Below are positions 1-64,000 of a stretch of 64,000 nt of DNA, piece by piece. The notes under the pieces are model-generated. The model was not told the origin of the DNA. It ran no database searches and saw only the letters and a program-made list of their open reading frames with translations. Origin of the DNA: Rhodospirillaceae bacterium (GTDB taxonomy: Bacteria > Pseudomonadota > Alphaproteobacteria > GCA-2731375). The stretch spans positions 1-64,000 of the forward strand of contig JABJKS010000072.1 in the NCBI GenBank assembly GCA_018660265.1. The letters run 5' to 3'. A program made the translations under genes and the position numbers. Positions within the stretch are counted from its first letter, which is position 1. Each line of letters opens with the position of its first letter.

Positions 1-125
1 AGCAGCAACGGGTGCTGCAGGCCCGAAGCGACCTCTTCCAATTTGACGTCCATTGCCGTCGCGGGGACCGCGAAGGTTGCCGTCATGGCGACCGTTACGG
101 CGGCCAATGCCAGTTTCTTAAACAT
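1..125 (-). CDS. Secreted protein, N-terminal fragment (possible sugar dehydrogenase)
   Basis: Only the first 41 codons lie in the window; the gene runs off the left edge. The start is an ATG at 125 with an AGGGAG ribosome binding site just upstream on the minus strand. The product begins MFKKLALAAV followed by a hydrophobic stretch ending PATA, a clear Sec signal peptide. The mature start (MDVKLEEVASGLQHP) resembles the opening of PQQ-dependent glucose/sorbosone dehydrogenase-type beta-propellers (VEVVAxGLxHPW), but too little is present to assign a function. It faces the same way as the genes to its right. Confidence 0.6.
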   Translation of the reverse strand, partial: MFKKLALAAVTVAMTATFAVPATAMDVKLEEVASGLQHPLL

Positions 126-259
126 AATGCCCTCTCCCTAATTCCTAATTGTTATAGAATAAGTCTTCTTCGAACTCTCTTACGCAACTAATTCGGTTGC
201 AAATTCATGGCGCGTTATTGTCGTCTTTTCCATACCGAATGGTCAACTGCAAACCTGCA

Positions 260-1234
260 TCAACCAAACGTGAAACAGCCATCGACCTTGGCGACAATAT
301 CGTTCGCCAGAGGCCCGGCAGCTTCCGCCCTGACACATTCCGCCAGCTCCGCCCGGTTTTTCACCCCCAGCACCACGGTATCCACCCCGGACATGCTGAG
401 CGCGTAGCGATGGCCCAGGGTGGCCGCTGTCATACCCAGTTCCGCGGCCAGGGCGCGATAGGCACCGGCCTTGTTGAAATCGCGCACCTCGCCATGATCG
501 TCAGGCAAATCGCGGTCAATAGCATCGGTCAAGGCACCTGCCTGGACCGCGCGGATGCCCATGACACCAACGCCATTGGCCTGGGCTGCGGCGATGATAT
601 CGCGGGGCCGGGCCGGTTCCTCGTAGAATTTCAGGGCACCAGGGGAATCCATGGCGTTGGCGATGCATTGCACCACAGCCGGTTTGGGCTGACTGGCCAG
701 CAATTCAATAATGGCATCGGGATGGCCAATGCCGGTCAGCCCCCAGGCGCCGATCAAGCCTTCTGCAACGAACCGTTCAAAACAAGGGCGCACCGTGGCC
801 ACAAAATCGCTTTGCGCGGTCATGCGGGCCCCGGCATCCGGGTGCTGTTGCATGGCATGGCCATCAGGTGCCACATTGGAATGGAGAAAAAACAGATCCA
901 GCCGCTCTACCCGCAACCGCGCAAGGCTGTCATGAATAGATTGCCGTAGGCGGGCCTCTATTTGATCAGCAGGCGTATTGCCCAATAGGCATTTCGAAGT
1001 GACCCGCACACCGTTTGGGACCCGGCCTTCGAATGCCGCGCCAAAAACCTCCTCCGCCTCGCCCTCGCCATAGCGATAGGCCAGATCGATCAGGTCAATG
1101 CCGGCATCCACGGCGGCCCGCAGGGTGGCAATACATTCCGGGCGATCCGTTTGCCCCCACAACTGGCCCAGACCGCCGCCGCCCAGGGTTAGGCGACTGA
1201 CGGGCCCTAAAGGTCCGAGAAAGCCGCTATCCAT
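260..1234 (-). CDS. Aldo/keto reductase
   Basis: 324-residue NAD(P)H-dependent oxidoreductase of the aldo/keto reductase superfamily, expected to be a cytosolic TIM barrel. The catalytic tetrad is visible: Asp50 and Tyr55 in DLAYRYGEG, Lys81 in VTSKC, and His118 in LFFLHSN. It resembles the D-threo-aldose/L-fucose dehydrogenase branch, which oxidises free aldoses to lactones. That would suit the downstream lactonase and hydroxyacid dehydrogenase genes, but the branch assignment is inference. It lies 40 bp past the stop of the FAD-dependent dehydrogenase on the same strand and could be cotranscribed with it. Confidence 0.85.
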   Translation of the reverse strand: MDSGFLGPLGPVSRLTLGGGGLGQLWGQTDRPECIATLRAAVDAGIDLIDLAYRYGEGEAEEVFGAAFEGRVPNGVRVTSKCLLGNTPADQIEARLRQSIHDSLARLRVERLDLFFLHSNVAPDGHAMQQHPDAGARMTAQSDFVATVRPCFERFVAEGLIGAWGLTGIGHPDAIIELLASQPKPAVVQCIANAMDSPGALKFYEEPARPRDIIAAAQANGVGVMGIRAVQAGALTDAIDRDLPDDHGEVRDFNKAGAYRALAAELGMTAATLGHRYALSMSGVDTVVLGVKNRAELAECVRAEAAGPLANDIVAKVDGCFTFG

Positions 1235-1274
1235 TAGTTTGGGCCATCAATTTTGCGCCGCTAGTTCTGGGCCG

Positions 1275-2681
1275 CTAGTTCTGGGCGGGCAGCATTTTGC
1301 CCGGGTTCATGATGTTGGTGGGATCAATGGCGGCCTTGACCGCGCGCATAACATTCAACGCATCGCCATGTTCGGCCCGCATATATTTCTGCTTGCCCAG
1401 GCCCACGCCATGTTCTCCCGTACACGTACCATCCATGGCCAGGGCCCGGTTGACCAGACGTTCATTCAAATCCTCCGCCTGACGCAATTCCTCGGGCGCA
1501 TTGGGGTCCAGGACAAAGGCCAGATGGAAATTGCCGTCTCCCACATGGCCGCACATGGGCGCGGGGATCGTGACACCCTCAAGATCCTTGCGGGTTTCGG
1601 CGATACATTCGGCCAGACGGGAGAGTGGCACACAGACATCCGTGGCCCAGATCTCACAGCCCGGCCGCATGGCTTTACAGGCATAGGCTACATCATGGCG
1701 GGCCTGCCACAGCCGGTTGCGGTCTTCCAGTTTATCGGACCATTGGAATTCACCGGCGCCCAAATCATCGCCAATCGCCTTCACCATGGCTATTTGTTCA
1801 GCCACGCCCGCATCCGTGCCATGAAACTCCATGAATAGCGTCGGTTTCACCGGATGATCCATTTTGGAATATTTGTTCAGGGCGTCCATCTGGACATCGT
1901 CCAGCAACTCAATCCGGGCGATGGGGATACCCGATTGAATGGTGTAGATGGTGGTATCGACAGCACCTTCCACGGTTTCAAAAGGCACGACGGCGGATGA
2001 AATGTTTTCCGGAATGCCATACAGGCGCAAGGTAATCTCGGTGATAATACCCAAGGTACCCTCGGACCCGACAAACAGCCGGGTCAGATCATAGCCGGCG
2101 GAGGATTTCCGGGACCGCCGGGCCGTACGAATAATCTCACCATTGGGCAAAACCACCGTCAGGGACATCACGTTCTCGCGCATGGTGCCGTAACGCACTG
2201 CATTTGTGCCTGATGCTCTGGTCCCTGTCATACCGCCGATGGAGGCATCGGCACCGGGATCAATGGGGAAAAACAAACCCGTATCGCGCAGGTGCTCGTT
2301 CAGCTGCATACGCCGCACACCGGGCTGTACCGTGCAATCAAGGTCTTCGGCATGGACTTCCAGTACTTCATTCATGCCGCCGACATCGACGCAAATACCG
2401 CCATGGGTTGCCTGGATATGCCCCTCCACCGAGGTGCCCGCACCATACGGCACCATGGGCACACCCGCGTCATGACAAACCCGCACGATGGCCGAGACCT
2501 CTTCAGTACTTTCCGCGAAGGCGACCGCATCAGGCATCTCCGTCGGGTGCCAGCTTTCATCATGGCCGTGGGACTCGCGGACCGCATCCGCCGTAGACAG
2601 GCGGTCCCCCAACAAAGCCCGCAATTTATCGATCACGCCTGACGTTGTCTCGGTGGTTGCACGGTTCATGGTGTTCATCAT
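1275..2681 (-). CDS. FAD-linked 2-hydroxyacid dehydrogenase (D-lactate dehydrogenase-like)
   Basis: 468-residue flavoprotein of the FAD_binding_4 / FAD-oxidase C family, like the membrane-associated D-lactate and glycolate dehydrogenases. The FAD-binding half shows VPYGAGTSVEGH and GSEGTLGIITEITLRL. The C-terminal half carries HVGDGNFH and the family signature GTCTGEHGVGLGKQKYM. The frame is open further upstream, but ATG 2681 is chosen because AAAGG precedes it and the upstream extension is basic and unlike the family. The substrate is unknown: a D-2-hydroxy acid such as D-lactate or an aldonate derivative is plausible. Confidence 0.85.
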   Translation of the reverse strand: MMNTMNRATTETTSGVIDKLRALLGDRLSTADAVRESHGHDESWHPTEMPDAVAFAESTEEVSAIVRVCHDAGVPMVPYGAGTSVEGHIQATHGGICVDVGGMNEVLEVHAEDLDCTVQPGVRRMQLNEHLRDTGLFFPIDPGADASIGGMTGTRASGTNAVRYGTMRENVMSLTVVLPNGEIIRTARRSRKSSAGYDLTRLFVGSEGTLGIITEITLRLYGIPENISSAVVPFETVEGAVDTTIYTIQSGIPIARIELLDDVQMDALNKYSKMDHPVKPTLFMEFHGTDAGVAEQIAMVKAIGDDLGAGEFQWSDKLEDRNRLWQARHDVAYACKAMRPGCEIWATDVCVPLSRLAECIAETRKDLEGVTIPAPMCGHVGDGNFHLAFVLDPNAPEELRQAEDLNERLVNRALAMDGTCTGEHGVGLGKQKYMRAEHGDALNVMRAVKAAIDPTNIMNPGKMLPAQN

Positions 2682-2874
2682 CCCGGCCTTTCTGAAAATT
2701 CTGTTGCGGGCAGTATACGACAGCTTTCGTACTTTCGACATTCCTAGAATTTTTTTGACCCCTCCGCGCACCTGCCCGCCCTTCAGTCGCATATTCGTTA
2801 CATAGTTTCTTGACTCCGGGAATTATCAACGTGCCTAATACAGCCGTTGGTTAAACATTGAGGGAGGATTAAAC

Positions 2875-3948
2875 ATGTCAAAAATTACAATGATATATGC
2901 GTTGACGGCTTGTTTCGCTCTATCTGGTGCTGTTTGGACGTCTGCGGCAACGGCGGATGAAAAATTCAACGACAAGCCATACTCGGAAAAATGGGCTCCC
3001 AGTGAATGGGGCAAAGATGATATGGCAGGTTCGGTTAACCGGACCACTGCGGCCATGGTTTTAAAAGCAGCCAAGCTGGTCAAGCAGGGCAAAGTCCACA
3101 CCATGGGCAAAGTCTATCAACAAGATGCCCCGGCATTTGGCTCACGCGGTTGGCGTATGACCATTCCCGGCCTGCCCACGGGCGGTCCGTTCGGTGCCCA
3201 CAAAATGGTCTATAACGATGAATATCTATCCACCGAAATTGGTCAGATCGGCACCCAGTTTGATGGGCCAGGCCACATCGGCATCATGACTTCGAAAGGT
3301 GATTTCTTTTACAACGGCCGTAAACTTTCGGACCCGGACATTAACTCATATGGCATGGGCTCGCTCGGTGTGGAGCATGTGGCCAAGAAGGGTTTTGTCT
3401 GCCGTGGCGTGTTGTTGGATGCTGTCGCCCTGCGCGGTGGTCAATTGCCAATCCCAAAGATGCCAAGCCCGGCCGACCCTGGTGTCGTCACGGCTGACGA
3501 TGTGAAGGCTATGGTGAAGAACCAAGGCATCGATCCGATCGGTGAAGGCGATTGCGTCTTCCTCTACACCGGTCATGGCGATATCTGGCATCCCTCCAAG
3601 TGGGATACCTACGATGCGGCGGAAAAACAAAAGCGTGTCGCGATGTTTAATTCAGGCGAGCCGGGCTTTGGCATTTCGGCCTGCGATTATCTCGCGGAAC
3701 GTAAGATCATTCTGTGGGGTGGCGATACCTGGGCCACAGAGGCGGTTGGTGCCGGCTTTATGGGAGAAACCACGGAAATTTTTGAATGCCATGCCCAGAT
3801 GATGCCCCGTCGCGGCATCTGGAACCTGGAAAACCTGGACCTCTCACAACTGGTCGAAGACAAGGCCTATGAGTTCCTGTTTGTCTGGTCGCCCCTGAAA
3901 ATCAAGGGCGGCACTGGTTCACCGGGCAACCCGGTCGCCCTGTACTAG
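2875..3948 (+). CDS. Periplasmic cyclase-family (kynurenine formamidase-like) hydrolase
   Basis: 357-residue protein with a signal peptide (hydrophobic residues 5-25, ending SAATA). The metal-site motif of the cyclase/KynB family is present in modified form as QIGTQFDGPGHIG, where the family consensus is HxGTHxDxPxH, and TGHGDIWHPSKW follows. The family contains metal-dependent hydrolases acting on amides and lactones (arylformamidase, isatin hydrolase). The replacement of the first consensus His by Gln leaves activity uncertain. An AGGGAGG ribosome binding site precedes ATG 2875. The gene is divergent from the FAD dehydrogenase and ends inside a terminator hairpin. Confidence 0.75.
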   Translation: MSKITMIYALTACFALSGAVWTSAATADEKFNDKPYSEKWAPSEWGKDDMAGSVNRTTAAMVLKAAKLVKQGKVHTMGKVYQQDAPAFGSRGWRMTIPGLPTGGPFGAHKMVYNDEYLSTEIGQIGTQFDGPGHIGIMTSKGDFFYNGRKLSDPDINSYGMGSLGVEHVAKKGFVCRGVLLDAVALRGGQLPIPKMPSPADPGVVTADDVKAMVKNQGIDPIGEGDCVFLYTGHGDIWHPSKWDTYDAAEKQKRVAMFNSGEPGFGISACDYLAERKIILWGGDTWATEAVGAGFMGETTEIFECHAQMMPRRGIWNLENLDLSQLVEDKAYEFLFVWSPLKIKGGTGSPGNPVALY

Positions 3949-3967
3949 ACTTTTCAAGTCTAGTTTT
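3945..3967 (+). terminator. Rho-independent terminator of the cyclase gene
   Basis: Perfect 8-bp stem CTAGACTT / AAGTCTAG with a TTC loop, followed by TTTT. The stop codon of the cyclase-family gene lies inside the left arm. Confidence 0.8.
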
Positions 3968-4064
3968 CGGCGCTCACGCTTGTGCGCAAGAGCGCACCAC
4001 TCCGCGGGGGCGGCGCATTAACGCCGGGCCGCCGTCGCGACCTTGTTTGGGTGTTTAATTTCGG

Positions 4065-4099
4065 AACCGGGGACCGGCGGCATGCCGGTCCCCGGTTTT
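4065..4099. terminator. Perfect 14-bp hairpin between convergent genes
   Basis: AACCGGGGACCGGC and its exact complement GCCGGTCCCCGGTT are separated by 5 nt, with a short T run on the plus strand. It sits 20 bp past the stop of the minus-strand ABC ATPase gene, facing the cyclase gene. It probably acts as a terminator for the ABC operon or in both directions; the T tract on the minus side is poor. Confidence 0.65.
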
Positions 4100-4119
4100 C
4101 GTTGAGTATGGCATTCGCG

Positions 4120-5682
4120 TTAATGCACGGCTGCGTACATGATTTCTTCTTCTGTTGCCTGGCCGCCGACGAATTCTTCCACCACCCGGCCTTGCCGGGC
4201 AACAAGAATGCGATCCGCCAGGGTGAGAACTTCCGGCAGGTAGGATGAGATGACAATGACAGTGACACCTTCGTCCGCCAGATTGCGGATGATCTGGTGG
4301 ATCTCGGGGATGGAACCCACATCGACGCCGCGTGTGGGTTCATCGAAGATCACCACCTTTGGCTTTTGCACCAGGGATTTGCCGACCACGACCTTTTGCT
4401 GATTACCGCCCGACAACTCATTCACTTTGACGTCTGCCGATGGCGCACGCACCTCCAGCCGTTTCGTCATATCCGTGCCCAGTTCGTTACGCCGACCGTT
4501 CGAGATCAAAAAGCCCCGGCCCAGTTTGGAGGCCAGCCAGGAAAGATAGATATTGTCCTTGATGGACATGGTTTCCAGAAAACCTTCGATCTTGCGATCT
4601 TCGGTGATGTAGACGATGCCGTCGTCGATGGCCTGTTTCGGCACCCGATAACGGATCGCCTCGCCATCCAGGAAAATCCGCCCGCCATGAAAAAGGTTCC
4701 GCTTGTAGGCGCCACAAATGATCTTGGCAATTTCCGTACGTCCCGAACCGACCAAACCGGCCATCACCGCGACCTCCCCCTCGTAGGCGGAGAACGACAT
4801 ATTCTTGACCATATTACCCATGGTGACGTTTTCCACCGTAAGCACCCGACGGCGTTTTTTGGATTTGCCTTCAATTTCGCCGTCTTTGGCGCGCTGTTGG
4901 TAATGGCTTTGCGCCTCTTCCCGGCCCACCATGTGACGCACCAGATCTTCCCGGCTCATCTCGGAGGTGGGCGCGGTGATGATATGCTTGCCATCCCGCA
5001 GCACCGTGATCCGGTCCGAGATATCGAGGGATTCTTCCAAGGCATGGGAGACATAAACGATGGAGACGCCGCGCGCCTTCAAATCCCGCACCAGGTCAAA
5101 GAAATGCTGTTTTTCCTCAGGCGTCAGGGTGGCGGTTGGTTCATCGAAAATAATCACCCGGGCATCGTGATAGACGGCACGGGCGATCTCCACCATCTGT
5201 CGCTGTGCTGCGCCCAGGGTGGCCACTGACAAGGCCGGGTCAACATGGAAATTGAGGGTCTGCAACATCACCTGCCCCTCAATATACAAACCCCGCATGC
5301 GGTTCATGAATTTCTCTTTGCCCAGACGCAAATTCTGCGCCACGGACATCGACGGCACCAACGAGGTTTCCTGATAGACCATGGCGATACCGGCTGCCAG
5401 GCTTTCACCCGGATTATCAAAATGACGCTCCACCCCATCCACCATGGTGGTGCCCGATGTCAACTTGATGGTGCCCGACAGCGCCTTGCACAGGGTCGAT
5501 TTACCGGCCCCATTCTCACCAGCCAAGGCATGGATCTCGCCCGGATAAAGATCAAAGTCGACGCCTTCGATAGCATGTACGCCGCCATAAATTTTGGTCG
5601 CGCCGATAACCTTGATCAGCGGTTCGCCTATATTCGACGCATCGGGCTTCGGCGCATCTGCTTCATTCGCAAGCGCATTCAT
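4120..5682 (-). CDS. Sugar ABC transporter ATPase (RbsA/MglA type, two NBDs)
   Basis: 520-residue protein with two nucleotide-binding domains, as in carbohydrate importers of the CUT2 class. The first domain has a canonical Walker A (GENGAGKST), a VARALYHDA-type linker region and Walker B (VIIFDEPTATL). The second has the degenerate P-loop GLVGSGRTE, signature LSGGNQQK and Walker B VVIFDEPTRGVD. This asymmetry is typical of RbsA. Its ATG overlaps the stop of the upstream lactonase gene (ATGA), so it is the last gene of the five-gene operon. The substrate is not given by the sequence. Confidence 0.92.
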   Translation of the reverse strand: MNALANEADAPKPDASNIGEPLIKVIGATKIYGGVHAIEGVDFDLYPGEIHALAGENGAGKSTLCKALSGTIKLTSGTTMVDGVERHFDNPGESLAAGIAMVYQETSLVPSMSVAQNLRLGKEKFMNRMRGLYIEGQVMLQTLNFHVDPALSVATLGAAQRQMVEIARAVYHDARVIIFDEPTATLTPEEKQHFFDLVRDLKARGVSIVYVSHALEESLDISDRITVLRDGKHIITAPTSEMSREDLVRHMVGREEAQSHYQQRAKDGEIEGKSKKRRRVLTVENVTMGNMVKNMSFSAYEGEVAVMAGLVGSGRTEIAKIICGAYKRNLFHGGRIFLDGEAIRYRVPKQAIDDGIVYITEDRKIEGFLETMSIKDNIYLSWLASKLGRGFLISNGRRNELGTDMTKRLEVRAPSADVKVNELSGGNQQKVVVGKSLVQKPKVVIFDEPTRGVDVGSIPEIHQIIRNLADEGVTVIVISSYLPEVLTLADRILVARQGRVVEEFVGGQATEEEIMYAAVH

Positions 5683-6764
5683 GGCCGGCCCTCTTCCTGA
5701 ATTGTTATGACCTTGTCATCGCCCTTCACCGCTGCCACCACAAGGCCGTTATTTACGGCGATGCCGGTGATACCGTGGCGACGGCCATCGGCGCGGCTAT
5801 GCAGACTGGCCACAACCTCGTAATCCTCGTCCAGGCGCACGACCAGGCCATAGCTGCGCGGCGGGGCCCAGGGTTTGATGATGCCCAGTACACGAAAACC
5901 GCCGCCCTGCAGGGGCTCCAGAAAATGCCGATCCGCACGCAAAGTGGGGCGCACCCAATAGGCCGGATCAATCGTCGCCATCATTTCGTTACGATAGTCG
6001 TCCTCTTCCAGCACGAACTCCAACATCTCGGTCCGCATGGCGAACAGACACATCCAATAACCGCCATCGGGGGCGGTTGCGATGCGGGCGGGATAGCCGG
6101 GCATGTTCGGGATCAATACTTCCCGTAGGCCTCGCCCGGGGTCTACATCCAGTGGCAATTTTGACAGCGTATGGGCCCAGCTTTCCGTGAACAACAAAGA
6201 CCGGCGATCATGATCCAGGGCCAAACCGTAGGGATAGGCCAGACCGTCGATTATGGTTTCCGACCTATCTGTATCCAGATCCCAGCGGATGATCCGGCCG
6301 GAAGCATTCTTCTCCATCAAATCGCGAACCCAATCAGCCTCTGCATGTTTGGCGGAGCCTTGAGCTATATAAAGGACGTTATCAGCACCTTCCAGAATTG
6401 CCGTGGCGCAATGCAGGGGTTTGCCGTTGACCTGTTCCAACCGCCGGCCGTCACTAAGCACCACGCCGATGCCATCCACGCAGGCCGCCAGACGCCCGCC
6501 CGCCAGGGAGGCAATGGCCGTGACCGGGCCATCGAACTGCGCCACGGCCTTGCCGTCCGTGGCAAAGACCCCGGTACCGCTGGATGTCAGCAACGCGCCG
6601 TCATCCGTGAAGGTCAGGTCATCGGGCTGGGTCAATTCCGCCAGCACAGGGCATTCATCGAGGGCGCTGTTCGGGCGCAACGGCCCGTCCATCATGGGAA
6701 TGGCGTGGGTCTCCCGATCCGGGAAAACCACATCCATGGCCATTTCCAACCAACGGGCGGTCAT
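5679..6764 (-). CDS. SMP-30/strictosidine synthase-like lactonase
   Basis: 361-residue beta-propeller protein of the SMP-30/gluconolactonase/strictosidine synthase-like superfamily. Recurrent blades show LTFTDDGALL, YPYGLALDHDRRSLLFTESW and IATAPDGGYWMCLFAMR. No signal peptide is seen, so a cytosolic site is expected. ATG 6764 is chosen because it forms an ATGA overlap with the stop of the permease fusion. It is partly parallel to the lactonase half of that fusion (similar NGxCL/PYGLAL and DGNYW/DGGYW blades), so the operon encodes two related propellers. Hydrolysis of an imported or newly oxidised sugar lactone is a reasonable inference. Confidence 0.8.
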   Translation of the reverse strand: MTARWLEMAMDVVFPDRETHAIPMMDGPLRPNSALDECPVLAELTQPDDLTFTDDGALLTSSGTGVFATDGKAVAQFDGPVTAIASLAGGRLAACVDGIGVVLSDGRRLEQVNGKPLHCATAILEGADNVLYIAQGSAKHAEADWVRDLMEKNASGRIIRWDLDTDRSETIIDGLAYPYGLALDHDRRSLLFTESWAHTLSKLPLDVDPGRGLREVLIPNMPGYPARIATAPDGGYWMCLFAMRTEMLEFVLEEDDYRNEMMATIDPAYWVRPTLRADRHFLEPLQGGGFRVLGIIKPWAPPRSYGLVVRLDEDYEVVASLHSRADGRRHGITGIAVNNGLVVAAVKGDDKVITIQEEGRP

Positions 6765-8887
6765 GCCTTTGGGCCCCAATAGCTATCCGAACTATCCCAG
6801 GTCGGATCCGCATCGGGTAGCGGGATGCGCCCGATCCGGTTATTCATCAGGCCGCCCAGATACAGATATCCGCGATGTTCCCGCATTGACGTAATGGCGG
6901 GATGGTTTTCAGCGCTTTTATCCCAGTACGAGGCGAGAACCTCGCCCTCGGCGGTGAACTTAATGACACTGCCGTTGTTGATATTGGAATAGAGCCATTC
7001 ATCAGGGGGCACCCGTTTGACCATGCGGGTGCGGAAGCCGGGCATGCGCATGGCCAGATCATAGGCCGGTGTGCGCATGCCGGTCATGGCCAGCCAATAA
7101 TTGCCATCGGACGAGCGATTGATGTTGTCGGGGTTACCCGGCAGATTTTCGATCACCGTTTCCACCGTGCCTTTTTTGGGGCCGGCAATCCAATAGCGCT
7201 TAATCTGGCAAATCCAGGTCAGGGCAAAAAAGATGGACTGGCCGTCATGGGCCAGGCAAATGCCGTTGGGGAACATCAGGTTTCGAATGAGTGTACGGGT
7301 CTGTCCCGTGGCGGGGTCATGGCAGATAATGCGGCCGTTGCCCCGGCCTTCCAGACCGTCCATGGCCCAGGAATGCATCTCGTATCTGGTTGTCGCCTCT
7401 GAGAAATAGATTTTGCCGTCGGGGGCGATATCCAGATCGTCGGCCAGGCGCAGACGGCTGTCATCAGCGATCTTCCATCGTGTGCGGTTGGTTTCATCCG
7501 TGACCTTGAAAACCTCGCCGTCGGGCCGCACGCCATAGACGCCCATGCCGCCAACACAGACCAGGAGATTTTCGTCTCGGTCAAAGGCCAGACCCAGGGG
7601 CCGTCCGCCGATGCGGGCAAACACTTCCACATCTTCAAAGTTTTCCCCTGACAGGCGCATGATCCAGCCTTCGCGGGTGCCTGTATAGATCCGCCCCTGA
7701 CGATCCAGGATCACATCCTCGGGTCCATCCACCTTACCCAGACCGATAGGCTCGGCGTTCGTAAGAGCGTCATTCTGGGCGTAGATGCTGTCCGAATTCT
7801 CTGTCGCATCGGGCAGTTCGCCCAAATCCAGCAACGCCGGCACAACATAGATTTTCGAGATCGCCTTGTTCTTGTTCTTCATCCACTTCACATCGATGCC
7901 CACGGCGACCAGCATGATCAAACCTTCCAGGGCAAAGGTCGGCCCGCCTGTCACGCCAAGGCGCACCAAGCCATTGATCAACACCAGGATCGTCGTTGCC
8001 CCAATCAAGGCGCGGCCAACGGAACCCTTACCACCCGCCAGGCTGACCCCACCCAGGACAGCGGCGGTCAGGGCCATAACCTCCAAGCCATCACCGGTGT
8101 TGGAGGCGGAACTGTTCAGCCGGGCGGCATACATCAACCCGCCCAGGGAACACAGCATGCCGGACAGGACATAGGTCCAGAAGATCGTGCGGTTGATCGG
8201 GATACCAGCATGGCGCGCCGCCTTACGGTTGGAGCCAATGGCGGCGATGTGCCAGCCGGGGCGGGAACGGCTTAACAGGGCATGGCCGATAACGGCGATG
8301 ACCATCAAAATACAAACGTTGGCCGGAATGCCCCACAAGGTCCCCTCTCCAAGGAATTCCCAGGCAGCGCTTTCGTTATAGGACGTAGCGATATCAATGG
8401 CGAAGGTCGGCGCGGTCAGATCGAAGGTGGCGCGAATAATGATCAGGGTTACAAGCGTGGTCAGAAAGGCACCAAGCTTTAAATAGCCGATCAGAAAGCC
8501 GTTAATGGCCCCCAGCAACCCACCCGAAAGCAGCACCAGGATGACCACAAGGCCGATAGGTAATTCATAGACATTGAACAGCACCAGGGCGATAAAATCC
8601 GCCATGGCGAATATGGCGCCGACGGACAAATCGATACCGCCCACCACCAGCACAACGGTCATAGCCAGGACAACAAAGCCGAATTCGGCAAATTGGCTGG
8701 AGGTGTCCGTCAGATTATCCAGAGTCAGATAATTGGGTATGGCCACGGCGCAAAAGACAATGACCCCCAGCATCATGATGAAGGGCACCGCTGGTTCCAT
8801 CCAGCGTTTAGACAGCAATTCCGCCACGGTCCGCTGCAGAGACCATTTCGCGTGCAGCTTCAGATAAGTATCGGAGATCACGGACAT
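6761..8887 (-). CDS. ABC sugar permease fused to an SMP-30-like lactonase domain
   Basis: 708-residue fusion. Residues about 35-335 are an RbsC-type permease with many membrane segments and the family motifs VVGGIDLSVGAIFAMA and LTAAVLGGVSLAGGKGSVG. After a polar linker (about 340-375, MKNKNKAISK) comes a strictosidine-synthase-like propeller of about 330 residues with GPEDVILDRQGRIYTG, FPNGICLAHDGQSIFF and GNPDNINRSSDGNYWLA. The frame is continuous with no sign of a sequencing break. RbsC-type permeases usually end in the cytoplasm, so the propeller would face the cytosol, where incoming substrate emerges. SBP, second permease, lactonase and ATPase genes flank it. Confidence 0.88.
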   Translation of the reverse strand: MSVISDTYLKLHAKWSLQRTVAELLSKRWMEPAVPFIMMLGVIVFCAVAIPNYLTLDNLTDTSSQFAEFGFVVLAMTVVLVVGGIDLSVGAIFAMADFIALVLFNVYELPIGLVVILVLLSGGLLGAINGFLIGYLKLGAFLTTLVTLIIIRATFDLTAPTFAIDIATSYNESAAWEFLGEGTLWGIPANVCILMVIAVIGHALLSRSRPGWHIAAIGSNRKAARHAGIPINRTIFWTYVLSGMLCSLGGLMYAARLNSSASNTGDGLEVMALTAAVLGGVSLAGGKGSVGRALIGATTILVLINGLVRLGVTGGPTFALEGLIMLVAVGIDVKWMKNKNKAISKIYVVPALLDLGELPDATENSDSIYAQNDALTNAEPIGLGKVDGPEDVILDRQGRIYTGTREGWIMRLSGENFEDVEVFARIGGRPLGLAFDRDENLLVCVGGMGVYGVRPDGEVFKVTDETNRTRWKIADDSRLRLADDLDIAPDGKIYFSEATTRYEMHSWAMDGLEGRGNGRIICHDPATGQTRTLIRNLMFPNGICLAHDGQSIFFALTWICQIKRYWIAGPKKGTVETVIENLPGNPDNINRSSDGNYWLAMTGMRTPAYDLAMRMPGFRTRMVKRVPPDEWLYSNINNGSVIKFTAEGEVLASYWDKSAENHPAITSMREHRGYLYLGGLMNNRIGRIPLPDADPTWDSSDSYWGPKA

Positions 8888-8990
8888 GGGGACCCTGACG
8901 GATTAATTGGCGATGCGATGATGTTTAGACGGCAACCCCGGCAACGGTAAAAAACATCCATCGCCGGGGCACCTTACAGACAGGATGGGT

Positions 8991-10013
8991 CTATTTTTTG
9001 CCCATCAGATCGCGGCAATCATCCTTGGCGACCGTTTCTTTTGCCAGAACGTCGATCGGTGTGTACAGGGCGAACGGGCGCTCACCAGGTTCCACCTTCA
9101 TTTGCGCCATGGCTTGGATGGCGTTGACCACATCACGGCCCTGCAAATAGCTGTCATAGCCATAATGCTTGTCCAGGATACCTGTTTGCAAGGAATCACA
9201 AACAGGGCGTGAATTGCTGCCCGAGCCATAGACCAGGACTTCACCGGTTTTGCCGGCTTCCTTAATGGCCTGGCCGGAACCCATCATCATGATGCCCCAG
9301 ACACCTACCGTGGCACACAGATCGGGATGCTGTTGCAACACAGCCGCCGTGATGTCATGCGCCTTGGTCGCGTCCCACTGGGCGGCCTGATCGTTGACCA
9401 CGTTGATTTTGCCCGAGGCCTTAAAGGCTTTCATCAGGCCCACGTTGAACCAGACATTGGCAGCCGCGGTTAATTCGCCTTGTACGATGGCGACCTTGCC
9501 GCCTTTGGCAGCGCATTGTTTGACGATATCATCGCCCACTTCCTGGCCATGGCTAACCCAGTCAACGCCGACGAAACCAGAGGAGCGATAGTTGGACGCC
9601 ATGTTCAGCTGGATCACATGGGTGCCGTTTTGTTCAGCCTTACGAAACAATTTTGCGAAAACCTGAACGTCAGGATTCTGCACGACCAGATAGTCGACCT
9701 TTTCCGAAATCAGGGCCGAGATCGCCTGCGACATGGCGTTCATATTCCAGGCCGGATCCTTCACCACATAGTTCATACCGATAGCCGTCGCCGCATCGCG
9801 GATACCCGCATCCCAGAAATCGGAGAGGGGCAGGCCCAGGGAAATCGGGACAAAGGCGACCGTCTTGCCGTTAAGCGCATCGACGAAATCGCTGCGCACC
9901 ATGCGCTCTGTCTTGCCGCTGATTTTACCGGCGGCGATGGCACCACCCGCGGCCAGGGCCACTGTTGCCGCCATGACCGTTACGGCCAGACCTTTAAGGA
10001 TATTCCGTTTCAT
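8991..10013 (-). CDS. Periplasmic sugar-binding protein of the ABC importer
   Basis: 340-residue solute-binding protein of the Peripla_BP_4 (ribose/galactose-binding) family. The signal peptide is MKRNILKGLAV... to GGAIAAGK. Family features include VAFVPISLGLPLSDFWDAG, LISEKVDYLVVQNPD and WGIMMMGSGQAIKEAG. ATG 10013 is preferred over upstream in-frame starts because GGGAGAG lies 6 nt before it and it gives a proper signal peptide. It lies between the two permease genes and is the specificity subunit; the ligand (sugar, polyol or sugar acid) cannot be read from sequence. Confidence 0.9.
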   Translation of the reverse strand: MKRNILKGLAVTVMAATVALAAGGAIAAGKISGKTERMVRSDFVDALNGKTVAFVPISLGLPLSDFWDAGIRDAATAIGMNYVVKDPAWNMNAMSQAISALISEKVDYLVVQNPDVQVFAKLFRKAEQNGTHVIQLNMASNYRSSGFVGVDWVSHGQEVGDDIVKQCAAKGGKVAIVQGELTAAANVWFNVGLMKAFKASGKINVVNDQAAQWDATKAHDITAAVLQQHPDLCATVGVWGIMMMGSGQAIKEAGKTGEVLVYGSGSNSRPVCDSLQTGILDKHYGYDSYLQGRDVVNAIQAMAQMKVEPGERPFALYTPIDVLAKETVAKDDCRDLMGKK

Positions 10014-10123
10014 TTTTTGCTCTCCCATATTGTTATGAAATATTGTTGGCTTAGTTTCGTTTAGAGCAATTGAAGCAATCACTCTTTTCTTACGCGTTCG
10101 GGCATGTTTAAAGCAGACATGCG

Positions 10124-11122
10124 CTAGTGATCCCCTTGCTTGTCGGTTTCTTCATCCTTGGGGTGCAGACGGCGGTCGATCACGATCGCGGCCAATAAGA
10201 CGACGCTTTTCGCGATGTTCTGCGCATCGCTGTTGACATTCAAAATGGTCATACCATTCAGCAAAATGCCGATCAGGCAGGCACCGACGACGACACTGAC
10301 AATGCTGCCCCGCCCGCCGCTAAGGCTGATACCTCCCAGCACCACAACCAGCAAAACATCAAACACCAGGGTGGAATTGATCACCTCCGTATTCATAGAA
10401 GCGACCGAGGAGGCCATGGTGAGACCGGCGATAAAGGCGATAAAGGCACTGAAGGCGTAGGAGAATATAATCAGGGGCCGCACCGCGACCCCCATCAGGC
10501 GGGCGGCCAGCATATTATCGCCCAGGCCAAAAATATGACGCCCCACCACGGTCCGGCTCAACATCCAATGCACGAACACGGCCGCAACGATAAATATGAT
10601 TATAGGCATTGGAATGCCAACGAGGTGCCCTTGGCCTATGAACAGAAAGTCGTCCGCCCCCTTTGGCGGGTAGGCATGCACACTGTCGATCAACAGCCAA
10701 CGGCCAACACCGAAGCAAACCAAACCGGTGGCCAGGGTGGCAAACAAAGGCGGGATTTCAATAAAGGCGATGATCCAGCCATTTAAGACGCCGATAGCCA
10801 AGGCAAACAACAACCCCAGGGCCATGGCCGGAAAAAGCGTCATGCCGCCATTCATCAGGGTCAGGGTCCAGGCTGCGGATATGGCCATCACGGAGACCTG
10901 GGACAAATCCAAACCCCGGCCGATCACCACAACAGCCATGCCGGTGGAAAGAATGCCCAGAATGGCAATGCTGCGCAGCATGGCGACGATATTGCCGATG
11001 GAGGCGAAGCCTTGCAGGGAAACGGCAAAAAAGATGAAACAGGCCACGGCGATGGCAAAAACAATCAGTTCCTGGCTCGGCTTGCCAAAGCGGCCCAATA
11101 GACCTGCCAAAAGACCTGCCAA
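10124..11122 (-). CDS. ABC sugar permease (RbsC family)
   Basis: Polytopic permease with the RbsC motifs VVIGRGLDLSQVSVMA and VVLGGISLSGGRGSIV. It probably pairs with the permease half of the fusion gene to form a heterodimer. The coordinates use a TTG at 11122. The frame stays open to ATC 11170, and a perfect AGGAGG lies 5 nt before that ATC, so the true start may be a non-standard codon 16 codons upstream (adding ISKISDAAEAQTPSGF). As the first gene of the five-gene operon it sets the operon start; the promoter should lie within 11171-11350. Confidence 0.85.
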   Translation of the reverse strand: MAGLLAGLLGRFGKPSQELIVFAIAVACFIFFAVSLQGFASIGNIVAMLRSIAILGILSTGMAVVVIGRGLDLSQVSVMAISAAWTLTLMNGGMTLFPAMALGLLFALAIGVLNGWIIAFIEIPPLFATLATGLVCFGVGRWLLIDSVHAYPPKGADDFLFIGQGHLVGIPMPIIIFIVAAVFVHWMLSRTVVGRHIFGLGDNMLAARLMGVAVRPLIIFSYAFSAFIAFIAGLTMASSVASMNTEVINSTLVFDVLLVVVLGGISLSGGRGSIVSVVVGACLIGILLNGMTILNVNSDAQNIAKSVVLLAAIVIDRRLHPKDEETDKQGDH

Positions 11123-11372
11123 AAAACCTGATGGTGTCTGAGCCTCTGCGGCGTCAGAAATTTTTGAGATAACGGCCTCCTGATAACAGCCCCGAACGTG
11201 CGGTCTTGTAACGATACCGCATCTGAACTGTGCGATTTTGAAACGATAGGTTATCGATCAATATCTAATGGGGCAAGAGGCCACAAAAAAAGTGTCAGTA
11301 ACATGTGATCTGTCCGGTTTATGTACCAAATGGTCTGTCCGGATTTAGAAGGTCTCCATAGGGAGGACTTCG

Positions 11373-11636
11373 ATGCGGCGGACAGAACAAGTACAAGGAC
11401 TGAAACTGAGACTGATGAAGTTCGAGGAGATTTATGAACGCACGACGGCCCGTCCTTTGCGCCAGCATGAGGCGGCGTCTATTTTGGGCGTATCGGAACG
11501 GGCATTCCGTCGTTGGCGGGACCGTTTCGAGGCGACAGGCTTGTTGGCATGGCATGCCGGATATTGTTGCCCGACGTTGCCGTGCCCATGTTGTACCCTG
11601 GGGGCACAATTGCTATACCCTGCGACGGTAGGGTAA
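11373..11636 (+). pseudogene. Transposase 5' remnant (ISNCY/IS481-like helix-turn-helix)
   Basis: The reading frame begins with the DNA-binding head of a transposase: RLMKFEEIYERTTARPLRQHEAASILGVSERAFRRWRDRFEATGLL matches the HTH start of ISNCY-type transposases (consensus QEEAAxxLGVSERTFRRWxxRYEExGL). After about residue 58 the similarity is lost (HAGYCCPTLPCPCC) and no DDE catalytic domain follows, so it is a decayed fragment. A good ribosome binding site (AGGGAGGA) remains. Repeats of TGTCCGG at about 11310 and 11336 may mark one old IS end. Confidence 0.6.
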
Positions 11637-11655
11637 TGGGACATCCGAACCTCTA

Positions 11656-11764
11656 GAACATTTCCGGCTAGGAAATGTTCAGACTCTTAAGAATTGAGCA
11701 ATTTTTCCAATCACTTGGAATCGCCCCAGTGCTTCGGGCGATTCTCCTTTGATCGGAATTGCTC
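11656..11764. repeat. Multi-hairpin palindromic element (REP-like)
   Basis: Three nested or adjacent inverted repeats: GAACATTTCC/GGAAATGTTC (11656-11680, 5-nt loop); GAATCGCCC/GGGCGATTC (11718-11744, 9-nt loop); and an outer pair GAGCAATTTTTCCAATCA (11695-11712) with TGATCGGAATTGCTC (11750-11764). There is no coding potential. Elements opening with GAGCAATT(C/T) are common as dispersed palindromes in alphaproteobacteria. It lies directly upstream of the ABC exporter gene, so it may also act as a transcript structure. Confidence 0.6.
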
Positions 11765-11785
11765 TAGCGTAAAGGACATTACGGC

Positions 11786-13561
11786 TTGCGAAGAATGGGC
11801 CTCCAAAGTGAGCGGGAAGAACGCCGTAGTGTTGGAAAGCTGGGTCAAATCCTGCCTTTCATTTCACCTTATAAATGGATCGTGGTCGCCGCCGGGGTTG
11901 CCTTGGTGGTATCTGCCGGCTCAGTCCTGGCTATTGGGCAGGCAATTCGTCGGGTCATTGACCACGGATTTGGCAGCGAGCAGGCCCTGATCGATCAGTA
12001 TTTCATCGCCCTGTTAGGCGTTGTCATTGTTTTGGCAGCGGCTACTTTTGCCCGTTACTTTCTTGTCACTTGGCTGGGCGAACGGATTATCGCTGACCTT
12101 CGCGCCGCGGTTTACAGCCATATCATTGGCCTTAGTCCGGCATTTTTTGAAACCATGCGGACCGGCGAAGTACTCTCCCGCCTAACGGCGGATACCACCC
12201 TGATACAAACAGTTATCGGGTCCACGGCGTCCATTGCCCTGCGAAATCTTCTCATGTTCATAGGCGGCAGTGTGCTTTTGGTGGTATCCAGCCCCAAATT
12301 GACAGGCTTTGTCTTCGCATTGTTGCCGGTCGTCATCCTGCCAATCATGGTCTTTGGCCGCAAGGTCCGCCGTCTGTCGCGTACCAGCCAGGACCGTATC
12401 GCCGATATCTCCAGCTATGCCGAAGAAAGCCTGACCGCCATCCAGGTGGTACAGGCGTTTTGCCACGAAGCGGTTGATCGATTGCGCTTTTCAAGCGTTA
12501 CGGGGGAGGCTTTTTCGGTCGCCATCGAACGGACCCGGGCGCGGGCCTGGTTGACCGCTTTGGTGATGCTACTGATTTTCGGTGCGGTTGACTTGGTGGT
12601 CTGGATTGGTGCCAAGGACGTCATCGGCGGCGAGATGAGCGGCGGACAGCTGGCTGCCTTCGTCTTTTACGCGATTATCGTTGCCGGCGCTGTTGGTGCC
12701 TTGGCGGAGGTCTATGGCGAATTGCAGCGCGCGGCAGGTGCAGCGGAACGATTGATGGAATTGCTGGCGGTTCAGCCGGGCATAGCCGTCGCAAATCCGA
12801 CGACGCCATTGCCCGCAATGGGCAGCGTCGCCATTAGCTTTAGGGATGTGACGTTCCAATACCCCTCTCGTCCCGAACTGCCCGCCCTTAAGGATTTCAG
12901 CCTGGATGTAGCCCCGGGCGAGACAATTGCCCTGGTTGGCCCATCGGGTGCGGGCAAGACCACGGTTTTTCAGTTGCTGTTGCGTTTTTATGACCCTCAG
13001 GCCGGTCAGGTCATGCTCGACGGGGTCGATTTGCGTCAGGCGGACCCGTTGGAGGTGCGATCGCGGATCGGTCTGGTGCCGCAAGACCCGGTGATTTTTG
13101 CCGCCAATGCACGGGAGAATATCCGCTATAGCCGCCCAGATGCTGATGACGATCAATTGCGCGCCGCCGCCGATGCCGCCAACGCATTGGGTTTCATCGA
13201 CGAGTTGCCGGACGGTCTCGATACATTCCTGGGCGAACGCGGGGTACGCTTATCTGGCGGCCAGCGGCAACGATTGTCCATCGCCCGGGCGATCCTGGCC
13301 AATCCACCTATTCTGCTTTTGGACGAAGCGACATCGTCGCTGGATGCGGAGTCTGAACGCGCCGTTCAAAATGCCCTTGATGGCCTGATGGCAGACCGGA
13401 CCACGATAGTCATTGCCCATCGTTTGGCCACGGTGCTAAAGGCGGATCGCATTATCGTCATGGAAAACGGCACGGTTGTCGAAACCGGTCGCCATGAAGA
13501 CCTTGTCAATCGAGACGGTCTCTACGCCCGCTTCGCCGCGTTACAGTTCAATACCCACTAG
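11786..13561 (+). CDS. MsbA/multidrug-type ABC exporter (half transporter)
   Basis: 591-residue half exporter: a six-helix membrane domain (about residues 25-310) followed by one nucleotide-binding domain with Walker A (VGPSGAGKTTV), Q-loop (IGLVPQDPVIF), signature LSGGQRQRLSIARA, Walker B (ILLLDEATSSLD) and switch His (VIAHRL). Homodimers of this class export lipids, toxins or drugs. The start is uncertain: TTG 11786 is preceded by AAAGGA, while ATG 11795 in the same frame has no clear site. It is monocistronic, with a decayed transposase and a palindromic element upstream. Confidence 0.9.
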   Translation: MRRMGLQSEREERRSVGKLGQILPFISPYKWIVVAAGVALVVSAGSVLAIGQAIRRVIDHGFGSEQALIDQYFIALLGVVIVLAAATFARYFLVTWLGERIIADLRAAVYSHIIGLSPAFFETMRTGEVLSRLTADTTLIQTVIGSTASIALRNLLMFIGGSVLLVVSSPKLTGFVFALLPVVILPIMVFGRKVRRLSRTSQDRIADISSYAEESLTAIQVVQAFCHEAVDRLRFSSVTGEAFSVAIERTRARAWLTALVMLLIFGAVDLVVWIGAKDVIGGEMSGGQLAAFVFYAIIVAGAVGALAEVYGELQRAAGAAERLMELLAVQPGIAVANPTTPLPAMGSVAISFRDVTFQYPSRPELPALKDFSLDVAPGETIALVGPSGAGKTTVFQLLLRFYDPQAGQVMLDGVDLRQADPLEVRSRIGLVPQDPVIFAANARENIRYSRPDADDDQLRAAADAANALGFIDELPDGLDTFLGERGVRLSGGQRQRLSIARAILANPPILLLDEATSSLDAESERAVQNALDGLMADRTTIVIAHRLATVLKADRIIVMENGTVVETGRHEDLVNRDGLYARFAALQFNTH

Positions 13562-13665
13562 AGAATGTTTATTTAAAACATGCCCAAGGTGCCAGGGCTC
13601 TTAAAAAAATCAATTGAACCAACCGCTTGGGTCGCAAGAACGACGCCAATTAAATTGCAATTACG

Positions 13666-14580
13666 CTAACAGCCGGAATTATCCATACCCGTTGGCATGA
13701 CGGTTTTGCACAGCCGGGCACCTTCGAAGTTTGCGCCGGTCAGGTCTGAGCCGGTCAGATCAGCGCTGCCAAGGTTGGCATCGGCGAAGTTCGCGCCTTT
13801 CAAATCGGCGTTTATCAATTTGCTCCACGTCAGGTTCGCCTTGGCAAAATCCGCGCCCTTAAGGTTGGCACCGGTCAGGTCAGCTACGGGCAGATCCGAC
13901 CCTTTCAGGGTTGCATTGCTTAAATCCGCCTTGGTCATGTCGGCACCGGCCAGGTCCGCGCCGTCCAGGGTTGCACCTGACATATTGACGCCGGCCATCT
14001 TTGTCTTGGTCATGCTGGTCCGGATCATTTTGGCACCGACAAAGGAAGACCCGGTTAAATCCACCGCATGAAAGTTCGCTTCCGTCAGGTCGGCGCGGCT
14101 GAAATCAGCCTCCCGCGCAATGGCTTGCAATAAATTGGCGCGCCACAGGCTGGCACCGGCAAAATCCCCGCCGGTTAGATTTGCCCCGCTCAAACCCGTG
14201 GAATTCAATTTCGACCCCGCCGCCTTGATGCCGCGCAAATCGGCCCGGCCCAATTCGGTACCGGACAAATCAGCACCTTTTAATTGCGCACCGCGCAGAT
14301 CGGTCCACCACAAATTTGATTTGATAAACTTCGCGTTGCGCAGGTCAGCCCGCTGCAGGTCCGTCCACCACATATTGGCGCCACTAAGATCCGCCCCTTG
14401 CAAGTCTGCGTCCTGCAAGACAATCCACCATAGGCTGGCATCCTTCAGATCGCAGCTGGGGCAGCCATTATTGGCCTTCACCTCTTTGACGCGGGGTTCG
14501 TCGTAGCCGAACAGCCAGGCCGCTATCGCGCCAAGGATGATCAGGACGGCCAGGGATATTTTTAGAAATGTGCGCATCAA
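13666..14580 (-). CDS. Pentapeptide-repeat protein with N-terminal membrane anchor
   Basis: 304 residues. A single hydrophobic helix (about 5-24, ISLAVLIILGAIAAWLFGY) is followed by about 45 consecutive pentapeptides of the A(D/N)LxG/A type (LQGADLSGANMWWTDLQRAD and onwards) up to the C-terminus, predicting a right-handed quadrilateral beta-helix held at the membrane, probably on the periplasmic side. Two Cys near residues 40-43 (GCPSCD) and two near the end (LCK, SGC) could form disulfides. WW-containing coils (LWWIVL, MWWTDL, LWWTDL) recur at a 20-25-residue spacing. The role is unknown. Confidence 0.85.
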   Translation of the reverse strand: MMRTFLKISLAVLIILGAIAAWLFGYDEPRVKEVKANNGCPSCDLKDASLWWIVLQDADLQGADLSGANMWWTDLQRADLRNAKFIKSNLWWTDLRGAQLKGADLSGTELGRADLRGIKAAGSKLNSTGLSGANLTGGDFAGASLWRANLLQAIAREADFSRADLTEANFHAVDLTGSSFVGAKMIRTSMTKTKMAGVNMSGATLDGADLAGADMTKADLSNATLKGSDLPVADLTGANLKGADFAKANLTWSKLINADLKGANFADANLGSADLTGSDLTGANFEGARLCKTVMPTGMDNSGC

Positions 14581-14701
14581 TACTGCTTGAAAAATGATCT
14601 TTGGAAGGGGTGGCGAAAGACAGGTGCAGAGTAATACCAGGATTCAAGTTTCAGGGAAGCGCCAAATCATGCGCCGCCATCAAGCCTGCTGACTATTCCG
14701 C

Positions 14702-17700
14702 TTATTCCGCCGCCTCCCCCAGGGCATTGCCCGGGCCTTGATCAGGATGACGCCAATCCGCCAGCAAGCCATCCCGCAGCGCATTTGCCGATGCCAGATG
14801 CTGGTCCTTTATATGGCCGTAGCCGCTGATCAACTCAGGCACCGCAGCCAAACGTACGGCAAGATCGAGATTGTCGGCCTTCAGACCATCCAGAACTTCA
14901 TCGATCATAGCTTCGTACTCTTTGATCAGGCGGCGTTCCATTTGCCGTTCCTCGCTACGGCCAAAGATGTCCAGGGGCCCGCCACGAAGGAACTTCAACC
15001 GCGCCAACCAGGTCATGGCCCGGCCCATCCAGGGGCCGAAGTCCCGCTTGATGGGCAGGCCCGTATCCGGGTTTGTCTTGCTCCAGATCGGTGGGGCTAA
15101 ATGAAAGGCAAGGGTGTAGTCGCCTTCGAATTGTTGTTCCAGCGCGGCTTTGAAGCGGCCGTCGCTGTAAAGCCGGGCCACTTCATATTCGTCCTTGTAT
15201 GCCATCAGTTTGAACAAATTGCGCGCAACGGCGTCGGCAAGGCGTTCGGAATTCTGGGCGACCTCACTCTCGCGCAGCTTCACCCTATCCACCAAAGCGC
15301 CATATCGACGGGCCAGACGCTTGTTTTGATAAGCGGTCAGATCCTGTTTGTACTGGGCAACCAGGGCAGGCAGATCGACATCATTGCCGGGTTTTGCGGC
15401 TCCTGCGTCAGGTTCCATGTTGGCCTGGCCCATTACGGCTGCCAGGTCGACGGCAGCGCGCCGGCCCCACAGAAATGCCGATCGGTTCATCTCGATCGCG
15501 ACGCCATTCATCTCTATGGCGCGATCAATAGCTTCGGCTGAGACAGGAACCAAACCCTGTTGGTAGGCATGGCCCAGCATAAACAGATTGGCGCCAATGG
15601 CATCGCCCAACAGAGAGGTGGCCAGACGGGTGGCGTTCAGAAATGTGGTTTTGCCCGGCCCGCTTTCCGCCTCGATACGCATTTCCACATCATCTTTGGG
15701 GAAGGTCAGGCCCGGATCCAGGGCGAACTGCCCCGTGATCGCCTGATGATTGTTGACCAGAACATGGCTGCGCCCAGGGTCGATTGCGGACAGGCCCAAC
15801 TCCGACGCGGTGACCAGGCTGTCGCAACCCAGTACCAAATCCGCAGTACCGCTGGATAGGCGCGCTGATTGGATATCGTCTTGCCGCAAGGCCAGGCGCA
15901 CATGGGATGATACAGCGCCGCCTTTTTGCGCCATGCCGAATTGATCGATGGTGGAAAACGCCTTGCCTTCCATATGGGCCGCCATGGTCAACAGGGCGGA
16001 TATGGTCACGACGCCGGTGCCACCAATACCGGTGATCAGAACGCCGTAAGTATCCCCTTCCAGCAACTCCGGGCGAACCGGCTCCGGCAACAGACGCAGT
16101 TTGTCCGGTACGTCCGATCGGGCGGCAATTTTGCGCGGGATACCGCCGACAACGGAAACAAAGCTCGGACAGAAGCCCTCAGCGCAGGAATAGTCCTTGT
16201 TGCAGGAGGACTGATCAATCCGTCGTTTGCGTCCATAGGGCGTGGCCAGAGGTAGCACAGACATACAATTCGAGGTCGTGGAGCAATCGCCGCAACCTTC
16301 ACAGACCAGGTCATTGATGAAAAGACGCCGGGCCGGATCTTCCATAACGCCCTTTTTGCGTCTGCGCCGCTTTTCCGCTGCGCAGGTCTGGTCATAAATT
16401 AGGATCGTCACGCCTTCGACGTCCCGCAACTGCCGCTGCACGCGGGCGAGTGAACGGCGATGTTCAAATGTGGTGCCGGGTGCAAAACCCGCATCTGCGG
16501 GATACTTGTCCGGCTGATCACTGACCACGACGATTTTTCTGACCCCTTCCGCATAAACCTGGGCAGAGATCGCCATGGGGCTTAATTCGCCGTCAATGGG
16601 CTGTCCGCCGGTCATGGCGACCGCATCATTGAACAGAATTTTATAAGTGATGTTCACTTTCGCCGCGATGCAGGCACGAATGGCCAACAAGCCGGAATGG
16701 AAATAGGTGCCATCGCCCATGTTCTGGAAGACATGACCCGCCTTGGAGAACGGGAAGTGGCCGATCCAGTTCGCCCCTTCGCCGCCCATGTGCGTATAGG
16801 CGTCGGTATTGCGGTCCATATATGTCGCCATGTAGTGACAACCGACGCCGCCCTGACCCCGGCTGCCACTCGGTACCTTGGTGGATGTGTTGTGGGGGCA
16901 TCCGGAACAGAAGTAGGGGATGCGGGTCACGGCCATGTCCTGGCGTTGGGCACTGCGCGCGGCCTTGGCATCCAGAAAGGCCAGGCGGGCGGTAATCTGC
17001 TCGCTGCCATGAAAATGCGCGATCCGGCCGGCCAGGGCACGGGCTATTTCCTCGGCCCCGAACTCACCGCAACCGGGCAGCATCTCGTTACCGTCCTGAT
17101 CATGCCGACCCACGACGCGGGGGCGGCGGCCATCGGGCAGATCATAGAGCAAATCGCGCACTCTGCCTTCCATGAAGCGGCGTTTTTCCTCCACCACAAT
17201 CACTTCTTCCAAGCCGTCGGCAAAGGCGCGGACTGTTTCCCCATCAAAGGGAAACGGCATACCCATTTTTAGCATGACAAGCCCCAGATCGGCAGCTTGG
17301 GCATCATTGATACCCAATTCCATCAAGGCCTGACGAACGTCTGTCGCTGCCTTGCCGCTGGAAATAATGCCGATGCGGGGGCGCGGACTTTGCATCACCA
17401 CTTTGTTCAGGTTATTGGCCCGGGCGAACGCCAACGCGGCGGGCAGCTTGAAATTGCGCAGGCGTGGTTCCTGCAACAGCCAGCGATCACCGGCCCGGAT
17501 ATGCACGCCGTCATCGGGGAATTCAAAATCCGGCAGAATAATTTTCAGCTGATGCGGATCGCCATTTATGGGCGCTGCGGCATCAACCGTATCGGCTGTA
17601 ACTTTGAACCCGGTCCAGGCACCGGAAAATCGCGACATGGCCCAGCCATAAAGTCCATAGTCGATGACCTCCTGCACATTTGCCGGATACAGCATGGGCA

Positions 17701-18202
17701 TCTGCAAATCTGCGAACATGGTTTCCGATGCCGCGGGCACATCCGTGGATTTCATGGCATGATCATCGCCGACCACCGCCAGCACGCCGCCGTGGGCCGA
17801 TGTGCCATGCATATTGGCATGGCGAATGGCGTCAATAGAGCGGTCCAGCCCAGGGCCTTTGCCGTACCACATGGCAAAAACGCCATCGTGGGTGCTGTCA
17901 CCAAACATTGCGGATTGTTGAGTGCCCAGGCAGGCTGTGGCTGCCAGATCCTCATTTATGCCGGGCACGAAATGAATAGCCTTCTCGGCCAGGAACCGAT
18001 TGGCGCGCCACAATTCCTTGTCGATGTTATGCATGGGAGAGCCGCGATAGCCCGAGATGAAGCTGGCGGTGTTGAGATCAGCGGCTTTGTCGCGGAGGTG
18101 CTGCAACATGGCAACGCGCACCAAAGCTTGGCTGCCGGTCAAATAGACCTGGCCTTGTTCGCTTTGGTATTTGTCGTCAAGAGATACGGTTGTCAGGGTC
18201 AT
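14702..18202 (-). CDS. Indolepyruvate:ferredoxin oxidoreductase, fused subunits
   Basis: 1166-residue single-chain enzyme that oxidatively decarboxylates aryl 2-oxoacids with TPP and Fe-S clusters, giving an aryl-acetyl-CoA and reduced ferredoxin. The order is: alpha-type pyrimidine-binding domain, TPP-binding domain (CSGCPHNTSTKVP; GGEGANWIGH; MGDGTYFHSG), a cysteine cluster segment (CEGCGDCSTTSNC, CAEGFCPS), then the gamma domain (ITGIGGTGVVTISALLTMA). This fused layout is typical of alphaproteobacteria and some aromatic degraders. With benzoyl-CoA reductase in the same window it could supply low-potential ferredoxin during phenylalanine or tryptophan use (inference). It is monocistronic. 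Confidence 0.92.
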   Translation of the reverse strand: MTLTTVSLDDKYQSEQGQVYLTGSQALVRVAMLQHLRDKAADLNTASFISGYRGSPMHNIDKELWRANRFLAEKAIHFVPGINEDLAATACLGTQQSAMFGDSTHDGVFAMWYGKGPGLDRSIDAIRHANMHGTSAHGGVLAVVGDDHAMKSTDVPAASETMFADLQMPMLYPANVQEVIDYGLYGWAMSRFSGAWTGFKVTADTVDAAAPINGDPHQLKIILPDFEFPDDGVHIRAGDRWLLQEPRLRNFKLPAALAFARANNLNKVVMQSPRPRIGIISSGKAATDVRQALMELGINDAQAADLGLVMLKMGMPFPFDGETVRAFADGLEEVIVVEEKRRFMEGRVRDLLYDLPDGRRPRVVGRHDQDGNEMLPGCGEFGAEEIARALAGRIAHFHGSEQITARLAFLDAKAARSAQRQDMAVTRIPYFCSGCPHNTSTKVPSGSRGQGGVGCHYMATYMDRNTDAYTHMGGEGANWIGHFPFSKAGHVFQNMGDGTYFHSGLLAIRACIAAKVNITYKILFNDAVAMTGGQPIDGELSPMAISAQVYAEGVRKIVVVSDQPDKYPADAGFAPGTTFEHRRSLARVQRQLRDVEGVTILIYDQTCAAEKRRRRKKGVMEDPARRLFINDLVCEGCGDCSTTSNCMSVLPLATPYGRKRRIDQSSCNKDYSCAEGFCPSFVSVVGGIPRKIAARSDVPDKLRLLPEPVRPELLEGDTYGVLITGIGGTGVVTISALLTMAAHMEGKAFSTIDQFGMAQKGGAVSSHVRLALRQDDIQSARLSSGTADLVLGCDSLVTASELGLSAIDPGRSHVLVNNHQAITGQFALDPGLTFPKDDVEMRIEAESGPGKTTFLNATRLATSLLGDAIGANLFMLGHAYQQGLVPVSAEAIDRAIEMNGVAIEMNRSAFLWGRRAAVDLAAVMGQANMEPDAGAAKPGNDVDLPALVAQYKQDLTAYQNKRLARRYGALVDRVKLRESEVAQNSERLADAVARNLFKLMAYKDEYEVARLYSDGRFKAALEQQFEGDYTLAFHLAPPIWSKTNPDTGLPIKRDFGPWMGRAMTWLARLKFLRGGPLDIFGRSEERQMERRLIKEYEAMIDEVLDGLKADNLDLAVRLAAVPELISGYGHIKDQHLASANALRDGLLADWRHPDQGPGNALGEAAE

Positions 18203-18319
18203 GGGGCTGCCTCATCTTCCCGTTGAAAATGTCTCTATCTTTAGACGAGATGATCCAACTTATCGGTTGGGCTGGCAAGGGCGCAGGCTAGACTGTGAAA
18301 AAATTCGCGAACTGATTTA

Positions 18320-18835
18320 TCAAATTTCAGTCTTTGATCGTTCCATAATCGCATTCAGACCGGCAATAATCTGTCTGGCGACTTCCGGGCCTTCGCCCTT
18401 CACCTTGTCCGCAACAACTGTTTGCATGGCTTGCAGGTGGGCGGATATGGCAAGCTCTTCAGTCTGGCCAACGTCATCGATGGTGCCAATGAATTCGCTG
18501 AGCAATCGGCCAATTTCGGCCACCAGGTTGTAACCGAATGTGCCGGCCTCACCCCGAATTTCGTGCACTTTGCCGACCAACAGGTCTAAATCAAATTCGC
18601 GGATATCCTGCATTTTCACGAAAGATGATTTCAGGGCACGCATATCGGCTTCAAAACGGCCTTCATAGCCGGGCTTGACCTGCTCTAAAACATCTTCGGC
18701 CAAGTTCAGCGCGGCCTGATTGGCACCCTGTCCGACGCCGACTTTCTGCTGCAGCTTATTCGGAGCGTCGAACATTTCGTAACTAGCGGCCGCGTTGGCA
18801 GCTTGGCTTGCATTTTTGCTGCCATTCTTAGCCAT
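18320..18835 (-). CDS. Hpt-domain histidine phosphotransfer protein
   Basis: 171-residue soluble, mainly helical protein. The Hpt signature is read at VHEIRGEAGTFGY (consensus HxxKGxAxxxG), with the His as the likely phosphoacceptor and the usual Lys replaced by Arg. The helices that follow (LVAEIGRLLSEFI) suit the four-helix Hpt bundle. The first 40 residues are polar and probably flexible. No sensor kinase or response regulator lies next to it, so its partner must be encoded elsewhere. Confidence 0.7.
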   Translation of the reverse strand: MAKNGSKNASQAANAAASYEMFDAPNKLQQKVGVGQGANQAALNLAEDVLEQVKPGYEGRFEADMRALKSSFVKMQDIREFDLDLLVGKVHEIRGEAGTFGYNLVAEIGRLLSEFIGTIDDVGQTEELAISAHLQAMQTVVADKVKGEGPEVARQIIAGLNAIMERSKTEI

Positions 18836-18935
18836 TTCTGTTCTCGCCTCTCTTGTTCGCCTGAGAGCTTGGCAAATCTATTGGTACTCCGAAATTGGTA
18901 CCATGGCTCCGGTAAACAGCCGGTTAATAAGCCTG

Positions 18936-20162
18936 TTACAATTCGGCGATGCTTGAGGAAATTTCGCTTTCGGTTTCCAGCACGTGACCAGCTTCAAACA
19001 AGGCTTCAATATCCTCGACCGAGAGACCCGCATCGGCCAAAACCTGCCGACTATGCTCACCAATGGCCGGGGGATCCTGGCGGACGGAAAAGCTGCGACC
19101 GGCCATTTCCAGGGGCAGACGCGGGGTTTTGGCCTGGATGCCGCCTGGCAGGTTCATCACGCGCAACTGTCCGCCCTCATTCAGATGGGGATCATCCAAC
19201 AGGTCCTCGGGCTTGTTGACGGGACCAAAAGCAAGTTGGGCCTGATCGCATCTGGCCAGCAACTCATCGGCGGAGAAGCTCTTGCATGTCTCCGCCACAT
19301 TGCCGACCAGCCATTCCCGCTCCAGAACGCGCCCACCGTTACTGTTTAGGCGTGGATCAGCCAGCAGGTCCGGGCGCTCAAACACGTCGCAAAAGCGCAG
19401 CCATTGGGTATCTGTCACTACACCGACGAAGATCGGTTTACCGTCGGCACTTTCGAAGGTGTCGTAAATACCCCAGGCCCGGTTTGGCACCGACATGGGC
19501 ACCAGCGGCTCGCCGTTGATGGCATGTTGCACCATATGTTGCCCCACGGCGAACACTGCTGTTTCAAACAACGCCGCCTTGACCAATTGACCGTTGCCAG
19601 TGGCATCCCGCTCCCGCAAAGCGGCAAGAATCCCGATCACGCCTGCCATGCCGCCCATGATATCCACGACCGAGGCACCCGCCCGCAAGGGCCGTCCTGG
19701 CGGCCCGGTCATATAGGCCAAACCACTCATCATCTGGACGATTTCATCCAGGGCCCGGCGTTCTTCGTATGGCCCTGACAAAAACCCTTTTAATTGTAAA
19801 TAGACCAGGCCGGGGTTTATGGCGCTAAGTTCATCGTAGCCCAGGCCCAGACGATCCATGGTGCCCAGGGCGAAATTCTCCAGCAAAATATCGGACTGGG
19901 CGACCAAGGCTTCAATTGCCGGGCGGCTACCCGGTGCTTTCAGGTCGATGGCCAGGCTTTGCTTGTTGCGGCAGAACAGGGGAAAAAAGGCGATACCGAC
20001 GCCCTGTAAATGCCGGGTCCGGTCGCCATCGGGTACCGGCTCTATCTTCGTCACCGTGGCGCCCAGGTCAGCCAGGATCATCCCTGCCGAGGGGCCCATC
20101 ACGGCATGGCTGAATTCCAACACTTTAATCCCCGCTAACGGCAATGGGGCTTGTTCACTCAT
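18936..20162 (-). CDS. Class III (CaiB/BaiF) CoA-transferase
   Basis: 408-residue family III CoA-transferase, which moves CoA between carboxylic acids through an aspartyl-CoA anhydride. It opens with the family start LAGIKVLEFSHAVMGPSAGMILADLGATVTKIE and shows GDRTR, NKQSLAIDLK and the nucleophile region RPLRAGASVVDIMGGM, whose Asp is the expected catalytic residue. The length fits the family. The acid substrate is not predictable. It is not coupled to its neighbours: 76 bp separate its start from the stop of the SprA-like gene. Confidence 0.9.
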   Translation of the reverse strand: MSEQAPLPLAGIKVLEFSHAVMGPSAGMILADLGATVTKIEPVPDGDRTRHLQGVGIAFFPLFCRNKQSLAIDLKAPGSRPAIEALVAQSDILLENFALGTMDRLGLGYDELSAINPGLVYLQLKGFLSGPYEERRALDEIVQMMSGLAYMTGPPGRPLRAGASVVDIMGGMAGVIGILAALRERDATGNGQLVKAALFETAVFAVGQHMVQHAINGEPLVPMSVPNRAWGIYDTFESADGKPIFVGVVTDTQWLRFCDVFERPDLLADPRLNSNGGRVLEREWLVGNVAETCKSFSADELLARCDQAQLAFGPVNKPEDLLDDPHLNEGGQLRVMNLPGGIQAKTPRLPLEMAGRSFSVRQDPPAIGEHSRQVLADAGLSVEDIEALFEAGHVLETESEISSSIAEL

Positions 20163-20238
20163 GTTCTGCTACCTCGTCGTCATGGGGATCTGTTGCGGGT
20201 CGGCCTTCAGCATAGCGGGAATTGCAGGTTTTACTGCA

Positions 20239-20940
20239 TTATTGCTGCTCCAGGCGTCGTATAGACGCCGCCAACGCCTGGGCGACCCGTTGATCCTGCT
20301 TTGATGGTTGGCGGGGCGCCAGTGCGGCGGCGTGCAGACGGCGCAAAATGCTCAATGGCTTGATGCCGGAGGCATGAACTCCACTCAGGTTAAAGGATAC
20401 ATGACCGGAAATGGCATAGCGGCGTCCGTCCGGCCCGTCGACGAATTCATAGACAGGCGGTACGGTGAAGGGTTGGCCGGTGCTATAATGCAGGCCTTCA
20501 TGGCGATAGACTTCACGATTTCGGGCCTGCAGCCATTGCACCAATTTTGCTTGTTGTGCGGTTAGGCCTTGTCCGTCGGTTGGCGTGTTAATGCGTCGTG
20601 CGCGCTTGGCGCGATTGATGGCGTTCTGGACCCGCTGCCGATAGCGGGCCGTCTCTCTTTGATGGGTAAAGCCACGGGAGGCAATGGCGGGCAGATATTT
20701 TGGGCCCCGGTTCGTGCGACCACTGCCGGCTTGTTTCTTTTGGCCTTGCACGCGCCCGGATGGACGGCGGCGACTTTGTTTCTGGCTATTGTATTGCTGC
20801 CGCAATGGCCCGGCTTCGGGCCCGGCGCGGTTCGCGTTCTGGGCCAAAGCTTCAGGGAGTGAGCCAGAGATCAAAATAACCGCGATACCAAGTGCGGCAA
20901 TGGTGGCGCCTATCCGGGCTATATGTTGGTACGATGTCAC
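20239..20940 (-). CDS. SprA-related secreted HExxH protein
   Basis: 233 residues with an N-terminal signal or anchor helix (about 9-33, ending ALA). A very basic Gln/Arg-rich stretch (45-115) follows, then a domain matching the SprA-related family (PF12118): LQARNREVYRHEGLHYSTGQ, VYEFVDGPDGRRYAISGHVSF and LHAAALAPRQPSKQDQRVA. The zinc-protease-like motif is H147-E148-G-L-H151. Family members are putative metallopeptidases with no settled role. The Arg-rich linker may bind DNA, peptidoglycan or membranes, but that is a guess. Confidence 0.65.
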   Translation of the reverse strand: MTSYQHIARIGATIAALGIAVILISGSLPEALAQNANRAGPEAGPLRQQYNSQKQSRRRPSGRVQGQKKQAGSGRTNRGPKYLPAIASRGFTHQRETARYRQRVQNAINRAKRARRINTPTDGQGLTAQQAKLVQWLQARNREVYRHEGLHYSTGQPFTVPPVYEFVDGPDGRRYAISGHVSFNLSGVHASGIKPLSILRRLHAAALAPRQPSKQDQRVAQALAASIRRLEQQ

Positions 20941-21239
20941 GGTCGCTTTCCTGTCTTCGAAAGGTCTAATTTATGCCGGTCGGGCAGTGCTGACCAGCCT
21001 GTTAAACTGGCCGCCCTGCGCTGCTGACCCAGACCCAAATGTCGACGCTTTCACCAAACACCACCCAACCCGCCAAGGGAATGCGGCTGATGGCATAAAA
21101 TCCGCGCAGAACCCCGATTGTAGGAAAAAAATGCCCGGCCAATATGTAGTTGCCAGCGATGGCGCGCAGTTCGTCTATCCGGCTTTTGCGAAACGGCAGG
21201 GGCGGGCTTGATATATGCGGGCTTTTTTTCGGGTGCCAC
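20941..21239. other. 300-bp interval, no confident gene
   Basis: This lies between the start of the SprA-like gene and the stop of wecC, both on the minus strand. An 88-codon minus-strand frame (21002-21268) runs through it and overlaps the wecC 3' end. Its translation (hydrophobic centre around GNYILAGHFFPTIGVLRGF) matches nothing I recognise. No hairpin with a T tract was found. Promoter signals for the SprA-like gene are probably here. Confidence 0.3.
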
Positions 21240-22481
21240 CTACCAAATACCGCGGGTATCAACGACAATCTTATCCTTGATTAATTCCCGGTCGATGCTT
21301 TTGAAAGCGCCATGGTCCACCAACAATAAAATGACATTGGCACGGTCGACTGCGACATCGAAGTCCGTCAGGCTTAGACCAAGCTCCGCCAGTGACTGCG
21401 GCAGTTGCTGCACCAGAGGGTCGACCACCAGCAATTCCCCCACAGCCATATCCGCCAGTTCCAATACCACATCCACAGCGGGGCTTTCCCGTAGATCATC
21501 TACATCCGCTTTGTATGTCAGGCCCAGGCAGGCGATCACCGGTTTGGCCAGAGACATCGCCTGCTGAGCGACCTTGTTGCAGACGACCTTGGGCATGGCG
21601 TCGTTAATCTCGCGTGCCATGCGGATAATTTTGGCATCTTCGGGCGCGCCATCGACGATGAACCAGGGGTCGACCGCAATGCAGTGGCCTCCGACACCTG
21701 GACCCGGCGACAGGATGTCGACACGAGGATGCAGGTTGGCCATCTGGATCAATTCCCAGACATTGATGTTATGCCGGTCACAAATAACGGATAACTCGTT
21801 GGCGAAGGCGATATTGACGTCCCGATAGGCATTTTCCGTCAACTTGGACATCTCTGCCGTGCGCGCGTTCGTCACCTTGCATTCGGTCTGCACGACAATG
21901 CGATAGAGGGACAGGGCCCGCTGTGCGCATTTGCGGGTCATGCCGCCAATGACACGGGCGTTGTTCACCACTTCTTCAATGGTCCGGCCCGGCAACAGAC
22001 GTTCGGGGCAATGGGCTATGTTGACATCCGACATTTCTCCCTTCTGATGAGGGAAGCTCAAATCCGGGCGAATAGCCGCCATCCACTGGGCCATTTTTTC
22101 TGTCGTGCCCACCGGCGAGGTAGATTCCAAAATCACCAGATTACCGGCTTCCAACACTGGCGCAATTGCCTCCGCTGCGGCCTGCACGTAACTAAGATCT
22201 GCGTGTCCGTCGCCACACAGCGGTGTCGGAACCGCCACCAGAAACGCATCAGCTGGCATTACAGCGGTGCTGGCGCTTAACTTGCCGCTTTCCACCACCC
22301 GGCGCACCAGGACATCCAGATTAGGTTCATAAAAATGCGGTTTGCCGGCGTTGATACTGTCGACGACGGCTTCATTCTTGTCCGTGCCGACAATCTTGAC
22401 GCCTTTGTTGGCGAACACCGCCGCTGTGGGCAAACCGATATGGCCCAGACCAACAACGCTAATTTTCTCAAATGTATTCAT
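21240..22481 (-). CDS. wecC: UDP-N-acetyl-D-mannosamine dehydrogenase
   Basis: 413-residue UDP-sugar dehydrogenase that oxidises UDP-ManNAc to UDP-ManNAcA for surface polysaccharide. It has the Rossmann start ISVVGLGHIGLPTAAVFANKG, the WecC-type FLVAVPTPL, the catalytic region VGGHCIAVDPWF (Cys nucleophile) and a C-terminal UDP-binding domain (VACLGLTYKADVDDLRESPA type). It is complete, with no missing key residue. Its start overlaps the 3' end of the damaged wecB by 14 bp, the usual wecB-wecC order. With wecB broken here, its substrate must come from another epimerase if it is still used. Confidence 0.92.
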   Translation of the reverse strand: MNTFEKISVVGLGHIGLPTAAVFANKGVKIVGTDKNEAVVDSINAGKPHFYEPNLDVLVRRVVESGKLSASTAVMPADAFLVAVPTPLCGDGHADLSYVQAAAEAIAPVLEAGNLVILESTSPVGTTEKMAQWMAAIRPDLSFPHQKGEMSDVNIAHCPERLLPGRTIEEVVNNARVIGGMTRKCAQRALSLYRIVVQTECKVTNARTAEMSKLTENAYRDVNIAFANELSVICDRHNINVWELIQMANLHPRVDILSPGPGVGGHCIAVDPWFIVDGAPEDAKIIRMAREINDAMPKVVCNKVAQQAMSLAKPVIACLGLTYKADVDDLRESPAVDVVLELADMAVGELLVVDPLVQQLPQSLAELGLSLTDFDVAVDRANVILLLVDHGAFKSIDRELIKDKIVVDTRGIW

Positions 22482-23298
22482 GGCGCAGTCTTTTTACATT
22501 TCTTTTACTGGCCCGGCCATTGCCGTACGGGTTATGTGCCCGCGCCAATTTTTGACAGATCGCATCGTCATCCAAAAGAGCATTCAGGCGATGCCGTAAT
22601 TTTTCTATGTCCGTGCCGACCAAATCCACCGTCCCTGTTTTTACAGCTTCCGCCCGCTCTGTTGTGTCGCGGGCGACAAGCACTGGTTTGCCCAACGAAG
22701 GCACTTCTTCCTGGATGCCGCCGGCGTCAATAACAATAATATGCGCCCGGCGCATCAGATACAGAAAATCTAGATTGTCCAACGGCGGAATTAAATGCAC
22801 ATTGTCACACTCGTGCAATATTTTGTTCACAGACCCTTGTACATACAGATTGTGATGCACCGGGTAGAGCGCAACAAAATCCCTGCGCGCTGCAATTTCC
22901 CCCAGAACACGGCGAACCCGCTCCAACCCGCCATCGAAACTTTCCCGTCTATGTCCCGTAGCCAGGACAATTCGCTTATCTGGATCAATGAAATCAAACC
23001 GGGATTGCAGGCGAGCCTGCAGTTCGGGCGAATCATCAATGGTCCCAATAGCCTGAAACATTGCATCAATCACAGCGTTCCCAGTTACCTCAATTCGTCC
23101 ATATGGGATATTCTCGGCCAGCAGGTTTTGCTGGCCGTCTTCCGTTGGAGGGAAATGTAGATCGGCCAAAGGGGAGGTCAATTTACGATTCATTTCCTCG
23201 GGCCATGAGGGCTGAATATCCCCGATACGTAATCCCGCCTCAACAGATGTAAACTTGGTGGCCTCTGGTCTGGCACCGAAAACGGTTCGAACCTTAAT
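22468..23298 (-). pseudogene. wecB: UDP-GlcNAc 2-epimerase with internal deletion
   Basis: The C-terminal part is well conserved: EEMNRKLTSPLADLHFPPTE, VTGNAVIDAM, ATGHRRESFDGG, YPVHHNLYVQ and IVIDAGGIQEEVPSLGKPVL. Reading upstream of the first ATG (23193) in the same frame gives TSVEAGLRIGDIQPSWPEE and then the family N-terminus KVRTVFGARPEATKF, with a TAG before it. In intact WecB about 90-100 residues separate these two segments, so an in-frame internal deletion has removed most of the first Rossmann half. The expected initiator ATG reads ATT. The shortened 241-residue product could still be made from 23193 but should be inactive. Confidence 0.8.
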
Positions 23299-23390
23299 CT
23301 AAGTGCCTTCTCCGCCTGACAATGGACTAAACCCCTATGCCTAATGTGCTGTTCTGGGAAAAGATCTAACGCTGTATGGTAAATAGGAGG

Positions 23391-24578
23391 TTAAGCTTCC
23401 GAAGCGCTCTGGTCCGGGCGATTGCGACCCAGTCGATTGTGGGCGCGGACGAATTGGTCCGAGGCGATTGCCGCCAGGACCGAGATTTCTCCAGCCAGGC
23501 AGGTGGCGGCAAATATTTCGGCCAGCTTCAAGGCCGATCCGGGTCCGGTACAACCCAGCATTTCCAGGCAGGGTAAGTGGGTGGGCAGCCGCGCGCCACC
23601 TCCCACGGTGCCTACGTATAGGGACGGTATGGTCACCTCGAACAACAGATCATCGCCATGTTCCTCGATCGAGGTTAAGCCGTTGGCGCTTTCCCCCACA
23701 TAGGCCACATCCTGGCCTGTTGCCAACCCAAGGGCGGTGATACCGTTTGCGATATGCATATTGAAGCCGATACCACCCGTAAGGTGCCCGATCTCCAGAT
23801 TGTTGCGGTAATAACGCAGCATCATTTGTGATGAGCTGTGCAGCAGATCCTTGATAACATCCGCTCGCAATAACAGCCGCGTCCGCACGCTGCGACCCCG
23901 ACCCTTGTTGAAATTGTAGTATGTCGCCTTTTTGTCCCCTTGTATGGATGAGGGGAAATGAAAAACAAGGCCGTCGTGATGATCCGAGATCATGGTGCAG
24001 ATGGCGTGGCTGACATGGGTTATCATATTGATGCCCATGGCATCGGCGGGGTCGTAGACAAAGTTGACGATCAACCGACTGCCCAGGTGGGTATATTCAC
24101 AGCGCAATAATCGTCCGTGCTGGGTATTGTCCGCAACAATGCCGGCGATTGCCGGTTGGTTGCTTTCCATCCAACTGTGCAGTGCCTGCACAGCGCCTGG
24201 ATCCGCCGTTTCGAAGGTGGCATTGGAATGGATTTCGTTTTGGTAGACTTCCGCCTCGGCCCCGCCCGAAAGGGTAATTGCCTTCATGCCTCGATTATAG
24301 GAGGCGACCAGGGTGCCTTCCGTCGTCACCATGGGGACCAAGAATTCCCCTTTCGCATGTTGGCCGCGCAGCAACATGGGCCCGGCAATGCCCATGGGAA
24401 GACGAACATAGCCAAAGTGGTTCTCTATATTGCCGCTATAGGCGTCGGCCTCGCCCGGATGACGCAGGGCCGATAGATCGCAGTGACTTTCCTCTGACAC
24501 CCAAGCGTGGCGTTGTTCAATTGCGCTATCCGTGTGTTCGTCCTTCGGCGTGATGCGCGGCATAGATGATTTGGTCAC
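23391..24578 (-). CDS. Hydroxymethylglutaryl-CoA reductase
   Basis: 395-residue HMG-CoA reductase catalytic domain without membrane anchor. Signatures: ENHFGYVRLPMGIAGPM, TTEGTLVAS (Glu87), ADAMGINMITH, a DKK pair (Lys216/217), GQDVAYVGES (Asp290), YVGTVGGGARLPTHL and VRAHNRLGR (His380). All four catalytic positions (Glu, Lys, Asp, His) are therefore present. The spacing and the GxGQD, TVGGG and RAH motifs look like class I rather than class II. The enzyme interconverts HMG-CoA and mevalonate. No other mevalonate-pathway gene is nearby. ATG 24578 or 24563 may be the start. Confidence 0.85.
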   Translation of the reverse strand: MTKSSMPRITPKDEHTDSAIEQRHAWVSEESHCDLSALRHPGEADAYSGNIENHFGYVRLPMGIAGPMLLRGQHAKGEFLVPMVTTEGTLVASYNRGMKAITLSGGAEAEVYQNEIHSNATFETADPGAVQALHSWMESNQPAIAGIVADNTQHGRLLRCEYTHLGSRLIVNFVYDPADAMGINMITHVSHAICTMISDHHDGLVFHFPSSIQGDKKATYYNFNKGRGRSVRTRLLLRADVIKDLLHSSSQMMLRYYRNNLEIGHLTGGIGFNMHIANGITALGLATGQDVAYVGESANGLTSIEEHGDDLLFEVTIPSLYVGTVGGGARLPTHLPCLEMLGCTGPGSALKLAEIFAATCLAGEISVLAAIASDQFVRAHNRLGRNRPDQSASEA

Positions 24579-24637
24579 TGGCGGATCCCCTAATCATTAT
24601 CAGAGGGCATTATGTCATTGTTCCGGGCAAAGACGCA

Positions 24638-25138
24638 CTAATGTTCTGCATATAGCATGACCAGTTCGCTTTCTTCCTGTTCCTCGAACAGGGTGTCCAA
24701 CGTGGGCAGCAATCCCATCTCTTCCTTTTGGATGTGGGCAATCTGGCGCTCCACCAATTCCAATGCCAGGTCGCGAAATTCCGTCCAGTCGGACGCTGCG
24801 AAGCCGTTTTCCCGGACCCGTTGGACCAGGGGCAGCATAAATTTCGAGATGTTGCGCAACAGTTCATGTTCCTGACGCAGGATATGGGGAATGGCAACGT
24901 CGCCAATGGCGGTCAAGGCGGGAAAAATATTATCTTCCTCAAACTTGAAATGATGGTCGGTGAGCGCCTGCAATTCCGCCTGCAGATCCGCCAACATGGC
25001 CATAGCCGGGCCGTTATCGGGCTTTGGCGCGGCCTTTGCCTTGCGGCCCGTCGTCGCCTCTTCCAGACGGTTCATCAGATCAATGGTGCGCTGATGCTCA
25101 TCATGCAGCAACTGGGCAATTGGGCTGTCATAATACAT
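24638..25138 (-). CDS. Hemerythrin-like (HHE) diiron protein
   Basis: 166-residue protein with a hemerythrin HHE cation-binding domain, a four-helix bundle that binds a diiron centre and O2 or NO. Candidate ligands are His in LLHDEHQRT, HHFKFEEDNIF, LRQEHELL and the later helix ERQIAHIQKEEMGLLPTLD. A lysine-rich insert (TGRKAKAAPKPDN) lies between helices 1 and 2. It is the last gene of the strand-consistent run bcrC...fdx-DUF2249-membrane protein-hemerythrin, 27 bp past the preceding gene. A role in oxygen or nitrosative stress handling for the oxygen-sensitive reductase is inferred from context. Confidence 0.85.
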   Translation of the reverse strand: MYYDSPIAQLLHDEHQRTIDLMNRLEEATTGRKAKAAPKPDNGPAMAMLADLQAELQALTDHHFKFEEDNIFPALTAIGDVAIPHILRQEHELLRNISKFMLPLVQRVRENGFAASDWTEFRDLALELVERQIAHIQKEEMGLLPTLDTLFEEQEESELVMLYAEH

Positions 25139-25165
25139 GGGAAGCTCCTTTCTTCATTTGATAAA

Positions 25166-26458
25166 TCACAGTGTTGCAGATGCCAGCGCACGGCGGAAGC
25201 GGAGCATGGCTAAAGCGTAGAACCAGGCAAATGCCAAAGCACCCCCCAGGCCCAGGATGGCGCCCGCTTTGATCAACATGGGCAGGGCCATGATGATGCC
25301 CGCGGCCAGCAACGCAATGGCTGCGCAATGACAAAACAGATGCACTGAAAGGGGTCCCTGGGCGGTAAGGGCTGTAACCGTGGGCGGTCTTTTTAGGCTG
25401 GCAGCCCCATGCATGGCGGCAAGAAACGGCACGATCCGTTGCAGCATCGCCAACAGCAAACTTAACAACCATCCGACCAAGGACAAAACGAAGACCGCCG
25501 GCCCCCAGGATGGCCAGACATCCGATAGATCCAGGGCCCAGGCAATCGCCATTATCAGACTAAGCGGGAACAAGGCCCAGGACAACCCGATCAGCGCGAA
25601 CCCGGGTCCCAGCCGCTTACGCAGGCGCTGGCGCAGGGTAGATACCATCAAGGCAATGTGAACGGCAGCACCGATCAGACCCAACGCGCCACCGGCAGCG
25701 GCCAGGACATCGTGGCCTGATCCAACGCCCGCGATCCCCAAGATCAAACCAAGCCCGGCGCACAACAAGGCCAAAAAGGCGACTTTATCCGGGGCGGCGG
25801 GGGCCAGGGCAAACATCGGCACCAGAACATAGGAAAAGCCCATGGCGAATAAGCCCATGAAGCCATAAAGGGCCAGCAGCATGTGATTGACCGCGACCCG
25901 TTGGCTATCCATCAACCAGCCTTGTTGTTGATTGAAAACCAGGGCCAACCCCAATAGCAGCAGTGCCAACAGGGAGAGCGCGGCCAGCCAGCCATGGGCG
26001 ACGACCACTGCCATGGCTCTACCCCGGCGCAGGTTTCCAACCAACAGGTAGAGATAAACCAGGATGGCAATAGCAACGGCGCAACCGCCAAGGGCCATGG
26101 CTTCGTACCAGGACAGATACATCCCCAGACACAGACAGACCGTGCCGAAGCTTAGCAGCCACCACAAGCCATTGATCGTGCCCGGCGCGGCAAACCCCTG
26201 CAGGGTCGCGACAGGTAAAAGCTGTAGGCTGGCACCCATGGCCGTCATGGTGAACACACCTAGTGTGATGAGATGCAATGCCGCCAATACGGGCCCGCTG
26301 CCGCCGCTAAAATCGGCAATTTGTTCGCCGTGCAGGGCCAGTACGATCCAGGCTGCGACATGAAACAGCACGGCGGCGGCAAAAAACCGAAAAGGAATGT
26401 TTTGGGGAAGCAGGCGCTCTCCCGCGCTACCCAGGAATGTTGTTGTGCCTGCGGTCAT
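25166..26458 (-). CDS. Polytopic membrane protein, heme-copper oxidase I / NnrS-like
   Basis: 430 residues with about 12 membrane helices. The segment LAALHLITLGVFTMTAMGASLQLLPV follows the pattern HLxxLGxxxxxxxGxxxxLLP of heme-copper-oxidase-like and NnrS-like membrane proteins, where the His binds heme. Other membrane His lie in FHVAAWIVL, VNHMLLALYGF, AVHIALM and VHLFCHC. Coordinates use ATG 26458, preceded by GGAAGGA, 5 nt past the stop of the DUF2249 gene, so the two are cotranscribed. A role in NO or O2 metabolism fits both neighbours (hemerythrin and DUF2249), but the family is poorly characterised. Confidence 0.6.
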   Translation of the reverse strand: MTAGTTTFLGSAGERLLPQNIPFRFFAAAVLFHVAAWIVLALHGEQIADFSGGSGPVLAALHLITLGVFTMTAMGASLQLLPVATLQGFAAPGTINGLWWLLSFGTVCLCLGMYLSWYEAMALGGCAVAIAILVYLYLLVGNLRRGRAMAVVVAHGWLAALSLLALLLLGLALVFNQQQGWLMDSQRVAVNHMLLALYGFMGLFAMGFSYVLVPMFALAPAAPDKVAFLALLCAGLGLILGIAGVGSGHDVLAAAGGALGLIGAAVHIALMVSTLRQRLRKRLGPGFALIGLSWALFPLSLIMAIAWALDLSDVWPSWGPAVFVLSLVGWLLSLLLAMLQRIVPFLAAMHGAASLKRPPTVTALTAQGPLSVHLFCHCAAIALLAAGIIMALPMLIKAGAILGLGGALAFAWFYALAMLRFRRALASATL

Positions 26459-26463
26459 GGCGT

Positions 26464-26751
26464 CTAATCCTTCCACAAGCGCAGGCGCACATGGGTATCT
26501 TCATTGTTAATGCCACTGTCATTGGCAGCGTCACTATCACTGGGCAGAAGTTCGTAGTTCCAACCCATTTCCACCAGCTCCGGGTATAGGTAGACCGGCT
26601 CCCGATCCAGGTGGGCGACAGCGTTGCCGCCGCCGATGCTTTCCAGCAGGATCAGGATCTGCACCATCGGCTGGGGCGGGCCAAGGCCGCGCACATCGAT
26701 ATGGTGGCCATCTTCCGCCCGCCAGTTGGGTGCGCTGATCTCGATCGCCAC
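26464..26751 (-). CDS. DUF2249 (TusA-like fold) protein
   Basis: 95 residues, GTG start. HIDVRGLGPPQPMVQILILLESI followed by REPVYLYPELVEMGWNYELL is the DUF2249 signature: a TusA-like fold in which the Cys-Pro of TusA is replaced by Pro-Pro. Such domains often sit beside hemerythrins and nitrogen-oxide genes in anaerobic respiration clusters. The gene is 12 bp downstream of the ferredoxin stop and 5 bp upstream of the membrane protein start, so it joins the two halves of this operon. Confidence 0.75.
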   Translation of the reverse strand: MAIEISAPNWRAEDGHHIDVRGLGPPQPMVQILILLESIGGGNAVAHLDREPVYLYPELVEMGWNYELLPSDSDAANDSGINNEDTHVRLRLWKD

Positions 26752-26763
26752 GGTGAAAGGTTC

Positions 26764-27012
26764 CTAGTTATCCAACATTTCAAATTTCTCCATCAATTCG
26801 TCTTCGCTCTCGACGAAATCCGGATTTTGTTCGATGCAATCCACCACCGGGCAAACCAGACGGCATTGGGGTTCATCCTCATGCCCGACGCATTCGGTGC
26901 ATTTGAAGGCATCGATGGTATAGAACGGATCGCCGACGCTGATGGCATCGTTTGGGCAAACCGGCTCACAAGCATCGCAGGCGGTGCAGGTTTCATTGAT
27001 CAACAGGGCCAT
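26764..27012 (-). CDS. fdx: 2[4Fe-4S] ferredoxin (Allochromatium type), donor to benzoyl-CoA reductase
   Basis: 82-residue ferredoxin. The first cluster motif is CTACDACEPVCP; the second is CTECVGHEDEPQCRLVCP, with eight residues between the second and third Cys, and a helical C-terminal tail follows. This insertion and tail define the Alvin-type ferredoxins, which have one very low-potential cluster. In Thauera and Magnetospirillum such a ferredoxin is encoded with bcrCBAD and feeds electrons to benzoyl-CoA reductase. It lies 54 bp after bcrD. KorAB, encoded divergently, is the likely reductant. Confidence 0.9.
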   Translation of the reverse strand: MALLINETCTACDACEPVCPNDAISVGDPFYTIDAFKCTECVGHEDEPQCRLVCPVVDCIEQNPDFVESEDELMEKFEMLDN

Positions 27013-27066
27013 GATTGGTGTCTCCTTCTGTCACGTAAGTTCAGGCTGCTAATTCAGGCGGCCAAT

Positions 27067-27900
27067 TCAGGCGGCGAGGGCCGATAGTTTTTGATGCCGG
27101 AAGGCCCCCCACAGGGCTGCACCGATGGCCCCGGCATGAATGGAATCCGGATGGCTGGTCAGGTCCAGGCCGTCCATTTTCTGGACTGCCATACGTTCCG
27201 CCATGGTCGCCACAAGGCCGCTGTCATTGGCCAGGCCGCCGGTTACCAGGACCGTACCGTCTGCCACCTTGGTTGATTTCAACAGTTTGACCAGGCGATC
27301 CGCCATGGAGACATGGATGCCCTTCAGGATATTCTGCGTGGAGATACCCCGGCTGACCATATTGATCACATCAGTCTCGGCCAGCACCGCACAGATGGAG
27401 CTAACAGCCTCCGGGTCGTCGGCTTCTTGTGACAGCGGACCCACCTCATCCAAAGCTACACCGAGATAACGGGCGATGTTTTCCAGGAACTGACCGGAGC
27501 CCGAGGCGCATTGACTGGTCATCTTGTAGGTCAGGACCTTGCCCCGATCATCCACGCGGATAGCCCGGCCATGCAAGGCACCCACATCCATGGCCGCACG
27601 GGTGTCGGGCTCCAAATAGATGGCGCCCCTGGCATGGGTCGTCATGGAATAAAAATGCCCGGTGCGAAATTCTACATTCTCGCCCTCGCCGGTGGTGGCC
27701 ACATAATCGACATCGGCCTCGCTCAGACCCGCCTCGGCCAACATTTCGTCATAGCATTGCCGGGCCAGCTCCAAGGGGTCGCGGCGGCGAATACGCTCCA
27801 ACCGTTTGGTGATCCATTCCGGGTTCGCCCCGCCTTCGCTGCGAAACAGCACCGTCTTGACCGCGCCGGTGCCAATATCGATACCTGCTGTAATATGCAT
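27067..27900 (-). CDS. bcrD: Benzoyl-CoA reductase, ATPase subunit D
   Basis: 277-residue ASKHA-fold ATPase of the BcrAD/BadFG/HgdC family. It begins GIDIGTGAVKTVLF (phosphate loop 1), shows Cys131 in TSQCASGSGQF and Cys170 in SICAVLAETD (the two Cys each subunit contributes to the inter-subunit [4Fe-4S] cluster), and VLVTGGLANDSGLV near the end. With BcrA it hydrolyses ATP to drive electrons into the BcrBC active site for ring reduction of benzoyl-CoA. One base separates its start from the bcrA stop. Confidence 0.93.
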   Translation of the reverse strand: MHITAGIDIGTGAVKTVLFRSEGGANPEWITKRLERIRRRDPLELARQCYDEMLAEAGLSEADVDYVATTGEGENVEFRTGHFYSMTTHARGAIYLEPDTRAAMDVGALHGRAIRVDDRGKVLTYKMTSQCASGSGQFLENIARYLGVALDEVGPLSQEADDPEAVSSICAVLAETDVINMVSRGISTQNILKGIHVSMADRLVKLLKSTKVADGTVLVTGGLANDSGLVATMAERMAVQKMDGLDLTSHPDSIHAGAIGAALWGAFRHQKLSALAA

Positions 27901-27901
27901 C

Positions 27902-29293
27902 CTAATGCTCCGTCATTTCTGTTTCGCCATTCCCAACACCGTCAACGCCGTCAATGGCCAAATCTGCGGCCTCATCTGCAGCCTCATCTATGGCTCTGCG
28001 TGCAAACGTCGCAGCACCCAAGGCACCGGTGTAAATGGAATCCGGGTCGATGTTGATGGTCACATCGCCGTAGTTTTCTTTGATCAACTGCTTCAGTGCT
28101 TTGACCGCCGCGCCGTTGTTGGCGACGCCGCCTGTAAAGGTGAACTGATCGCGAATGCCACCCGATCGGGACAGGATCGACATGGCGCGCAGAATAATCG
28201 CCCGATGTAGCCCGGCCAGAATATCTTCCCGCGCCTCACCTAATGACAAACGATCCCGCAATTCTGCACCCGCGAACACGGTGCAGGTGGAATTGATCCG
28301 TACGTTGCGGGTGGATTTCAGCGCTAAAGGCCCCAGTTCGTGCAGGCCAAGGTTCATTTCATCGGCGATATAGCCGAGGTAACGTCCGCACCCTGCGGCA
28401 CAGCGGTCGTTCATCTGGAAGTTTTCGACGATGCCTACAGGGTCCACTTGGATCGCCTTGGTGTCCTGACCACCGATATCCAGAACCGTTGCGGTATCGG
28501 GATACATCACATGCGCCCCGAGGCCGTGGCAGAGGATTTCAGAGCGGATGTGATCCTTGGAAAACGGCAGCCGCGCCCGGCCATATCCGGTGCCAATGAC
28601 ATAGGTTTCTTCCAACGGTGTATCCAGGACCGCGCGGACCGGTGCGCGAACCGCATCGGATGCGGTGGCCAGATCTTCGAAGGCGTGGAAGGTACGATCC
28701 AGGGCGCGCATCAGTTTATCTGACAGGCTTTCCTCGGATATGCGGTTTTCCACGTCGATGATGGAGCGGTCATAAACGTTGAGTACATGGTCAAAGGATA
28801 AATTGCTTTCCCCTGCCACCACTTCGCCAACGGCCAAATAGCGGGAGCCGGCAATATCGCGAAAGAAATCAGACTTGCGTTGGCCGCCGGGGGCGAACTG
28901 CGCCGGTGCTTCATCGTTCAGGCGTCGAAAGACCTCTGCCAGCGCCTCATGCAAGGCGTCTGTCTCGCCGCCAAAGCGCGCCGTGTCCGCGTTGGCGATG
29001 CAGGTGCGTTCCAGATCCGCCAGTTGTTCCAAAAATTGTTCCAACCGGAAATCCCGGACCAACTGGCCCAGAAATTCATCCAACTTGCCATCCAGGGCCG
29101 CGACCCCATCAAGGGTCTGGCGGAATAGATGAAAGCGGGCGTTCAACAAAGCTTCCTGCTTGGCAACTTCCGCTGCCACGTCGTAGTTGGAGCGGGAGTT
29201 GGTAATGCCCCGGCCCAGGACCTGCAGATTGTCATCCATGACCACAGCCTTGGTGGTGGTGGAGCCCAGGTCGATGCCAATAAAACAATCCAT
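27902..29293 (-). CDS. bcrA: Benzoyl-CoA reductase, ATPase subunit A
   Basis: 463-residue partner of BcrD. The ASKHA start is [17 protein letters not shown]. Cys298 ([13 protein letters not shown]) and Cys337 ([12 protein letters not shown]) are the cluster ligands, and [13 protein letters not shown] is the second phosphate-binding segment. A helical insert at about residues 40-230 precedes the catalytic core, as in BcrA and BadF, making it much longer than BcrD. It lies 11 bp after bcrB. The heterodimer transfers electrons from ferredoxin to BcrBC at the cost of ATP. Confidence 0.93.
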
Positions 29294-29304
29294 TGTTCTT
29301 CTCC

Positions 29305-30606
29305 CTACGCGGCGTGCGCGGCGTTTTTTTGTTGCAGCATCTGGAAATAGCTCTCCAACCGGTTCTTGACGTTGGCGGCTGAAAAGTAGCGCGGGTCGAC
29401 CAGATCGGTTTCGATGAAGGCACCAGGCTTGCCGGTGCGTCTTTCAAGCTCCCGCAGCATCAACAATTGCCCGGCGGAAAAGCTGTTGCAGCTCTTCACG
29501 GAATTGATCAGCAGACCGTCCGCCTGGTAATCCTCCATATAGCTTTCCAGCATGCCGATGCGTCGGGGCAGGGAGAGATTGGTGTAACACCCAAGGCAAT
29601 AATCGGCCAATGACTCGATGGGGTTTTCCGCGTCATGGCGGAAACCGAAGTCATAGACGCCGCCCACCTTGGTGTAGGTAGAGGCGACGACGACGGCACC
29701 TTCGTCATAGAACATTTTCCAGAAGTCACGAAAGTTGGTGTAATTCGGTGTGCCCTCGACCACCAGGCGGAATTTCTCCTTGCCGGCATCACCCTCCGGC
29801 GTGACCGGACCCTGACCGTTGGCGAGGCGCTGTTCGATCTCGCCGCGCAGGGCGCGGTAATATTCCGTCGCCGCTTCGGTACCGCGAAAAGCGGTAAAGA
29901 TCGGACCAATGTAGTAGACGCCGCCAAAAAAGGCATCGATGGGTGAGGGGCGATTTTTTGCTGACTGCAAAATCCAAACCAGGTCATCCTCGGCCTTGGC
30001 GGATTCCCGCATGTATTGGCGCAGGCGGTCGATGTCGAACTTGATGCCGCTGACCCGTTCCAGGGTTGGGATGACGTCTTCCTTCAGCTGTTTGACCACA
30101 TAGTCGCGCATGTTTTGGGTAATCTTGCCGTCCGCCTGATAGGGCACGTGCAGCATAATGGTCTCGCAATCGTACTTTTCCCGCACCAGCTCGAACCATT
30201 TCATGAAGGTGAAACAACCCGTGTAGGACAACAGCAACACGTCCGGGTCGGGCAGCTTGTCGCCCGTGGGGCCGATGTTGCCCTGTTCGATCATGCCCAG
30301 ATCGGACTTCACATAGGTGCAAACGTCCTCGGACTGGCCATTACGCTCCGCCTCCATGATAAAGCGCCCGGATTTTTTACGCATGCCGTTTTGCAGGGCG
30401 TTGATCTCGGGGAAATTGCGGGTGATATCAAAACACATGAGCAATTCGTTCAGATTACCCGGTACGAAGGTGGAGGAGACCTTGCGGCCCTCTTTATTGG
30501 CGGTGGCCAGGGATTTGAAGTTGGCGTCGATCATCTCCTTCTGCTTCAGCATGGAGGATTCTTTGATCACGTCGGTTGAGGGTTTGGCGGCGGCTGACTT
30601 GTTCAT
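29305..30606 (-). CDS. bcrB: Benzoyl-CoA reductase, active-site subunit B
   Basis: 433-residue member of the HgdB/BcrB family (2-hydroxyglutaryl-CoA dehydratase D-component fold). Features include [59 protein letters not shown] and [21 protein letters not shown], the last being typical of the substrate- and cluster-binding C-terminal domain. ATG 30606 or 30609 is the start: the doublet ATGATG overlaps the bcrC stop, and GGAG lies 6 nt before 30606. With BcrC it binds benzoyl-CoA and two-electron-reduces the ring to the 1,5-dienoyl-CoA. Confidence 0.92.
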
Positions 30607-31781
30607 CATGCGCTCCATAATTTGATGGTGTCGGCAAAGGTGCCGGCTTGTTCGCGGATCGCCTGCAACTGCCCGGTATTCTCGGCATATTTGAAGGCGG
30701 TGAAGGGGATTTCGTCTCTGTTCAGGGCTTCCTGCAACATGGGCCGGTCCAACAAGGCCGGGTCGCAAAAACTAGGTGCGGCAAATATCACGCCCTCGGC
30801 CTTGCTTTTGCGAACCTGTTTGATCAGGAATTTGCCTTTGTCCGCCTTGTCCGGTTCAAACTTCGCCGACGTTGCCGCAGAATGATGCAGGAAGGCTTTC
30901 GATAGGTTTTCCATTGGGTCGCCCGTGGTGGGCACATCGTCGATCAGCCAGCGGGTGATCAGCAGGAAATCATCATCGACCACGTAACAGCCCGCCATTT
31001 CCAGGGATTTGATCAGACCCAGGGGTGGCTGTTCGCAAAACACGCCGTTGACCACGACCCGGCAGTTGTCCCGCCGGGGCCGTTCTTCCTCTTGGGCAGC
31101 AGCGATATAGTCGCGCAGCAGCTGGGTATGATCCTCCACCGGCAAAACCATACCGGCCCGCAACAGCAAATAAATCTCGGACGCCGGGGCCTGCCAGGGC
31201 TGTTGGGCGCGTAGATCGTAAAGCTCCGATATGACGGCTCGGTTCTCATTATAGACAGCGATTGAATTGTGCAGGTCTTCATCAGTGATGGGACGCCCGG
31301 CCATTTCGGCCAGGTCATCCCGCAGGTCTTGCAGCTCGTGAATATAAAATGTACCGGCAATATCGTCGCGATAGGTTTGCGGCACATCGAAGTATTTGAC
31401 GTATTTATCCTTGAACAACAGCTGCCACATACCGGACAAATTGCGGATCACATCGCAGATGGAGGGAAACAGCATGCCGTCCAGGCTATCCAGCCGACCG
31501 GTCAGGCCCAGTTCTATGGTGGAGCGGGGAATGCGGCAAATATAGCTTTGATAATAGGCATCACCATGGATCACTTCCAACTGATCACCGCCGCCGAAGA
31601 TACCCACCGGCAACATGCCTGCGGCATGAATGATCTCCCGGGGTACATAGATTGGCAGGTAGCCGATGGCTTTGCCGCCGGGGTTGGCAGCCTTCCAATC
31701 CTTGACGGCGTTAAAATCCAGGTCGTCAAACAGGGTCTGGCAGCGGTCGACAATGTCTTTTACGGTGGCTTTCACGGTCAT
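30606..31781 (-). CDS. bcrC: Benzoyl-CoA reductase, active-site subunit C
   Basis: 391-residue partner of BcrB in the HgdB family. Visible conserved parts are KAIGYLPIYVPREIIHAAGMLPVGIFGGG, YICRIPRSTIELGLTG, FPSICDVIRNLSG and VIFAAPSFCDPALLDRPMLQEAL. The gene order bcrC-bcrB-bcrA-bcrD-fdx is that of the class I (ATP-dependent) enzymes of Thauera and Magnetospirillum. It is the first gene of the operon and is divergent from korA across about 230 bp that must hold both promoters. Confidence 0.92.
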   Translation of the reverse strand: MTVKATVKDIVDRCQTLFDDLDFNAVKDWKAANPGGKAIGYLPIYVPREIIHAAGMLPVGIFGGGDQLEVIHGDAYYQSYICRIPRSTIELGLTGRLDSLDGMLFPSICDVIRNLSGMWQLLFKDKYVKYFDVPQTYRDDIAGTFYIHELQDLRDDLAEMAGRPITDEDLHNSIAVYNENRAVISELYDLRAQQPWQAPASEIYLLLRAGMVLPVEDHTQLLRDYIAAAQEEERPRRDNCRVVVNGVFCEQPPLGLIKSLEMAGCYVVDDDFLLITRWLIDDVPTTGDPMENLSKAFLHHSAATSAKFEPDKADKGKFLIKQVRKSKAEGVIFAAPSFCDPALLDRPMLQEALNRDEIPFTAFKYAENTGQLQAIREQAGTFADTIKLWSA

Positions 31782-32010
31782 CTCGGTTCATCTCCCAATT
31801 TGCGGCCCAAAAATTGGCCCAAATTACAGTTGTGACCTCGTCGTCTTCCCCTGACTTCGTCTTGTCCCCTTATCTCTTTCTTGCGTTGTCTCTGTTGCCC
31901 GCCGTTACCGAAAACCCCAAAGGCATTGACGGGCTTTTCTAATTATGGTATTTAAGTACCACAATACGAATAACAACGTCAACTGTTATTTCGAGCGAAG
32001 GGACAGGCCA
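31782..32010. promoter_or_regulatory. Divergent promoter region bcrC / korA with palindromic site
   Basis: AT-rich stretch between the two divergent operons. It contains the inverted repeat GGTA-TTTAAG-TACC at 31947-31960 inside TTATGGTATTTAAGTACCACAATA, a reasonable operator for a dimeric regulator. No benzoyl-CoA-responsive regulator gene (BzdR, BadR or BoxR type) is recognised in the window; the Rrf2 protein encoded at 35617 is the nearest candidate. -35/-10 boxes cannot be assigned with confidence. Confidence 0.45.
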
Positions 32011-33726
32011 ATGACAAATAGGGAAACCTGCACGATCGTAATGCTGGGCAGTGGCGGTTCCGGGGTGATGACGGCAGCGGAAATCCTGCTCCGTGCCGGT
32101 GCCCGGGCCGGATACTACGGCTTGATGACGAAATCCTTCGGGCCGCAGATCCGTGGTGGTGAGGCGGCAGCCTTTGTCACGCTGTCCACCCAGCCTGTTG
32201 AAATTCAGGGCGACCGGATCGATTTGTTGTTCGCCATCGATTGGAAAAATACCGAACGGTTTGCCGGCGAGCTGCAATTGGATCCCGAAAGCCTGGTTCT
32301 TTCCGGCGAGGTCGATGCGGAACTGCCGAACATTGTGACCGCGCCGAAGGCAATTATGGGGGAAGTCAATTTAAAGAAACTGACCCGTTCCAATAAAGGC
32401 ACCCGGCCAAACATGGTTGCCCTGGGCGTGGTCGCCGGTGCGGTTGGTTTGCCGCAGGATATTGTTGCCGACCTGGTGGGTGAGCGCCTGAAGAAAAAGG
32501 GCGATGCCGCCATGACCCATGGTTTGACGGCGATTGACCTCGGCTACGGCGAAGCGGCGGGCTTTGATGTGGTGCCATTGGCCCCTGCCGATGACCCGTC
32601 GGAAAGGTGGATTATTTCCGGCAATCAGGCAGCCGGATTGGGGGCATTGCGCGGCGGCGTTCGATTTGCCGCTGCCTATCCCATTACCCCCGCCACGGAA
32701 ATTCTGGAATGGCTGGCACCCCGGTTGCAGAAAATCGGCGGTCTGTTGGTTCAGGCCGAGGATGAACTGGCCTCCATCAACATGATCATCGGCGGCTCCT
32801 TTGGTGGCTCGGCGGTGCTGACGGCGACCTCCGGCCCCGGTCTGGCCTTGATGAGCGAGTCTATCGGTTTGGCAGTGGCGGCAGAGATCCCCTTGCTGGT
32901 GATCGATGTTATGCGTGGTGGCCCCTCAACCGGTATCCCGACCAAATCAGAACAGTCTGATTTGAACATCGCCGTCTATGGCCTGCACGGGGATGCGCCC
33001 CATGTGGTGACGGCACCCAATTCCATCGCGGACTGTCTGTTCACCACACAATGGTCCAGCCATCTGGCCGAGTCTATGCAGGTGCCAACCATCATGTTGT
33101 CGGACCAGTCATTCGGCCAGGCCATGGGCATCGTAGAAAAACCAGCCGAACTTGCCTTTGCCACCCGCCGTCTGGTGGCGGAGGGCAGACAAGCCGACTA
33201 CCATCGCTATGCCCTGACGGCGTCCGGTGTCTCACCCATGGCATTGCCGGGTACGCCGGGCGGGCAATATACCGCTGATGGGTTGGAGCATGCGGTCAGC
33301 GGCACGCCATCGTCCTCCGTCGCCGATCACAACGCGCAATTGGACAAACGTTTGCGCAAAGTCACGGGTTTTGACTATGGCGACCATTGGGCGCAAATCG
33401 AAGGTGACGGCTCGGCTGCCGTCATCACCTGGGGGTCAGCCACCGGGCCCGTGCGCCAGGCATTACAGCGGCTTGATCCTAGGGGTGGGCGGTTGCGCCT
33501 GATCTCCCTGCGTCTGATCAGCCCGGCCCAACCGGCGCGTCTGGCCGAGGCACTATCGGGGTGTGATCGGATCATGGTGGTCGAACAAAGCCAGACGGCG
33601 CAGTTTTTTACCCACCTGAAAGCGCAATTCGATTTACCACCCATGGCCGATCTATACGCCCGGCCGGGACCGCAACCATTTCGCGCGGCGGAAATCGCCG
33701 CCAAGTTGGAGGATTGGCTGTCATGA
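32011..33726 (+). CDS. korA: 2-Oxoacid:ferredoxin oxidoreductase, fused gamma-alpha subunit
   Basis: 571 residues. The N-terminal gamma domain (TIVMLGSGGSGVMTAAEILLRAG; KSFGPQIRGGEAAAFVTLS) is fused to the alpha, pyrimidine-binding domain (FAAAYPITPATEILEWLAPRL; ATSGPGLALMSESIGLAVAAEIP; RGGPSTGIPTKSEQSDL). This is the layout of 2-oxoglutarate:ferredoxin oxidoreductase KorA. ATG 32011 is chosen by its AAGGGA site and by where the gamma domain begins. With KorB it oxidises 2-oxoglutarate (or a related oxoacid) to the acyl-CoA and reduces ferredoxin. Divergence from bcr suggests it powers benzoyl-CoA reductase. Confidence 0.92.
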   Translation: MTNRETCTIVMLGSGGSGVMTAAEILLRAGARAGYYGLMTKSFGPQIRGGEAAAFVTLSTQPVEIQGDRIDLLFAIDWKNTERFAGELQLDPESLVLSGEVDAELPNIVTAPKAIMGEVNLKKLTRSNKGTRPNMVALGVVAGAVGLPQDIVADLVGERLKKKGDAAMTHGLTAIDLGYGEAAGFDVVPLAPADDPSERWIISGNQAAGLGALRGGVRFAAAYPITPATEILEWLAPRLQKIGGLLVQAEDELASINMIIGGSFGGSAVLTATSGPGLALMSESIGLAVAAEIPLLVIDVMRGGPSTGIPTKSEQSDLNIAVYGLHGDAPHVVTAPNSIADCLFTTQWSSHLAESMQVPTIMLSDQSFGQAMGIVEKPAELAFATRRLVAEGRQADYHRYALTASGVSPMALPGTPGGQYTADGLEHAVSGTPSSSVADHNAQLDKRLRKVTGFDYGDHWAQIEGDGSAAVITWGSATGPVRQALQRLDPRGGRLRLISLRLISPAQPARLAEALSGCDRIMVVEQSQTAQFFTHLKAQFDLPPMADLYARPGPQPFRAAEIAAKLEDWLS

Positions 33727-34565
33727 ATATGGATACCGCAGGTGCCCCGGGGCCATTGACCGCACGGGATTATAAATCGGACCTGAAACCGGTCTGGTGT
33801 CCCGGCTGCGGGGATTTTTCCGTCCTCTCCGCCATCACCATGGCCCTGGCCGATATCGCCCGCCCACGGGAGGAGGTCGCCGTGATCTCCGGCATCGGTT
33901 GTTCGTCCCGCGTGCCTGCCTATACCAACTGTTACGGCTTTCACGGCGTGCATGGCCGGGCCCTGCCCCTGGCGGCGGGTTTGAAGTTAAGCCGCCCTGA
34001 TTTGCTGGTCATTGCAGCGGGCGGTGATGGCGACGGCTATTCCATTGGCGGCAATCATTTTCTGCATGCCTGCCGTCGCAATGTGGACCTGACCTATATC
34101 GTCATGGACAATCAGGTCTATGGCATGACCAAGGGGCAACCATCGCCCACCACGTCGCCGGAATGGGACAGTGCCCTGGTGCCCGGCGGCACGGGGGTGC
34201 GACCGTTCCATCCCCTTGTTATCGGCCTTGCCGCAGGGGCCAATTTTGTCGCCCGTACATTTTCAGGTGATCCCAAGGGCACGGCGCGCACCATAGCGGA
34301 GGCGATCCGCCATCCGGGATTCTCCCTCATCGAGATCCTCAGCCCCTGTGTCACCTTTCGGCCCGAAGAACGTGATTGGGCCAATCAGGTTCACCCGGCT
34401 GCGGTGGAGGAAACCCAGGACAGGGCCCAGGCGGCGCGCCGGGTTCTGACCGATGATGGTTTCAATACCGGCGTTCTATACCGTGGCGACCGGCCAGCCT
34501 ATCAGCCCAATTTCGCGCCAAAGGATGCGGATCTGTCGGAATTCGAAAGGGAGTTTCTGCCATGA
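33723..34565 (+). CDS. korB: 2-Oxoacid:ferredoxin oxidoreductase, beta subunit (TPP-binding)
   Basis: 280-residue beta subunit. The cluster/TPP start VWCPGCGDFSVLSAITMAL, the SGIGCSSRVPAYTNCYGFHGVHGRALPLAAGLK segment and the TPP-Mg motif GDGDGYSIGGNHFLHACRRN...MDNQVYGMTKGQ are all present. ATG 33723 overlaps the korA stop (ATGA), so the two are translationally coupled. Like other KorB proteins it needs a separate ferredoxin as acceptor; the Alvin-type ferredoxin across the divergent promoter is the obvious partner. Confidence 0.93.
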   Translation: MNMDTAGAPGPLTARDYKSDLKPVWCPGCGDFSVLSAITMALADIARPREEVAVISGIGCSSRVPAYTNCYGFHGVHGRALPLAAGLKLSRPDLLVIAAGGDGDGYSIGGNHFLHACRRNVDLTYIVMDNQVYGMTKGQPSPTTSPEWDSALVPGGTGVRPFHPLVIGLAAGANFVARTFSGDPKGTARTIAEAIRHPGFSLIEILSPCVTFRPEERDWANQVHPAAVEETQDRAQAARRVLTDDGFNTGVLYRGDRPAYQPNFAPKDADLSEFEREFLP

Positions 34566-35092
34566 ACCCAGCCGAATGGAACTATCTTGACCGCGAAACC
34601 CTGCTGGCCCACGCCTATGCTATCGAGCATGAGGCTGCCGAACGCTACCAGGACCTCGCCGCACAAATGCACGACAGCAACAATGTGGAGGTGGGGGATC
34701 TGTTTGCCAAGCTGGCGGAGGTCGAAGCCAAACATGCTGCCGAGTTAAGTTTGGAGCATGGGGCTGCCGTAACACCAGCCGGCGGTTCGGAATTCATGTG
34801 GGATAGTTTGGAAAGCCCCCTCGAAAGTCCTGAGGCCATCGCTTATGGCGATATGCATTATCTGATGACGCCCCGCCATGCCTTGACCCTTGCCTTGGCA
34901 GCGGAACAGCGCGCGCTGTCATTCTATGAAGATCTTGCCGCGCGTGCCCCCAGCGAAGACCTGCGCGTCCTGGCGGCTGAATTCGCGGCTGAAGAGGCGG
35001 AGCATGTGCGCATGGTCCAGGAATGGTTGCAGCGACTGCCCGAAGACGAGGCGGATTGGGATGACGACATGGACCCACCGGTAGAGGTATAA
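34562..35092 (+). CDS. Rubrerythrin-like diiron protein
   Basis: 176-residue ferritin-like four-helix protein. Diiron ligand motifs are AIEHEAAERYQDLA, LAEVEAKHAAEL, AAEQRALSFYEDLAARA and AAEEAEHVRMVQEW (repeated ExxH). There is no rubredoxin domain. Rubrerythrins reduce peroxide or oxygen in anaerobes using low-potential electrons. The start overlaps the korB stop (ATGA), so it is made together with KorAB. That suggests protection of the oxygen-labile 2-oxoacid oxidoreductase, or a ferredoxin-linked peroxide sink, though neither is proven. Confidence 0.82.
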   Translation: MNPAEWNYLDRETLLAHAYAIEHEAAERYQDLAAQMHDSNNVEVGDLFAKLAEVEAKHAAELSLEHGAAVTPAGGSEFMWDSLESPLESPEAIAYGDMHYLMTPRHALTLALAAEQRALSFYEDLAARAPSEDLRVLAAEFAAEEAEHVRMVQEWLQRLPEDEADWDDDMDPPVEV

Positions 35093-35146
35093 GGCATCTA
35101 TGGGGGCAGGGGGCATTGGGGAAAAGTCCATTGAGAATGAGGGTCT

Positions 35147-35614
35147 ATGAAGAATTCAAATGTCACCATTCGTGACGCGAAGGCAGGGGATGTCGCAACG
35201 GTAATCCGTCTGGATGAAATCCACACCGGACTGGCCAAGCCTGATTATTGGCAGGAGATGTTCACCGCCTATGTCACCGAGGATCACTTCGGGCGCTATT
35301 TCCTGATTGCTGAAGCCGGCGGGCAAATGGCCGGCTTCATCGTCGGTGAAATTCGCACCTGGGAATTCGGCTCACCCCCCTGCGGCTGGGTGTTCGCCGT
35401 CAACGTTTCGCCTGAAATTCGCGAGGGCGGCATCGGCAGCGCTCTGTTGGATGCCATATGCCAACGCTTCGCAGGCTGTGGGGTGGAGACCGTGCGCACC
35501 ATGGTCTCCCGCGAAGACACCCTGAACCTATCGTTCTTCCGCAGCCAGGGCATGACGGCGGGCCCCTATATGGAATTGGAAAAAGCCGTCGCGTCAGACA
35601 CAGGCCCGCAATAG
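35147..35614 (+). CDS. GNAT-family N-acetyltransferase
   Basis: 155 residues with the GNAT fold: VTIRDAKAGDVATVIRLDE at the N-terminus, the beta4 strand WVFAVNVSPEIREGGIGSALLDAI, which carries the acetyl-CoA pyrophosphate loop (R-x-G-G-I-G), and NLSFFRSQGMTAG near the C-terminus. It resembles RimI-like and unassigned GNATs. The substrate is unknown. It is 54 bp after the rubrerythrin-like gene and 2 bp before the Rrf2 start, so it appears to belong to the korAB operon or to a GNAT-regulator pair. Confidence 0.85.
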   Translation: MKNSNVTIRDAKAGDVATVIRLDEIHTGLAKPDYWQEMFTAYVTEDHFGRYFLIAEAGGQMAGFIVGEIRTWEFGSPPCGWVFAVNVSPEIREGGIGSALLDAICQRFAGCGVETVRTMVSREDTLNLSFFRSQGMTAGPYMELEKAVASDTGPQ

Positions 35615-35616
35615 CC

Positions 35617-36039
35617 ATGCGCCTGCAGAAATCAACCCTGTTCGCCCTCTATGCGGTTCTGGAACTGGCCGCCGATCCGGCCCGGCAGATGTCCACTGCC
35701 GATATCGCCGACCGTTATGACATCTCCGTCCATCACCTGGCCAAGGTCATGCGCCAGCTGGTTCGCGCCGGTCTGATCCAATCCGTCCGCGGCGTGGGCG
35801 GCGGCTATCGCTTTTCCGGCAACGTCAAGCGGGTCACCCTGTGGGACATCATCGAACTGTTCGAACCGGCCTCCCAGGCTACGGAGGATGGCGAACCTGA
35901 ACAGTCGACACCCATCGCCGAGGCCCTGGACAGCGTCCGCGCCGAAATCGACGACCTGACCCGCGCCACTATGCAGTCCATCACCCTGAAAACGTTGTTG
36001 CAGTACGCGCCCAGCGAAGCGATTGGGCTATTTCGGTGA
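35617..36039 (+). CDS. Rrf2-family transcriptional regulator (no cysteines)
   Basis: 140-residue winged-helix protein of the Rrf2/IscR/NsrR family: MRLQKSTLFALYAVLELA, MSTADIADRYDISVHHLAKVMRQLVRAGLIQSVRGVGGGYRF and VTLWDIIELFEP match the conserved core. The three Cys that bind an Fe-S cluster in IscR and NsrR are absent; the protein has no Cys at all, so it must sense something else or use other ligands. ATG 35617 lies 2 bp after the GNAT stop. Its position at the end of the korAB-side operon makes it a candidate regulator of the divergent bcr/kor promoters. Confidence 0.85.
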   Translation: MRLQKSTLFALYAVLELAADPARQMSTADIADRYDISVHHLAKVMRQLVRAGLIQSVRGVGGGYRFSGNVKRVTLWDIIELFEPASQATEDGEPEQSTPIAEALDSVRAEIDDLTRATMQSITLKTLLQYAPSEAIGLFR

Positions 36040-36082
36040 CACGGTGTAGTTAGTCACTGTAATTCGCGGCTGGTGTTGATTG

Positions 36083-36433
36083 CTAGATTATTAGTAAGTC
36101 ATCATCATACCATACGTCCAAATAATCTTCGGCTATCAAAAACCTCCAACCTGGCGGCAGCCCCAAAAATTTCTCAACTACTGGACACCACGAACCTAAA
36201 TGCCCGACATGCAAGGGGTGAAAGAAATCCGGATCACTTTTCAATTCTTCGCCCGCATATAAGAACCACCCCGTCGTCTCGCCCTGCGGTGGATGGCGAA
36301 ATCCATTAATAGGACCTAGTGACTCGCGCATATTCAAGGAAATTCCAATTACGGAACTGCGAGGTATCGGCAAATATGCCGCTCCATAATTGTTGCAAAT
36401 ATCACGTTGGAGTTTTTCAATTTTGTCCAACAT
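36083..36433 (-). CDS. Imm33-like immunity protein (orphan)
   Basis: 116-residue acidic protein. The segment TGWFLYAGEELKSDPDFFHPLHVGHL and the end FLGLPPGWRFLIAEDYLDVWYDD resemble the Imm33/DUF2185-type immunity domain found with contact-dependent or secreted toxins. No toxin gene is adjacent. The region (about 36.05-36.57 kb) is clearly more AT-rich than its surroundings, which suggests transfer. The assignment rests on motif resemblance only. Confidence 0.45.
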   Translation of the reverse strand: MLDKIEKLQRDICNNYGAAYLPIPRSSVIGISLNMRESLGPINGFRHPPQGETTGWFLYAGEELKSDPDFFHPLHVGHLGSWCPVVEKFLGLPPGWRFLIAEDYLDVWYDDDLLII

Positions 36434-36567
36434 TAAAATCCCAAATAGTCATTATCTTTGGCATTAGCGAACAAAGAGGACGCTACCCTTTATTCGCTGA
36501 ATTAGCCGTTAACCTGATATTATGCTACTTAGTAGGAAAATATCGCTAGTTTTCTGGAGGCTGCAAA

Positions 36568-36834
36568 ATGTCGATGGTCAAGAAAAGTATATCGATCACG
36601 GATCAACAGGATGGCTGGATCAAGACTCAAATTGAGTCTGGGCATTTCGGTAATGAGAGCGAGGTCATTCGTGAATTGATCCGGGAACGGCAAATGCGGG
36701 AACAGGAAACCCCTGCCGAGATTGAGGCAATCCGCGCCGCATTGATTGAGGGTGAAAAGAGCGGGTTTACTGATCAATCTGTCGATCAAATATGGCAGGA
36801 AGCCAGACGGCAGCTTAGATCGCAGAATGCCTGA
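36568..36834 (+). CDS. parD: Type II antitoxin, ParD family
   Basis: 88 residues. The ribbon-helix-helix start KKSISITDQQDGWIKTQIESGHFGNESEVIRELIRER is diagnostic of ParD-type antitoxins, and the C-terminal acidic tail (EAIRAALIEGEKSG) is the toxin-binding arm. TGGAGG stands before ATG 36568. It should bind its own promoter as a dimer and neutralise the ParE toxin encoded by the overlapping downstream gene. Confidence 0.9.
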   Translation: MSMVKKSISITDQQDGWIKTQIESGHFGNESEVIRELIRERQMREQETPAEIEAIRAALIEGEKSGFTDQSVDQIWQEARRQLRSQNA

Positions 36835-37120
36835 TTATCGACTTTCCGAGGCTGCCAAACAGGATTTGATTGAGATTGCACAATACGGCGACCAATATTT
36901 TGGCCTCGCGCAATCTGACAATTATCGTGCACAATTGACGGCACGGTTTTCGTTGATAGCAATACAGCCGGAGCTTTATCCCGCCGTCGATCATATTCGC
37001 CAAGGCTACAGGCGAAGTGTATGCGGGGCGCATGCCATCTACTATCAGGTCAATAGAGACACAAACACCGTCGATATCATCCGCATTATAGGACGTCAGG
37101 ATACCGCGAATGCGTTTTGA
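36827..37120 (+). CDS. parE: Type II toxin, ParE/RelE family
   Basis: 97 residues: YRLSEAAKQDLIEIAQYGDQYFG, then RQGYRRSVCGAHAIYYQVN and IIRIIGRQD, matching the ParE toxin fold (ParE toxins target DNA gyrase). ATG 36827 overlaps the parD stop by 8 bp, the usual antitoxin-toxin coupling. Chromosomal ParDE pairs are small mobile stabilisation modules; this one sits in a low-GC stretch between the Rrf2 gene and the acyl-CoA genes. Confidence 0.9.
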   Translation: MPDYRLSEAAKQDLIEIAQYGDQYFGLAQSDNYRAQLTARFSLIAIQPELYPAVDHIRQGYRRSVCGAHAIYYQVNRDTNTVDIIRIIGRQDTANAF

Positions 37121-37131
37121 CGAATGCTCTC

Positions 37132-37950
37132 CTACAGACCCCCCGTCACTTCGATCAACTGACCGCTGATGTAATCGGACTGTGGCAGGCAGAGGCCGAC
37201 GACGGCGCCGGCTGCTTCTGCGGGGGTGCCGGGGCGGCCCATGGGGATCATCATTTTTGCGGCGGCGACGTTTTGCACCGGCACGCCGACGGGGATTTCC
37301 TTGCCCTCGATCTCGATGATCTTTTTGCTATCCGTGGCTTCCGTCAGGCGGGTTTCGATCAGGCCAAACGCGACTGAATTAACAGCCACGTTGTAGCGGC
37401 CCCATTCCTTGGCCAGGGTCTTGGACAGGCCGACAACGGCGGCCTTGGCGGAGGAATAGTTGGTCTGCCCCGCATTGCCCCGGGTACCGGAGATCGACGA
37501 TATATTGACCACCTTGCGCACGATGGGGTTACCGGCCTCTGCCTCACATTTCGATTTGATGCGGATGATCTCGGATGCTTCCTTCAGGATGCGCCAGGGT
37601 GCTTTCAGATGCACATCGATCATGGCATCGAACTGTTCCTCGGTCATTTTCTGGATCACCGCGTCCCAGGTATAACCGGCATTGTTGATGATGATGTGCA
37701 GATCACCGTACGTATCGATGGCGGTACCCACGAAACGCGCGGCAAAGCCCGGCTCCGTCACACTGCCGGCGCAGGCCACCGCCCTACCGCCATTGGCCTT
37801 GATCTCGGCCACAACCTCGTCCGCGGGCCCGGCATCCAGATCGTTGACCACCACGGACGCACCATGGCCGGCCAGTTGCAGGGCAACCTCCCGCCCAATG
37901 CCTCTGCCCGATCCGGTGACGATGGCGACACGTCCATTCAGCATACTCAT
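37132..37950 (-). CDS. Short-chain dehydrogenase/reductase (3-hydroxyacyl-CoA type)
   Basis: 272-residue classical SDR. The NAD(P) site is TGSGRGIG, NNAG follows, and the catalytic residues lie in VVNISSISGTRGNAGQTNYSSAKAAV (Ser, Tyr-x-x-x-Lys; YSSAK). It is slightly longer than FabG because of an insert (RIKSKCEAEAGNPIV) before the catalytic Ser strand. It is 18 bp downstream of the enoyl-CoA hydratase gene on the same strand, so hydration followed by dehydrogenation in a beta-oxidation-like pathway is likely. BadH-type 2-hydroxycyclohexanecarboxyl-CoA dehydrogenase is one possibility that cannot be confirmed here. Confidence 0.85.
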   Translation of the reverse strand: MSMLNGRVAIVTGSGRGIGREVALQLAGHGASVVVNDLDAGPADEVVAEIKANGGRAVACAGSVTEPGFAARFVGTAIDTYGDLHIIINNAGYTWDAVIQKMTEEQFDAMIDVHLKAPWRILKEASEIIRIKSKCEAEAGNPIVRKVVNISSISGTRGNAGQTNYSSAKAAVVGLSKTLAKEWGRYNVAVNSVAFGLIETRLTEATDSKKIIEIEGKEIPVGVPVQNVAAAKMMIPMGRPGTPAEAAGAVVGLCLPQSDYISGQLIEVTGGL

Positions 37951-37968
37951 GATATTTTCCTTACTGGC

Positions 37969-38781
37969 TTACTTGCCGGTGAAGTTTGGTTTGCGTTTCT
38001 CCATGAACGCGGTGCGGCCTTCGGTGAAATCGGCGCTGTCAAAACAGCTTTTGATCATTTCCTGCAGGGCGACCAGATCGCGATCGTCCGGGTCTTTCAG
38101 AACTTCGTTCACCGTTGCCTTGGCGGCGCGAATGGTCAGCGGTGCATTCTCCTTGATCATATCGGTGTATTCCTTGACCAAGCCTTCCAACTGATCCACG
38201 GGCACCACCCGGTTGACTAAGCCCATGGCCAGGGCCTCCCCGGCTGTGAAGCGCCGCGCCGTGAAGAATATTTCCTTAGCCATGGATGGGCCGACCAATG
38301 ATGTCAGGGTCTTCAGTCCGGGATAGTTATAGCCCAGGCCCAGACGGGCGGCGGGCACGGCGTAGGTGGTATCGTCCGCTGCGATACGGATGTCAGCCGC
38401 CAGGGCGACAGCGACACCGCCACCGATGCAAAAGCCCTGGATCATGGCAATCAACGGTTTTTGCAGATCCCGCATACCACGATGGGCGGCGGCGGAGGCG
38501 GCGTTGTATTTTTCTTCCGCGGCGGCGGAATTGCGGTTCTCGGCAAATTCCGAAATATCCGCGCCCGAGACAAAGGCCTTGTCGCCCGCGCCCATCATGA
38601 CCACGACGCGAATGTCGTCATCCGCCTGGAAGTCGTTCATGGCCTGGCCCACGGCTTCCCACATGGCCATGGATACGGCATTGCGCCGGGCCGGGTTATT
38701 GAAGATCAGCCAGCCAACGCCGTCTTCCTTGCGGGCAATCATCTTGTCTGTATTCAGTTCCATGGTCATTCGAGCTTTCAT
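37969..38781 (-). CDS. Enoyl-CoA hydratase/isomerase family protein
   Basis: 270-residue crotonase-fold protein. NPARRNAVSMAMWEAV, the oxyanion segments GAGDKAFVSGADISEF and KPLIAMIQGFCIGGGVAVALAADIRIA, and ARLGLGYNYPGLKTLTSLVG are recognisable. At the classical hydratase Glu positions the residues read IGGGV and ARLGLGY, so one of the two catalytic acids may be missing, and hydratase versus isomerase or hydrolase activity is open. It heads a two-gene operon with the SDR and is divergent from the quinone oxidoreductase. In-frame ATGs at 38769 and 38763 are alternative starts. Confidence 0.85.
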   Translation of the reverse strand: MKARMTMELNTDKMIARKEDGVGWLIFNNPARRNAVSMAMWEAVGQAMNDFQADDDIRVVVMMGAGDKAFVSGADISEFAENRNSAAAEEKYNAASAAAHRGMRDLQKPLIAMIQGFCIGGGVAVALAADIRIAADDTTYAVPAARLGLGYNYPGLKTLTSLVGPSMAKEIFFTARRFTAGEALAMGLVNRVVPVDQLEGLVKEYTDMIKENAPLTIRAAKATVNEVLKDPDDRDLVALQEMIKSCFDSADFTEGRTAFMEKRKPNFTGK

Positions 38782-38911
38782 TTTGGGAAATTGGTTGCTC
38801 TATTTGTAACCCATGGACCCGGAAGACGCTATTTGCATTTGCCTCTTCTACTGGCATCATTGCCACAGGAATTTGGGTTTCGGGATTTTAGTTTTGAGAT
38901 TTGGGAGAGAT

Positions 38912-39904
38912 ATGATGCGGGCACTGATTTGCCGTGCGTGGGGCGAAATTGATACTTTGGAAATGGGTGAGATGGTGCCACCTGTGCCGGGGCCGGGACA
39001 GGTGCTGATAGATGTGGTGGCCACATCCGCCAATTTCGCAGACACCATTATGGTCGCCGGCAGGTACCAGACCAAACCGGAATTCCCCTTTGCGCCCGGA
39101 TTAGAGGGCGCGGGCAGGGTTGCCGCGGTAGGTTCCGGCGTCACCAATGTGAAGCCTGGCGATATGGTTATGGCCAAGCTGGAACACGGCGGTTTCGCCG
39201 AACAGGCGGTCGCCTCGGCAACAGAGACCTGGCCATTGTTTGCGGGCATGAACTGCGCCGATGGCGCTGCCTTCCTGGTGGCATACCTATCGGCCCATCT
39301 GGCCTTGCGTTGGCAGGGACGGTTGGAGGCGGGGGAGACGCTGCTGGTGCTGGGCGCTGCGGGTGGTTCCGGCCTGGCGGCGGTGGAAATTGGCAAGGCC
39401 ATGGGTGCGACAGTCATCGCAGGTGCCAGCAGCGATGAACGTCTGGCCGCCGTGCGGGAACATGGCGCAGATCATGTGGTGAATTATTCGACGGAAGACC
39501 TGAAAGGCCGGGTCCTGGAAATGACGGGAGGCGAAGGTGCCGATGTCTGCTTTGATCCCGTGGGCGGCGATCTTTTCGACGGCGCGCTGTCATCTTTGGG
39601 TTGGGGCGGACGGTTTGTGCATTTCGGCTTTGTCGGCGGGGTGCCCCAGGTGCCGGCCAATAGACTGCTGGTCAAGCATCGATCAGCGGTGGGATCGTCA
39701 TACCGCTATTTCACCAAGTACAAGCCGGATTTGTTGGCCCGTTCAATGGTAGAGCTGGGGGATTTTTACAGCCAAGGTCATCTGCACCCGATCATTACCC
39801 ACCGCAGGCCATTGGAAGACGGCGTCGACGCTTTACGCCTGCTGACTGAGCGGAAAGCGTTCGGTAAAGTCATCGTCGATGTTGCACCAGAATTGGAAGT
39901 TTAG
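38912..39904 (+). CDS. Zinc-less MDR quinone oxidoreductase (NADPH)
   Basis: 330-residue medium-chain dehydrogenase/reductase of the QOR type. FAPGLEGAGRVAAVGSGV replaces the zinc-binding GHE motif of alcohol dehydrogenases, so it binds no catalytic zinc. LVLGAAGGSGLAAVEIGKAMGATVIAG is the nucleotide-binding site, and ADVCFDPVGGDLFDGAL follows. ATG 38912 (or 38915) is preferred because GGGAGAGA precedes it and the family starts MRALICRAWG. The gene ends 3 bp before the next enoyl-CoA hydratase start. A role as an enoyl-CoA or quinone reductase is plausible. Confidence 0.85.
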   Translation: MMRALICRAWGEIDTLEMGEMVPPVPGPGQVLIDVVATSANFADTIMVAGRYQTKPEFPFAPGLEGAGRVAAVGSGVTNVKPGDMVMAKLEHGGFAEQAVASATETWPLFAGMNCADGAAFLVAYLSAHLALRWQGRLEAGETLLVLGAAGGSGLAAVEIGKAMGATVIAGASSDERLAAVREHGADHVVNYSTEDLKGRVLEMTGGEGADVCFDPVGGDLFDGALSSLGWGGRFVHFGFVGGVPQVPANRLLVKHRSAVGSSYRYFTKYKPDLLARSMVELGDFYSQGHLHPIITHRRPLEDGVDALRLLTERKAFGKVIVDVAPELEV

Positions 39905-39907
39905 ATC

Positions 39908-40660
39908 ATGCCCTTGAGCGTACAAGATCACGGCCCCCACATCGCCATCATCACCATGGACAATCAGGCCAAGCGCAACGCGCTTAGCCGTGCCGATCTG
40001 ATCGAACTTGGTGAATTATGGCTGAAACTGCAGGATGCGCCCTATCGTGCCTTGATCCTGACAGGGGCGGGGGAGCAGTCGTTTTGCGCCGGGGCGGATT
40101 TGTCCGGCGATTTGTCCGCCGGCCCTGAATTGTCCGATATGATCCACAAAGGTCTGTTGAAATACGGTGCCTATTGCAAGCCGATCATTGCAGCCGTGAA
40201 CGGGGATTGCGCCGGTGGCGGCGTGGAACTGCTGTTATCGACGGATATTCGCGCTGCCGCACCCGAAGCCCGCTTTGGCCTGCCGGAAGTGCGTTGGGGC
40301 GTCTATCCCTTTGGCGGTGCGGCCCTGCGTTTGCGTCAGCAAATCGGCCATGTGCACGCCATGGAATTGATCCTGGCCGGCAAACTGGTCGATGCGGCAG
40401 AGGCCGCGCGTATCGGCCTGATAAACCGGGTATTGCCCAGGGATGAATTGATGCCCTGGGCCATTGCCATGGCAGAAACCATCGCCGCCAATAGCCCCAT
40501 GGCCGTGCAGGCGGTGAAGGAGCAGATCAGCGCCACGGACCATGTGCAAAATTATCCCCGCGAGGAAATGGAGCAGATCCTGGGTGATCGGGTCCGCGCC
40601 AGTCCGGATTTTGCGGAAGGTATAGCGTCCTTTCAGGAGAAAAGGCCGGCCAATTATTGA
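39908..40660 (+). CDS. Enoyl-CoA hydratase family protein
   Basis: 250-residue crotonase-fold protein with DNQAKRNALSRADLIELGE, GAGEQSFCAGADLSGDLSA, KPIIAAVNGDCAGGGVELLLSTDIRAAA and ARFGLPEVRWGVYPFGGAALRL. The second catalytic Glu is present (GLPEV); at the first position it reads AGGGV. It follows the quinone oxidoreductase with a 3-bp gap, so the two form an operon. The paralogue encoded at 37969 lies on the opposite strand; the two share only the family core. Confidence 0.87.
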   Translation: MPLSVQDHGPHIAIITMDNQAKRNALSRADLIELGELWLKLQDAPYRALILTGAGEQSFCAGADLSGDLSAGPELSDMIHKGLLKYGAYCKPIIAAVNGDCAGGGVELLLSTDIRAAAPEARFGLPEVRWGVYPFGGAALRLRQQIGHVHAMELILAGKLVDAAEAARIGLINRVLPRDELMPWAIAMAETIAANSPMAVQAVKEQISATDHVQNYPREEMEQILGDRVRASPDFAEGIASFQEKRPANY

Positions 40661-40792
40661 GTATAACTTATCAACTGCTGTCGATGTTTCGGCTGAAAGG
40701 TTCGCGAATTTGCCGGTATGTATTCGGGGCCGACAATTTTTCCATAACGGTGCGCCTTGATTGGCGACACAAATAAGCTGAGGGGAAGACGA

Positions 40793-41602
40793 ATGACAAT
40801 GCAATCAAATAGGGCGCCGTTTAGTCGCCGATCTGTTTTAAAATATATGGCCGGCGCGGCGGCAGCGTGTCCCACATGTATGTCGGTAGCGTCCGCCCTG
40901 GCGTCGGAAAAAAAGACGTCCAAAGGTGCCCATTGGACCTATGAAGGTAAAACGGGGCCGGAACATTGGGGTGATATGAGTGCGGGCAACAAGGTCTGCT
41001 CCACGGGTGTCCAACAATCGCCCATCGATCTGGGCCGGGCGATCCCGGCCTCCCCGGGGCATATTTCCGTGGACTATAAACCGACCACATTGCGTGTGGT
41101 TAACAATGGCCACACCATTCAATGCAACACCGATGCGGGCAGCACGATGACACTGGACGGCGATAAGTTCCGTCTGCTGCAGTTCCATTTTCACCACCCT
41201 TCGGAACATGCCATGGACGGCCGCCGTTTCGACATGGAATGCCATTTCGTGCACATCAATGACGCGGGCATGCTGGCGGTGCTGGGTGTTTTTATTGAAC
41301 CAGGGGCTGAAAATAATGTTCTGGCACCGGTTTGGCAGCACATGCCCCATTCCGCCGGGCCGGAGAAGGCTGTGTCTTCGGTGCAGATTGATCCGGTGCG
41401 TTTGTTGCCTTCCAATCGGCAATATTTCCGCTATCTCGGTTCATTGACGACACCACCTTGTTCGGAAAAAGTGATCTGGTCCGTGTTCAGCCAACCGGTG
41501 CAAGCCTCCACCGCGCAGGTCAGTCAGTTCGCCGGTCTGTTCAATATGAATGCCCGGCCCTTGCAAGGATTGCACCGCCGACTATTGCTGAAAAGCAGTT
41601 AG
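40793..41602 (+). CDS. Alpha-carbonic anhydrase, Tat-exported
   Basis: 269 residues. The N-terminus carries a twin-arginine signal (SRRSVLKYMAGAAAACPTC), so export of the folded zinc enzyme to the periplasm is expected. The catalytic domain has HWGDM, QQSPIDL, the zinc His in FHFHHPSEH and ECHFVHIN, and GSLTTPPCSEKVIWSVF: the full alpha-CA signature. It converts CO2 and bicarbonate. ATG 40793 follows AGGGGAAGAC; a frame-open start at 40757 lacks such a site. It is monocistronic and convergent with the ligase gene. A link to CO2 released by KorAB is speculative. Confidence 0.92.
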   Translation: MTMQSNRAPFSRRSVLKYMAGAAAACPTCMSVASALASEKKTSKGAHWTYEGKTGPEHWGDMSAGNKVCSTGVQQSPIDLGRAIPASPGHISVDYKPTTLRVVNNGHTIQCNTDAGSTMTLDGDKFRLLQFHFHHPSEHAMDGRRFDMECHFVHINDAGMLAVLGVFIEPGAENNVLAPVWQHMPHSAGPEKAVSSVQIDPVRLLPSNRQYFRYLGSLTTPPCSEKVIWSVFSQPVQASTAQVSQFAGLFNMNARPLQGLHRRLLLKSS

Positions 41603-41618
41603 AGCGCTTCCGGGGCAT

Positions 41619-43202
41619 TCATGCCGTCCCAACAGCGCTGAACAGGTCGGCCAGGCGATTGCGTTGCAGTTTTTCCGTTGATGTCACGGGCAGTTCGTTG
41701 GCGGCCACGAAGACAAAATGTTGCGGCACCTTGTAGGCGGCCAGGGTTTGCCGGCAATGTTGCTTTAAATCGATCTCGGATATGGACTGGCCCGGATGCA
41801 GCACCATGACTGCGCCGATGGCCTGGTCCAGGCGGGTATCGGCAAGGCCGGTGACGAAGGCGGATTCCACCATAACATGCGTCCGCAGCACGGCTTCGAT
41901 CTCCGCCGGGGCGATATTGATGCCCCCCGATTTGATCAGTTCCTTGCGCCGGCCCTGAAAATTGATCCAGCCGTTTTCATCCAGGAAACCCAGGTCGCCG
42001 GTCAGCAGAAAGCCGTCCTTGGTCATGCTGGCCGCCGTCGTCTCCGGATCGTTCAGATAGCCGGGCATAAGGTGGCCGCGCAGGGCAATCTCCCCCACTT
42101 CGCCCTCGGGCATGGCCTGTCCCGTTTCCAGGTTCAACACCTGCAACTCCACACCCGGCAGAGGCTGGCCGGAAGCGACAAGGCGCTGTTCCAGGGGCGC
42201 TGCGGCATCCGTGACGCAGGAATTGCCGAAGGCCTCCGTCAGGCCATAGACATTGCATATGTCCGTGACGCCAAGGTCGACGATCATCTGCATTTGTTCC
42301 GGCGTGCCAATGGCGGCACCGGTGCGCAGGCTGGATAGGTCCCGGGTCTTGCTGTCGGGATGTTCGGCCAGGGCGAGGGCGATATTCGGTGTGCCATAGA
42401 AAACCGTACAGCGTTCGGCCTCGATCAGGCGCAGGCCCTGTTCGGGATCAAAATGGTGCTGTAATACCAATGTGCCGCCATGGCTCATCACCGCGAATAA
42501 GGCATTGACGCAGCCGAAGGACCAGAACAGCGAGATCGCGAACCACAGGCGGTCATCTGGGGTCAGATGCATACGTTCTCCCACCCCCCACATGTTGTCC
42601 ATCAGGCCCCAATGCTGCAACGGCACACCCTTTGGCCGGGCGGTGGAGCCGGAGGTATAGAGAATGCAGGCGACGTCGTCAGGTTGGGCAGCGGACCAGA
42701 TATCAGCGGGCGCATTTTCGCCCAGGGCCGCCAGATCTTCGAACTTTGTCGACCCCTCGGGCACCTGCGAACCCAGCACAACCAGGCGGGTTAGGGCGGG
42801 CAGGCCAATCGCCCGCATTTCATCCAGCTCCGCCAAAACATCCCGGTCACGGAAACGATCCGCCAGGATCAGGGTGGTGACATCGGCATGGCTCAATTGA
42901 TAGGCCTGCTCCGTCGGCGTCAGCCAGGTGTTCAGGGCGACAGCCGTGGCACCAAGGCCCAGAATTGCAAAATAGCTCGATAACCACTCCGCCCGGTTGC
43001 CCATCAGGATGGCGACCCGGTCGCCGGGGCGCACGCCTAGGGCCCACAGACCGTTGGCGACCGTTTGCGCTTCGGTGCGTAGTTGGGCATAGCTCCACCG
43101 CCGGTCACCATCGATCACCGCCTCGTGCTCGGGCTGTAGTGCGGCCATTTCATCCAGCAAAGCCGCCGCTGTGCGGGCTTTTGGTTTATCCATCTTCAGC
43201 AT
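41619..43202 (-). CDS. AMP-forming acyl-CoA ligase
   Basis: 527-residue ANL-superfamily enzyme that activates a carboxylic acid through an acyl-adenylate. Motif A3 is ILYTSGSTARPKGVP, A5 is NVYGLTEAFGN, A7 is LLTGDLGFLDENGWINFQGRRKELIKSGG and the A10 Lys is in TSTEKLQRNRL. It is most like fatty-acid or cyclohexanecarboxylate ligases. Coordinates use ATG 43202, 7 bp after the stop of the upstream ligase, with GAGATGAGA before it. The two ligases form one operon. Substrate specificity cannot be read. Confidence 0.88.
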   Translation of the reverse strand: MLKMDKPKARTAAALLDEMAALQPEHEAVIDGDRRWSYAQLRTEAQTVANGLWALGVRPGDRVAILMGNRAEWLSSYFAILGLGATAVALNTWLTPTEQAYQLSHADVTTLILADRFRDRDVLAELDEMRAIGLPALTRLVVLGSQVPEGSTKFEDLAALGENAPADIWSAAQPDDVACILYTSGSTARPKGVPLQHWGLMDNMWGVGERMHLTPDDRLWFAISLFWSFGCVNALFAVMSHGGTLVLQHHFDPEQGLRLIEAERCTVFYGTPNIALALAEHPDSKTRDLSSLRTGAAIGTPEQMQMIVDLGVTDICNVYGLTEAFGNSCVTDAAAPLEQRLVASGQPLPGVELQVLNLETGQAMPEGEVGEIALRGHLMPGYLNDPETTAASMTKDGFLLTGDLGFLDENGWINFQGRRKELIKSGGINIAPAEIEAVLRTHVMVESAFVTGLADTRLDQAIGAVMVLHPGQSISEIDLKQHCRQTLAAYKVPQHFVFVAANELPVTSTEKLQRNRLADLFSAVGTA

Positions 43203-43209
43203 CGGTGTC

Positions 43210-44853
43210 TCATCTCCGAACCTTGTAACCCACGGCATCCCGATCCCAGGCGGAGGCGCTCAATCCACGTTCACGCAATTTGTTCTTTTGGATTTTCGCC
43301 GTGGGCGTGGTGGGGATTTCGCTGACATAGTCGATGTAACGGGGCACGGCGAAATAGGGCATGCGCGGGGTGGCGTAGTCCAGCAGGTCCTCTGGCTTTG
43401 GTGCCGCCGCACCGTCTTCGAGAATGATGCAGATCAGCACCTCGTCCTCGCCGCCTTCCTCCGCCTTGACGGCGACGGCGGCGCATTCGGCGATGGCTTC
43501 ATGCTCCAGGAACACGGCCTCTACCTCGAATGACGAGATATTTTCGCCCCGCCTTCTAATCGTGTCCTTGATCCGGTCGATGTACCAGATATAGCCGCGC
43601 TCATCCATGCGGCCCGCGTCGCCTGTGTGGAACCAGAAATTGCGCCAGGTTTCCACCGTGCGTTCGGGCATGCCGTTATAGCCCTGCATGAAACAATAGG
43701 CCTCCTTCGGGCGGACCAGAATTTCGCCCACCTCACCCATGGGAACTTCCTCATCCGTGTCCGGATCAGCGATAATGACGCTGAAATATTCATCCCAGAC
43801 CTTGCCGGAACAGCCCGCTTCCTCCGGTGCATCGGGGGGCCGGCAGACCGGCAGGTTGCATTCCGTCATGCCGAATATCTCGTTGAACCGCGGAATGGCA
43901 AAGCGGCTGCGCAGGGCGGCCATGGTTTCTTCCGTCACCGGCACGGCGCAGACCATACGCAGGTTGTTGTCCGTATCCGTATCCTTGGCGGGCTGACGCA
44001 GGACGAAATCATTCATCACACCCAACAGATTGGCCAGTGTCGCCTTATGCTTGCGAATATCATCAATCCAGGTGGTGGCCCTGAATTGTCTGACCAAGAC
44101 CGCGCTGCTCCCCGTGATCAGGGTGGCATACAGCTGCATTAAGATGCCCTGGGCATGAAACAGCGGCATGGGGATATAATAATGATCCTCCGTCGTCATG
44201 GCCAAATGGGTCTGCATGCACAAACCGAACAAATACAGATGCCCGTGCGGCATCAAGGCCCCCTTGGAGGGCCCCGTGGTGCCGGAGGTGAACATGATCA
44301 TGCCGATATCGCGATAGCTGATATCGTCCGCGCCGCCAATCTCCTCCCCTGCGGTCCGCCCCGGGCCGCCGGCCATGACCTCATCAAAATTGCGCACCTG
44401 AATACGCTTAAAGGCGGGCAGATTGGCCGGGTCATAGACATCGCCCGGCACATAGACCACTTCCATATCCGGTATGGTGTCCTCAATCTCCGCCAGCCAG
44501 GGCAGATATTCCGGTTCAAACAGGCCAATGCGGGCTTTGGTATTGCCTAGAACGTGGGTCAGGAACGTGCCCTTCAGGGCGGTGTTGATGCCCACCAGCA
44601 CGCCGCCAATACGGCTGAGCCCGAACCAGGACCAAAGGTACTCCAGGCGGTTGTTCAACATCACCGCCACATTGTCACCAAAGCCGACGCCTGCGGCGGC
44701 ATAACCGTTGCCGGCGCGATTGGATAATTCGTGGGCCTGGGCATAGGTGTGCATGGGGCCATCCTCGAACCGAATAAACGGCGCATCACCCCTGGTCCGG
44801 GCCTGTTCAGCCAAAACCTTCCCAACAACCCAACCAGCCTTATCCGCCGCCAT
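43210..44853 (-). CDS. AMP-forming acyl-CoA ligase (CaiC-like)
   Basis: 547-residue ANL enzyme. A3 is IMFTSGTTGPSKGALMPHG, A5 is EIFGMTECNLPV, A7/A8 are WFHTGDAGRMDERGYIWYIDRIKDTIRRRGENISSFEVEA, and the A10 Lys lies in PTAKIQKNKLRE. It is closest in appearance to crotonobetaine/carnitine-CoA ligases. ATG 44853 is preferred to the upstream ATG 44877 because the family begins soon after it. First gene of the ligase pair. Together with the CoA-dependent genes at 37-40 kb it implies uptake and activation of an unidentified organic acid. Confidence 0.88.
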   Translation of the reverse strand: MAADKAGWVVGKVLAEQARTRGDAPFIRFEDGPMHTYAQAHELSNRAGNGYAAAGVGFGDNVAVMLNNRLEYLWSWFGLSRIGGVLVGINTALKGTFLTHVLGNTKARIGLFEPEYLPWLAEIEDTIPDMEVVYVPGDVYDPANLPAFKRIQVRNFDEVMAGGPGRTAGEEIGGADDISYRDIGMIMFTSGTTGPSKGALMPHGHLYLFGLCMQTHLAMTTEDHYYIPMPLFHAQGILMQLYATLITGSSAVLVRQFRATTWIDDIRKHKATLANLLGVMNDFVLRQPAKDTDTDNNLRMVCAVPVTEETMAALRSRFAIPRFNEIFGMTECNLPVCRPPDAPEEAGCSGKVWDEYFSVIIADPDTDEEVPMGEVGEILVRPKEAYCFMQGYNGMPERTVETWRNFWFHTGDAGRMDERGYIWYIDRIKDTIRRRGENISSFEVEAVFLEHEAIAECAAVAVKAEEGGEDEVLICIILEDGAAAPKPEDLLDYATPRMPYFAVPRYIDYVSEIPTTPTAKIQKNKLRERGLSASAWDRDAVGYKVRR

Positions 44854-44965
44854 GCCACCACACTCCCATATCAACACGTACAGCTAATTTGATACCGCGA
44901 TTGAGGGGCAGAAGGCAAATGGGGCATTGACCCATGTACAAGAACGTTCCGAGAGAGCGCAAAGG

Positions 44966-46486
44966 CTAGGCCATACGGAAACGCCTACGAATTGCCAAGA
45001 TGAAAAGCGTTGTGAGGCCAATGACACCTAGCGAATAGATCAAGGAAAAGAGGCCGAAAATTATGGGGTGGGCAGCTCTTGGATCTATGGGCACGTCGAC
45101 CAATTGTTTGCCGCTAACCAGGCCGCTGAATGGTCTAACTGTCTGGCTGGTAACAAATTGTAGTGCCCAACCGGGATCTGCCTTGCCAAGCTTATGAACG
45201 AGTATGGCAGCAAAGACGCTGGAAAAAAGGAACAGAAATCCGAACCAAATGAGAGGGCGAGCCAAATCGCGACCATAGTCGGAACCGTACTTGTAAAGCG
45301 TGGCCAGAAATCGCTCAGACCATGTTGCTGTTCCTCGCTGTCGGCGACAATCCATTTCCAAAGCGAAGAATTCAGCTTGTTCATTCATCGCGCTAATATT
45401 TGCCATCGCCAACTTCAGTGTGCGGTATGCCTGCTCAGCCCGATATGTCTCATCATCATCAGCTCCGCGAGTACATTTGAACCGAGCCTCATGAAAATTC
45501 ATTCCTTGATGTGGCTTGGCTCCATGAAAGTCAGGAATTCCATTGAATTCGGCATTTGAAAAATCTACCGCCCCGGTGAATTCTCGATCTGCAAACCTCA
45601 CATCACCTAGAAAAACAGCTCTAACAAAACTTGTCGCGCCTATTGATTTTAGGGTGCCGCTAAATTTTGCATTTGTCCCGAAGGTACAATTTTTAAAACT
45701 TGTGCCGTCTGGAATAATTGAGTTAATGAAATCGGCAAGAGGGCCAAAAGTCGCCCCGTCGAACTCGCAGAATTGACCAAATTGCGCGGAAGAGAAAATC
45801 GCGCCAATACCAAATGTCGACTGAGAAAAATTTGCATCGAGTCCGAAATGTGAGTTTCGGAATATCACACGGTCTCCGAACTCGGTTTTAGAAGAATTGA
45901 AACTACGACCAAAGCTTGCCTCTGCGAAATTTGCGTCGTCTCCTACAAGCACACCGGAAAAATCAATATCTTCTTCAAACCGACATTGTGAAAAATCGGT
46001 ATTTTTACCAAAAATACTGCCGGAAAAATCGACTCTGGGGCAGAAAATGGCATGCGCAAATCTCGAGCCGCTTCCGAATTTGACGTTTTGTATCTGTGTT
46101 GTCGGCGCAAACATCGATTGGGTGAAATCAACAAAAATATCATCGCAATCAGGCAAAAATTCGTATCCCTCGGTTAATACCACTCCTTTGAGATTCGCTA
46201 GTCGATCACTTCGGCCATCGCGCATGATTTCGTGGATACATCGAACAAAAAGCTCAACGCTTGAAGCCGACCATTCGCGTTTTGGGCCAGTGTGGGCATT
46301 TAATTTCGCCGTCGAGAGTGGACGGCCATGCCGGTCCCATGCAGGTAAGTGGAATGCGCAATACTCGGCCTTGTCGAACCTGAGTTGCCCGCCGAGTTGC
46401 TCTACTATGTTATTTTCATATTTTGCAAGTTCGCCATCTTGAAACTGACAACGCTCGCCGGTATTTCCTGTATATACACAAGCCAT
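44966..46486 (-). CDS. Pentapeptide-repeat membrane protein
   Basis: 506 residues. The first 110 residues include a Cys-rich head (MACVYTGNTGERCQF; EYCAFHLPAW). Residues about 150-340 are F-x-x-(A/S/C)-x-F pentapeptides (VDFSGSIFGKNTDFSQCRFE), some with longer turns, predicting a quadrilateral beta-helix. A polar helix (EQAYRTLKLAMANI) follows, then two membrane helices (FGFLFLFSSVFAAILVHKLG and IIFGLFSLIYSLGVIGLTTLFILAI). This repeat-plus-two-TM design occurs in ion-channel-like pentapeptide proteins. Base composition is visibly AT-richer than its neighbours, which suggests horizontal acquisition. ATG 46486 starts after AAGGCGG. Confidence 0.8.
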   Translation of the reverse strand: MACVYTGNTGERCQFQDGELAKYENNIVEQLGGQLRFDKAEYCAFHLPAWDRHGRPLSTAKLNAHTGPKREWSASSVELFVRCIHEIMRDGRSDRLANLKGVVLTEGYEFLPDCDDIFVDFTQSMFAPTTQIQNVKFGSGSRFAHAIFCPRVDFSGSIFGKNTDFSQCRFEEDIDFSGVLVGDDANFAEASFGRSFNSSKTEFGDRVIFRNSHFGLDANFSQSTFGIGAIFSSAQFGQFCEFDGATFGPLADFINSIIPDGTSFKNCTFGTNAKFSGTLKSIGATSFVRAVFLGDVRFADREFTGAVDFSNAEFNGIPDFHGAKPHQGMNFHEARFKCTRGADDDETYRAEQAYRTLKLAMANISAMNEQAEFFALEMDCRRQRGTATWSERFLATLYKYGSDYGRDLARPLIWFGFLFLFSSVFAAILVHKLGKADPGWALQFVTSQTVRPFSGLVSGKQLVDVPIDPRAAHPIIFGLFSLIYSLGVIGLTTLFILAIRRRFRMA

Positions 46487-46542
46487 GTTCACCGCCTTCC
46501 GCCATAATTCTACTTCAGGCTGAAAATGAGTGGTAATGGTTA

Positions 46543-46764
46543 TTAAAAATTTTCTGATGCTGATTCTAACCGACACCCGAAAATTATGGCGACAACGCGC
46601 TCTATGGTCCAGAAGGCGGCGCGCCGGGCGGGTTCGGGGAAATTTACGGGAAGTTTCCTTAGGGCGAACATGGCTGCCAATACGGCTGTCGGGAACAGGA
46701 CCTGGCCGCATTCGACGCTGATGTTGAACATCAATTGGGCGAGGGGTGGCAGGGAACCGGCCAC
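46543..46764 (-). pseudogene. HupE/UreJ-family C-terminal remnant
   Basis: The frame encodes LAQLMFNISVECGQVLFPTAVLAAMFALRKL and AFWTIERVVAIIFG, which match the last two membrane helices of HupE/UreJ_2 proteins (FNLGVELGQLxFV; AFWxIER). Upstream in the same frame the match ends after about ten more residues (TVGLFVAGSLPP), and no start or N-terminal helices are found. It is therefore a gene relic in the spacer between the pentapeptide gene and mmsA. Confidence 0.5.
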
Positions 46765-47066
46765 AAAAAGCCCGACTGTCGGCGCGATAATTCTACCAAT
46801 CCCGGTAGTTGGGGGGCTTTTAAGGCGGCTGGGAACCTGCTAGATTTTGCGCCGTTCCTGCATTTTTTGCGACATTGCGAAGTCAGCGCGCCTGCACGCC
46901 AGTACGAAAGAAATATCATTTTGCCCGCATATCGCTCCCACCGTACCACCCAAGACAGACAAGCCGCCGCCAGGCCATGAGTGCCCGTGGGGCTGGTAGT
47001 TGGAAACCTCTGAACCGCTATCAGAAGGTCTCCCGTCTGGACAAAAGAAAATAAAGGGAAAGCAGC

Positions 47067-48572
47067 ATGAAACAACTACACCACTTTGTCGACGGCAAGG
47101 CCGTTGCGGGAGGGGCTGGGAATTTCAGCCCGGTCTATAACGCCTCCACCGGCGAACAGATTTCCGAATTGCCTCTGGCGACGGCGGATGAAGTCCGGGC
47201 TGTGATCGCATCGTCCCAGAAAGCCTATCCGGGCTGGGCGGCGACGCCGCCATCGGCGCGCGCGCGGGTGATGTTCCGCTATAAGGAGCTGATCGAAACG
47301 CATATGGATGAGTTGTCCGAGCTGTGTTCCATCGAACATGGCAAGGTAAAATCCGACGCGGCGGGTTCCATCACCCGGGGTTTGGAAGTGGTGGAATTTG
47401 CCTGTGGCATCCCACAGCTGTTAAAGGGCGAATTCTCGGCCAACGTGGCAGGCGGCATTGATCTCTATTCCATGCGCCAGTCCTTGGGCGTGGTCGCCGG
47501 TATCACGCCGTTTAATTTCCCGGCCATGGTGCCTATGTGGATGTTCCCCGTGGCCATTGCCTGTGGCAACTGTTTCATTTTGAAACCGTCCGAAAAAGAT
47601 CCGTCCTTGCCCCTGCGTCTGGCCGAATTGATGATGGAGGCCGGTGCGCCCGAGGGCGTGTTGAACGTGGTCAACGGCGGCAAGCTGGCAGTAGATACCT
47701 TGATCGAGGATGCGCGCGTTAAGGCGGTCAGCTTTGTTGGTTCCACGCCCATCGCCAATTATGTCTATGAACGCTGCGCCCATTTTGGCAAGCGGGTCCA
47801 GGCCATGGGCGGGGCCAAGAACCATATGATCATCATGCCCGATGCGGACATGGAACAGGCCGTCGATGCCCTGATGGGGGCCGGTTATGGTTCCGCAGGC
47901 GAACGCTGTATGGCCGTGTCCGTCGCAGTACCCGTGGGCCAGAATACAGCAGATGAATTGATCGCCCGCCTGAAGCCACGGATTGAAGCCCTCAAAGTAG
48001 GCCCCTCGTTAGACCCGGCCTCCGAGATGGGGCCATTGGTTACGGCGGAACATCTGGCCAAGGTCAAAGGCTATGTGGATCTGGGCGTGACTGAGGGCGC
48101 GGACCTGGTGGTTGATGGCCGTGATTTCAATGCCCAGGGTTACGAAAACGGCTTTTTCATGGGTGGTTGTCTGTTCGATAACGTCACCGATGATATGCGC
48201 ATCTATAAAGAGGAAATTTTTGGCCCGGTGCTGTCTGTTGTGCGCGCGCCTGATTTCGACGAGGCATTGCGCCTGCCCAGCGAACATGAGTTCGGCAACG
48301 GCGTGGCAATCTTCACCCGCGACGGTGATGCCGCCCGCGACTTCACCGCCAATGTGGAGGTCGGCATGGTGGGCATCAACGTACCCATCCCCGTGCCGAT
48401 GGCCTTTTACAGCTTTGGCGGTTGGAAGAATTCCGCCTTTGGCGATATGAACCAGCACGGCCCCGATGGGGTGCGCTTTTACACGCGGACCAAGACCGTC
48501 ACTTCGCGCTGGCCCACGGGCATTCGCGCTGGTGCGGAATTCGCCATGCCGACGCCGGGTCAAGAGGCTTAG
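47067..48572 (+). CDS. mmsA: CoA-acylating methylmalonate-semialdehyde dehydrogenase
   Basis: 501-residue aldehyde dehydrogenase. ITPFNFPAMVPMWMFPVAIACGN and SFVGSTPIANYVYE are NAD-site motifs; the nucleophile is Cys281 in GSAGERCMAVSVAV. The MmsA-specific pattern (short loop at the usual general-base Glu, CoA-dependent) and the C-terminal GGWKNSAFGDMNQHGPDGVRFYTRTKTVTSRW are clear. It converts methylmalonate or malonate semialdehyde to propionyl-CoA or acetyl-CoA in valine, inositol or beta-alanine breakdown. Propionyl-CoA made here would feed the mutase encoded 2 kb downstream. AAAGGGAAAG precedes ATG 47067. Confidence 0.93.
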   Translation: MKQLHHFVDGKAVAGGAGNFSPVYNASTGEQISELPLATADEVRAVIASSQKAYPGWAATPPSARARVMFRYKELIETHMDELSELCSIEHGKVKSDAAGSITRGLEVVEFACGIPQLLKGEFSANVAGGIDLYSMRQSLGVVAGITPFNFPAMVPMWMFPVAIACGNCFILKPSEKDPSLPLRLAELMMEAGAPEGVLNVVNGGKLAVDTLIEDARVKAVSFVGSTPIANYVYERCAHFGKRVQAMGGAKNHMIIMPDADMEQAVDALMGAGYGSAGERCMAVSVAVPVGQNTADELIARLKPRIEALKVGPSLDPASEMGPLVTAEHLAKVKGYVDLGVTEGADLVVDGRDFNAQGYENGFFMGGCLFDNVTDDMRIYKEEIFGPVLSVVRAPDFDEALRLPSEHEFGNGVAIFTRDGDAARDFTANVEVGMVGINVPIPVPMAFYSFGGWKNSAFGDMNQHGPDGVRFYTRTKTVTSRWPTGIRAGAEFAMPTPGQEA

Positions 48573-48580
48573 TTTTTCGC

Positions 48581-49753
48581 GTGCCAGATAGGTCTTCCGC
48601 CGCGACGCCGCCGAAAACACCTCTTGAGCGCTATCGCGCACTTCGCCAGTCCGGCGAGATAGAGGCGGACCCGGCCCAGGAATTGGCGGTGGAAAAGCTT
48701 CAAATGCTGCATCACCGCCTGGCCCAGTACGACCCCAGCCCCAACCAGAACTATGGCCAGGGCTGGCGGCAGTTTCTGTTTGGCCGCAGCCAGAAGGAGC
48801 CGGCGCCCGAGGGGTTGTACATCTATGGTGATGTGGGCCGGGGCAAATCCATGTTGATGGATCTGTTCTTTGACGGCGCCCCGATAGAGAAAAAGCGCCG
48901 GGTGCATTTCCATGAATTCATGGGTGAAGTACATGCCCGCATAAACGCTTTTCGCAAGGCCCCGGCGAAAGATCGTAAAGGGGACGACCCCCTACCACCC
49001 ATCGCCGCCGATATTGCCGAGGCGACCTGGCTGCTGTGCTTTGACGAGTTTGAGGTCAAGGACATTGCCGATGCCATGATATTGGGCCGTCTGTTCGCCC
49101 GACTGTTTGAACTGGGCGTGGTCGTCGTCTCCACCTCCAACCGGGCCCCGGATGAATTGTATAAAGGCGGTTTGAACCGGCAATTGTTCCTGCCTTTTAT
49201 TGAGGCCCTGAAACAGCGTCTGGATATCCTCTGCCTGGAAGGCTTGTTGGACTACCGCCTGGCCCGCATGCACGGTATGCCCACCTATTTCACGCCCCTG
49301 GATGAGGCGGCGAGCGCTGAACTGGATGATGCATTCGAACGCCTGACCGACCAAAAAAAGGGCGAGGTGGCGGAGCTGACGGTAAAGGCGCGCAAATTGG
49401 TCGTGCCCCAACAGGCCAAGGGCGTGGCCCGCTTCAGCTTTGACGAACTGTGTGCAACCGCCCTGGGGGCGCATGACTACCTGGCCCTGGGGCAACATTT
49501 TCACACGGTCATTCTGTCGGGCATCCCGGCCCTGGGACCGGAAAAACGCAACGAAGCCCGCCGCTTTGTTATTCTAATCGATGTTCTCTATGACAACGGC
49601 GTCAAACTGGTGGCCAGCGCCGAGACGGAGGTGGAGCAGATCTACCCGGCAGGTGACGGCGGCTTCGAATTCCAACGCACCGTATCCCGCCTGATGGAGA
49701 TGCAGTCCGAAGACTATTTCGATGCACCGCACAGGGCCGTGGTGGATCTTTAA
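48581..49753 (+). CDS. zapE: AFG1/ZapE-family ATPase
   Basis: 390-residue AAA-like ATPase. P-loop is YIYGDVGRGKSMLMDLFF, Walker B region CFDEFEVKDIADAMILGRLF, and VVSTSNRAPDELYKGGLNRQLFLPFI and RFSFDELCATALGAHDYLALG are family hallmarks. Bacterial ZapE acts in division and stress; mitochondrial AFG1 works with proteases. The frame is open into mmsA, so the start is uncertain: GTG 48581, 8 bp after the mmsA stop, gives the family length. In many alphaproteobacteria this gene lies beside mdh/sdh instead; here it follows mmsA directly. Confidence 0.88.
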   Translation: MPDRSSAATPPKTPLERYRALRQSGEIEADPAQELAVEKLQMLHHRLAQYDPSPNQNYGQGWRQFLFGRSQKEPAPEGLYIYGDVGRGKSMLMDLFFDGAPIEKKRRVHFHEFMGEVHARINAFRKAPAKDRKGDDPLPPIAADIAEATWLLCFDEFEVKDIADAMILGRLFARLFELGVVVVSTSNRAPDELYKGGLNRQLFLPFIEALKQRLDILCLEGLLDYRLARMHGMPTYFTPLDEAASAELDDAFERLTDQKKGEVAELTVKARKLVVPQQAKGVARFSFDELCATALGAHDYLALGQHFHTVILSGIPALGPEKRNEARRFVILIDVLYDNGVKLVASAETEVEQIYPAGDGGFEFQRTVSRLMEMQSEDYFDAPHRAVVDL

Positions 49754-49836
49754 CCTGCCCGCGAAGTCTATCGGTGGCCAATAGGCCTGTTTACAATAGT
49801 AGAAATCGACACCACCAAATCATAGGAGTTGGAAAC

Positions 49837-50640
49837 ATGGCGATACCGAACCTTAAACGCATTTTTGCCGGCAAGGATTTGAAGGTCGGGCATTCGATCT
49901 TTGAATTCAGTTCCCCTGGCCTGGGACAGATCATCGCCGGGGCGGGGGTGGATTTTGTCTTTCTGGATATGGAGCATTCGGGCTTTGGTATAACCGAGAC
50001 CAAGGGCATCATCGCCGGTCTGCGGGCGGGCAATGTGCCGGCCCTGGTGCGCCCGCCGTCGAACGCCTATCACCATATCGCCCGCGCCCTGGATGTCGGT
50101 GCCGACGGCCTGGCCATGCCCATGGTGGGGTCGGCGGCGGAAGCCGAACACATCGTTTCCTGTATGAAATACCCGCCCATGGGCAAGCGCGGCGTGGCCC
50201 TTGGTATTGCCCATGACCGCTATCGCCCCGGCGATACGGCCAAGACCCTGGCGGATGCCAATCGCCGCACCGCCTTTGCCGCCCTGATCGAGACCGAGGA
50301 AGGCGTTCGCAACATTGATGCCATCGCCCGAGTCAAAGGCGTGGATTGTTTGTGGATCGGCCATTTTGATCTTAGCTGTTCCCTGGGCATCAACGGACAG
50401 TTCGACCATCCGGACTTTATCAAGGCGACAAATGCGGTGAAACGCGCCGCCAAAAAACACAACAAAGCCCTGGGCCGCCTCACCTCCGATGCCGCAGGCG
50501 CCATCGCGCTTTATAAACAAGGCTATGACGTGCTGTGTTATTCCGGCGATCTGTGGGTCTATCAACAGGCCCTGACGGACGGTGTCAGTGAAATTCGCGC
50601 GGGGTGTAAACCGCGTAAAACGGCTGGGGGGAAGAAGTAA
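49837..50640 (+). CDS. HpcH/HpaI-family aldolase
   Basis: 267-residue class II aldolase of the HpcH/HpaI family (metal-dependent 2-keto-3-deoxy acid aldolases). VGHSIFEFSSPGLGQIIAGAGVDFVFLDMEHSGF contains the metal- and phosphate-binding start, VRPPSNAYHHIARALDVGADGLAMPMVGSA is the middle, and ALIETEEGVRNIDAIARVKGVDCLWIGHFDLSCSLG carries the metal-binding Glu and substrate loop. ATG 49837 follows TAGGAG. Likely substrates are 2-oxo-acids cleaved to pyruvate plus an aldehyde. It lies between zapE and the mutase, all on the plus strand. Confidence 0.85.
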   Translation: MAIPNLKRIFAGKDLKVGHSIFEFSSPGLGQIIAGAGVDFVFLDMEHSGFGITETKGIIAGLRAGNVPALVRPPSNAYHHIARALDVGADGLAMPMVGSAAEAEHIVSCMKYPPMGKRGVALGIAHDRYRPGDTAKTLADANRRTAFAALIETEEGVRNIDAIARVKGVDCLWIGHFDLSCSLGINGQFDHPDFIKATNAVKRAAKKHNKALGRLTSDAAGAIALYKQGYDVLCYSGDLWVYQQALTDGVSEIRAGCKPRKTAGGKK

Positions 50641-50723
50641 CCACCGCGCCAGCCGTCTTGACCTGAATCAAAGCATCTTGCCCGCCCTAGGCCTAGGACT
50701 TTAGGGTCGGGGAGGTGGCCGTC

Positions 50724-52385
50724 ATGGATCAACGTCACGAACTGAGCGAACTGGAACGGGCGCGGGCGCGCTGGGAGGAAGAGCGCCTGAAACCGGCGTT
50801 GGAGCGTGTGTCCCGGCCACCCATGCCGTCCGATCTGGATCAGGCGCGTCTGTATACGCCGCCCAACAATGACGGCGACTACCTGGCCGACCTGGGCTTT
50901 CCCGGCGAATATCCCTATACCCGTGGCGTGCAGCCATCCATGTATCAGGGCCGTTATTGGACCATGCGCCAATATGCCGGTTTCGGCACGCCGGCGGAAA
51001 CCCACCAGCGTTTTGACTATCTGTTGCAGCAAGGCCAGGGCGGTTTATTGGTGGCGTTCGATTTGCCGACACAGTTGGGCCTGGATTCAGACGACCCGAT
51101 GGCGGCAGGCGAAGTCGGCGTGGTTGGCGTGGCGGTGGATAGCCTGGCGGATATGGAGGTGATATTTCGCGGCCTGCCCCTGGAACAGGCCAGCCCATCC
51201 TTGACCATGAACGCAGCCGCGACCGTTTCCCTGGCCATGTACGTTGCCGTCGCCGAGGCTGAGGGCGTGCCAAGGGATCGCATATCGGGCACCACGCAGA
51301 ACGATATCCTGAAGGAATTCATCGCGCGCGGTACTTACATCTTTCCGCCCCGCCCCTCCATGCGGTTGAGCGTCGATCTGATCGAATATTGCAGCGCGAA
51401 CCTGCCGCGATGGAACCCCATCAACATCTGCGGCTATCATGTGCGCGAAGCAGGTTCGACCCTGGTGCAGGAAGTCGCCTTCGCCCTGGCCAACGCGATT
51501 ACATATATCGAGGCGTGTTTGGAACGCGGCCTGGACGTGGATGCCTTTGCCCCGCGCCTGGCCTTTAACTTTTCCGCCTCCGCCAATATTTTTCCCGAGG
51601 CCGCGAAATTCCGCGCCGCCCGGCGTCTATGGGCCAGGTTGTTGCGGGATCGGTTCGGCGCAAAGCTGGATGCATCGTGCATGTTTCGCACCGGCGCGGG
51701 CTCCTCCGGCAGTACCCTGGCAGCGCAACAGCCTGAAAACAACATCGTCCGCGTGGCCCTGCAGGCCCTGGCCGGTATTCTGGGCGGGGTGCAATCTATC
51801 CATACAGCGGCCTTTGACGAGGCGTTGGCCCTGCCGTCGGAACATTCCGCGTTGTTGGCGCTGCGGACCCAACAGGTGCTGGCGCATGAAAGCGGTGCCG
51901 GGGACGTTATCGATCCCCTGGGCGGTTCCTACTATGTGGAAAGCCTGACCGATCAGATTGAGGCAGAGGTAAAGGCGCAGATCGCCCGTATCGAAGACGA
52001 AGGCGGCATGTTGAAAGCCATAGAAGACGGCCGGGCCCAGGCAGAAATAGCCAAGGCCGCCTATGCCTATCAACAACAGATCGATGACGGCGCGCGTACC
52101 TTTGTGGGCGTCAACAAATTCCAGGATGCTGAAGACCCCAGAATAGAGCTGCACCGCCCCCGCCCGGAAATCGTCGCCGCGCAGATCGAGGCCCTGACCG
52201 CCCTGCGCCGAAACCGGGACAACGGCGCCGTGGACCATGCCCTGGCTGTCCTGAAAGACCAAACCAGGGGCAGCGACAATCTGATGTACCCCATCCTGGA
52301 CGCCGTCCGCGCCTATGCCACAATAGGTGAAATCTGCGCCGTGCTGCGCGCCGAATTCGGCGAATACCAGGCACCAGGGATTTGA
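50724..52385 (+). CDS. Methylmalonyl-CoA mutase, catalytic subunit (B12-domain-less)
   Basis: 553-residue TIM-barrel subunit of an acyl-CoA mutase, with the B12-binding domain encoded separately by the next gene. Substrate-pocket residues are Tyr84 (MRQYAGF), Arg202 (EFIARGTYIFPP) and His239 (NICGYHVREAGS). The Tyr and Arg are those of methylmalonyl-CoA mutase; isobutyryl-CoA mutases have Phe and Gln at these positions. This supports methylmalonyl-CoA to succinyl-CoA rearrangement. ATG 50724 has GGGGAGG 8 nt upstream; GTG 50715 is less likely. No MeaB-type chaperone gene is seen nearby. Confidence 0.88.
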   Translation: MDQRHELSELERARARWEEERLKPALERVSRPPMPSDLDQARLYTPPNNDGDYLADLGFPGEYPYTRGVQPSMYQGRYWTMRQYAGFGTPAETHQRFDYLLQQGQGGLLVAFDLPTQLGLDSDDPMAAGEVGVVGVAVDSLADMEVIFRGLPLEQASPSLTMNAAATVSLAMYVAVAEAEGVPRDRISGTTQNDILKEFIARGTYIFPPRPSMRLSVDLIEYCSANLPRWNPINICGYHVREAGSTLVQEVAFALANAITYIEACLERGLDVDAFAPRLAFNFSASANIFPEAAKFRAARRLWARLLRDRFGAKLDASCMFRTGAGSSGSTLAAQQPENNIVRVALQALAGILGGVQSIHTAAFDEALALPSEHSALLALRTQQVLAHESGAGDVIDPLGGSYYVESLTDQIEAEVKAQIARIEDEGGMLKAIEDGRAQAEIAKAAYAYQQQIDDGARTFVGVNKFQDAEDPRIELHRPRPEIVAAQIEALTALRRNRDNGAVDHALAVLKDQTRGSDNLMYPILDAVRAYATIGEICAVLRAEFGEYQAPGI

Positions 52386-52395
52386 AGGTGGGCAT

Positions 52396-52836
52396 ATGAC
52401 CGCCGCAGACACAGACACCACATCCAGGCGCGGCAACCGCATCCGCGTCCTGCTCGCCAAACCAGGCCTGGACGGCCACGACCGGGGCGTCAAAGTCCTG
52501 GCCCACGCCATGCGCGATGCGGGCATGGAAGTCATCTACACAGGCCTGCGCCAACCCGCCGCAGCCATCGTCGCCATGGCGGTCCAGGAAGACGTGGATA
52601 TCATCTGCGTCTCCATCCTGTCCGGTGCCCACAACATCCTGTTCGAACAAATCATGGCGAGTTTGAAAGATGCCGGTGCCCTCGATATCCCGGTCCTGGG
52701 CGGCGGCGTCATCCCCCAACAAGACATCGTCACCCTAAAAGAAATGGGCGTCCGCGAAATATTCACCCCCGGCGCGCGCCTGGACGAGATCACCGACTAT
52801 ATAGAAAATTTGGTCTGGCCGGACGACGAAGCCTAG
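52396..52836 (+). CDS. Methylmalonyl-CoA mutase, B12-binding subunit
   Basis: 146-residue cobalamin-binding Rossmann domain. RIRVLLAKPGLDGHDRGVKVLA holds the DxHxxG motif with His28 as lower axial ligand; VSILSGAHNILFEQIM and VLGGGVIPQQDIVTLKEMGVREIFTPG complete the site. ATG 52396 lies 10 bp past the stop of the large subunit with GAAGGTGGG before it. Together the two genes form a split (alpha/beta-type) mutase, as in archaea and several alphaproteobacteria that also carry a full-length enzyme. Confidence 0.92.
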   Translation: MTAADTDTTSRRGNRIRVLLAKPGLDGHDRGVKVLAHAMRDAGMEVIYTGLRQPAAAIVAMAVQEDVDIICVSILSGAHNILFEQIMASLKDAGALDIPVLGGGVIPQQDIVTLKEMGVREIFTPGARLDEITDYIENLVWPDDEA

Positions 52837-52868
52837 GCAAATCACCAGCGCCACTCACTAAACTTGGA

Positions 52869-53444
52869 TTAACCAAAACGTTTCCGAGCCCGGTTTTGCG
52901 CCCATCTCCGCGCATCTGTTTTTCGAATTCTAAATGTAAGCAACGGTTCACTGACCCCAAAATGCTCGCACGCTTGTCTAGTGTTGCTGATTTCTTCGAC
53001 GGCATATAGTGCAGCTGGTCGTGGGACTAAAAGAGCGAAACCTAAATCATGCGCTTCACGTTCTAACAATTTGTCAAAATTTCGACATCCGTCCGTCAAC
53101 ATTGGCGGCTTGGGCGGGTGGCCAAGGATGATATGTGCAAGCTCGTGGGCGATATTAGAGTTTTGGCGATAGTGATGGTGTGAATCATTGTGTACTATTT
53201 CTCGTCTAGTCCCATGCGCCAATGTGGCCGCCGAAAACTCGTCCCGCCATTTCGTCGAGAATTGAATTTTTCTTTCCCGCGTGATTGTTGGATGCTCGGA
53301 AAGCGCAATGACCGGTACACATAGGAATTCGGCAAGAAGAAAGGGGTTAAGAGGGGCATGCTCCGAGAGGTTTAGCTCCTTCCTGAACTCAAGCGCGTAC
53401 TCCTCCGATTCTTTCACAAATCCCTGCCGATGTCTGAGGGCCAA
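52869..53444 (-). CDS. ImmA/IrrE-family metallopeptidase
   Basis: 191 residues. The zinc site is H100-E-L-A-H104 in SNIAHELAHIILGH, with EREAHDLGFALLVPRPA downstream supplying the third ligand region; this is the DUF955/ImmA/IrrE fold. ImmA-type peptidases cleave a partner Xre-type repressor to relieve repression. The partner is encoded immediately upstream (1-bp gap). The start appears to be TTG 53444; GTG 53417 is an alternative. AT-rich compared with the mutase genes next to it, as expected for an accessory islet. Confidence 0.85.
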   Translation of the reverse strand: MALRHRQGFVKESEEYALEFRKELNLSEHAPLNPFLLAEFLCVPVIALSEHPTITRERKIQFSTKWRDEFSAATLAHGTRREIVHNDSHHHYRQNSNIAHELAHIILGHPPKPPMLTDGCRNFDKLLEREAHDLGFALLVPRPAALYAVEEISNTRQACEHFGVSEPLLTFRIRKTDARRWAQNRARKRFG

Positions 53445-53445
53445 T

Positions 53446-53799
53446 TTATTTTTTCCTCATGTGCTCGTATGCAGACTTGAGCATTGTTTCTAGGGCAATG
53501 GCACTTTCGCCACCTAAGTTCTTGTCGGCGCGCAATAAGGCAGAAATTTCAGATAATGGTTCAGGTCTTTGTTGAGGTTCATTTTCTGTCCTATAAAACA
53601 TTTTCGCATCGATACCCGACCAGCTCGCTAGCCCTGCTAGAGTATCGACATCCGGCCTTTTGCCCTGGCCCATTCGGGTCAAAGTCGACGCAGATATTTT
53701 GGCTTGATCGGCTACTTTTTTCCATGTGAGCCCCTTCGATTGCCTATGGCCATCCAGAGCGGCGTAAAAGCCTTCAGCATCAAATTTTAAATTCGACAT
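53446..53799 (-). CDS. Xre-family HTH repressor
   Basis: 117 residues. The helix-turn-helix is GLTWKKVADQAKISASTLTRMGQGKRPDVDTLAGLASWSG; the C-terminal part (ISALLRADKNLGGESAIALETML) likely dimerises or is the cleavage target. It pairs with the ImmA-type peptidase gene directly downstream. Two inverted repeats lie just upstream of its start (see the next entry), so autoregulation plus control of the divergent gene is likely. Confidence 0.87.
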   Translation of the reverse strand: MSNLKFDAEGFYAALDGHRQSKGLTWKKVADQAKISASTLTRMGQGKRPDVDTLAGLASWSGIDAKMFYRTENEPQQRPEPLSEISALLRADKNLGGESAIALETMLKSAYEHMRKK

Positions 53800-53804
53800 T
53801 TGAT

Positions 53805-53875
53805 TGATGATTTCATCATTGCAATAATCTCCTGAACGTGCAATCTATCTCAATAAGAATTGCAATATAGCAATT
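53805..53875. promoter_or_regulatory. Two operator-like inverted repeats in the Xre divergent promoter
   Basis: TGATGA-TT-TCATCA (53805-53818) is a perfect palindrome 6 nt from the Xre start. AATTGC-AATATA-GCAATT (53858-53875) has perfect 6-bp arms, and partial copies of TGCAAT occur at about 53820 and 53849. Both suit binding by a dimeric HTH repressor controlling both directions. Confidence 0.55.
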
Positions 53876-53911
53876 CGACGTCAAATTTGCAACAAAAAGG
53901 GCCGCCACACG

Positions 53912-54814
53912 ATGCAAGCAAAGACAAAAGGGATATTGCAGGAAATCGGGGCGGAATTAGACAGGGATCGGTATCCCCGAATTCATAATGGTGGGATCGT
54001 AATGCCCGGCGAAACCATCGTTTCAACTTTGAATTTGGGCAAGGAGAAAATAAATGACACATCAAGACCGGGAAGACCCCCAGCCGGATGGTGGCAAGGG
54101 TCCACCAGAGGGCAAAGGCAGGCCTTCCAACCCAGGGCGACCCGTAAGACCGCACCGATCATCTGCTCAAATCTTCAAGCACAATACGAAGGAGAGCTAG
54201 ATGCGGTTCTGGAAGCCTATTCCTCGACCAAAATCTGGCATCAAATGATAGGTTTGTGGCTGCTAACAGACAGCGCCTTACTATCTGGCCTTGGAAAGAA
54301 GGCCACATTCCTAACATTTTTTCCATTTAACGGACGGCTGCGCGTAAGAAGTTGGGGATTCTGGACGACGGCTATTTCAAGCCATTGGATTGGTCCAAGA
54401 CATACAAATTATCCAGATGGTTCAATTTGCGCGTTTGAGCCTTTAGATCAAACTTGGATTCCAAGTCATGGCCTTATCCGACTTCTCGACTTATTCAGTC
54501 TATGGGCACTACGACAGTTGCATCTTGAGGTGCTGGGTAGATGGCCCGGACGTCAGTCAGCTTTCCATCCCTACGAAAGAATGTCAGAACTAAATGATAA
54601 CGAATTCTGTGGGTGCGAGGGTGCAACCAGATTCTATGCCGATTGCTGCAAACCAAAAGACATTGCGAAAGATATAAAAGCTGAGGCGCGTGATTTTCTG
54701 CTTAAAATCCCCAAATGTGGATTGCGTAAACCGCCTGAGTTAATTTCGGAATTCATCCTCGGCAGCAAAAAACTGCCACCATCTGCCGACGAGTTGCCAC
54801 AAGCTTGGTTTTGA
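53912..54814 (+). CDS. E2-ubiquitin-conjugating-like protein with SEC-C-like Cys cluster (candidate)
   Basis: 300-codon frame; the real start is uncertain and may be nearer residue 100. From about residue 100 the sequence looks like a bacterial E2 (UBC-fold) protein: LTFFPFN, HWIGPRHTNYPDGSICAFEPLDQTWIP, with Cys173 at the position of the E2 catalytic Cys after the HP/DGSIC motif. A helical stretch (LIRLLDLFSLWALRQLHLEV) and GRWPGRQSAFHPYERMSEL follow. A C-terminal cluster, Cys233-x-Cys235 and Cys245-Cys246 (EFCGCEGATRFYADCCK), resembles a SEC-C zinc motif. No E1 or JAB gene is adjacent. Divergent from the Xre/ImmA pair. The assignment rests on motifs, not on a search. Confidence 0.5.
   Translation: MQAKTKGILQEIGAELDRDRYPRIHNGGIVMPGETIVSTLNLGKEKINDTSRPGRPPAGWWQGSTRGQRQAFQPRATRKTAPIICSNLQAQYEGELDAVLEAYSSTKIWHQMIGLWLLTDSALLSGLGKKATFLTFFPFNGRLRVRSWGFWTTAISSHWIGPRHTNYPDGSICAFEPLDQTWIPSHGLIRLLDLFSLWALRQLHLEVLGRWPGRQSAFHPYERMSELNDNEFCGCEGATRFYADCCKPKDIAKDIKAEARDFLLKIPKCGLRKPPELISEFILGSKKLPPSADELPQAWF
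54054..54200 (+). CDS. Small proline/glycine-rich ORF, 48 residues
   Basis: Reading in a different frame from the surrounding long ORF, ATG 54054 is preceded by AAGGAG at 7-nt spacing, a better site than any for the long frame. The product is polar and rich in Pro, Gly, Lys and Arg (GKGPPEGKGRPSNPGRPVRP). It ends at TAG 54200, right where the E2-like similarity begins in the other frame. It could be the relic leader of a ubiquitin-like modifier gene, or a real small protein coupled to the E2-like gene. Not recognised. Confidence 0.35.
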   Translation: MTHQDREDPQPDGGKGPPEGKGRPSNPGRPVRPHRSSAQIFKHNTKES

Positions 54815-54902
54815 TTTTGAAATTTGGCTGTGGAATAAACTCTAAGCTTCATTAGATCTGTTCAGGTGAGTCTGAAAAACCCCGGAAGTTCCTACCACAC
54901 CC

Positions 54903-55784
54903 TTACTTCGCCAAATGCTTCCGAACCAAATCCAAAAACACGTCCAGCCTATCGTGGTGGGCCCAGTGGCCGGCGCCTTCTATTGCCGCGACTTCGGCGT
55001 TTTGGAAGGATGCGAACCTGCCGTCTTCGACGGGGTCGGAGGCCCAGCTTTCTGTGCCGCGTATCAACAGCGTCGGGCAGGTGATGCGGGACCAAAGGTG
55101 GCGGATTTCTTCCGGCGTTAAGCCATAGGGGCGGAAGATGCGGACGTAGTTGTCGAACTTCCAACTGAACGTGCCGTCCTCGTTCTGGTTGGCACCATGG
55201 GTGGTCAGGTGGCGGGCTTGTTCCTCGGACAGATGGGGGTTTTCGTCCTGCATCCGCTTGAAGGCGTCTTCCAGGGAGGCATAGTGGCGCGGCGCGCGGC
55301 CGGAGACTTTGCGCAGCTCATCGGCCCAGCCGGCCAGGCGTTCGTTGATGCTTTTGCCCGCATTCTTGGCCAGCATGGTGGGGGATGCGCCCAGACCCTC
55401 GATGGCGGTGACGCTTTTCACTTTGTCCGGGTACAGGCCGGCATATTGTAGTGAGATCATGCCGCCCAGGGAGTGGGAGACGATGGTGACCGGCGCCATG
55501 GCCTTTTGGTCCACCAGGTGGGCAATGTCATAGACATATTCGGGCATGGTGTAACTGCCGCCCATGCTCCATTGACTATCCCCATGGCCGCGCAGATCCG
55601 GCGCGATGATGTGGTATTCATCGCGGAAGGCTTCCGCCACCCAGTCCCAGTTGCGGCAATGATCCCGTCCGCCATGGACCAACAGCATGGGCGGTGCGCC
55701 CTCGTTACCCCAGTCCACATAGTGCAGGCGCAGGCGTTGCGAGAAATAGACGTGCGAGGCGGGCCCTGATGTTATCTTTGCCAA
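54903..55784 (-). CDS. Alpha/beta hydrolase
   Basis: 293-residue alpha/beta-fold hydrolase. The oxyanion HG is in MLLVHGGRDHCRNWD, the nucleophile Ser in TIVSHSLGGMISLQY, the acid Asp region in LLIRGTESWASD and the catalytic His in EGAGHWAHHDRLD. No signal peptide, so cytosolic. Epoxide hydrolases, haloperoxidase-like esterases and ring-cleavage hydrolases share this pattern; the substrate is open. It lies 18 bp downstream of asd on the same strand and may be cotranscribed. Confidence 0.87.
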   Translation of the reverse strand: MAKITSGPASHVYFSQRLRLHYVDWGNEGAPPMLLVHGGRDHCRNWDWVAEAFRDEYHIIAPDLRGHGDSQWSMGGSYTMPEYVYDIAHLVDQKAMAPVTIVSHSLGGMISLQYAGLYPDKVKSVTAIEGLGASPTMLAKNAGKSINERLAGWADELRKVSGRAPRHYASLEDAFKRMQDENPHLSEEQARHLTTHGANQNEDGTFSWKFDNYVRIFRPYGLTPEEIRHLWSRITCPTLLIRGTESWASDPVEDGRFASFQNAEVAAIEGAGHWAHHDRLDVFLDLVRKHLAK

Positions 55785-55802
55785 GATCTGATGCTCCCTG
55801 CT

Positions 55803-56825
55803 CTAAGCTGCTTTTTTCAAATAGCGGGCCACCAGCGTCTCAGCGATCTGTATGGCGTTCAGGGCCGCGCCCTTGCGCAGATTGTCTGAGACGACCCAGA
55901 TGTTCAGGCCGTTTTCCACCGTGGGATCAACCCGGATGCGGGAGATGAAGGTGGCGTATTCACCAACGCATTCCACCGGCGTGATATAGCCGCCCGGCTC
56001 CCGCTTATCGACCACCATACAGCCTGGGGCCTCACGCAGGATGTCGCGCGCCTCATCATCATCCATGGGGCGTTCGAACTCAATATTAATGGCCTCGGCA
56101 TGGCCGACAAAGGTGGGCACCCGCACACAGGTAGCGGTCAGCTTAATGGCGGGGTCGAGGATTTTCTTGGTCTCCGCCGTCATCTTCCACTCTTCCCTAG
56201 TCTGACCATCATCCATGAAGACATCGATCTCCGGGATCACGTTAAAGGCGATCTGCTTGGGGAATTCCCGTGGGCTGGGCTGATCGTTGACATAGATGCC
56301 TTTGGTCTGGGTGAACAACTCGTCCATCGCCTCCCGCCCGGCGCCTGATGCGGATTGATAGGTGGCAACGACCACACGCTTGATCCCGGCCCGCATATGC
56401 AGGGGCTTTAACGCCACCACCAGCTGCGCGGTGGAGCAGTTGGGATTGGCGATGATATTGCGCTGGGCATACTTGGCCAACTCGCCTGGGTTTACCTCCG
56501 GCACCACAAGGGGGACGTCGGGGTCCATACGAAAGGCGGATGAATTGTCGATCACCACACAACCTGCCTCTGCCGCGATGGGGCCCCATTTGCGTGAGAT
56601 ATCGCCGCCTGCGGAAAACAGCGCGATGTCCGTGTCCGAGAAATCGTATGTGTCGAGGGCTTTGACTTTCAAGGTTTTCTCACCAAATCCCGCGTCCCGA
56701 CCGACAGAGCGTGTCGAGGCCAGGGCCACGACTTCATCTGCGGGGAACGCCCGTTCATCGAGAATATTCAACATCTCCCGGCCCACGTTTCCCGTGGCAC
56801 CGACAACTGCGACCTTGAGGCCCAT
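55803..56825 (-). CDS. asd: Aspartate-semialdehyde dehydrogenase
   Basis: 340-residue enzyme reducing aspartyl phosphate to aspartate semialdehyde for lysine, methionine, threonine and diaminopimelate synthesis. The start VAVVGATGNVGREMLNIL is the NADP site, NPNCSTAQLVVALKPL holds the catalytic Cys, and the substrate/His region RVPTFVGHAEAINIEF is clear. ATG 56825 is preferred (AAGGA upstream, family start GLKVAVVGATG); the frame is open to 56867. Confidence 0.95.
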   Translation of the reverse strand: MGLKVAVVGATGNVGREMLNILDERAFPADEVVALASTRSVGRDAGFGEKTLKVKALDTYDFSDTDIALFSAGGDISRKWGPIAAEAGCVVIDNSSAFRMDPDVPLVVPEVNPGELAKYAQRNIIANPNCSTAQLVVALKPLHMRAGIKRVVVATYQSASGAGREAMDELFTQTKGIYVNDQPSPREFPKQIAFNVIPEIDVFMDDGQTREEWKMTAETKKILDPAIKLTATCVRVPTFVGHAEAINIEFERPMDDDEARDILREAPGCMVVDKREPGGYITPVECVGEYATFISRIRVDPTVENGLNIWVVSDNLRKGAALNAIQIAETLVARYLKKAA

Positions 56826-56959
56826 AGCACTAATTCCTTGTCTTGTTATCTTTGCGGGCTCTTCCAAAAGCCCAACTTTACGATTGGCAAAAAGCTGATC
56901 TTCTTGTGGTTCGAAATGGGGCGCATCAATAACGCCAAAACACAGGTTTTTTCAAGTGG

Positions 56960-57886
56960 TTAATCGCCTGTTATTCGGGGGTCGCCTTCGGCCACCGCCT
57001 CGGCTGCAACCTCCGCCAGCACCCAGTCGCAAAAGGCGCGGACTTTCGGGTGGCTCAAGGCGCGGGCGGGATAGACCATGTAATAGGCATATTCCGCCGG
57101 CAGCCCCAATTCAAAAGGCCGCACCAACCGCCCGCTGTTCAGATCCTCCCGGGCCAGGGCACTTCGCGCCAGGGCAACCCCTTGGCCTGCCGCGGCAGCA
57201 TCGATCACCAGGGCGGACAGGTTATAGCCGGGGCCCCGGTCCGGATCCACACCCTCGACCCCCGCCGCCAGCAGCCAGATGCGCCAGGTCTCGCGCATGT
57301 CATCATGCAGCAGAGTATGATGACGCAGGTCGTCAGGGTGGCGCAGGGGATGGGGGCCTTCCAGCAAAGCCGGGCTGCAAACGGGAAAAACATCCTCCGT
57401 CATCAGGGCGACAACTTCCACGCCCGGCCAATGGCCGCTGCCGTACCGTATGGCCAGATCAACATCGTCCCGGGCAAAATCAACAATGTCGTCGCTGGCC
57501 GTAACCCGGACATCAATATCCGGGTACGAATTGCGAAACCGTCCCAGGCGCGGCACCAGCCACGCCGCCGCGAACGAGGCCAGGGTGGAGACGGTCAGAA
57601 TGCCGCTGTCTTGACGCTTGGTCAGGCGGTCCGTGGCGGTGGCCAGCAGGTCCAGGCCTTCGCGTACCGCCGTCAGATAAGTCTGGCCGTTCTCGGTCAG
57701 CACAATGGCCCGGCCCCGGCGGCGAAACAGGGCCAGACCCAGCCATTGCTCCAACGCCTTGACCTGATGGCTGATGGCAGCCTGGGTGACGTGTAGCTCC
57801 TGACCCGCGCGGGTAAAGCTTAATTGCCGCGCCGCAGCCTCAAAGGCGCGCAGGGCGTTGAGGGGCGGTAGCTTTCGTTCAGCCAT
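56960..57886 (-). CDS. LysR-family regulator (GcvA-like)
   Basis: 308 residues. The N-terminal winged HTH (LPPLNALRAFEAAARQLSFTRAGQELHVTQAAISHQVKALE) is of the GcvA/TrpI type, followed by a periplasmic-binding-like effector domain (VSTLASFAAAWLVPRLGRF; VDLAIRYGSGHWPG). It is divergent from the DUF1127 gene across 127 bp, and LysR proteins often control the divergent neighbour. The target is not known. Effector class cannot be told. Confidence 0.9.
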   Translation of the reverse strand: MAERKLPPLNALRAFEAAARQLSFTRAGQELHVTQAAISHQVKALEQWLGLALFRRRGRAIVLTENGQTYLTAVREGLDLLATATDRLTKRQDSGILTVSTLASFAAAWLVPRLGRFRNSYPDIDVRVTASDDIVDFARDDVDLAIRYGSGHWPGVEVVALMTEDVFPVCSPALLEGPHPLRHPDDLRHHTLLHDDMRETWRIWLLAAGVEGVDPDRGPGYNLSALVIDAAAAGQGVALARSALAREDLNSGRLVRPFELGLPAEYAYYMVYPARALSHPKVRAFCDWVLAEVAAEAVAEGDPRITGD

Positions 57887-58013
57887 TAATGCCTCGTTAA
57901 TAGATTAGAATAACTAATGTTATATATGAAAAACACTCGTTTGTCATGCTCTAAAAAAGTCGATATATCATAGTGCACAAGCTAATATATAGCGCATTGA
58001 AAGGAGCGTTGTT

Positions 58014-58217
58014 ATGATACGGACCATCCCAATTACGATTAGAGAATTTGATCTTGCAAAAGGCCTGATGGACGCCGCGAAAACGCTCTATCGCTGGCAA
58101 ACCCGTGCTGAACAGCGCCACCATCTGGATAATCTGGATCGTCATGCCCTCAATGACATCGGCATTACCCGGCAGGAAGCCAGGACAGAGGCGCGCAAGC
58201 CGTTCTTTTGGACCTAA
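58014..58217 (+). CDS. DUF1127 small protein
   Basis: 67 residues. The C-terminal DUF1127 core reads RWQTRAEQRHHLDNLDRHALNDIGITRQEARTEARKPFF, including the conserved LxxLDDRxLxDIGIxRxE pattern. AAGGAG precedes ATG 58014. Such arginine-rich proteins act as RNA- or DNA-binding modulators of phosphate, stress and C/N metabolism in alphaproteobacteria. Divergent from the LysR gene, and followed by a terminator. Confidence 0.9.
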   Translation: MIRTIPITIREFDLAKGLMDAAKTLYRWQTRAEQRHHLDNLDRHALNDIGITRQEARTEARKPFFWT

Positions 58218-58245
58218 GCCAAATAAGACCATCGAAAATCAGAGG

Positions 58246-58284
58246 GACGCCGCGGCTGTATATAGGCTGCGTCGTCTTTTTTTT
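58246..58284 (+). terminator. Terminator of the DUF1127 gene
   Basis: GACGCCGCGGC (58246-58256) pairs imperfectly with GCTGCGTCGTC (58266-58276); a run of eight T follows (58277-58284). It starts 28 bp after the DUF1127 stop. Confidence 0.65.
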
Positions 58285-58390
58285 GTTGTGCGCCGGCCAA
58301 GACACTTGCAACGGTGTCGGCTGTCCGGCTGCTATATCGGTGCTGCGAACAGTAATTGCCTGCGGCATTCCGTAGCAGTTTATGGCACAG

Positions 58391-58431
58391 GGCCAATACG
58401 GGGCCAATACGGGGCCAATACGGGGCCAATA
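58391..58431. repeat. 11-bp tandem repeat, 3.7 copies
   Basis: The unit GGCCAATACGG is repeated without mismatch at 58391, 58402, 58413 and (partly) 58424. It lies in non-coding DNA and the unit length is not a multiple of three. Confidence 0.9.
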
Positions 58432-58825
58432 TGCTTAATGGCCTGGGTTGCCTAATTAACGATTGTGTCGTAGATTAGGTCTTCGAACAAGCAAGATAGC
58501 CGACCAGAAAGGTCGGTGAAGTAGCCGCGAAGCGGCGCAAAAACATATCCTATTATTTTGAAGCAGACGTTTTAAGTTTGAAATAACTGCAGAATTCAGT
58601 CAGTTTTGACCAAAGCCGGCCTTATTGAGCCGGGATCAAATTGACGACGACAGGATAGGTTGAAGCAGACTGGTGCAGTAAACCAGAGTATAGCAAACGA
58701 CCAGTTAACAAAACATTAAGATGAAGGTCGGTTTGCGAAAATTTAGTTGCCGGGAAAAAAATATGAGGCCGGCAGGGTGTGGATAGTGAGGGCTTAGGGG
58801 GATTGATGAAAAAGCATCAATCCGA

Positions 58826-59905
58826 ATGGCGTTGAAGATGAAGATCAATATACAGGCAGTTGCCGTGTTAGCAGGCGTGATGGCGGCATCCTATGTCGCT
58901 GCAGCCCATGCGGAAGCTGACCAACTTGGCCAGCCCGATTTTGCCTCCTCTGTTGCGTCCACGTCCGCCACGTCCGCCACGTCCGCCACGTCCTCTGGGG
59001 CAATGACCTTTACGGTAGTGGCGTTCAGCCCGTCTGCGGTGGTACCGTCGCCGACGCAACAGTTTCAATTGGCCAGCTTAATGACCTTGCCTGGGTCCAA
59101 ATTCAAATGGCAGCCGCGGCGTGGTTTTGATCGCCAGGCGCTGTTGGATCTGTCGCTGTCGGATTTACGTCAGGGCATGGCGGATGTGCCGCCGGTTTAC
59201 CTGAACCGTTTTCCCGCTGATTTAGCGGCTCTGCGGTCTGCGAAAAAGCGCAAGGACATCTTTATCAAAACCGTGCTGCCTTTGGTGTTGCGCGCCAATA
59301 ATGAGGTTCGCGCCGAACGTCAGCGCATGTTGTTACTGCTGCGCCGTGATGGTGTACGGGACGGTGCGACGGCCTCTCTGTCAAAGGCGGAACGGACATA
59401 CCTTGACCAGTTGGCAGTGCAGTACGGCGTCGCCACAGGTGATTTGGATGAATTGCAACGGCGCGTTGATGTCGTGCCGGCATCTTTGGCTCTGGCCCAG
59501 GGGGCGGAGGAATCCGGTTGGGGCACCTCCCGCTTCGCCCGTCAGGGCAATGCAGTGTTTGGCCAGCGGACTTTTCGCAAGGGCGGTGGTTTGGTGCCGC
59601 TGAAGCGTGAGAGAGGTGCCAGCTTTGAAGTTAAGGCGTTCAATAGCCTTTATAACTCCGTTCGTTCCTATGTCTGGAACCTGAATACCCATTTCGCGTA
59701 CAAAAAATTCCGCGAAGAGCGGGCTACGTTCCGCCATCAGGGCCAGCCCCTGGATGGCTATGCCTTAATCGGTGCGTTAAAGAAGTATTCCGAACGGGGG
59801 CATAAGTATATCGATACCATTCGGGTCATCATGCGGGCTAATCGCCTGTACGATTTCGACGATGCAGAGTTGCTGTCCGTAGCCAGTAACAAACAACCCT
59901 CGTAG
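58826..59905 (+). CDS. Bax-like glucosaminidase
   Basis: 359 residues. A signal peptide (8-29, ...AAAHAEA) is followed by a Thr/Ser/Ala linker encoded by a 9-bp repeat. The C-terminal domain is of the Bax/mannosyl-glycoprotein endo-beta-N-acetylglucosaminidase (GH73-like) type: PASLALAQGAEESGWGTSRFARQGNAVFGQ carries the likely catalytic Glu228/229, and SYVWNLNTHFAYKKFREER is a Bax hallmark. It probably cleaves peptidoglycan in the periplasm. The ribosome binding site is weak at ATG 58826 and at ATG 58838. Confidence 0.85.
   Translation: MALKMKINIQAVAVLAGVMAASYVAAAHAEADQLGQPDFASSVASTSATSATSATSSGAMTFTVVAFSPSAVVPSPTQQFQLASLMTLPGSKFKWQPRRGFDRQALLDLSLSDLRQGMADVPPVYLNRFPADLAALRSAKKRKDIFIKTVLPLVLRANNEVRAERQRMLLLLRRDGVRDGATASLSKAERTYLDQLAVQYGVATGDLDELQRRVDVVPASLALAQGAEESGWGTSRFARQGNAVFGQRTFRKGGGLVPLKRERGASFEVKAFNSLYNSVRSYVWNLNTHFAYKKFREERATFRHQGQPLDGYALIGALKKYSERGHKYIDTIRVIMRANRLYDFDDAELLSVASNKQPS
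58961..58993 (+). repeat. 9-bp in-frame tandem repeat in the Bax-like gene
   Basis: ACGTCCGCC is repeated 3.7 times, encoding a Thr-Ser-Ala tract (TSATSATSATS) just after the signal peptide. Gain or loss of a unit would keep the frame and change the linker length. Confidence 0.9.
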
Positions 59906-59983
59906 CAGGCGACCATTTCACCATCATGTCTGAGACCGTGCGATAGGCATGGTGTGATTGGCGTCGTCAGCGCTGGGCCGACC

Positions 59984-60019
59984 TTTACGGACCTGTTTAC
60001 GGACCTGTTTACGGACCCG
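59984..60019. repeat. 12-bp tandem repeat at the deacetylase 3' end
   Basis: TTTACGGACCTG occurs at 59984 and 59996, with a further TTTACGGACC at 60008. The minus-strand stop codon TAA of the polysaccharide deacetylase gene (60009-60011) lies in the last copy, so unit loss could move the stop. Confidence 0.85.
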
Positions 60020-61157
60020 GAATATAGAACGGCGTTCCGAACCAGCGCCAGCGATCTCCGGGTGCACGCAGGGTGCAATTGATCCGGCCCCGGCCCTTGG
60101 CAAAAGGCTTTTCCAATCGTACCTCAAAGCGCCTGGCGCCAAGACGCTCCAACTGTGCGGCGCCACTTTGGTTGGAGGCGAAACAGGCAAGATTGGTCAA
60201 AGCACCAATGTCGTCGGCAACCGTAAAGCCGAAATCAGGCGGGTTGTTGGCCCGCAATACAGTATCGGCCGGCAGTACGTCGCTGACGGGAAGCGGCAGG
60301 CCGTTGCCTGCGAGGCGAAAACGTTCAACGGCGCTAAAGCGTTCGTTCAAGGCAAATCGCGGCAGCCCGAAAAGATCTTCGCCACTATGGGCAACCCCCG
60401 AATGCTGCCCGAATGCCGCCACAAAACCGGCATCCCGCGCCGCCTTTTTCTCCCGCAGGCCGAACTCCCCGTAGGGGTAGGCCAGCAATTTTGGGGCAAA
60501 GCCTAGTTCTGCATGAAACCTGGAATTGGCGCGGGTCAGTTCCTCCCTAAGCCGGGTCGGGGAGACGTTGGGCAAATGGGCGTGGCTGCCCGAATGATTG
60601 CCGATGGTAACCCCTGCTGCCGCCATGGCCCGTAACTGGGCCCAGGATAGGTGATTGGGCCGTTTGCCATCAATGGCGTCCGTGGCCACGAATAATGTGA
60701 ACGGCAAACCTGCTTTGGCCAGCATGGGCCAGGCCTTGTCGTGCACGGACAGGAAGGCGTCATCAACGGTCAATCCTATCGTGCGGTCGGGCAGTTGTTC
60801 CTTGCGGCGAAAGGCGGCAATTATCTCGGGCAGGGGCATGACGTTGTAGCCACCCGTCTTAATCTCGTTCAGGTGGGCTTCAAGCTGCGCTATGGTGACG
60901 TTGGTGGAGGGATATTTGCTTTCGCCAAAGCGATGATACATGAAGATGACGGCTGAAGTGACCATGCCGTCGGCCCGGGCCGGCCCTCTCGGGATTAAGG
61001 CGGCTGCGGCAAGTAATAGCGCAACAAATAGACAGCTCAACAGTTGCGCGCCCGGGATTTTGCCGACACGAGGACGACGTCCGTACCGATGCGTCCCCAC
61101 CAATTGCCAGGGAACGTGTCCGTGTTGAACCTTATGTGTGCCGTTTATGCCATGCAT
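60009..61157 (-). CDS. Polysaccharide deacetylase (NodB homology, secreted/anchored)
   Basis: 382 residues. After a basic leader a membrane helix lies at about 38-57 (LLSCLFVALLLAAAALIP), so the catalytic part is periplasmic. The NodB domain shows AVIFMYHRFGE, LTVDDAFLSVHD (metal Asp pair), NHSGSHAHLPN (metal His) and LAYPYGEFG. The Asp-Asp and HxxxH ligands are present, so it should be an active N- or O-deacetylase of an extracellular or wall polysaccharide. The start is uncertain because no clear ribosome site precedes ATG 61157. It converges with the Bax-like gene. Confidence 0.82.
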   Translation of the reverse strand: MHGINGTHKVQHGHVPWQLVGTHRYGRRPRVGKIPGAQLLSCLFVALLLAAAALIPRGPARADGMVTSAVIFMYHRFGESKYPSTNVTIAQLEAHLNEIKTGGYNVMPLPEIIAAFRRKEQLPDRTIGLTVDDAFLSVHDKAWPMLAKAGLPFTLFVATDAIDGKRPNHLSWAQLRAMAAAGVTIGNHSGSHAHLPNVSPTRLREELTRANSRFHAELGFAPKLLAYPYGEFGLREKKAARDAGFVAAFGQHSGVAHSGEDLFGLPRFALNERFSAVERFRLAGNGLPLPVSDVLPADTVLRANNPPDFGFTVADDIGALTNLACFASNQSGAAQLERLGARRFEVRLEKPFAKGRGRINCTLRAPGDRWRWFGTPFYIPGP

Positions 61158-61293
61158 GATAGCCGCGTTTCGTACACTTTTTTAATTTATCCAATATATC
61201 ATAATTCTCGTTAACTCTACTTTTAACCTATATCTGTTAACGAAGTCTGCAGCCGGTCAACTCTGGTCCGGTCGATCTATCGAGGAAGCGAAG

Positions 61294-61887
61294 ATGAGCG
61301 GGATTGTAAACGATAAAAGCTTTGATATCATTTTCCGTGAGGCGCACAGCCATTCGGTGTGGCTGGATAAGGCGGTGTCCGATATCACCCTACAGGCGCT
61401 ATACGACCTGTTATGCCTTGGTCCGACGTCGGCCAATTGTTCGCCGGGACGTTTTTTGTTTTTGCGTTCAACCGAGGCCAAGGAACGCCTGCGCCCTTAT
61501 TTGAGCGCGGGCAATGTGGCACAGACCGTGTCCGCGCCGGTGGTCGCAATTGTCGGCCATGACCTTGCCTTCTGCAATAAATTCGACACTCTGTGGCCGG
61601 GCAATGAAGAAGTCCGCACCTGGTTTGAAGGTAACGATGCGAAGCTGGAGGAGACAGCCTTTCGCAATGGCTCCCTTCAGGGTGCCTATATGATCATTGC
61701 CGCGCGTTCTCTTGGCCTGGATTGCGGACCAATGTCCGGCTTCGATATGGCAGGGGTGAACGGGGAATTTTTCGAAGATACCACCATTCGGGTTAATTTC
61801 CTGTGCAATTTGGGCCATGGGGACCCTGCCGCACTGCCGCCTCGTAAACCTCGCCTGGGCTTCAATGAAGCGGCAGAGGTGCTATAA
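61294..61887 (+). CDS. Nitroreductase-family protein (RutE/HadB-like)
   Basis: 197-residue FMN-dependent oxidoreductase of the nitroreductase family in the malonic-semialdehyde reductase RutE subgroup: HSVWLDKAVSDITLQALYDLLCLGPTSANCSPGRFLFLRS near the N-terminus (FMN-binding Ser/Asn loop) and GAYMIIAARSLGLDCGPMSGFD at the FMN-phosphate site. RutE in the pyrimidine pathway reduces malonic semialdehyde to 3-hydroxypropionate. No rut operon is adjacent, so the substrate may differ. Confidence 0.85.
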   Translation: MSGIVNDKSFDIIFREAHSHSVWLDKAVSDITLQALYDLLCLGPTSANCSPGRFLFLRSTEAKERLRPYLSAGNVAQTVSAPVVAIVGHDLAFCNKFDTLWPGNEEVRTWFEGNDAKLEETAFRNGSLQGAYMIIAARSLGLDCGPMSGFDMAGVNGEFFEDTTIRVNFLCNLGHGDPAALPPRKPRLGFNEAAEVL

Positions 61888-61953
61888 GACGTTCGCATAG
61901 ATTACGCCGAACGCAATTTCTGAACTTTATCTGGGGCCGGGGGCCCCCTGGCC

Positions 61954-62685
61954 ATGCTTGTTCTGGCATTTGATACCGCCCAAGGGGCCTGTTCCGCCGC
62001 AATTTCCCGGCACGGCGAATTGCTGGCGCATGATCATGAGCGCATGCAGCGCGGCCATGCGGAGAAACTGCTTCCCAAGATCGAAATGGTGCGGCGACGG
62101 GCCGGGATCGATTATGCCGATTTGGATCTGATCGCGGTGACAATAGGGCCCGGCACTTTCACCGGTGTTCGTGTTGGCCTTGCCGCGGCACGCGCCCTTG
62201 CCTTAGTCCATAAGACGCCCATTCTTGGCATCGGCACATTGGAGTTGTTGGCCCAGGGTGTCCTTGCATTGGCATCGGGGGCATCAGGGGCATCAGGGGC
62301 ATCAGGGGCACCTATGGATTGTGGCGTAATCGCCGCAATAGATGCCCGGCGCGGCGAGCTTTATAGTCAGGCGTTTGATCCCGCCGGCGTGGCGATCGCC
62401 CAGCCAACGGTGGGACAAATCGAAAAAATAGGAATGGATATTACTGCCTTTGACCTGTCGTCCGGCGTGATCGTCGGGACCGGCGCCGAACTTTTAAAGG
62501 CTGTACTGCCCGGTTGGCGGATCGAACCGCGCATAATGTTCCCAGATGCTGCCGTGCTTGCCCTGGCAGCGGACGGTTGGCGTGATCGGGCCTCGAAAAC
62601 AGCCCCATCGCCCCTGTATCTACGCGCACCCGATGCCCGTCTGCCGGGACAAAAGGGACAGGCAGCGCCGACAACGGTCGCATGA
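61954..62685 (+). CDS. tsaB: tRNA t6A37 threonylcarbamoyl complex subunit TsaB
   Basis: 243-residue TsaB, the ASKHA-fold partner of TsaD in t6A37 tRNA modification. LVLAFDTAQGACSAAI, HAEKLLPKIEMV, LIAVTIGPGTFTGVRVGLAAARALA and AAIDARRGELYSQAF are diagnostic. A Ser-Gly-Ala tract (ASGASGASGASGA, residues about 107-119) comes from a 9-bp DNA repeat and is not a usual family feature. Its stop overlaps the rimI start by 4 bp (ATGA). Confidence 0.93.
   Translation: MLVLAFDTAQGACSAAISRHGELLAHDHERMQRGHAEKLLPKIEMVRRRAGIDYADLDLIAVTIGPGTFTGVRVGLAAARALALVHKTPILGIGTLELLAQGVLALASGASGASGASGAPMDCGVIAAIDARRGELYSQAFDPAGVAIAQPTVGQIEKIGMDITAFDLSSGVIVGTGAELLKAVLPGWRIEPRIMFPDAAVLALAADGWRDRASKTAPSPLYLRAPDARLPGQKGQAAPTTVA
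62272..62307 (+). repeat. 9-bp in-frame tandem repeat in tsaB
   Basis: Four copies of GCATC(A/G)GGG in frame, encoding the repeated Ala-Ser-Gly tract in an exposed loop of TsaB. Confidence 0.9.
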
Positions 62686-63173
62686 AACTGGAATTCGCCG
62701 ACGCCGATGGAACCAGTTCAACGCTGTTGGCCGCCCTGCATGCTCAATGCTTTTCGGAAGGTTGGCGCGAGGATGCCTTTGCCAGTTTGTTGGCGATGCC
62801 GGGGGCCTTCGCCTTAATTTTGGGCCCGGGTTCTGAGGACAATGGTGGTGCCGTCGCCACACCTGTAGGTTTTGCCCTGGCCCGGGCAATTGGTGGCGAA
62901 AGCGAAATCATCACGCTTGGTGTGCTGCCGGGGCGTCGCGAAAAGGGCGTCGGTGCCGCATTAGTGGCTGCTGTCGCGGCAAAGGCCCGGGATATGGCCA
63001 GTGCGGAATTGTTTTTGGAAGTTGCCGCTGACAATGTCGCAGCCATTGCACTTTACAAAGCAACGGGCTTCGTGGCCGTCGGACGGCGTAAGGACTATTA
63101 TCAAAATAAAAACGCGACCGATGCCGGCAACGTTTCGCAAATTGATGCCATCGTTATGCGCCGGACGCTTTGA
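62682..63173 (+). CDS. rimI: Ribosomal-protein-alanine N-acetyltransferase (RimI-like)
   Basis: 163-residue GNAT protein. ALHAQCFSEGWREDAFASLL and GFALARAIGGESEIITLGVLPGRREKGVGAALVAAVAAKA (acetyl-CoA loop R-x-x-G-V-G) followed by LEVAADNVAAIALYKATGFVAVGRRKDYY are the RimI pattern. The tsaB-rimI pair is conserved widely in alphaproteobacteria; the ATGA overlap indicates coupled translation. RimI acetylates the N-terminus of ribosomal protein S18. Confidence 0.92.
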   Translation: MKLEFADADGTSSTLLAALHAQCFSEGWREDAFASLLAMPGAFALILGPGSEDNGGAVATPVGFALARAIGGESEIITLGVLPGRREKGVGAALVAAVAAKARDMASAELFLEVAADNVAAIALYKATGFVAVGRRKDYYQNKNATDAGNVSQIDAIVMRRTL

Positions 63174-63196
63174 TGCAAATTTGGTTGCTTGTCCAA

Positions 63197-63451
63197 TTAT
63201 TGTGCTTTTTCGATGACGAGGAGGTAAGGACCGTCGGGTTCGTTTGGATTTTCCGGCTCAAGCGAGATAACTTTGTGCCCGTGTTCGCGTACGGAGCGTG
63301 GAACATTTAACAAAGGTTCCGGGCCAAGCAATCGTACAGTTGCTATCTCACCAATCGACAAGGATTCAATCAATAGTTTAGTTCGAACAAATGTCATCGG
63401 ACAAATTTGTTGCGTTATGTCTAGAAATGTTCCAACAATTTCGGTGTTCAT
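63197..63451 (-). CDS. TusA-family sulfurtransferase-like protein
   Basis: 84 residues. DITQQICPMTFVRTKLLIESLSIGE contains the TusA motif CPxxxxxxK with Cys17 as the expected persulfide carrier. The rest (EHGHKVISLEPENPNEPDGPYLLVIEK) completes the two-layer fold. TusA-like proteins pass sulfur to tRNA thiolation, Fe-S or molybdenum cofactor systems; which one applies here is not evident. It is divergent from the MucR gene and convergent with rimI. Confidence 0.87.
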   Translation of the reverse strand: MNTEIVGTFLDITQQICPMTFVRTKLLIESLSIGEIATVRLLGPEPLLNVPRSVREHGHKVISLEPENPNEPDGPYLLVIEKAQ

Positions 63452-63594
63452 TATGCATTACCAAATATAAACAGAATTAATGCTGCAATACAGTTGCTCT
63501 ATTGATTAGTGTGGAATATAATATCCTGATAATGTTCACATTTTGAATCCTGTGCATTTGAAATTGCTTAGATACTTACGAAGGAATTAATTAC

Positions 63595-64000
63595 ATGTCG
63601 GAACAGGGCGTTGATCTTAGCGAGTTGTTGACCTTAACTGCTGATATTGTTGCATCGCACGTCTCAAATAATGGTGTTCCTGTCAGCGAATTACCACAAT
63701 TGATTCAACAAGTTTATGCAACATTAGCAGAACTTGGTAAGGAAGCACCGGCGGCAGCGGAAAAACCACAGCCAGCGGTGCCGATCCGCAAATCAATTAC
63801 GCCCGACTTTATCATTTGTTTGGAAGATGGCAAAAAGCTGAAAATGCTGAAACGGCATCTGAAAACGGCTTACGACATGACACCGGATCAATATCGTGAC
63901 CGCTGGGGGCTGGCTTCGGATTATCCCATGGTTGCGCCCAACTATGCCGAACAGCGGCGGGATTTGGCAAAAAAGATTGGCTTGGGCACATCGCGAAGCC
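63595..64000 (+). CDS. mucR: MucR/Ros-family transcriptional regulator (3' end cut off)
   Basis: 135 codons up to the right edge; the stop is not in the window. After a helical N-terminal part (LSELLTLTADIVASHVSNN) comes the zinc-finger core PDFIICLEDGKKLKMLKRHLKTAYDMTPDQYRDRWGLASDYPM, the MucR/Ros signature. One half of the usual Cys2His2 finger is C-x-E-D-G-K-K, as in MucR. ATG 63595 has AAGGAA upstream. MucR proteins control exopolysaccharide, motility and the cell cycle, and are nearly confined to alphaproteobacteria. Confidence 0.92.
   Translation, partial: MSEQGVDLSELLTLTADIVASHVSNNGVPVSELPQLIQQVYATLAELGKEAPAAAEKPQPAVPIRKSITPDFIICLEDGKKLKMLKRHLKTAYDMTPDQYRDRWGLASDYPMVAPNYAEQRRDLAKKIGLGTSRS

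Follow-up and report, generated by a model that had tools for sequence, protein, structure and literature searches.

A CUT2-type ABC importer with one permease fused to a predicted hydrolase-like propeller

The window analysed here, a stretch of 64,000 nucleotides of DNA from a Rhodospirillaceae bacterium, carries on its minus strand (4120-11122) a five-gene RbsABC-like importer comprising, in order, permease 1, a binding protein, a permease-propeller fusion, a soluble propeller (SSL2) and an ATPase with tandem nucleotide-binding domains (NBDs). Our main reading, to which we give a probability of about 0.58, is a CUT2 importer one of whose permease subunits incorporates a hydrolase, and in which import would be coupled to the hydrolysis of a lactone or ester. 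Within this reading, we infer the catalysis, the coupling, the substrate class and the role of SSL2.

The set of CUT2-type parts is complete: Pfam recognises two BPD_transp_2 permeases, a Peripla_BP_4 binding protein and an ATPase with two ABC domains, which agrees with the preliminary description for the binding protein, for the second permease and for the tandem-NBD ATPase. Permease 1 (10124-11122, minus strand like all features of the cassette) is an unfused RbsC/AraH-type protein of 332 aa (BPD_transp_2, 116 bits). The periplasmic substrate-binding protein (8991-10082; Peripla_BP_4, 131.8 bits) has a signal-like N-terminus and most likely starts at ATG 10013, leaving a gap of about 110 nt from the end of permease 1 at 10124; a further gap of 103 nt separates it from the 708-aa fusion (6761-8887). 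SSL2 (5679-6779, 366 aa, with an ATG at 6764) overlaps the fusion by 4 nt when started at this ATG and by 19 nt when started at the TTG at 6779, and overlaps the RbsA/XylG-type ATPase (4120-5682, 520 aa, two Pfam ABC_tran stretches) by 4 nt. Only these two junctions overlap, and not the three overlapping or near-overlapping ones described earlier.

By family the locus is a CUT2 (RbsABC-like) ABC importer, with transport predicted. It has the permease family, the tandem-NBD ATPase and the Peripla_BP_4 protein in common with CUT2/RbsABC importers (RbsC, AraH, XylG and AlsB families), but differs from them in the hydrolase-like propeller at the C-terminus of one permease, in a soluble propeller gene that is always present, in having CoA enzymes more often as neighbours, and in NCBIfam transport equivalogs that all stay under cut-off. 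Indeed, none of the NCBIfam sugar-transport equivalogs scored above its cut-off: the best match reached 162.4 bits against 398 for the fusion permease and 470.9 bits against 699 for the ATPase, so that the latter corresponds to no named sugar transporter. In 142 genomes, near relatives of permease 1 (283-327 bits) are confined to such cassettes, other permeases scoring at most 143 bits.

The fusion is a single open frame in which Pfam places, always above the curated cut-offs, BPD_transp_2 at residues 61-327, SSL_N at 369-412, SGL at 430-603 and Str_synth at 483-569. This confirms the proposal that an RbsC-type permease runs in frame into a strictosidine-synthase-like propeller. The frame is uninterrupted in 93/93 loci, and a chance read-through at the join was rejected on this basis, although resemblance to the fused domain and the junction was how the loci had been selected. 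In the membrane part (residues 33-346; 7850-8791) ten helices with both ends inside are predicted from the AlphaFold2 model and the charge pattern: over the 93 sequences, the mean number of Lys and Arg is 4.5, 0, 1.9, 5.7, 1.0 and 4.6 in the even loops and 0.0-0.2 in the odd ones. Charge pattern and model together predict that the propeller lies on the cytosolic side, and a periplasmic placement was not found. The model has a pTM of only 0.64, so that it is uncertain how the propeller sits relative to the membrane, and the loop preceding D483 (466-469 and 471-479) has a pLDDT below 50. The VIA-align matches were filled by propellers and gave no permease structure; the membrane fold is thus assigned from Pfam and the AlphaFold2 helices.

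The fused six-bladed propeller (residues 366-690; 6818-7792) passes the Pfam gathering scores of SSL_N (61.9 vs 18.9 bits) and Str_synth (72.5 vs 25 bits), and matches SGL more weakly than Str_synth (46.2 bits, cut-off 26.3), only over model positions 42-203 of 246. Its fold (Foldseek, VIA-align) matches TGW6 (8kg3, Z 34.1), strictosidine synthase (Z 33), DFPase (Z 30.6) and the RPA3624 lactonase (Z 30.2), TGW6 being the best solved match by fold and also by sequence (E 5.8e-26). The domain is a member of the strictosidine-synthase-like branch of metal-dependent N6P hydrolases, its hydrolase function being predicted. It shares the fold, the SSL_N and Str_synth domains and the ligand positions with TGW6 but, set against the excerpt of PMC10958001, is bacterial, cytosolic, permease-tethered and more acidic at its metal site. 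The fold and the type of metal site are also those of SMP-30/gluconolactonase, DFPase, PON1 and the RPA3624 lactonase, but identity to these is 15-18% (VIA-align) and the SGL match is partial.

All four metal-ligand positions are kept, by alignment, in 93/93 fused domains. With the TGW6 ligand list taken from the excerpt of PMC10958001, the phmmer alignment gives E390 (7718-7720; TGW6 E59; E in 93/93), D483 (7439-7441; TGW6 N167; D in 90/93, N in 3/93), N541 (7265-7267; TGW6 N226; N in 93/93) and D587-N588 (7124-7129; TGW6 D271-N272; D and N each in 93/93). E390 is assigned from the TGW6 alignment, global hhalign against canonical SGL proteins having failed to place it. D484 is likewise conserved in 93/93 fused domains, and the same residues are retained in a stand-alone relative. 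The metal-ligand positions that were looked for in the C-terminal domain are present and the domain is predicted to be cytosolic, so that neither of the observations named in the preliminary description as contrary to it, missing ligands or a periplasmic domain, was made. From these sequences we infer that the fused propeller would hydrolyse an ester or lactone.

It is highly improbable that the propeller forms a bond, like plant strictosidine synthase. The fold is the same (Z 33) and E670, invariant in the fused domains, lines up with the strictosidine synthase EHDG motif, but the excerpt of PMC4215206 presents true strictosidine synthases as metal-independent exceptions in a subgroup whose members mostly retain four metal ligands and are predicted hydrolases; in the fused domain the ligand set is intact, and the metal-independent site of strictosidine synthase proper is absent. 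The nature of the hydrolysed bond is less clear. TGW6 hydrolyses IAA-glucose without calcium visible in its site (PMC10958001, excerpt), which makes the metal ligands an uncertain sign of mechanism and an open ester a possible substrate. A TGW6-like action on an ester conjugate (acyl sugar or aryl ester) rather than a lactone would fit TGW6 as the best solved match (E 5.8e-26, Z 34.1) and the salicylyl-CoA 5-hydroxylase-type genes found downstream of the cassette in 8/93 loci, all Bradyrhizobium. We regard it as rather doubtful, as the calcium site of TGW6 has one acidic residue in the same excerpt and that of the fused domain has more, and the HMG-CoA reductase contexts described below suit a hydroxy acid or lactone.

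SSL2 also scores over cut-off with Str_synth (45.9 bits) and SGL (38 bits), and hhalign shows its homology with the fused domain (probability 100, E 5.8e-45). It has no hydrophobic N-terminus, in agreement with the earlier description of a second propeller gene lacking a signal peptide. The accompanying claim that it is a second free lactonase is not supported, as the metal site is lost in 89/89 SSL2 sequences, where the D587 position is A (38), G (28) or S (23), the D483 position is T (55), N (16), L (14) or others, and the N541 position is N in just 15/89. Because of this loss, SSL2 is probably a pseudoenzyme partner. Regulatory C-terminal domains gate some other ABC importers, and the persistence of a propeller in the cassette after loss of its metal site, as well as its obligate pairing with the transporter, could indicate that the fused propeller is a non-catalytic cytosolic ligand sensor gating the importer, with SSL2 as its partner. 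We find this unlikely, given that E390, D/N483, D484, N541, D587 and N588 are kept in 93/93 fused domains, beyond the needs of a binding domain, and that the stand-alone relative retains the same residues.

The fusion was searched for in other genomes, as had been suggested, and is not peculiar to one genome. The 93 loci, in which it is always one frame and among which Bradyrhizobium is frequent, were picked for their resemblance to the fused domain and the junction, the best 80 of at least 551 relatives (594 stretches) being kept; of the plasmid fusion records, 12/15 were retrieved. The short loci L001-L008 were left out, as was L021, a stand-alone SSL that served as control. The five-gene order is the same in 80/80 loci with room for all five genes. 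Moreover, in samples taken regardless of the fusion, 142 genomes have SSL2 at the same 5/5 places that hold the fusion and at no others, and 16/16 strong SSL2 plasmid records are the fusion records H1-H16. The pairing of fusion and SSL2 is obligate, and the cassette, as judged from homologous loci, is widespread in many soil and marine bacteria and many proteobacterial genera. As to a second kind of permease fusion, three loci with long open frames were read and none was convincing; these frames look like GC-rich shadow frames.

The neighbouring genes favour CoA-thioester catabolism of carboxylic acids. With 37 loci remaining, after dereplication at 85%, of 69 fusion loci with full flanks, and 35/40 controls long enough for comparison, CoA-thioester enzymes were found near 24/37 fusion loci versus 4/35 controls (Fisher p 3e-6) for query proteins drawn from fusion loci, and near 18/31 (p 7e-5) without the loci that donated the queries; none of the searched CoA enzymes lies near 13/37 dereplicated loci. 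Sugar-enzyme markers, with queries likewise from fusion loci, were found near 4/37 fusion loci versus 8/35 controls, a non-significant difference. Of the earlier suggestion of a sugar lactone or another cyclic ester, the sugar lactone is weakened, the neighbours indicating carboxylic acids as CoA thioesters. CUT2 transporters carry mostly sugars, and in Pantoea (L012) sugar genes and an arabinonolactone oxidase lie close to the cassette, but a gluconolactone-like sugar-lactone importer is quite improbable in view of the marker counts, a domain closer to the strictosidine-synthase-like type than to gluconolactonase, and the sub-threshold sugar-transport equivalogs.

In 6/93 loci of the similarity-selected set the cassette has a degradative HMG-CoA reductase in its vicinity, and mevalonate or mevalonolactone is the likely substrate in these branches; the substrate probably differs among family branches. 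In the window no degradative HMG-CoA reductase adjoins the cassette. The only HMG-CoA reductase of the genome (23391-24578, minus strand) lies 12 kb away beside wecB/wecC, among polysaccharide genes, and is closest to the NADPH model TIGR00533 (274 of 441.8 bits); mevalonate was rejected as the substrate of this organism. The CoA pattern is not tied to this organism, because its own neighbours (a cyclase, a GlcD-like oxidase and an aldo-keto reductase) have no counterpart in the other 92 loci, and deriving a substrate from these flanking genes was rejected for the same reason. An APH-type kinase with an acyl-CoA dehydrogenase, a pairing as in levulinate catabolism, occurs near the cassette in just 2/93 loci (L010 and L025), and a 4-hydroxyacyl-CoA link was rejected because of this small number.

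In the coupled importer that we propose, the binding protein would hand a small lactone or ester to the permease pair, which would translocate it driven by ATP hydrolysis on the RbsA-like ATPase. The metal-dependent propeller, tethered at the cytosolic C-terminus of permease 2, would cleave the ring or ester close to the exit, and the resulting (hydroxy)carboxylate, unable to return by the same route, would go to CoA ligases or transferases. SSL2, a diverged sister propeller without a metal site, would be translationally coupled to the fusion and most likely have a structural or regulatory role, as a pseudoenzyme that docks on either the fusion or permease 1. More speculatively, hydrolysis at the channel exit may be vectorial, the dead sister propeller may complete a two-propeller cytosolic module gating transport by product or substrate, and the branches may serve different lactone and hydroxy-acid pathways, including a dedicated mevalonolactone/mevalonate importer.

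As far as our searches of the open-licence PMC literature show, the arrangement is undescribed: no description of a permease-propeller fusion, no bacterial mevalonate importer and nothing relevant on transporter-enzyme fusions was found there. The Deinococcus radiodurans Cu/Zn-SOD-propeller lactonase (PMC12362111) is also a lactonase fusion, but its partner is an enzyme and not a transporter. Automatic names hide the proteins as 'SMP-30/gluconolactonase/LRE family protein', 'ABC transporter permease', 'hypothetical protein' or 'strictosidine synthase'. A permease covalently joined to a putative cargo-processing enzyme, accompanied by an enzyme-dead sister gene, offers a natural test case for the coupling of import and metabolism. 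Furthermore, the branches flanked by HMG-CoA reductase provide a checkable guess at the substrate which, if right, would give an importer for mevalonate catabolism.

Read from its sequence, the system appears to be a CUT2 importer into which an N6P-type hydrolase is built; CUT2 importers are a known kind, and the built-in hydrolase is where this cassette departs from them. By ORFs and Pfam, its five genes occupy 4120-11122 and are all read from the minus strand. Permease 1 has 332 aa and precedes the gene of a periplasmic binding protein. Third comes a fusion of 708 aa, in which a second permease (BPD_transp_2, residues 61-327) is joined in frame to a strictosidine-synthase-like propeller (SSL_N, 369-412; Str_synth, 483-569). 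It is followed by a second propeller, the soluble SSL2 (366 aa), and by an ATPase that contains two ABC domains. The fusion and second propeller gene of the preliminary description are real, being seen in the ORFs, in Pfam and in relatives. Its count of three overlapping or near-overlapping junctions becomes two, 4 nt at fusion/SSL2 (counting SSL2 from its ATG) and 4 nt at SSL2/ATPase, because the genes at the two junctions further upstream stand about 100 nt apart. A literature search of open-licence PMC papers found none describing a permease-propeller fusion.

A tblastn search of plasmids with the fusion gave 15 records covering at least 80% of the query. In the annotation of the 12 fetched, the order from permease through binding protein and fused gene to SSL2 is kept in 12/12, with the ATPase next in 11; in the twelfth (L018) the ATPase gene hits the record end and is absent from the gene table, its DNA being present. 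Together with the window and the best 80 of 551 relatives from a scan of genome contigs, these form a set of 93 loci, in all of which permease and propeller share one stop-free frame. Wherever a locus has room, permease 1 (84/84), the binding protein (89/89), SSL2 (89/89), the ATPase (86/86) and all five genes together (80/80) are present, and the junction is -4 nt at SSL2/ATPase in 70 loci and at fusion/SSL2 in 43. The five-gene arrangement is a conserved cassette. Going by record titles, most of its hosts belong to the Alphaproteobacteria (Bradyrhizobium, Mesorhizobium, Sneathiella and others), joined by some Betaproteobacteria (Bordetella hinzii, Variovorax, Paraburkholderia) and some Gammaproteobacteria (Alcanivorax, a Pantoea plasmid). 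One cassette, on a contig labelled Mycobacteriaceae (L067, 1-7927), groups with Comamonadaceae in the fusion tree and may reflect misbinning or transfer. An uncultured Dongia contig (L060, 1-21119) carries three fusion cassettes in tandem.

The pairing of fusion and SSL2 is also seen in samples not chosen for it. Of 142 genomes spread over the window's class, 4 carry the fusion, at 5 places in all (595-699 bits), and 8 others have stand-alone propellers (180-241 bits); SSL2 turns up at these 5 places alone at E 1e-40, and the permease 1 relatives that exceed 280 bits are confined to them too. A sample of 398 genomes over the phylum holds 17 fusions in 11 genomes, all from the window's class, and in the window's own family the fusion is present in 2 of 15 genomes, a third match spanning the permease part only. 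On plasmids, the 16 records in which SSL2 exceeds 200 bits coincide with the 16 that carry the fusion (H1-H16, the last a partial fusion match at the end of its record), and five other SSL2 matches reach at most 80 bits.

In the structure model of the fusion (mean pLDDT 83.1, pTM 0.64), residues 33 to 346 hold ten membrane helices, and the propeller follows. Over the 93 sequences, the even loops of the permease average 4.5, 0, 1.9, 5.7, 1.0 and 4.6 lysines plus arginines, the odd ones 0.0-0.2. In this fold, the loop with 5.7 is the one that contacts the ATPase, and the propeller linker lies on the same membrane side. Loop charges and model thus favour the cytosolic location first considered for the fused domain over a periplasmic one. 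By a Kyte-Doolittle window, which is not a signal-peptide predictor, a hydrophobic N-terminus is absent from SSL2 in 92/92 sequences and present on 68 of 90 binding proteins.

The best match of the fused domain is TGW6, an IAA-glucose hydrolase (phmmer E 5.8e-26; fold Z 34.1 over 278 residues, rmsd 2.4), followed in fold by strictosidine synthases, DFPase, the RPA3624 lactonase and PON1. The TGW6 equivalents of the calcium site are given as E59, N167, N226 and N272, with one acidic residue and no calcium seen (PMC10958001). In the phmmer alignment (chain numbering shifted by 28) these correspond to E390, D483, N541 and N588 of the fusion, D587 adjoining N588; the fused domain therefore carries acidic residues absent from TGW6. 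All five residues are unchanged in 93/93 fusions, save N at 483 in three, and they recur in a stand-alone relative, of 36% identity, on a Pseudomonas plasmid. Active-type ligands are thus retained by alignment, and the fused propeller looks like an active hydrolase. SSL2 is homologous to it (hhalign probability 100 over 300 columns) and is modelled with the same fold (pLDDT 89.6). Position 587 is A, G or S in 89/89 SSL2 sequences, and N541 is retained in 15 of 89. With its metal site gone, SSL2 looks like a dead partner and not the second lactonase it was first taken for. Since other residues are nearly invariant (e.g. W150, E199, Y229-P230, E254, E259, K302-P303 and H335-G336), it appears to be under constraint for something else. 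Catalysis by the fused domain, coupling of import to hydrolysis and a role for SSL2 may all be parts of the system.

Beside the cassette, the window encodes a putative cyclase with a signal-like N-terminus (2875-3948, plus strand), a GlcD-like FAD oxidase (1275-2792, minus) and an aldo-keto reductase (260-1234, minus). Because these three flanking genes have no counterpart at the other 92 loci, the cargo reading drawn from neighbours is not carried to the window. Further along lie benzoyl-CoA reductase subunits D, A, B and C (27067-31781, minus), all above NCBIfam cut-offs, accompanied by 2-oxoacid oxidoreductase-like ORFs (31945-34565, plus), a region predicted to serve anaerobic aromatic degradation. 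The genome's only HMG-CoA reductase (23391-24578, minus) adjoins wecB/wecC and has the NADPH class as its closest match, with 274 bits against a cut-off of 441.8.

Strict neighbour clusters within seven genes of the cassette, with one member each named by Pfam or NCBIfam, comprise short-chain dehydrogenases (32/93 loci), enoyl-CoA hydratases (19/93), zinc alcohol dehydrogenases (17/93), aldehyde dehydrogenases and AraC regulators (16/93 each), CoA-transferases III (15/93), two acyl-CoA ligase groups (15/93 and 14/93), salicylyl-CoA 5-hydroxylase (8/93; the L034 member scores 1356 bits, cut-off 1078), and HMG-CoA reductase and HMG-CoA lyase (6/93 each). Pfam was applied to four of these six reductases, and two of the six, compared with NCBIfam, score 442 and 424 bits with the degradative model (cut-off 260). 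Two loci (L056, L057) share the order MocR-like gene, HMG-CoA reductase, CoA transferase, enoyl-CoA hydratase, cassette and HMG-CoA lyase; the lyase is on the opposite strand in L088, and the reductase lies directly upstream of permease 1 in L009 and L058. An ordinary RbsC-type control locus (L141) also has HMG-CoA reductase. APH-type kinase and acyl-CoA dehydrogenase genes by two cassettes (L010, 2513-6877; L025, 7435-9650) recall 4-hydroxyacyl-CoA breakdown, and a close cassette relative in Sneathiella (L023, 2485-6259) has hydantoinase A and B upstream and acyl-CoA carboxylase genes downstream.

In the tree of the 93 fusions, loci sort by neighbour context, which needs 15 changes where shuffling gives 39.4 on average; for the HMG-CoA reductase label the number is three, of which well supported branches force at least two. 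CoA enzymes accompany 24/37 dereplicated fusion loci against 4/35 controls (35 used of 40 ordinary RbsC-type permease loci; p 3e-6), and 18/31 without the donor loci that supplied the query proteins (p 7e-5). Sugar markers, at 4/37 against 8/35, do not differ significantly (p 0.21). Of the substrates first proposed, a sugar lactone or another cyclic ester, the CoA enzymes speak against the sugar, and a lactone or ester stays a candidate. What unites these neighbourhoods may be an imported compound that ends up as a carboxylate ready to be activated with CoA, which hydrolysis of a lactone or ester would supply, and the genes around the cassettes suggest that CoA-linked acids, rather than sugars, are the likely trade of this importer family.

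Follow-up and report, generated by a model that had tools for sequence, protein, structure and literature searches.

A solo E2-like gene with a nested small reading frame beside a divergent Xre-ImmA pair

How an E2 enzyme could work without an E1 or a modifier, and whether solo E2 enzymes amount to separate defence systems, are questions raised by a conserved solo E2-like gene under defence-type controllers in the 64,000-nt stretch of DNA analysed here (the window). Bacterial E2 enzymes have been described in operons with E1, deubiquitinase and ubiquitin-like (Ubl) genes (PMC1779556); an alternative setting, with a cyclase, is that of type II-short CBASS, whose E2 is reported to need no E1 (PMC11153139). 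Both the E2 fold and the controllers of this locus are known, and their combination and the small gene nested in the E2 frame are new to the sources searched.

The E2-like protein and its predicted fold

The E2-like (UBC-fold) protein is encoded at 53912..54814 on the plus strand, and its 300 aa comprise an N-block, a disordered linker, an E2 domain and a SEC-C-like tail. The YPDGSICAF motif with Cys173, GRWPG and the C233xC235...C245C246 cluster, which the sequence-only reading had pointed out in this ORF, are all present. In an alignment of 24 homologues, H164, N166, D169, G170, S171 and C173 are invariant; the catalytic role proposed for Cys173 in that reading thereby falls on a fully conserved residue. 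The active-site motif H164-T-N166-YPDGSI-C173 (54401..54430, plus strand) resembles the canonical E2 site, HPN...C, in that His164-x-Asn166 is followed by GSI-Cys173. Likewise invariant in the 24 sequences are I12, G13 and D17, the WIGPRHTN..DGS.C block, W211, G213, and all four cysteines (C233, C235, C245 and C246) of the SEC-C-like CxC...CC cluster spanning C233-C246 (54608..54649, plus strand). Pfam SEC-C (PF02810) matches 6 of the 24 homologues, at best with 2.6e-4, and is without a match in the window protein itself, for which scans of Pfam, NCBIfam and PHROG returned nothing. Of the PADLOC models, almost none but those for E2 are matched by the family (best 3e-4); in 349 genomes a PADLOC E2 model gave 0 matches, the controls being likewise blank, and PDB sequence searches with the protein gave chance matches only.

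An AlphaFold2 model of the protein, built on 23 homologues, reached a mean pLDDT of 77.5 and a pTM of 0.76. Residues 1-34, the N-block (LxxIGxxLD...P.V.NGGIV; 53912..54013, plus strand), are modelled as a confident helix and two strands with pLDDT of about 90; residues 35-79 are disordered; and residues 80-212, the UBC/E2 domain (54149..54547, plus strand), fold like an E2 into a helix, a four-strand meander and another helix, the model being weaker around 170-180. Foldseek ranked E2s first, weakly (E at least 0.1). VIA-align 2 placed two structures of the Serratia E2 from type II-short CBASS at the top (8yjy_B, Z 8.0; 8hsb_B, Z 7.3), and the other rows listed were nearly all E2, UEV and UFC1-type domains. 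The fold match is moderate, the best alignment covering 130 residues at 15% identity in the aligned part, and the E2/UBC assignment is made at the level of the predicted fold, the relationship resting on fold and motif together. A UBC fold, as suspected from the letters alone, is what the model and its structural matches point to. The Serratia marcescens CdnG-E2 (8yjy, 8hsb) shares this fold as the best structural match, whereas the window protein has in addition the N-block, the disordered linker, the SEC-C-like tail and a nested gene, and its locus holds no CD-NTase or CBASS effector.

Distribution of the locus and its conjugation partners

A tblastn search of plasmids identified three near-full-length relatives (Sulfitobacter, Sinorhizobium and Rhizobium), and a scan of species genomes added 32 loci, from Alpha-, Beta- and Gammaproteobacteria and from two 'Deltaproteobacteria' MAGs, giving 36 loci, the window and 35 others. 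In 33 of those 35 no stop interrupts the E2 frame over the matched stretch, which makes it intact in 34 of 36; the frame is under purifying selection, and the solo state recurs across four proteobacterial groups, all of which speak against the earlier description of the locus as stripped-down or degenerate. In the two remaining loci (L038 and L039) an indel breaks the E2 frame, so that two pieces are needed, and the nested small ORF is intact; this may reflect decay, an assembly error or the small gene being kept alone. On Rhizobium phaseoli/etli plasmids (H7-H13) the matches are confined to the C-terminal third of the protein and fall into two pieces; these are probably remnants.

The same-genus genomes listed had no match to the E2-like gene, and 385 sampled genomes of the class yielded only the genome's own copy and one weak match; this rarity fits a mobile islet, and identical copies do occur in different genera. 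Among viral contigs and phage records no relative of the protein was found, and at that search sensitivity it is no known phage product. The window flanks are ordinary metabolic genes by eye, with a mutase and a B12-binding protein on the left and a hydrolase on the right. At several other loci defence genes are among the neighbours, namely Gabija (GajA/GajB), a SIR2-pAgo-associated protein and AbiH; homologues thus sit beside regulators of the ImmA, CapP and WYL types and beside defence genes, the kind of neighbourhood that the sequence-only reading had anticipated. Beside the E2 locus in L012, an ORF at 12090-12878 resembles a reverse transcriptase by eye and could be a further defence gene. 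Genes for small proteins with SG.Y..RD..SGRF-like repeats adjoin the E2 gene in L002 (9900-10115) and L010 (about 9733-9996), where one lies downstream of it and the other upstream.

In agreement with the first reading, the 64,000-nt window shows no gene for an E1, a JAB or a Ubl. Elsewhere in its own genome there is one ThiF protein, of housekeeping size and on another contig, together with Prok-JAB matches that all lie on other contigs, and neither SMODS nor Multi_ubiq has a match. Across 17 host genomes SMODS matches occur in 3 and Multi_ubiq in 2; SMODS is without a match in the genome itself and 13 of the 16 others, and Multi_ubiq in 15 of the 17, this genome included. Run with phmmer against the collected loci, the JAB and Ubl representatives gave no match, a search that very divergent Ubls could escape, and two SMODS proteins returned a single ORF among all the loci, near L003. 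This CD-NTase-like ORF (L003, 14622-15683; phmmer 1e-16 against L044) is 4.7 kb from the E2 gene. On the L031 chromosome (G756:C1) the 80 kb to either side of the locus contain no ThiF match above the cut-off. The E2 gene is without a dedicated partner set of E1, JAB, Ubl and cyclase, the E1 part of this statement covering the window's own genome and L031. It has an E2-type domain in common with the Bil/Bub/6a-6e operons, but those described in PMC1779556 carry E1, JAB or Ubl components, of which none was found at the window locus.

The enzyme may alternatively serve as E2 in a conventional Ubl cascade whose E1 and Ubl partners are encoded elsewhere in the genome. A ThiF/MoeB-type housekeeping protein was present in every genome searched and could act as an E1 in trans, and Multi_ubiq loci do exist in the two genomes mentioned; but the lack of Multi_ubiq in the great majority of hosts, and the single ThiF match in both this genome and that of L018, make such a cascade quite improbable.

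Divergent regulators and a candidate operator

Divergent from the E2 gene, as the sequence-only reading had it, are genes on the minus strand for an Xre/Cro-type repressor of 117 aa (53446..53799; HTH_3, 9.2e-6) and an ImmA/IrrE-type M78 metallopeptidase of 191 aa with a putative CapP-like role (52869..53444; Peptidase_M78, 1.4e-13), whose HELAH motif is intact. The repressor gene is just upstream of immA and, by position, translationally coupled to it. Their products are 83% and 65% identical, respectively, to the homologues in Sneathiella L015, and the PADLOC capP match of the peptidase is weak (1.2e-7). A frameshift-broken Xre-ImmA fusion was ruled out for the window, the same split being present in L015 and L018.

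Both palindromes reported earlier in the intervening promoter are present. The first, GAATTGCAATATAGCAATTC (53857..53876), has exact 7-nt arms, GAATTGC-N6-GCAATTC; when the intergenic region is shuffled, an arm of at least 7 arises in 7.7% of cases. Its 16-nt core, ATTGCAATATAGCAAT, is identical in L015 at a similar distance from the xre start, and because this core is kept near a homologous xre gene, the palindrome is likely the operator. The second, TGATGATTTCATCA (53805..53818), is weaker, reads TGATGA-TT-TCATCA and is located by the xre start. Between operator and E2 gene, L015 also holds a small ORF (about 9699-9920) and a perfect 13-nt hairpin (9922-9948).

At most loci a fused XRE-ImmA protein (about 313 aa) or a split Xre and ImmA pair adjoins the E2 gene, and almost every regulator belongs to a defence 'Cap' class, whether XRE-ImmA, CapH/CapP or WYL. 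For the peptidases of L010, L013, L016, L017 and L020 the capP matches lie between 1e-46 and 7e-66, a WYL protein takes the place of Xre-ImmA in L009 and L011, and in L028 the Xre-ImmA pair is co-oriented. On the E2 tree there are at least 9 changes of regulator type as against a minimum of 4, and near-identical Roseobacter E2 genes lie beside two different regulator types. In L029-L032, L036, L037 and L040 the open frame of the fused XRE-ImmA continues upstream across the 5' part of the E2 gene, on the opposite strand, which is probably an effect of composition.

CapW and CapH+CapP are activated by ssDNA and regulate operons of the CBASS, BREX, Pycsar and Bub types, with ssDNA-triggered repressor cleavage reported for CapP (PMC13373217); according to that source, 219 of 544 Bub operons have CapW or CapH+CapP regulators. 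The E2 loci share with these controllers an adjacent HTH repressor and M78 peptidase, or a WYL protein, as well as the strong capP scores in five loci and the swapping of regulators. The window pair differs in being of a divergent type, given its weak capP score, and in that the gene it would control belongs to no known immune operon.

The same arrangement could be read as a toxin-antitoxin system of the RosmerTA (RmrA/RmrT) kind, in which an XRE-ImmA gene also stands next to a candidate effector gene: the E2-like protein would be the toxin, the divergent Xre-ImmA its antitoxin and repressor, and the small nested protein a second, fast antidote or a leader. Xre and ImmA of the window do match RmrA models, weakly, and a two-gene, mobile unit of patchy distribution would suit such a system, but RmrT is absent at E up to 1. 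The replacement of Xre-ImmA by WYL in two loci argues that the regulator is no specific antitoxin, and CapP-type regulators are transcriptional switches (PMC13373217); a toxin-antitoxin role is thus considered rather unlikely.

A small gene nested in the E2 frame and the proposed mechanism

Within the E2 gene, in the +1 frame, lies a small gene of 48 aa, MTHQDREDPQPDGGKGPPEGKGRPSNPGRPVRPHRSSAQIFKHNTKES (54054..54200, plus strand), preceded 7 nt before its ATG by the Shine-Dalgarno sequence AAGGAG (54041..54046, plus strand), which codes for K-E in the E2 frame. The nested ORF was found in 36 of 36 loci (in L038 by eye), and a Shine-Dalgarno-like motif of at least 4 nt precedes all 35 tabulated small-ORF starts at a mostly fixed spacing; in L012 the automatic choice of start differs from the conserved one. 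For the long E2 ORF itself the Shine-Dalgarno sequence is weak or none is obvious. The product is rich in Pro, Gly and Arg, in several Betaproteobacteria also in His, and has a conserved GRPV.PHRSSAQ-like core. The C-terminus varies among homologues, and a modifier attached through its last residue is on that account unlikely. Modelled alone by AlphaFold2 it takes no confident fold (pTM 0.15), and a plasmid search for a free-standing copy, with a query so short and of such low complexity that the known copies were also missed, found none.

Selection on this product is seen in the pattern of substitutions. Differences at E2 codon positions 1/2/3 are.241/.180/.336 in the N-block and.167/.133/.396 in the E2 part, and in the overlap they are.319/.131/.152, the maximum shifting to E2 position 1, the third position of small-frame codons. 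When synonymous codons of the E2 frame were reshuffled as a null, identity in the small frame exceeded it in 14 of 14 pairs (z 2.8-7.8), the pairs not being phylogenetically independent. A real gene with selection acting on its product is strongly supported by these comparisons, and the earlier suggestion of a relic small ORF does not hold for a gene that is under selection and is present in all 36 loci. The overlap corresponds to E2 residues 48-96, of which about two thirds (48-79) are in the disordered linker, where dual coding costs least. As an instance of out-of-frame dual coding in cellular genes, kept across proteobacterial classes, the nested gene is strongly supported.

It may still be that the nested ORF is a translational device which tunes translation of the E2 frame and that its peptide is functionless. 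The strong Shine-Dalgarno sequence with its mostly fixed spacing, set against the weak one of the long ORF, is what such a device would look like. A pure device would, however, keep the DNA or the frame and not the residues, and here variation gathers at third codon positions of the small frame, with amino acid identity above the synonymous null in every pair; moreover, no in-frame E2 start was seen near the small stop, leaving no obvious hand-over. We regard this explanation as unlikely.

A different product would result if a -1 frameshift fused the small ORF into the E2 domain, so that there would be no nested pair. The small ORF does lie in +1, the right relation for a -1 shift, and its stop falls at the start of the E2 domain. 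Opposed to this are the frame-0 N-block, which is conserved, coding and confidently folded, and the E2 frame, which is stop-free through the whole overlap in 20 of 20 representatives, an openness that, were the small ORF the sole frame read, would have a per-locus probability of 0.000 to 0.17 (codon usage being estimated from the same gene and the loci not being independent). A four-sequence DNA alignment inspected by eye showed no conserved slippery heptamer, and a frameshift fusion is judged most unlikely. With frame 0 open, and with no in-frame E2 restart seen ahead of the E2 domain after the small ORF, translation appears to run through the whole of frame 0, with a second protein encoded within.

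Taken as two transcription units, one regulatory and one encoding a solo E2-type enzyme with a nested small partner, the locus would be a self-contained, stress-inducible defence-type module, a reading which we favour with moderate conviction. The Xre repressor and ImmA peptidase would constitute a damage-sensing regulator that silences the divergent gene. Upon DNA damage or infection ImmA would become active and, by analogy with CapH/CapP, cleave the repressor, as the sequence-only reading also had it, allowing the divergent promoter to fire. Two proteins would then be made from the overlapping frames. The E2-like protein may act without a dedicated E1, by forming a thioester or acyl intermediate at Cys173, and is likened in this independence to the type II-short CBASS E2 as that is described in PMC11153139. 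The strong internal ribosome site would yield the disordered 48-aa protein in fixed proportion, as an obligate partner of the E2, either a regulator or an acceptor. Catalysis, this partner role and an antiphage outcome are what we infer from the arrangement. As a long shot, the dual-coded gene may even specify a minimal conjugation pair, in which an E1-independent E2 is accompanied by a linker-nested small protein that is charged, modified or attached; if true, this would be a ubiquitin-like system in a single gene, switched on by DNA damage.

The nested gene also defeats annotation. The Sulfitobacter record has no feature annotated at the E2/nested locus, and the R. etli record has the nested ORF, as WP_157700430.1, together with a truncated E2.
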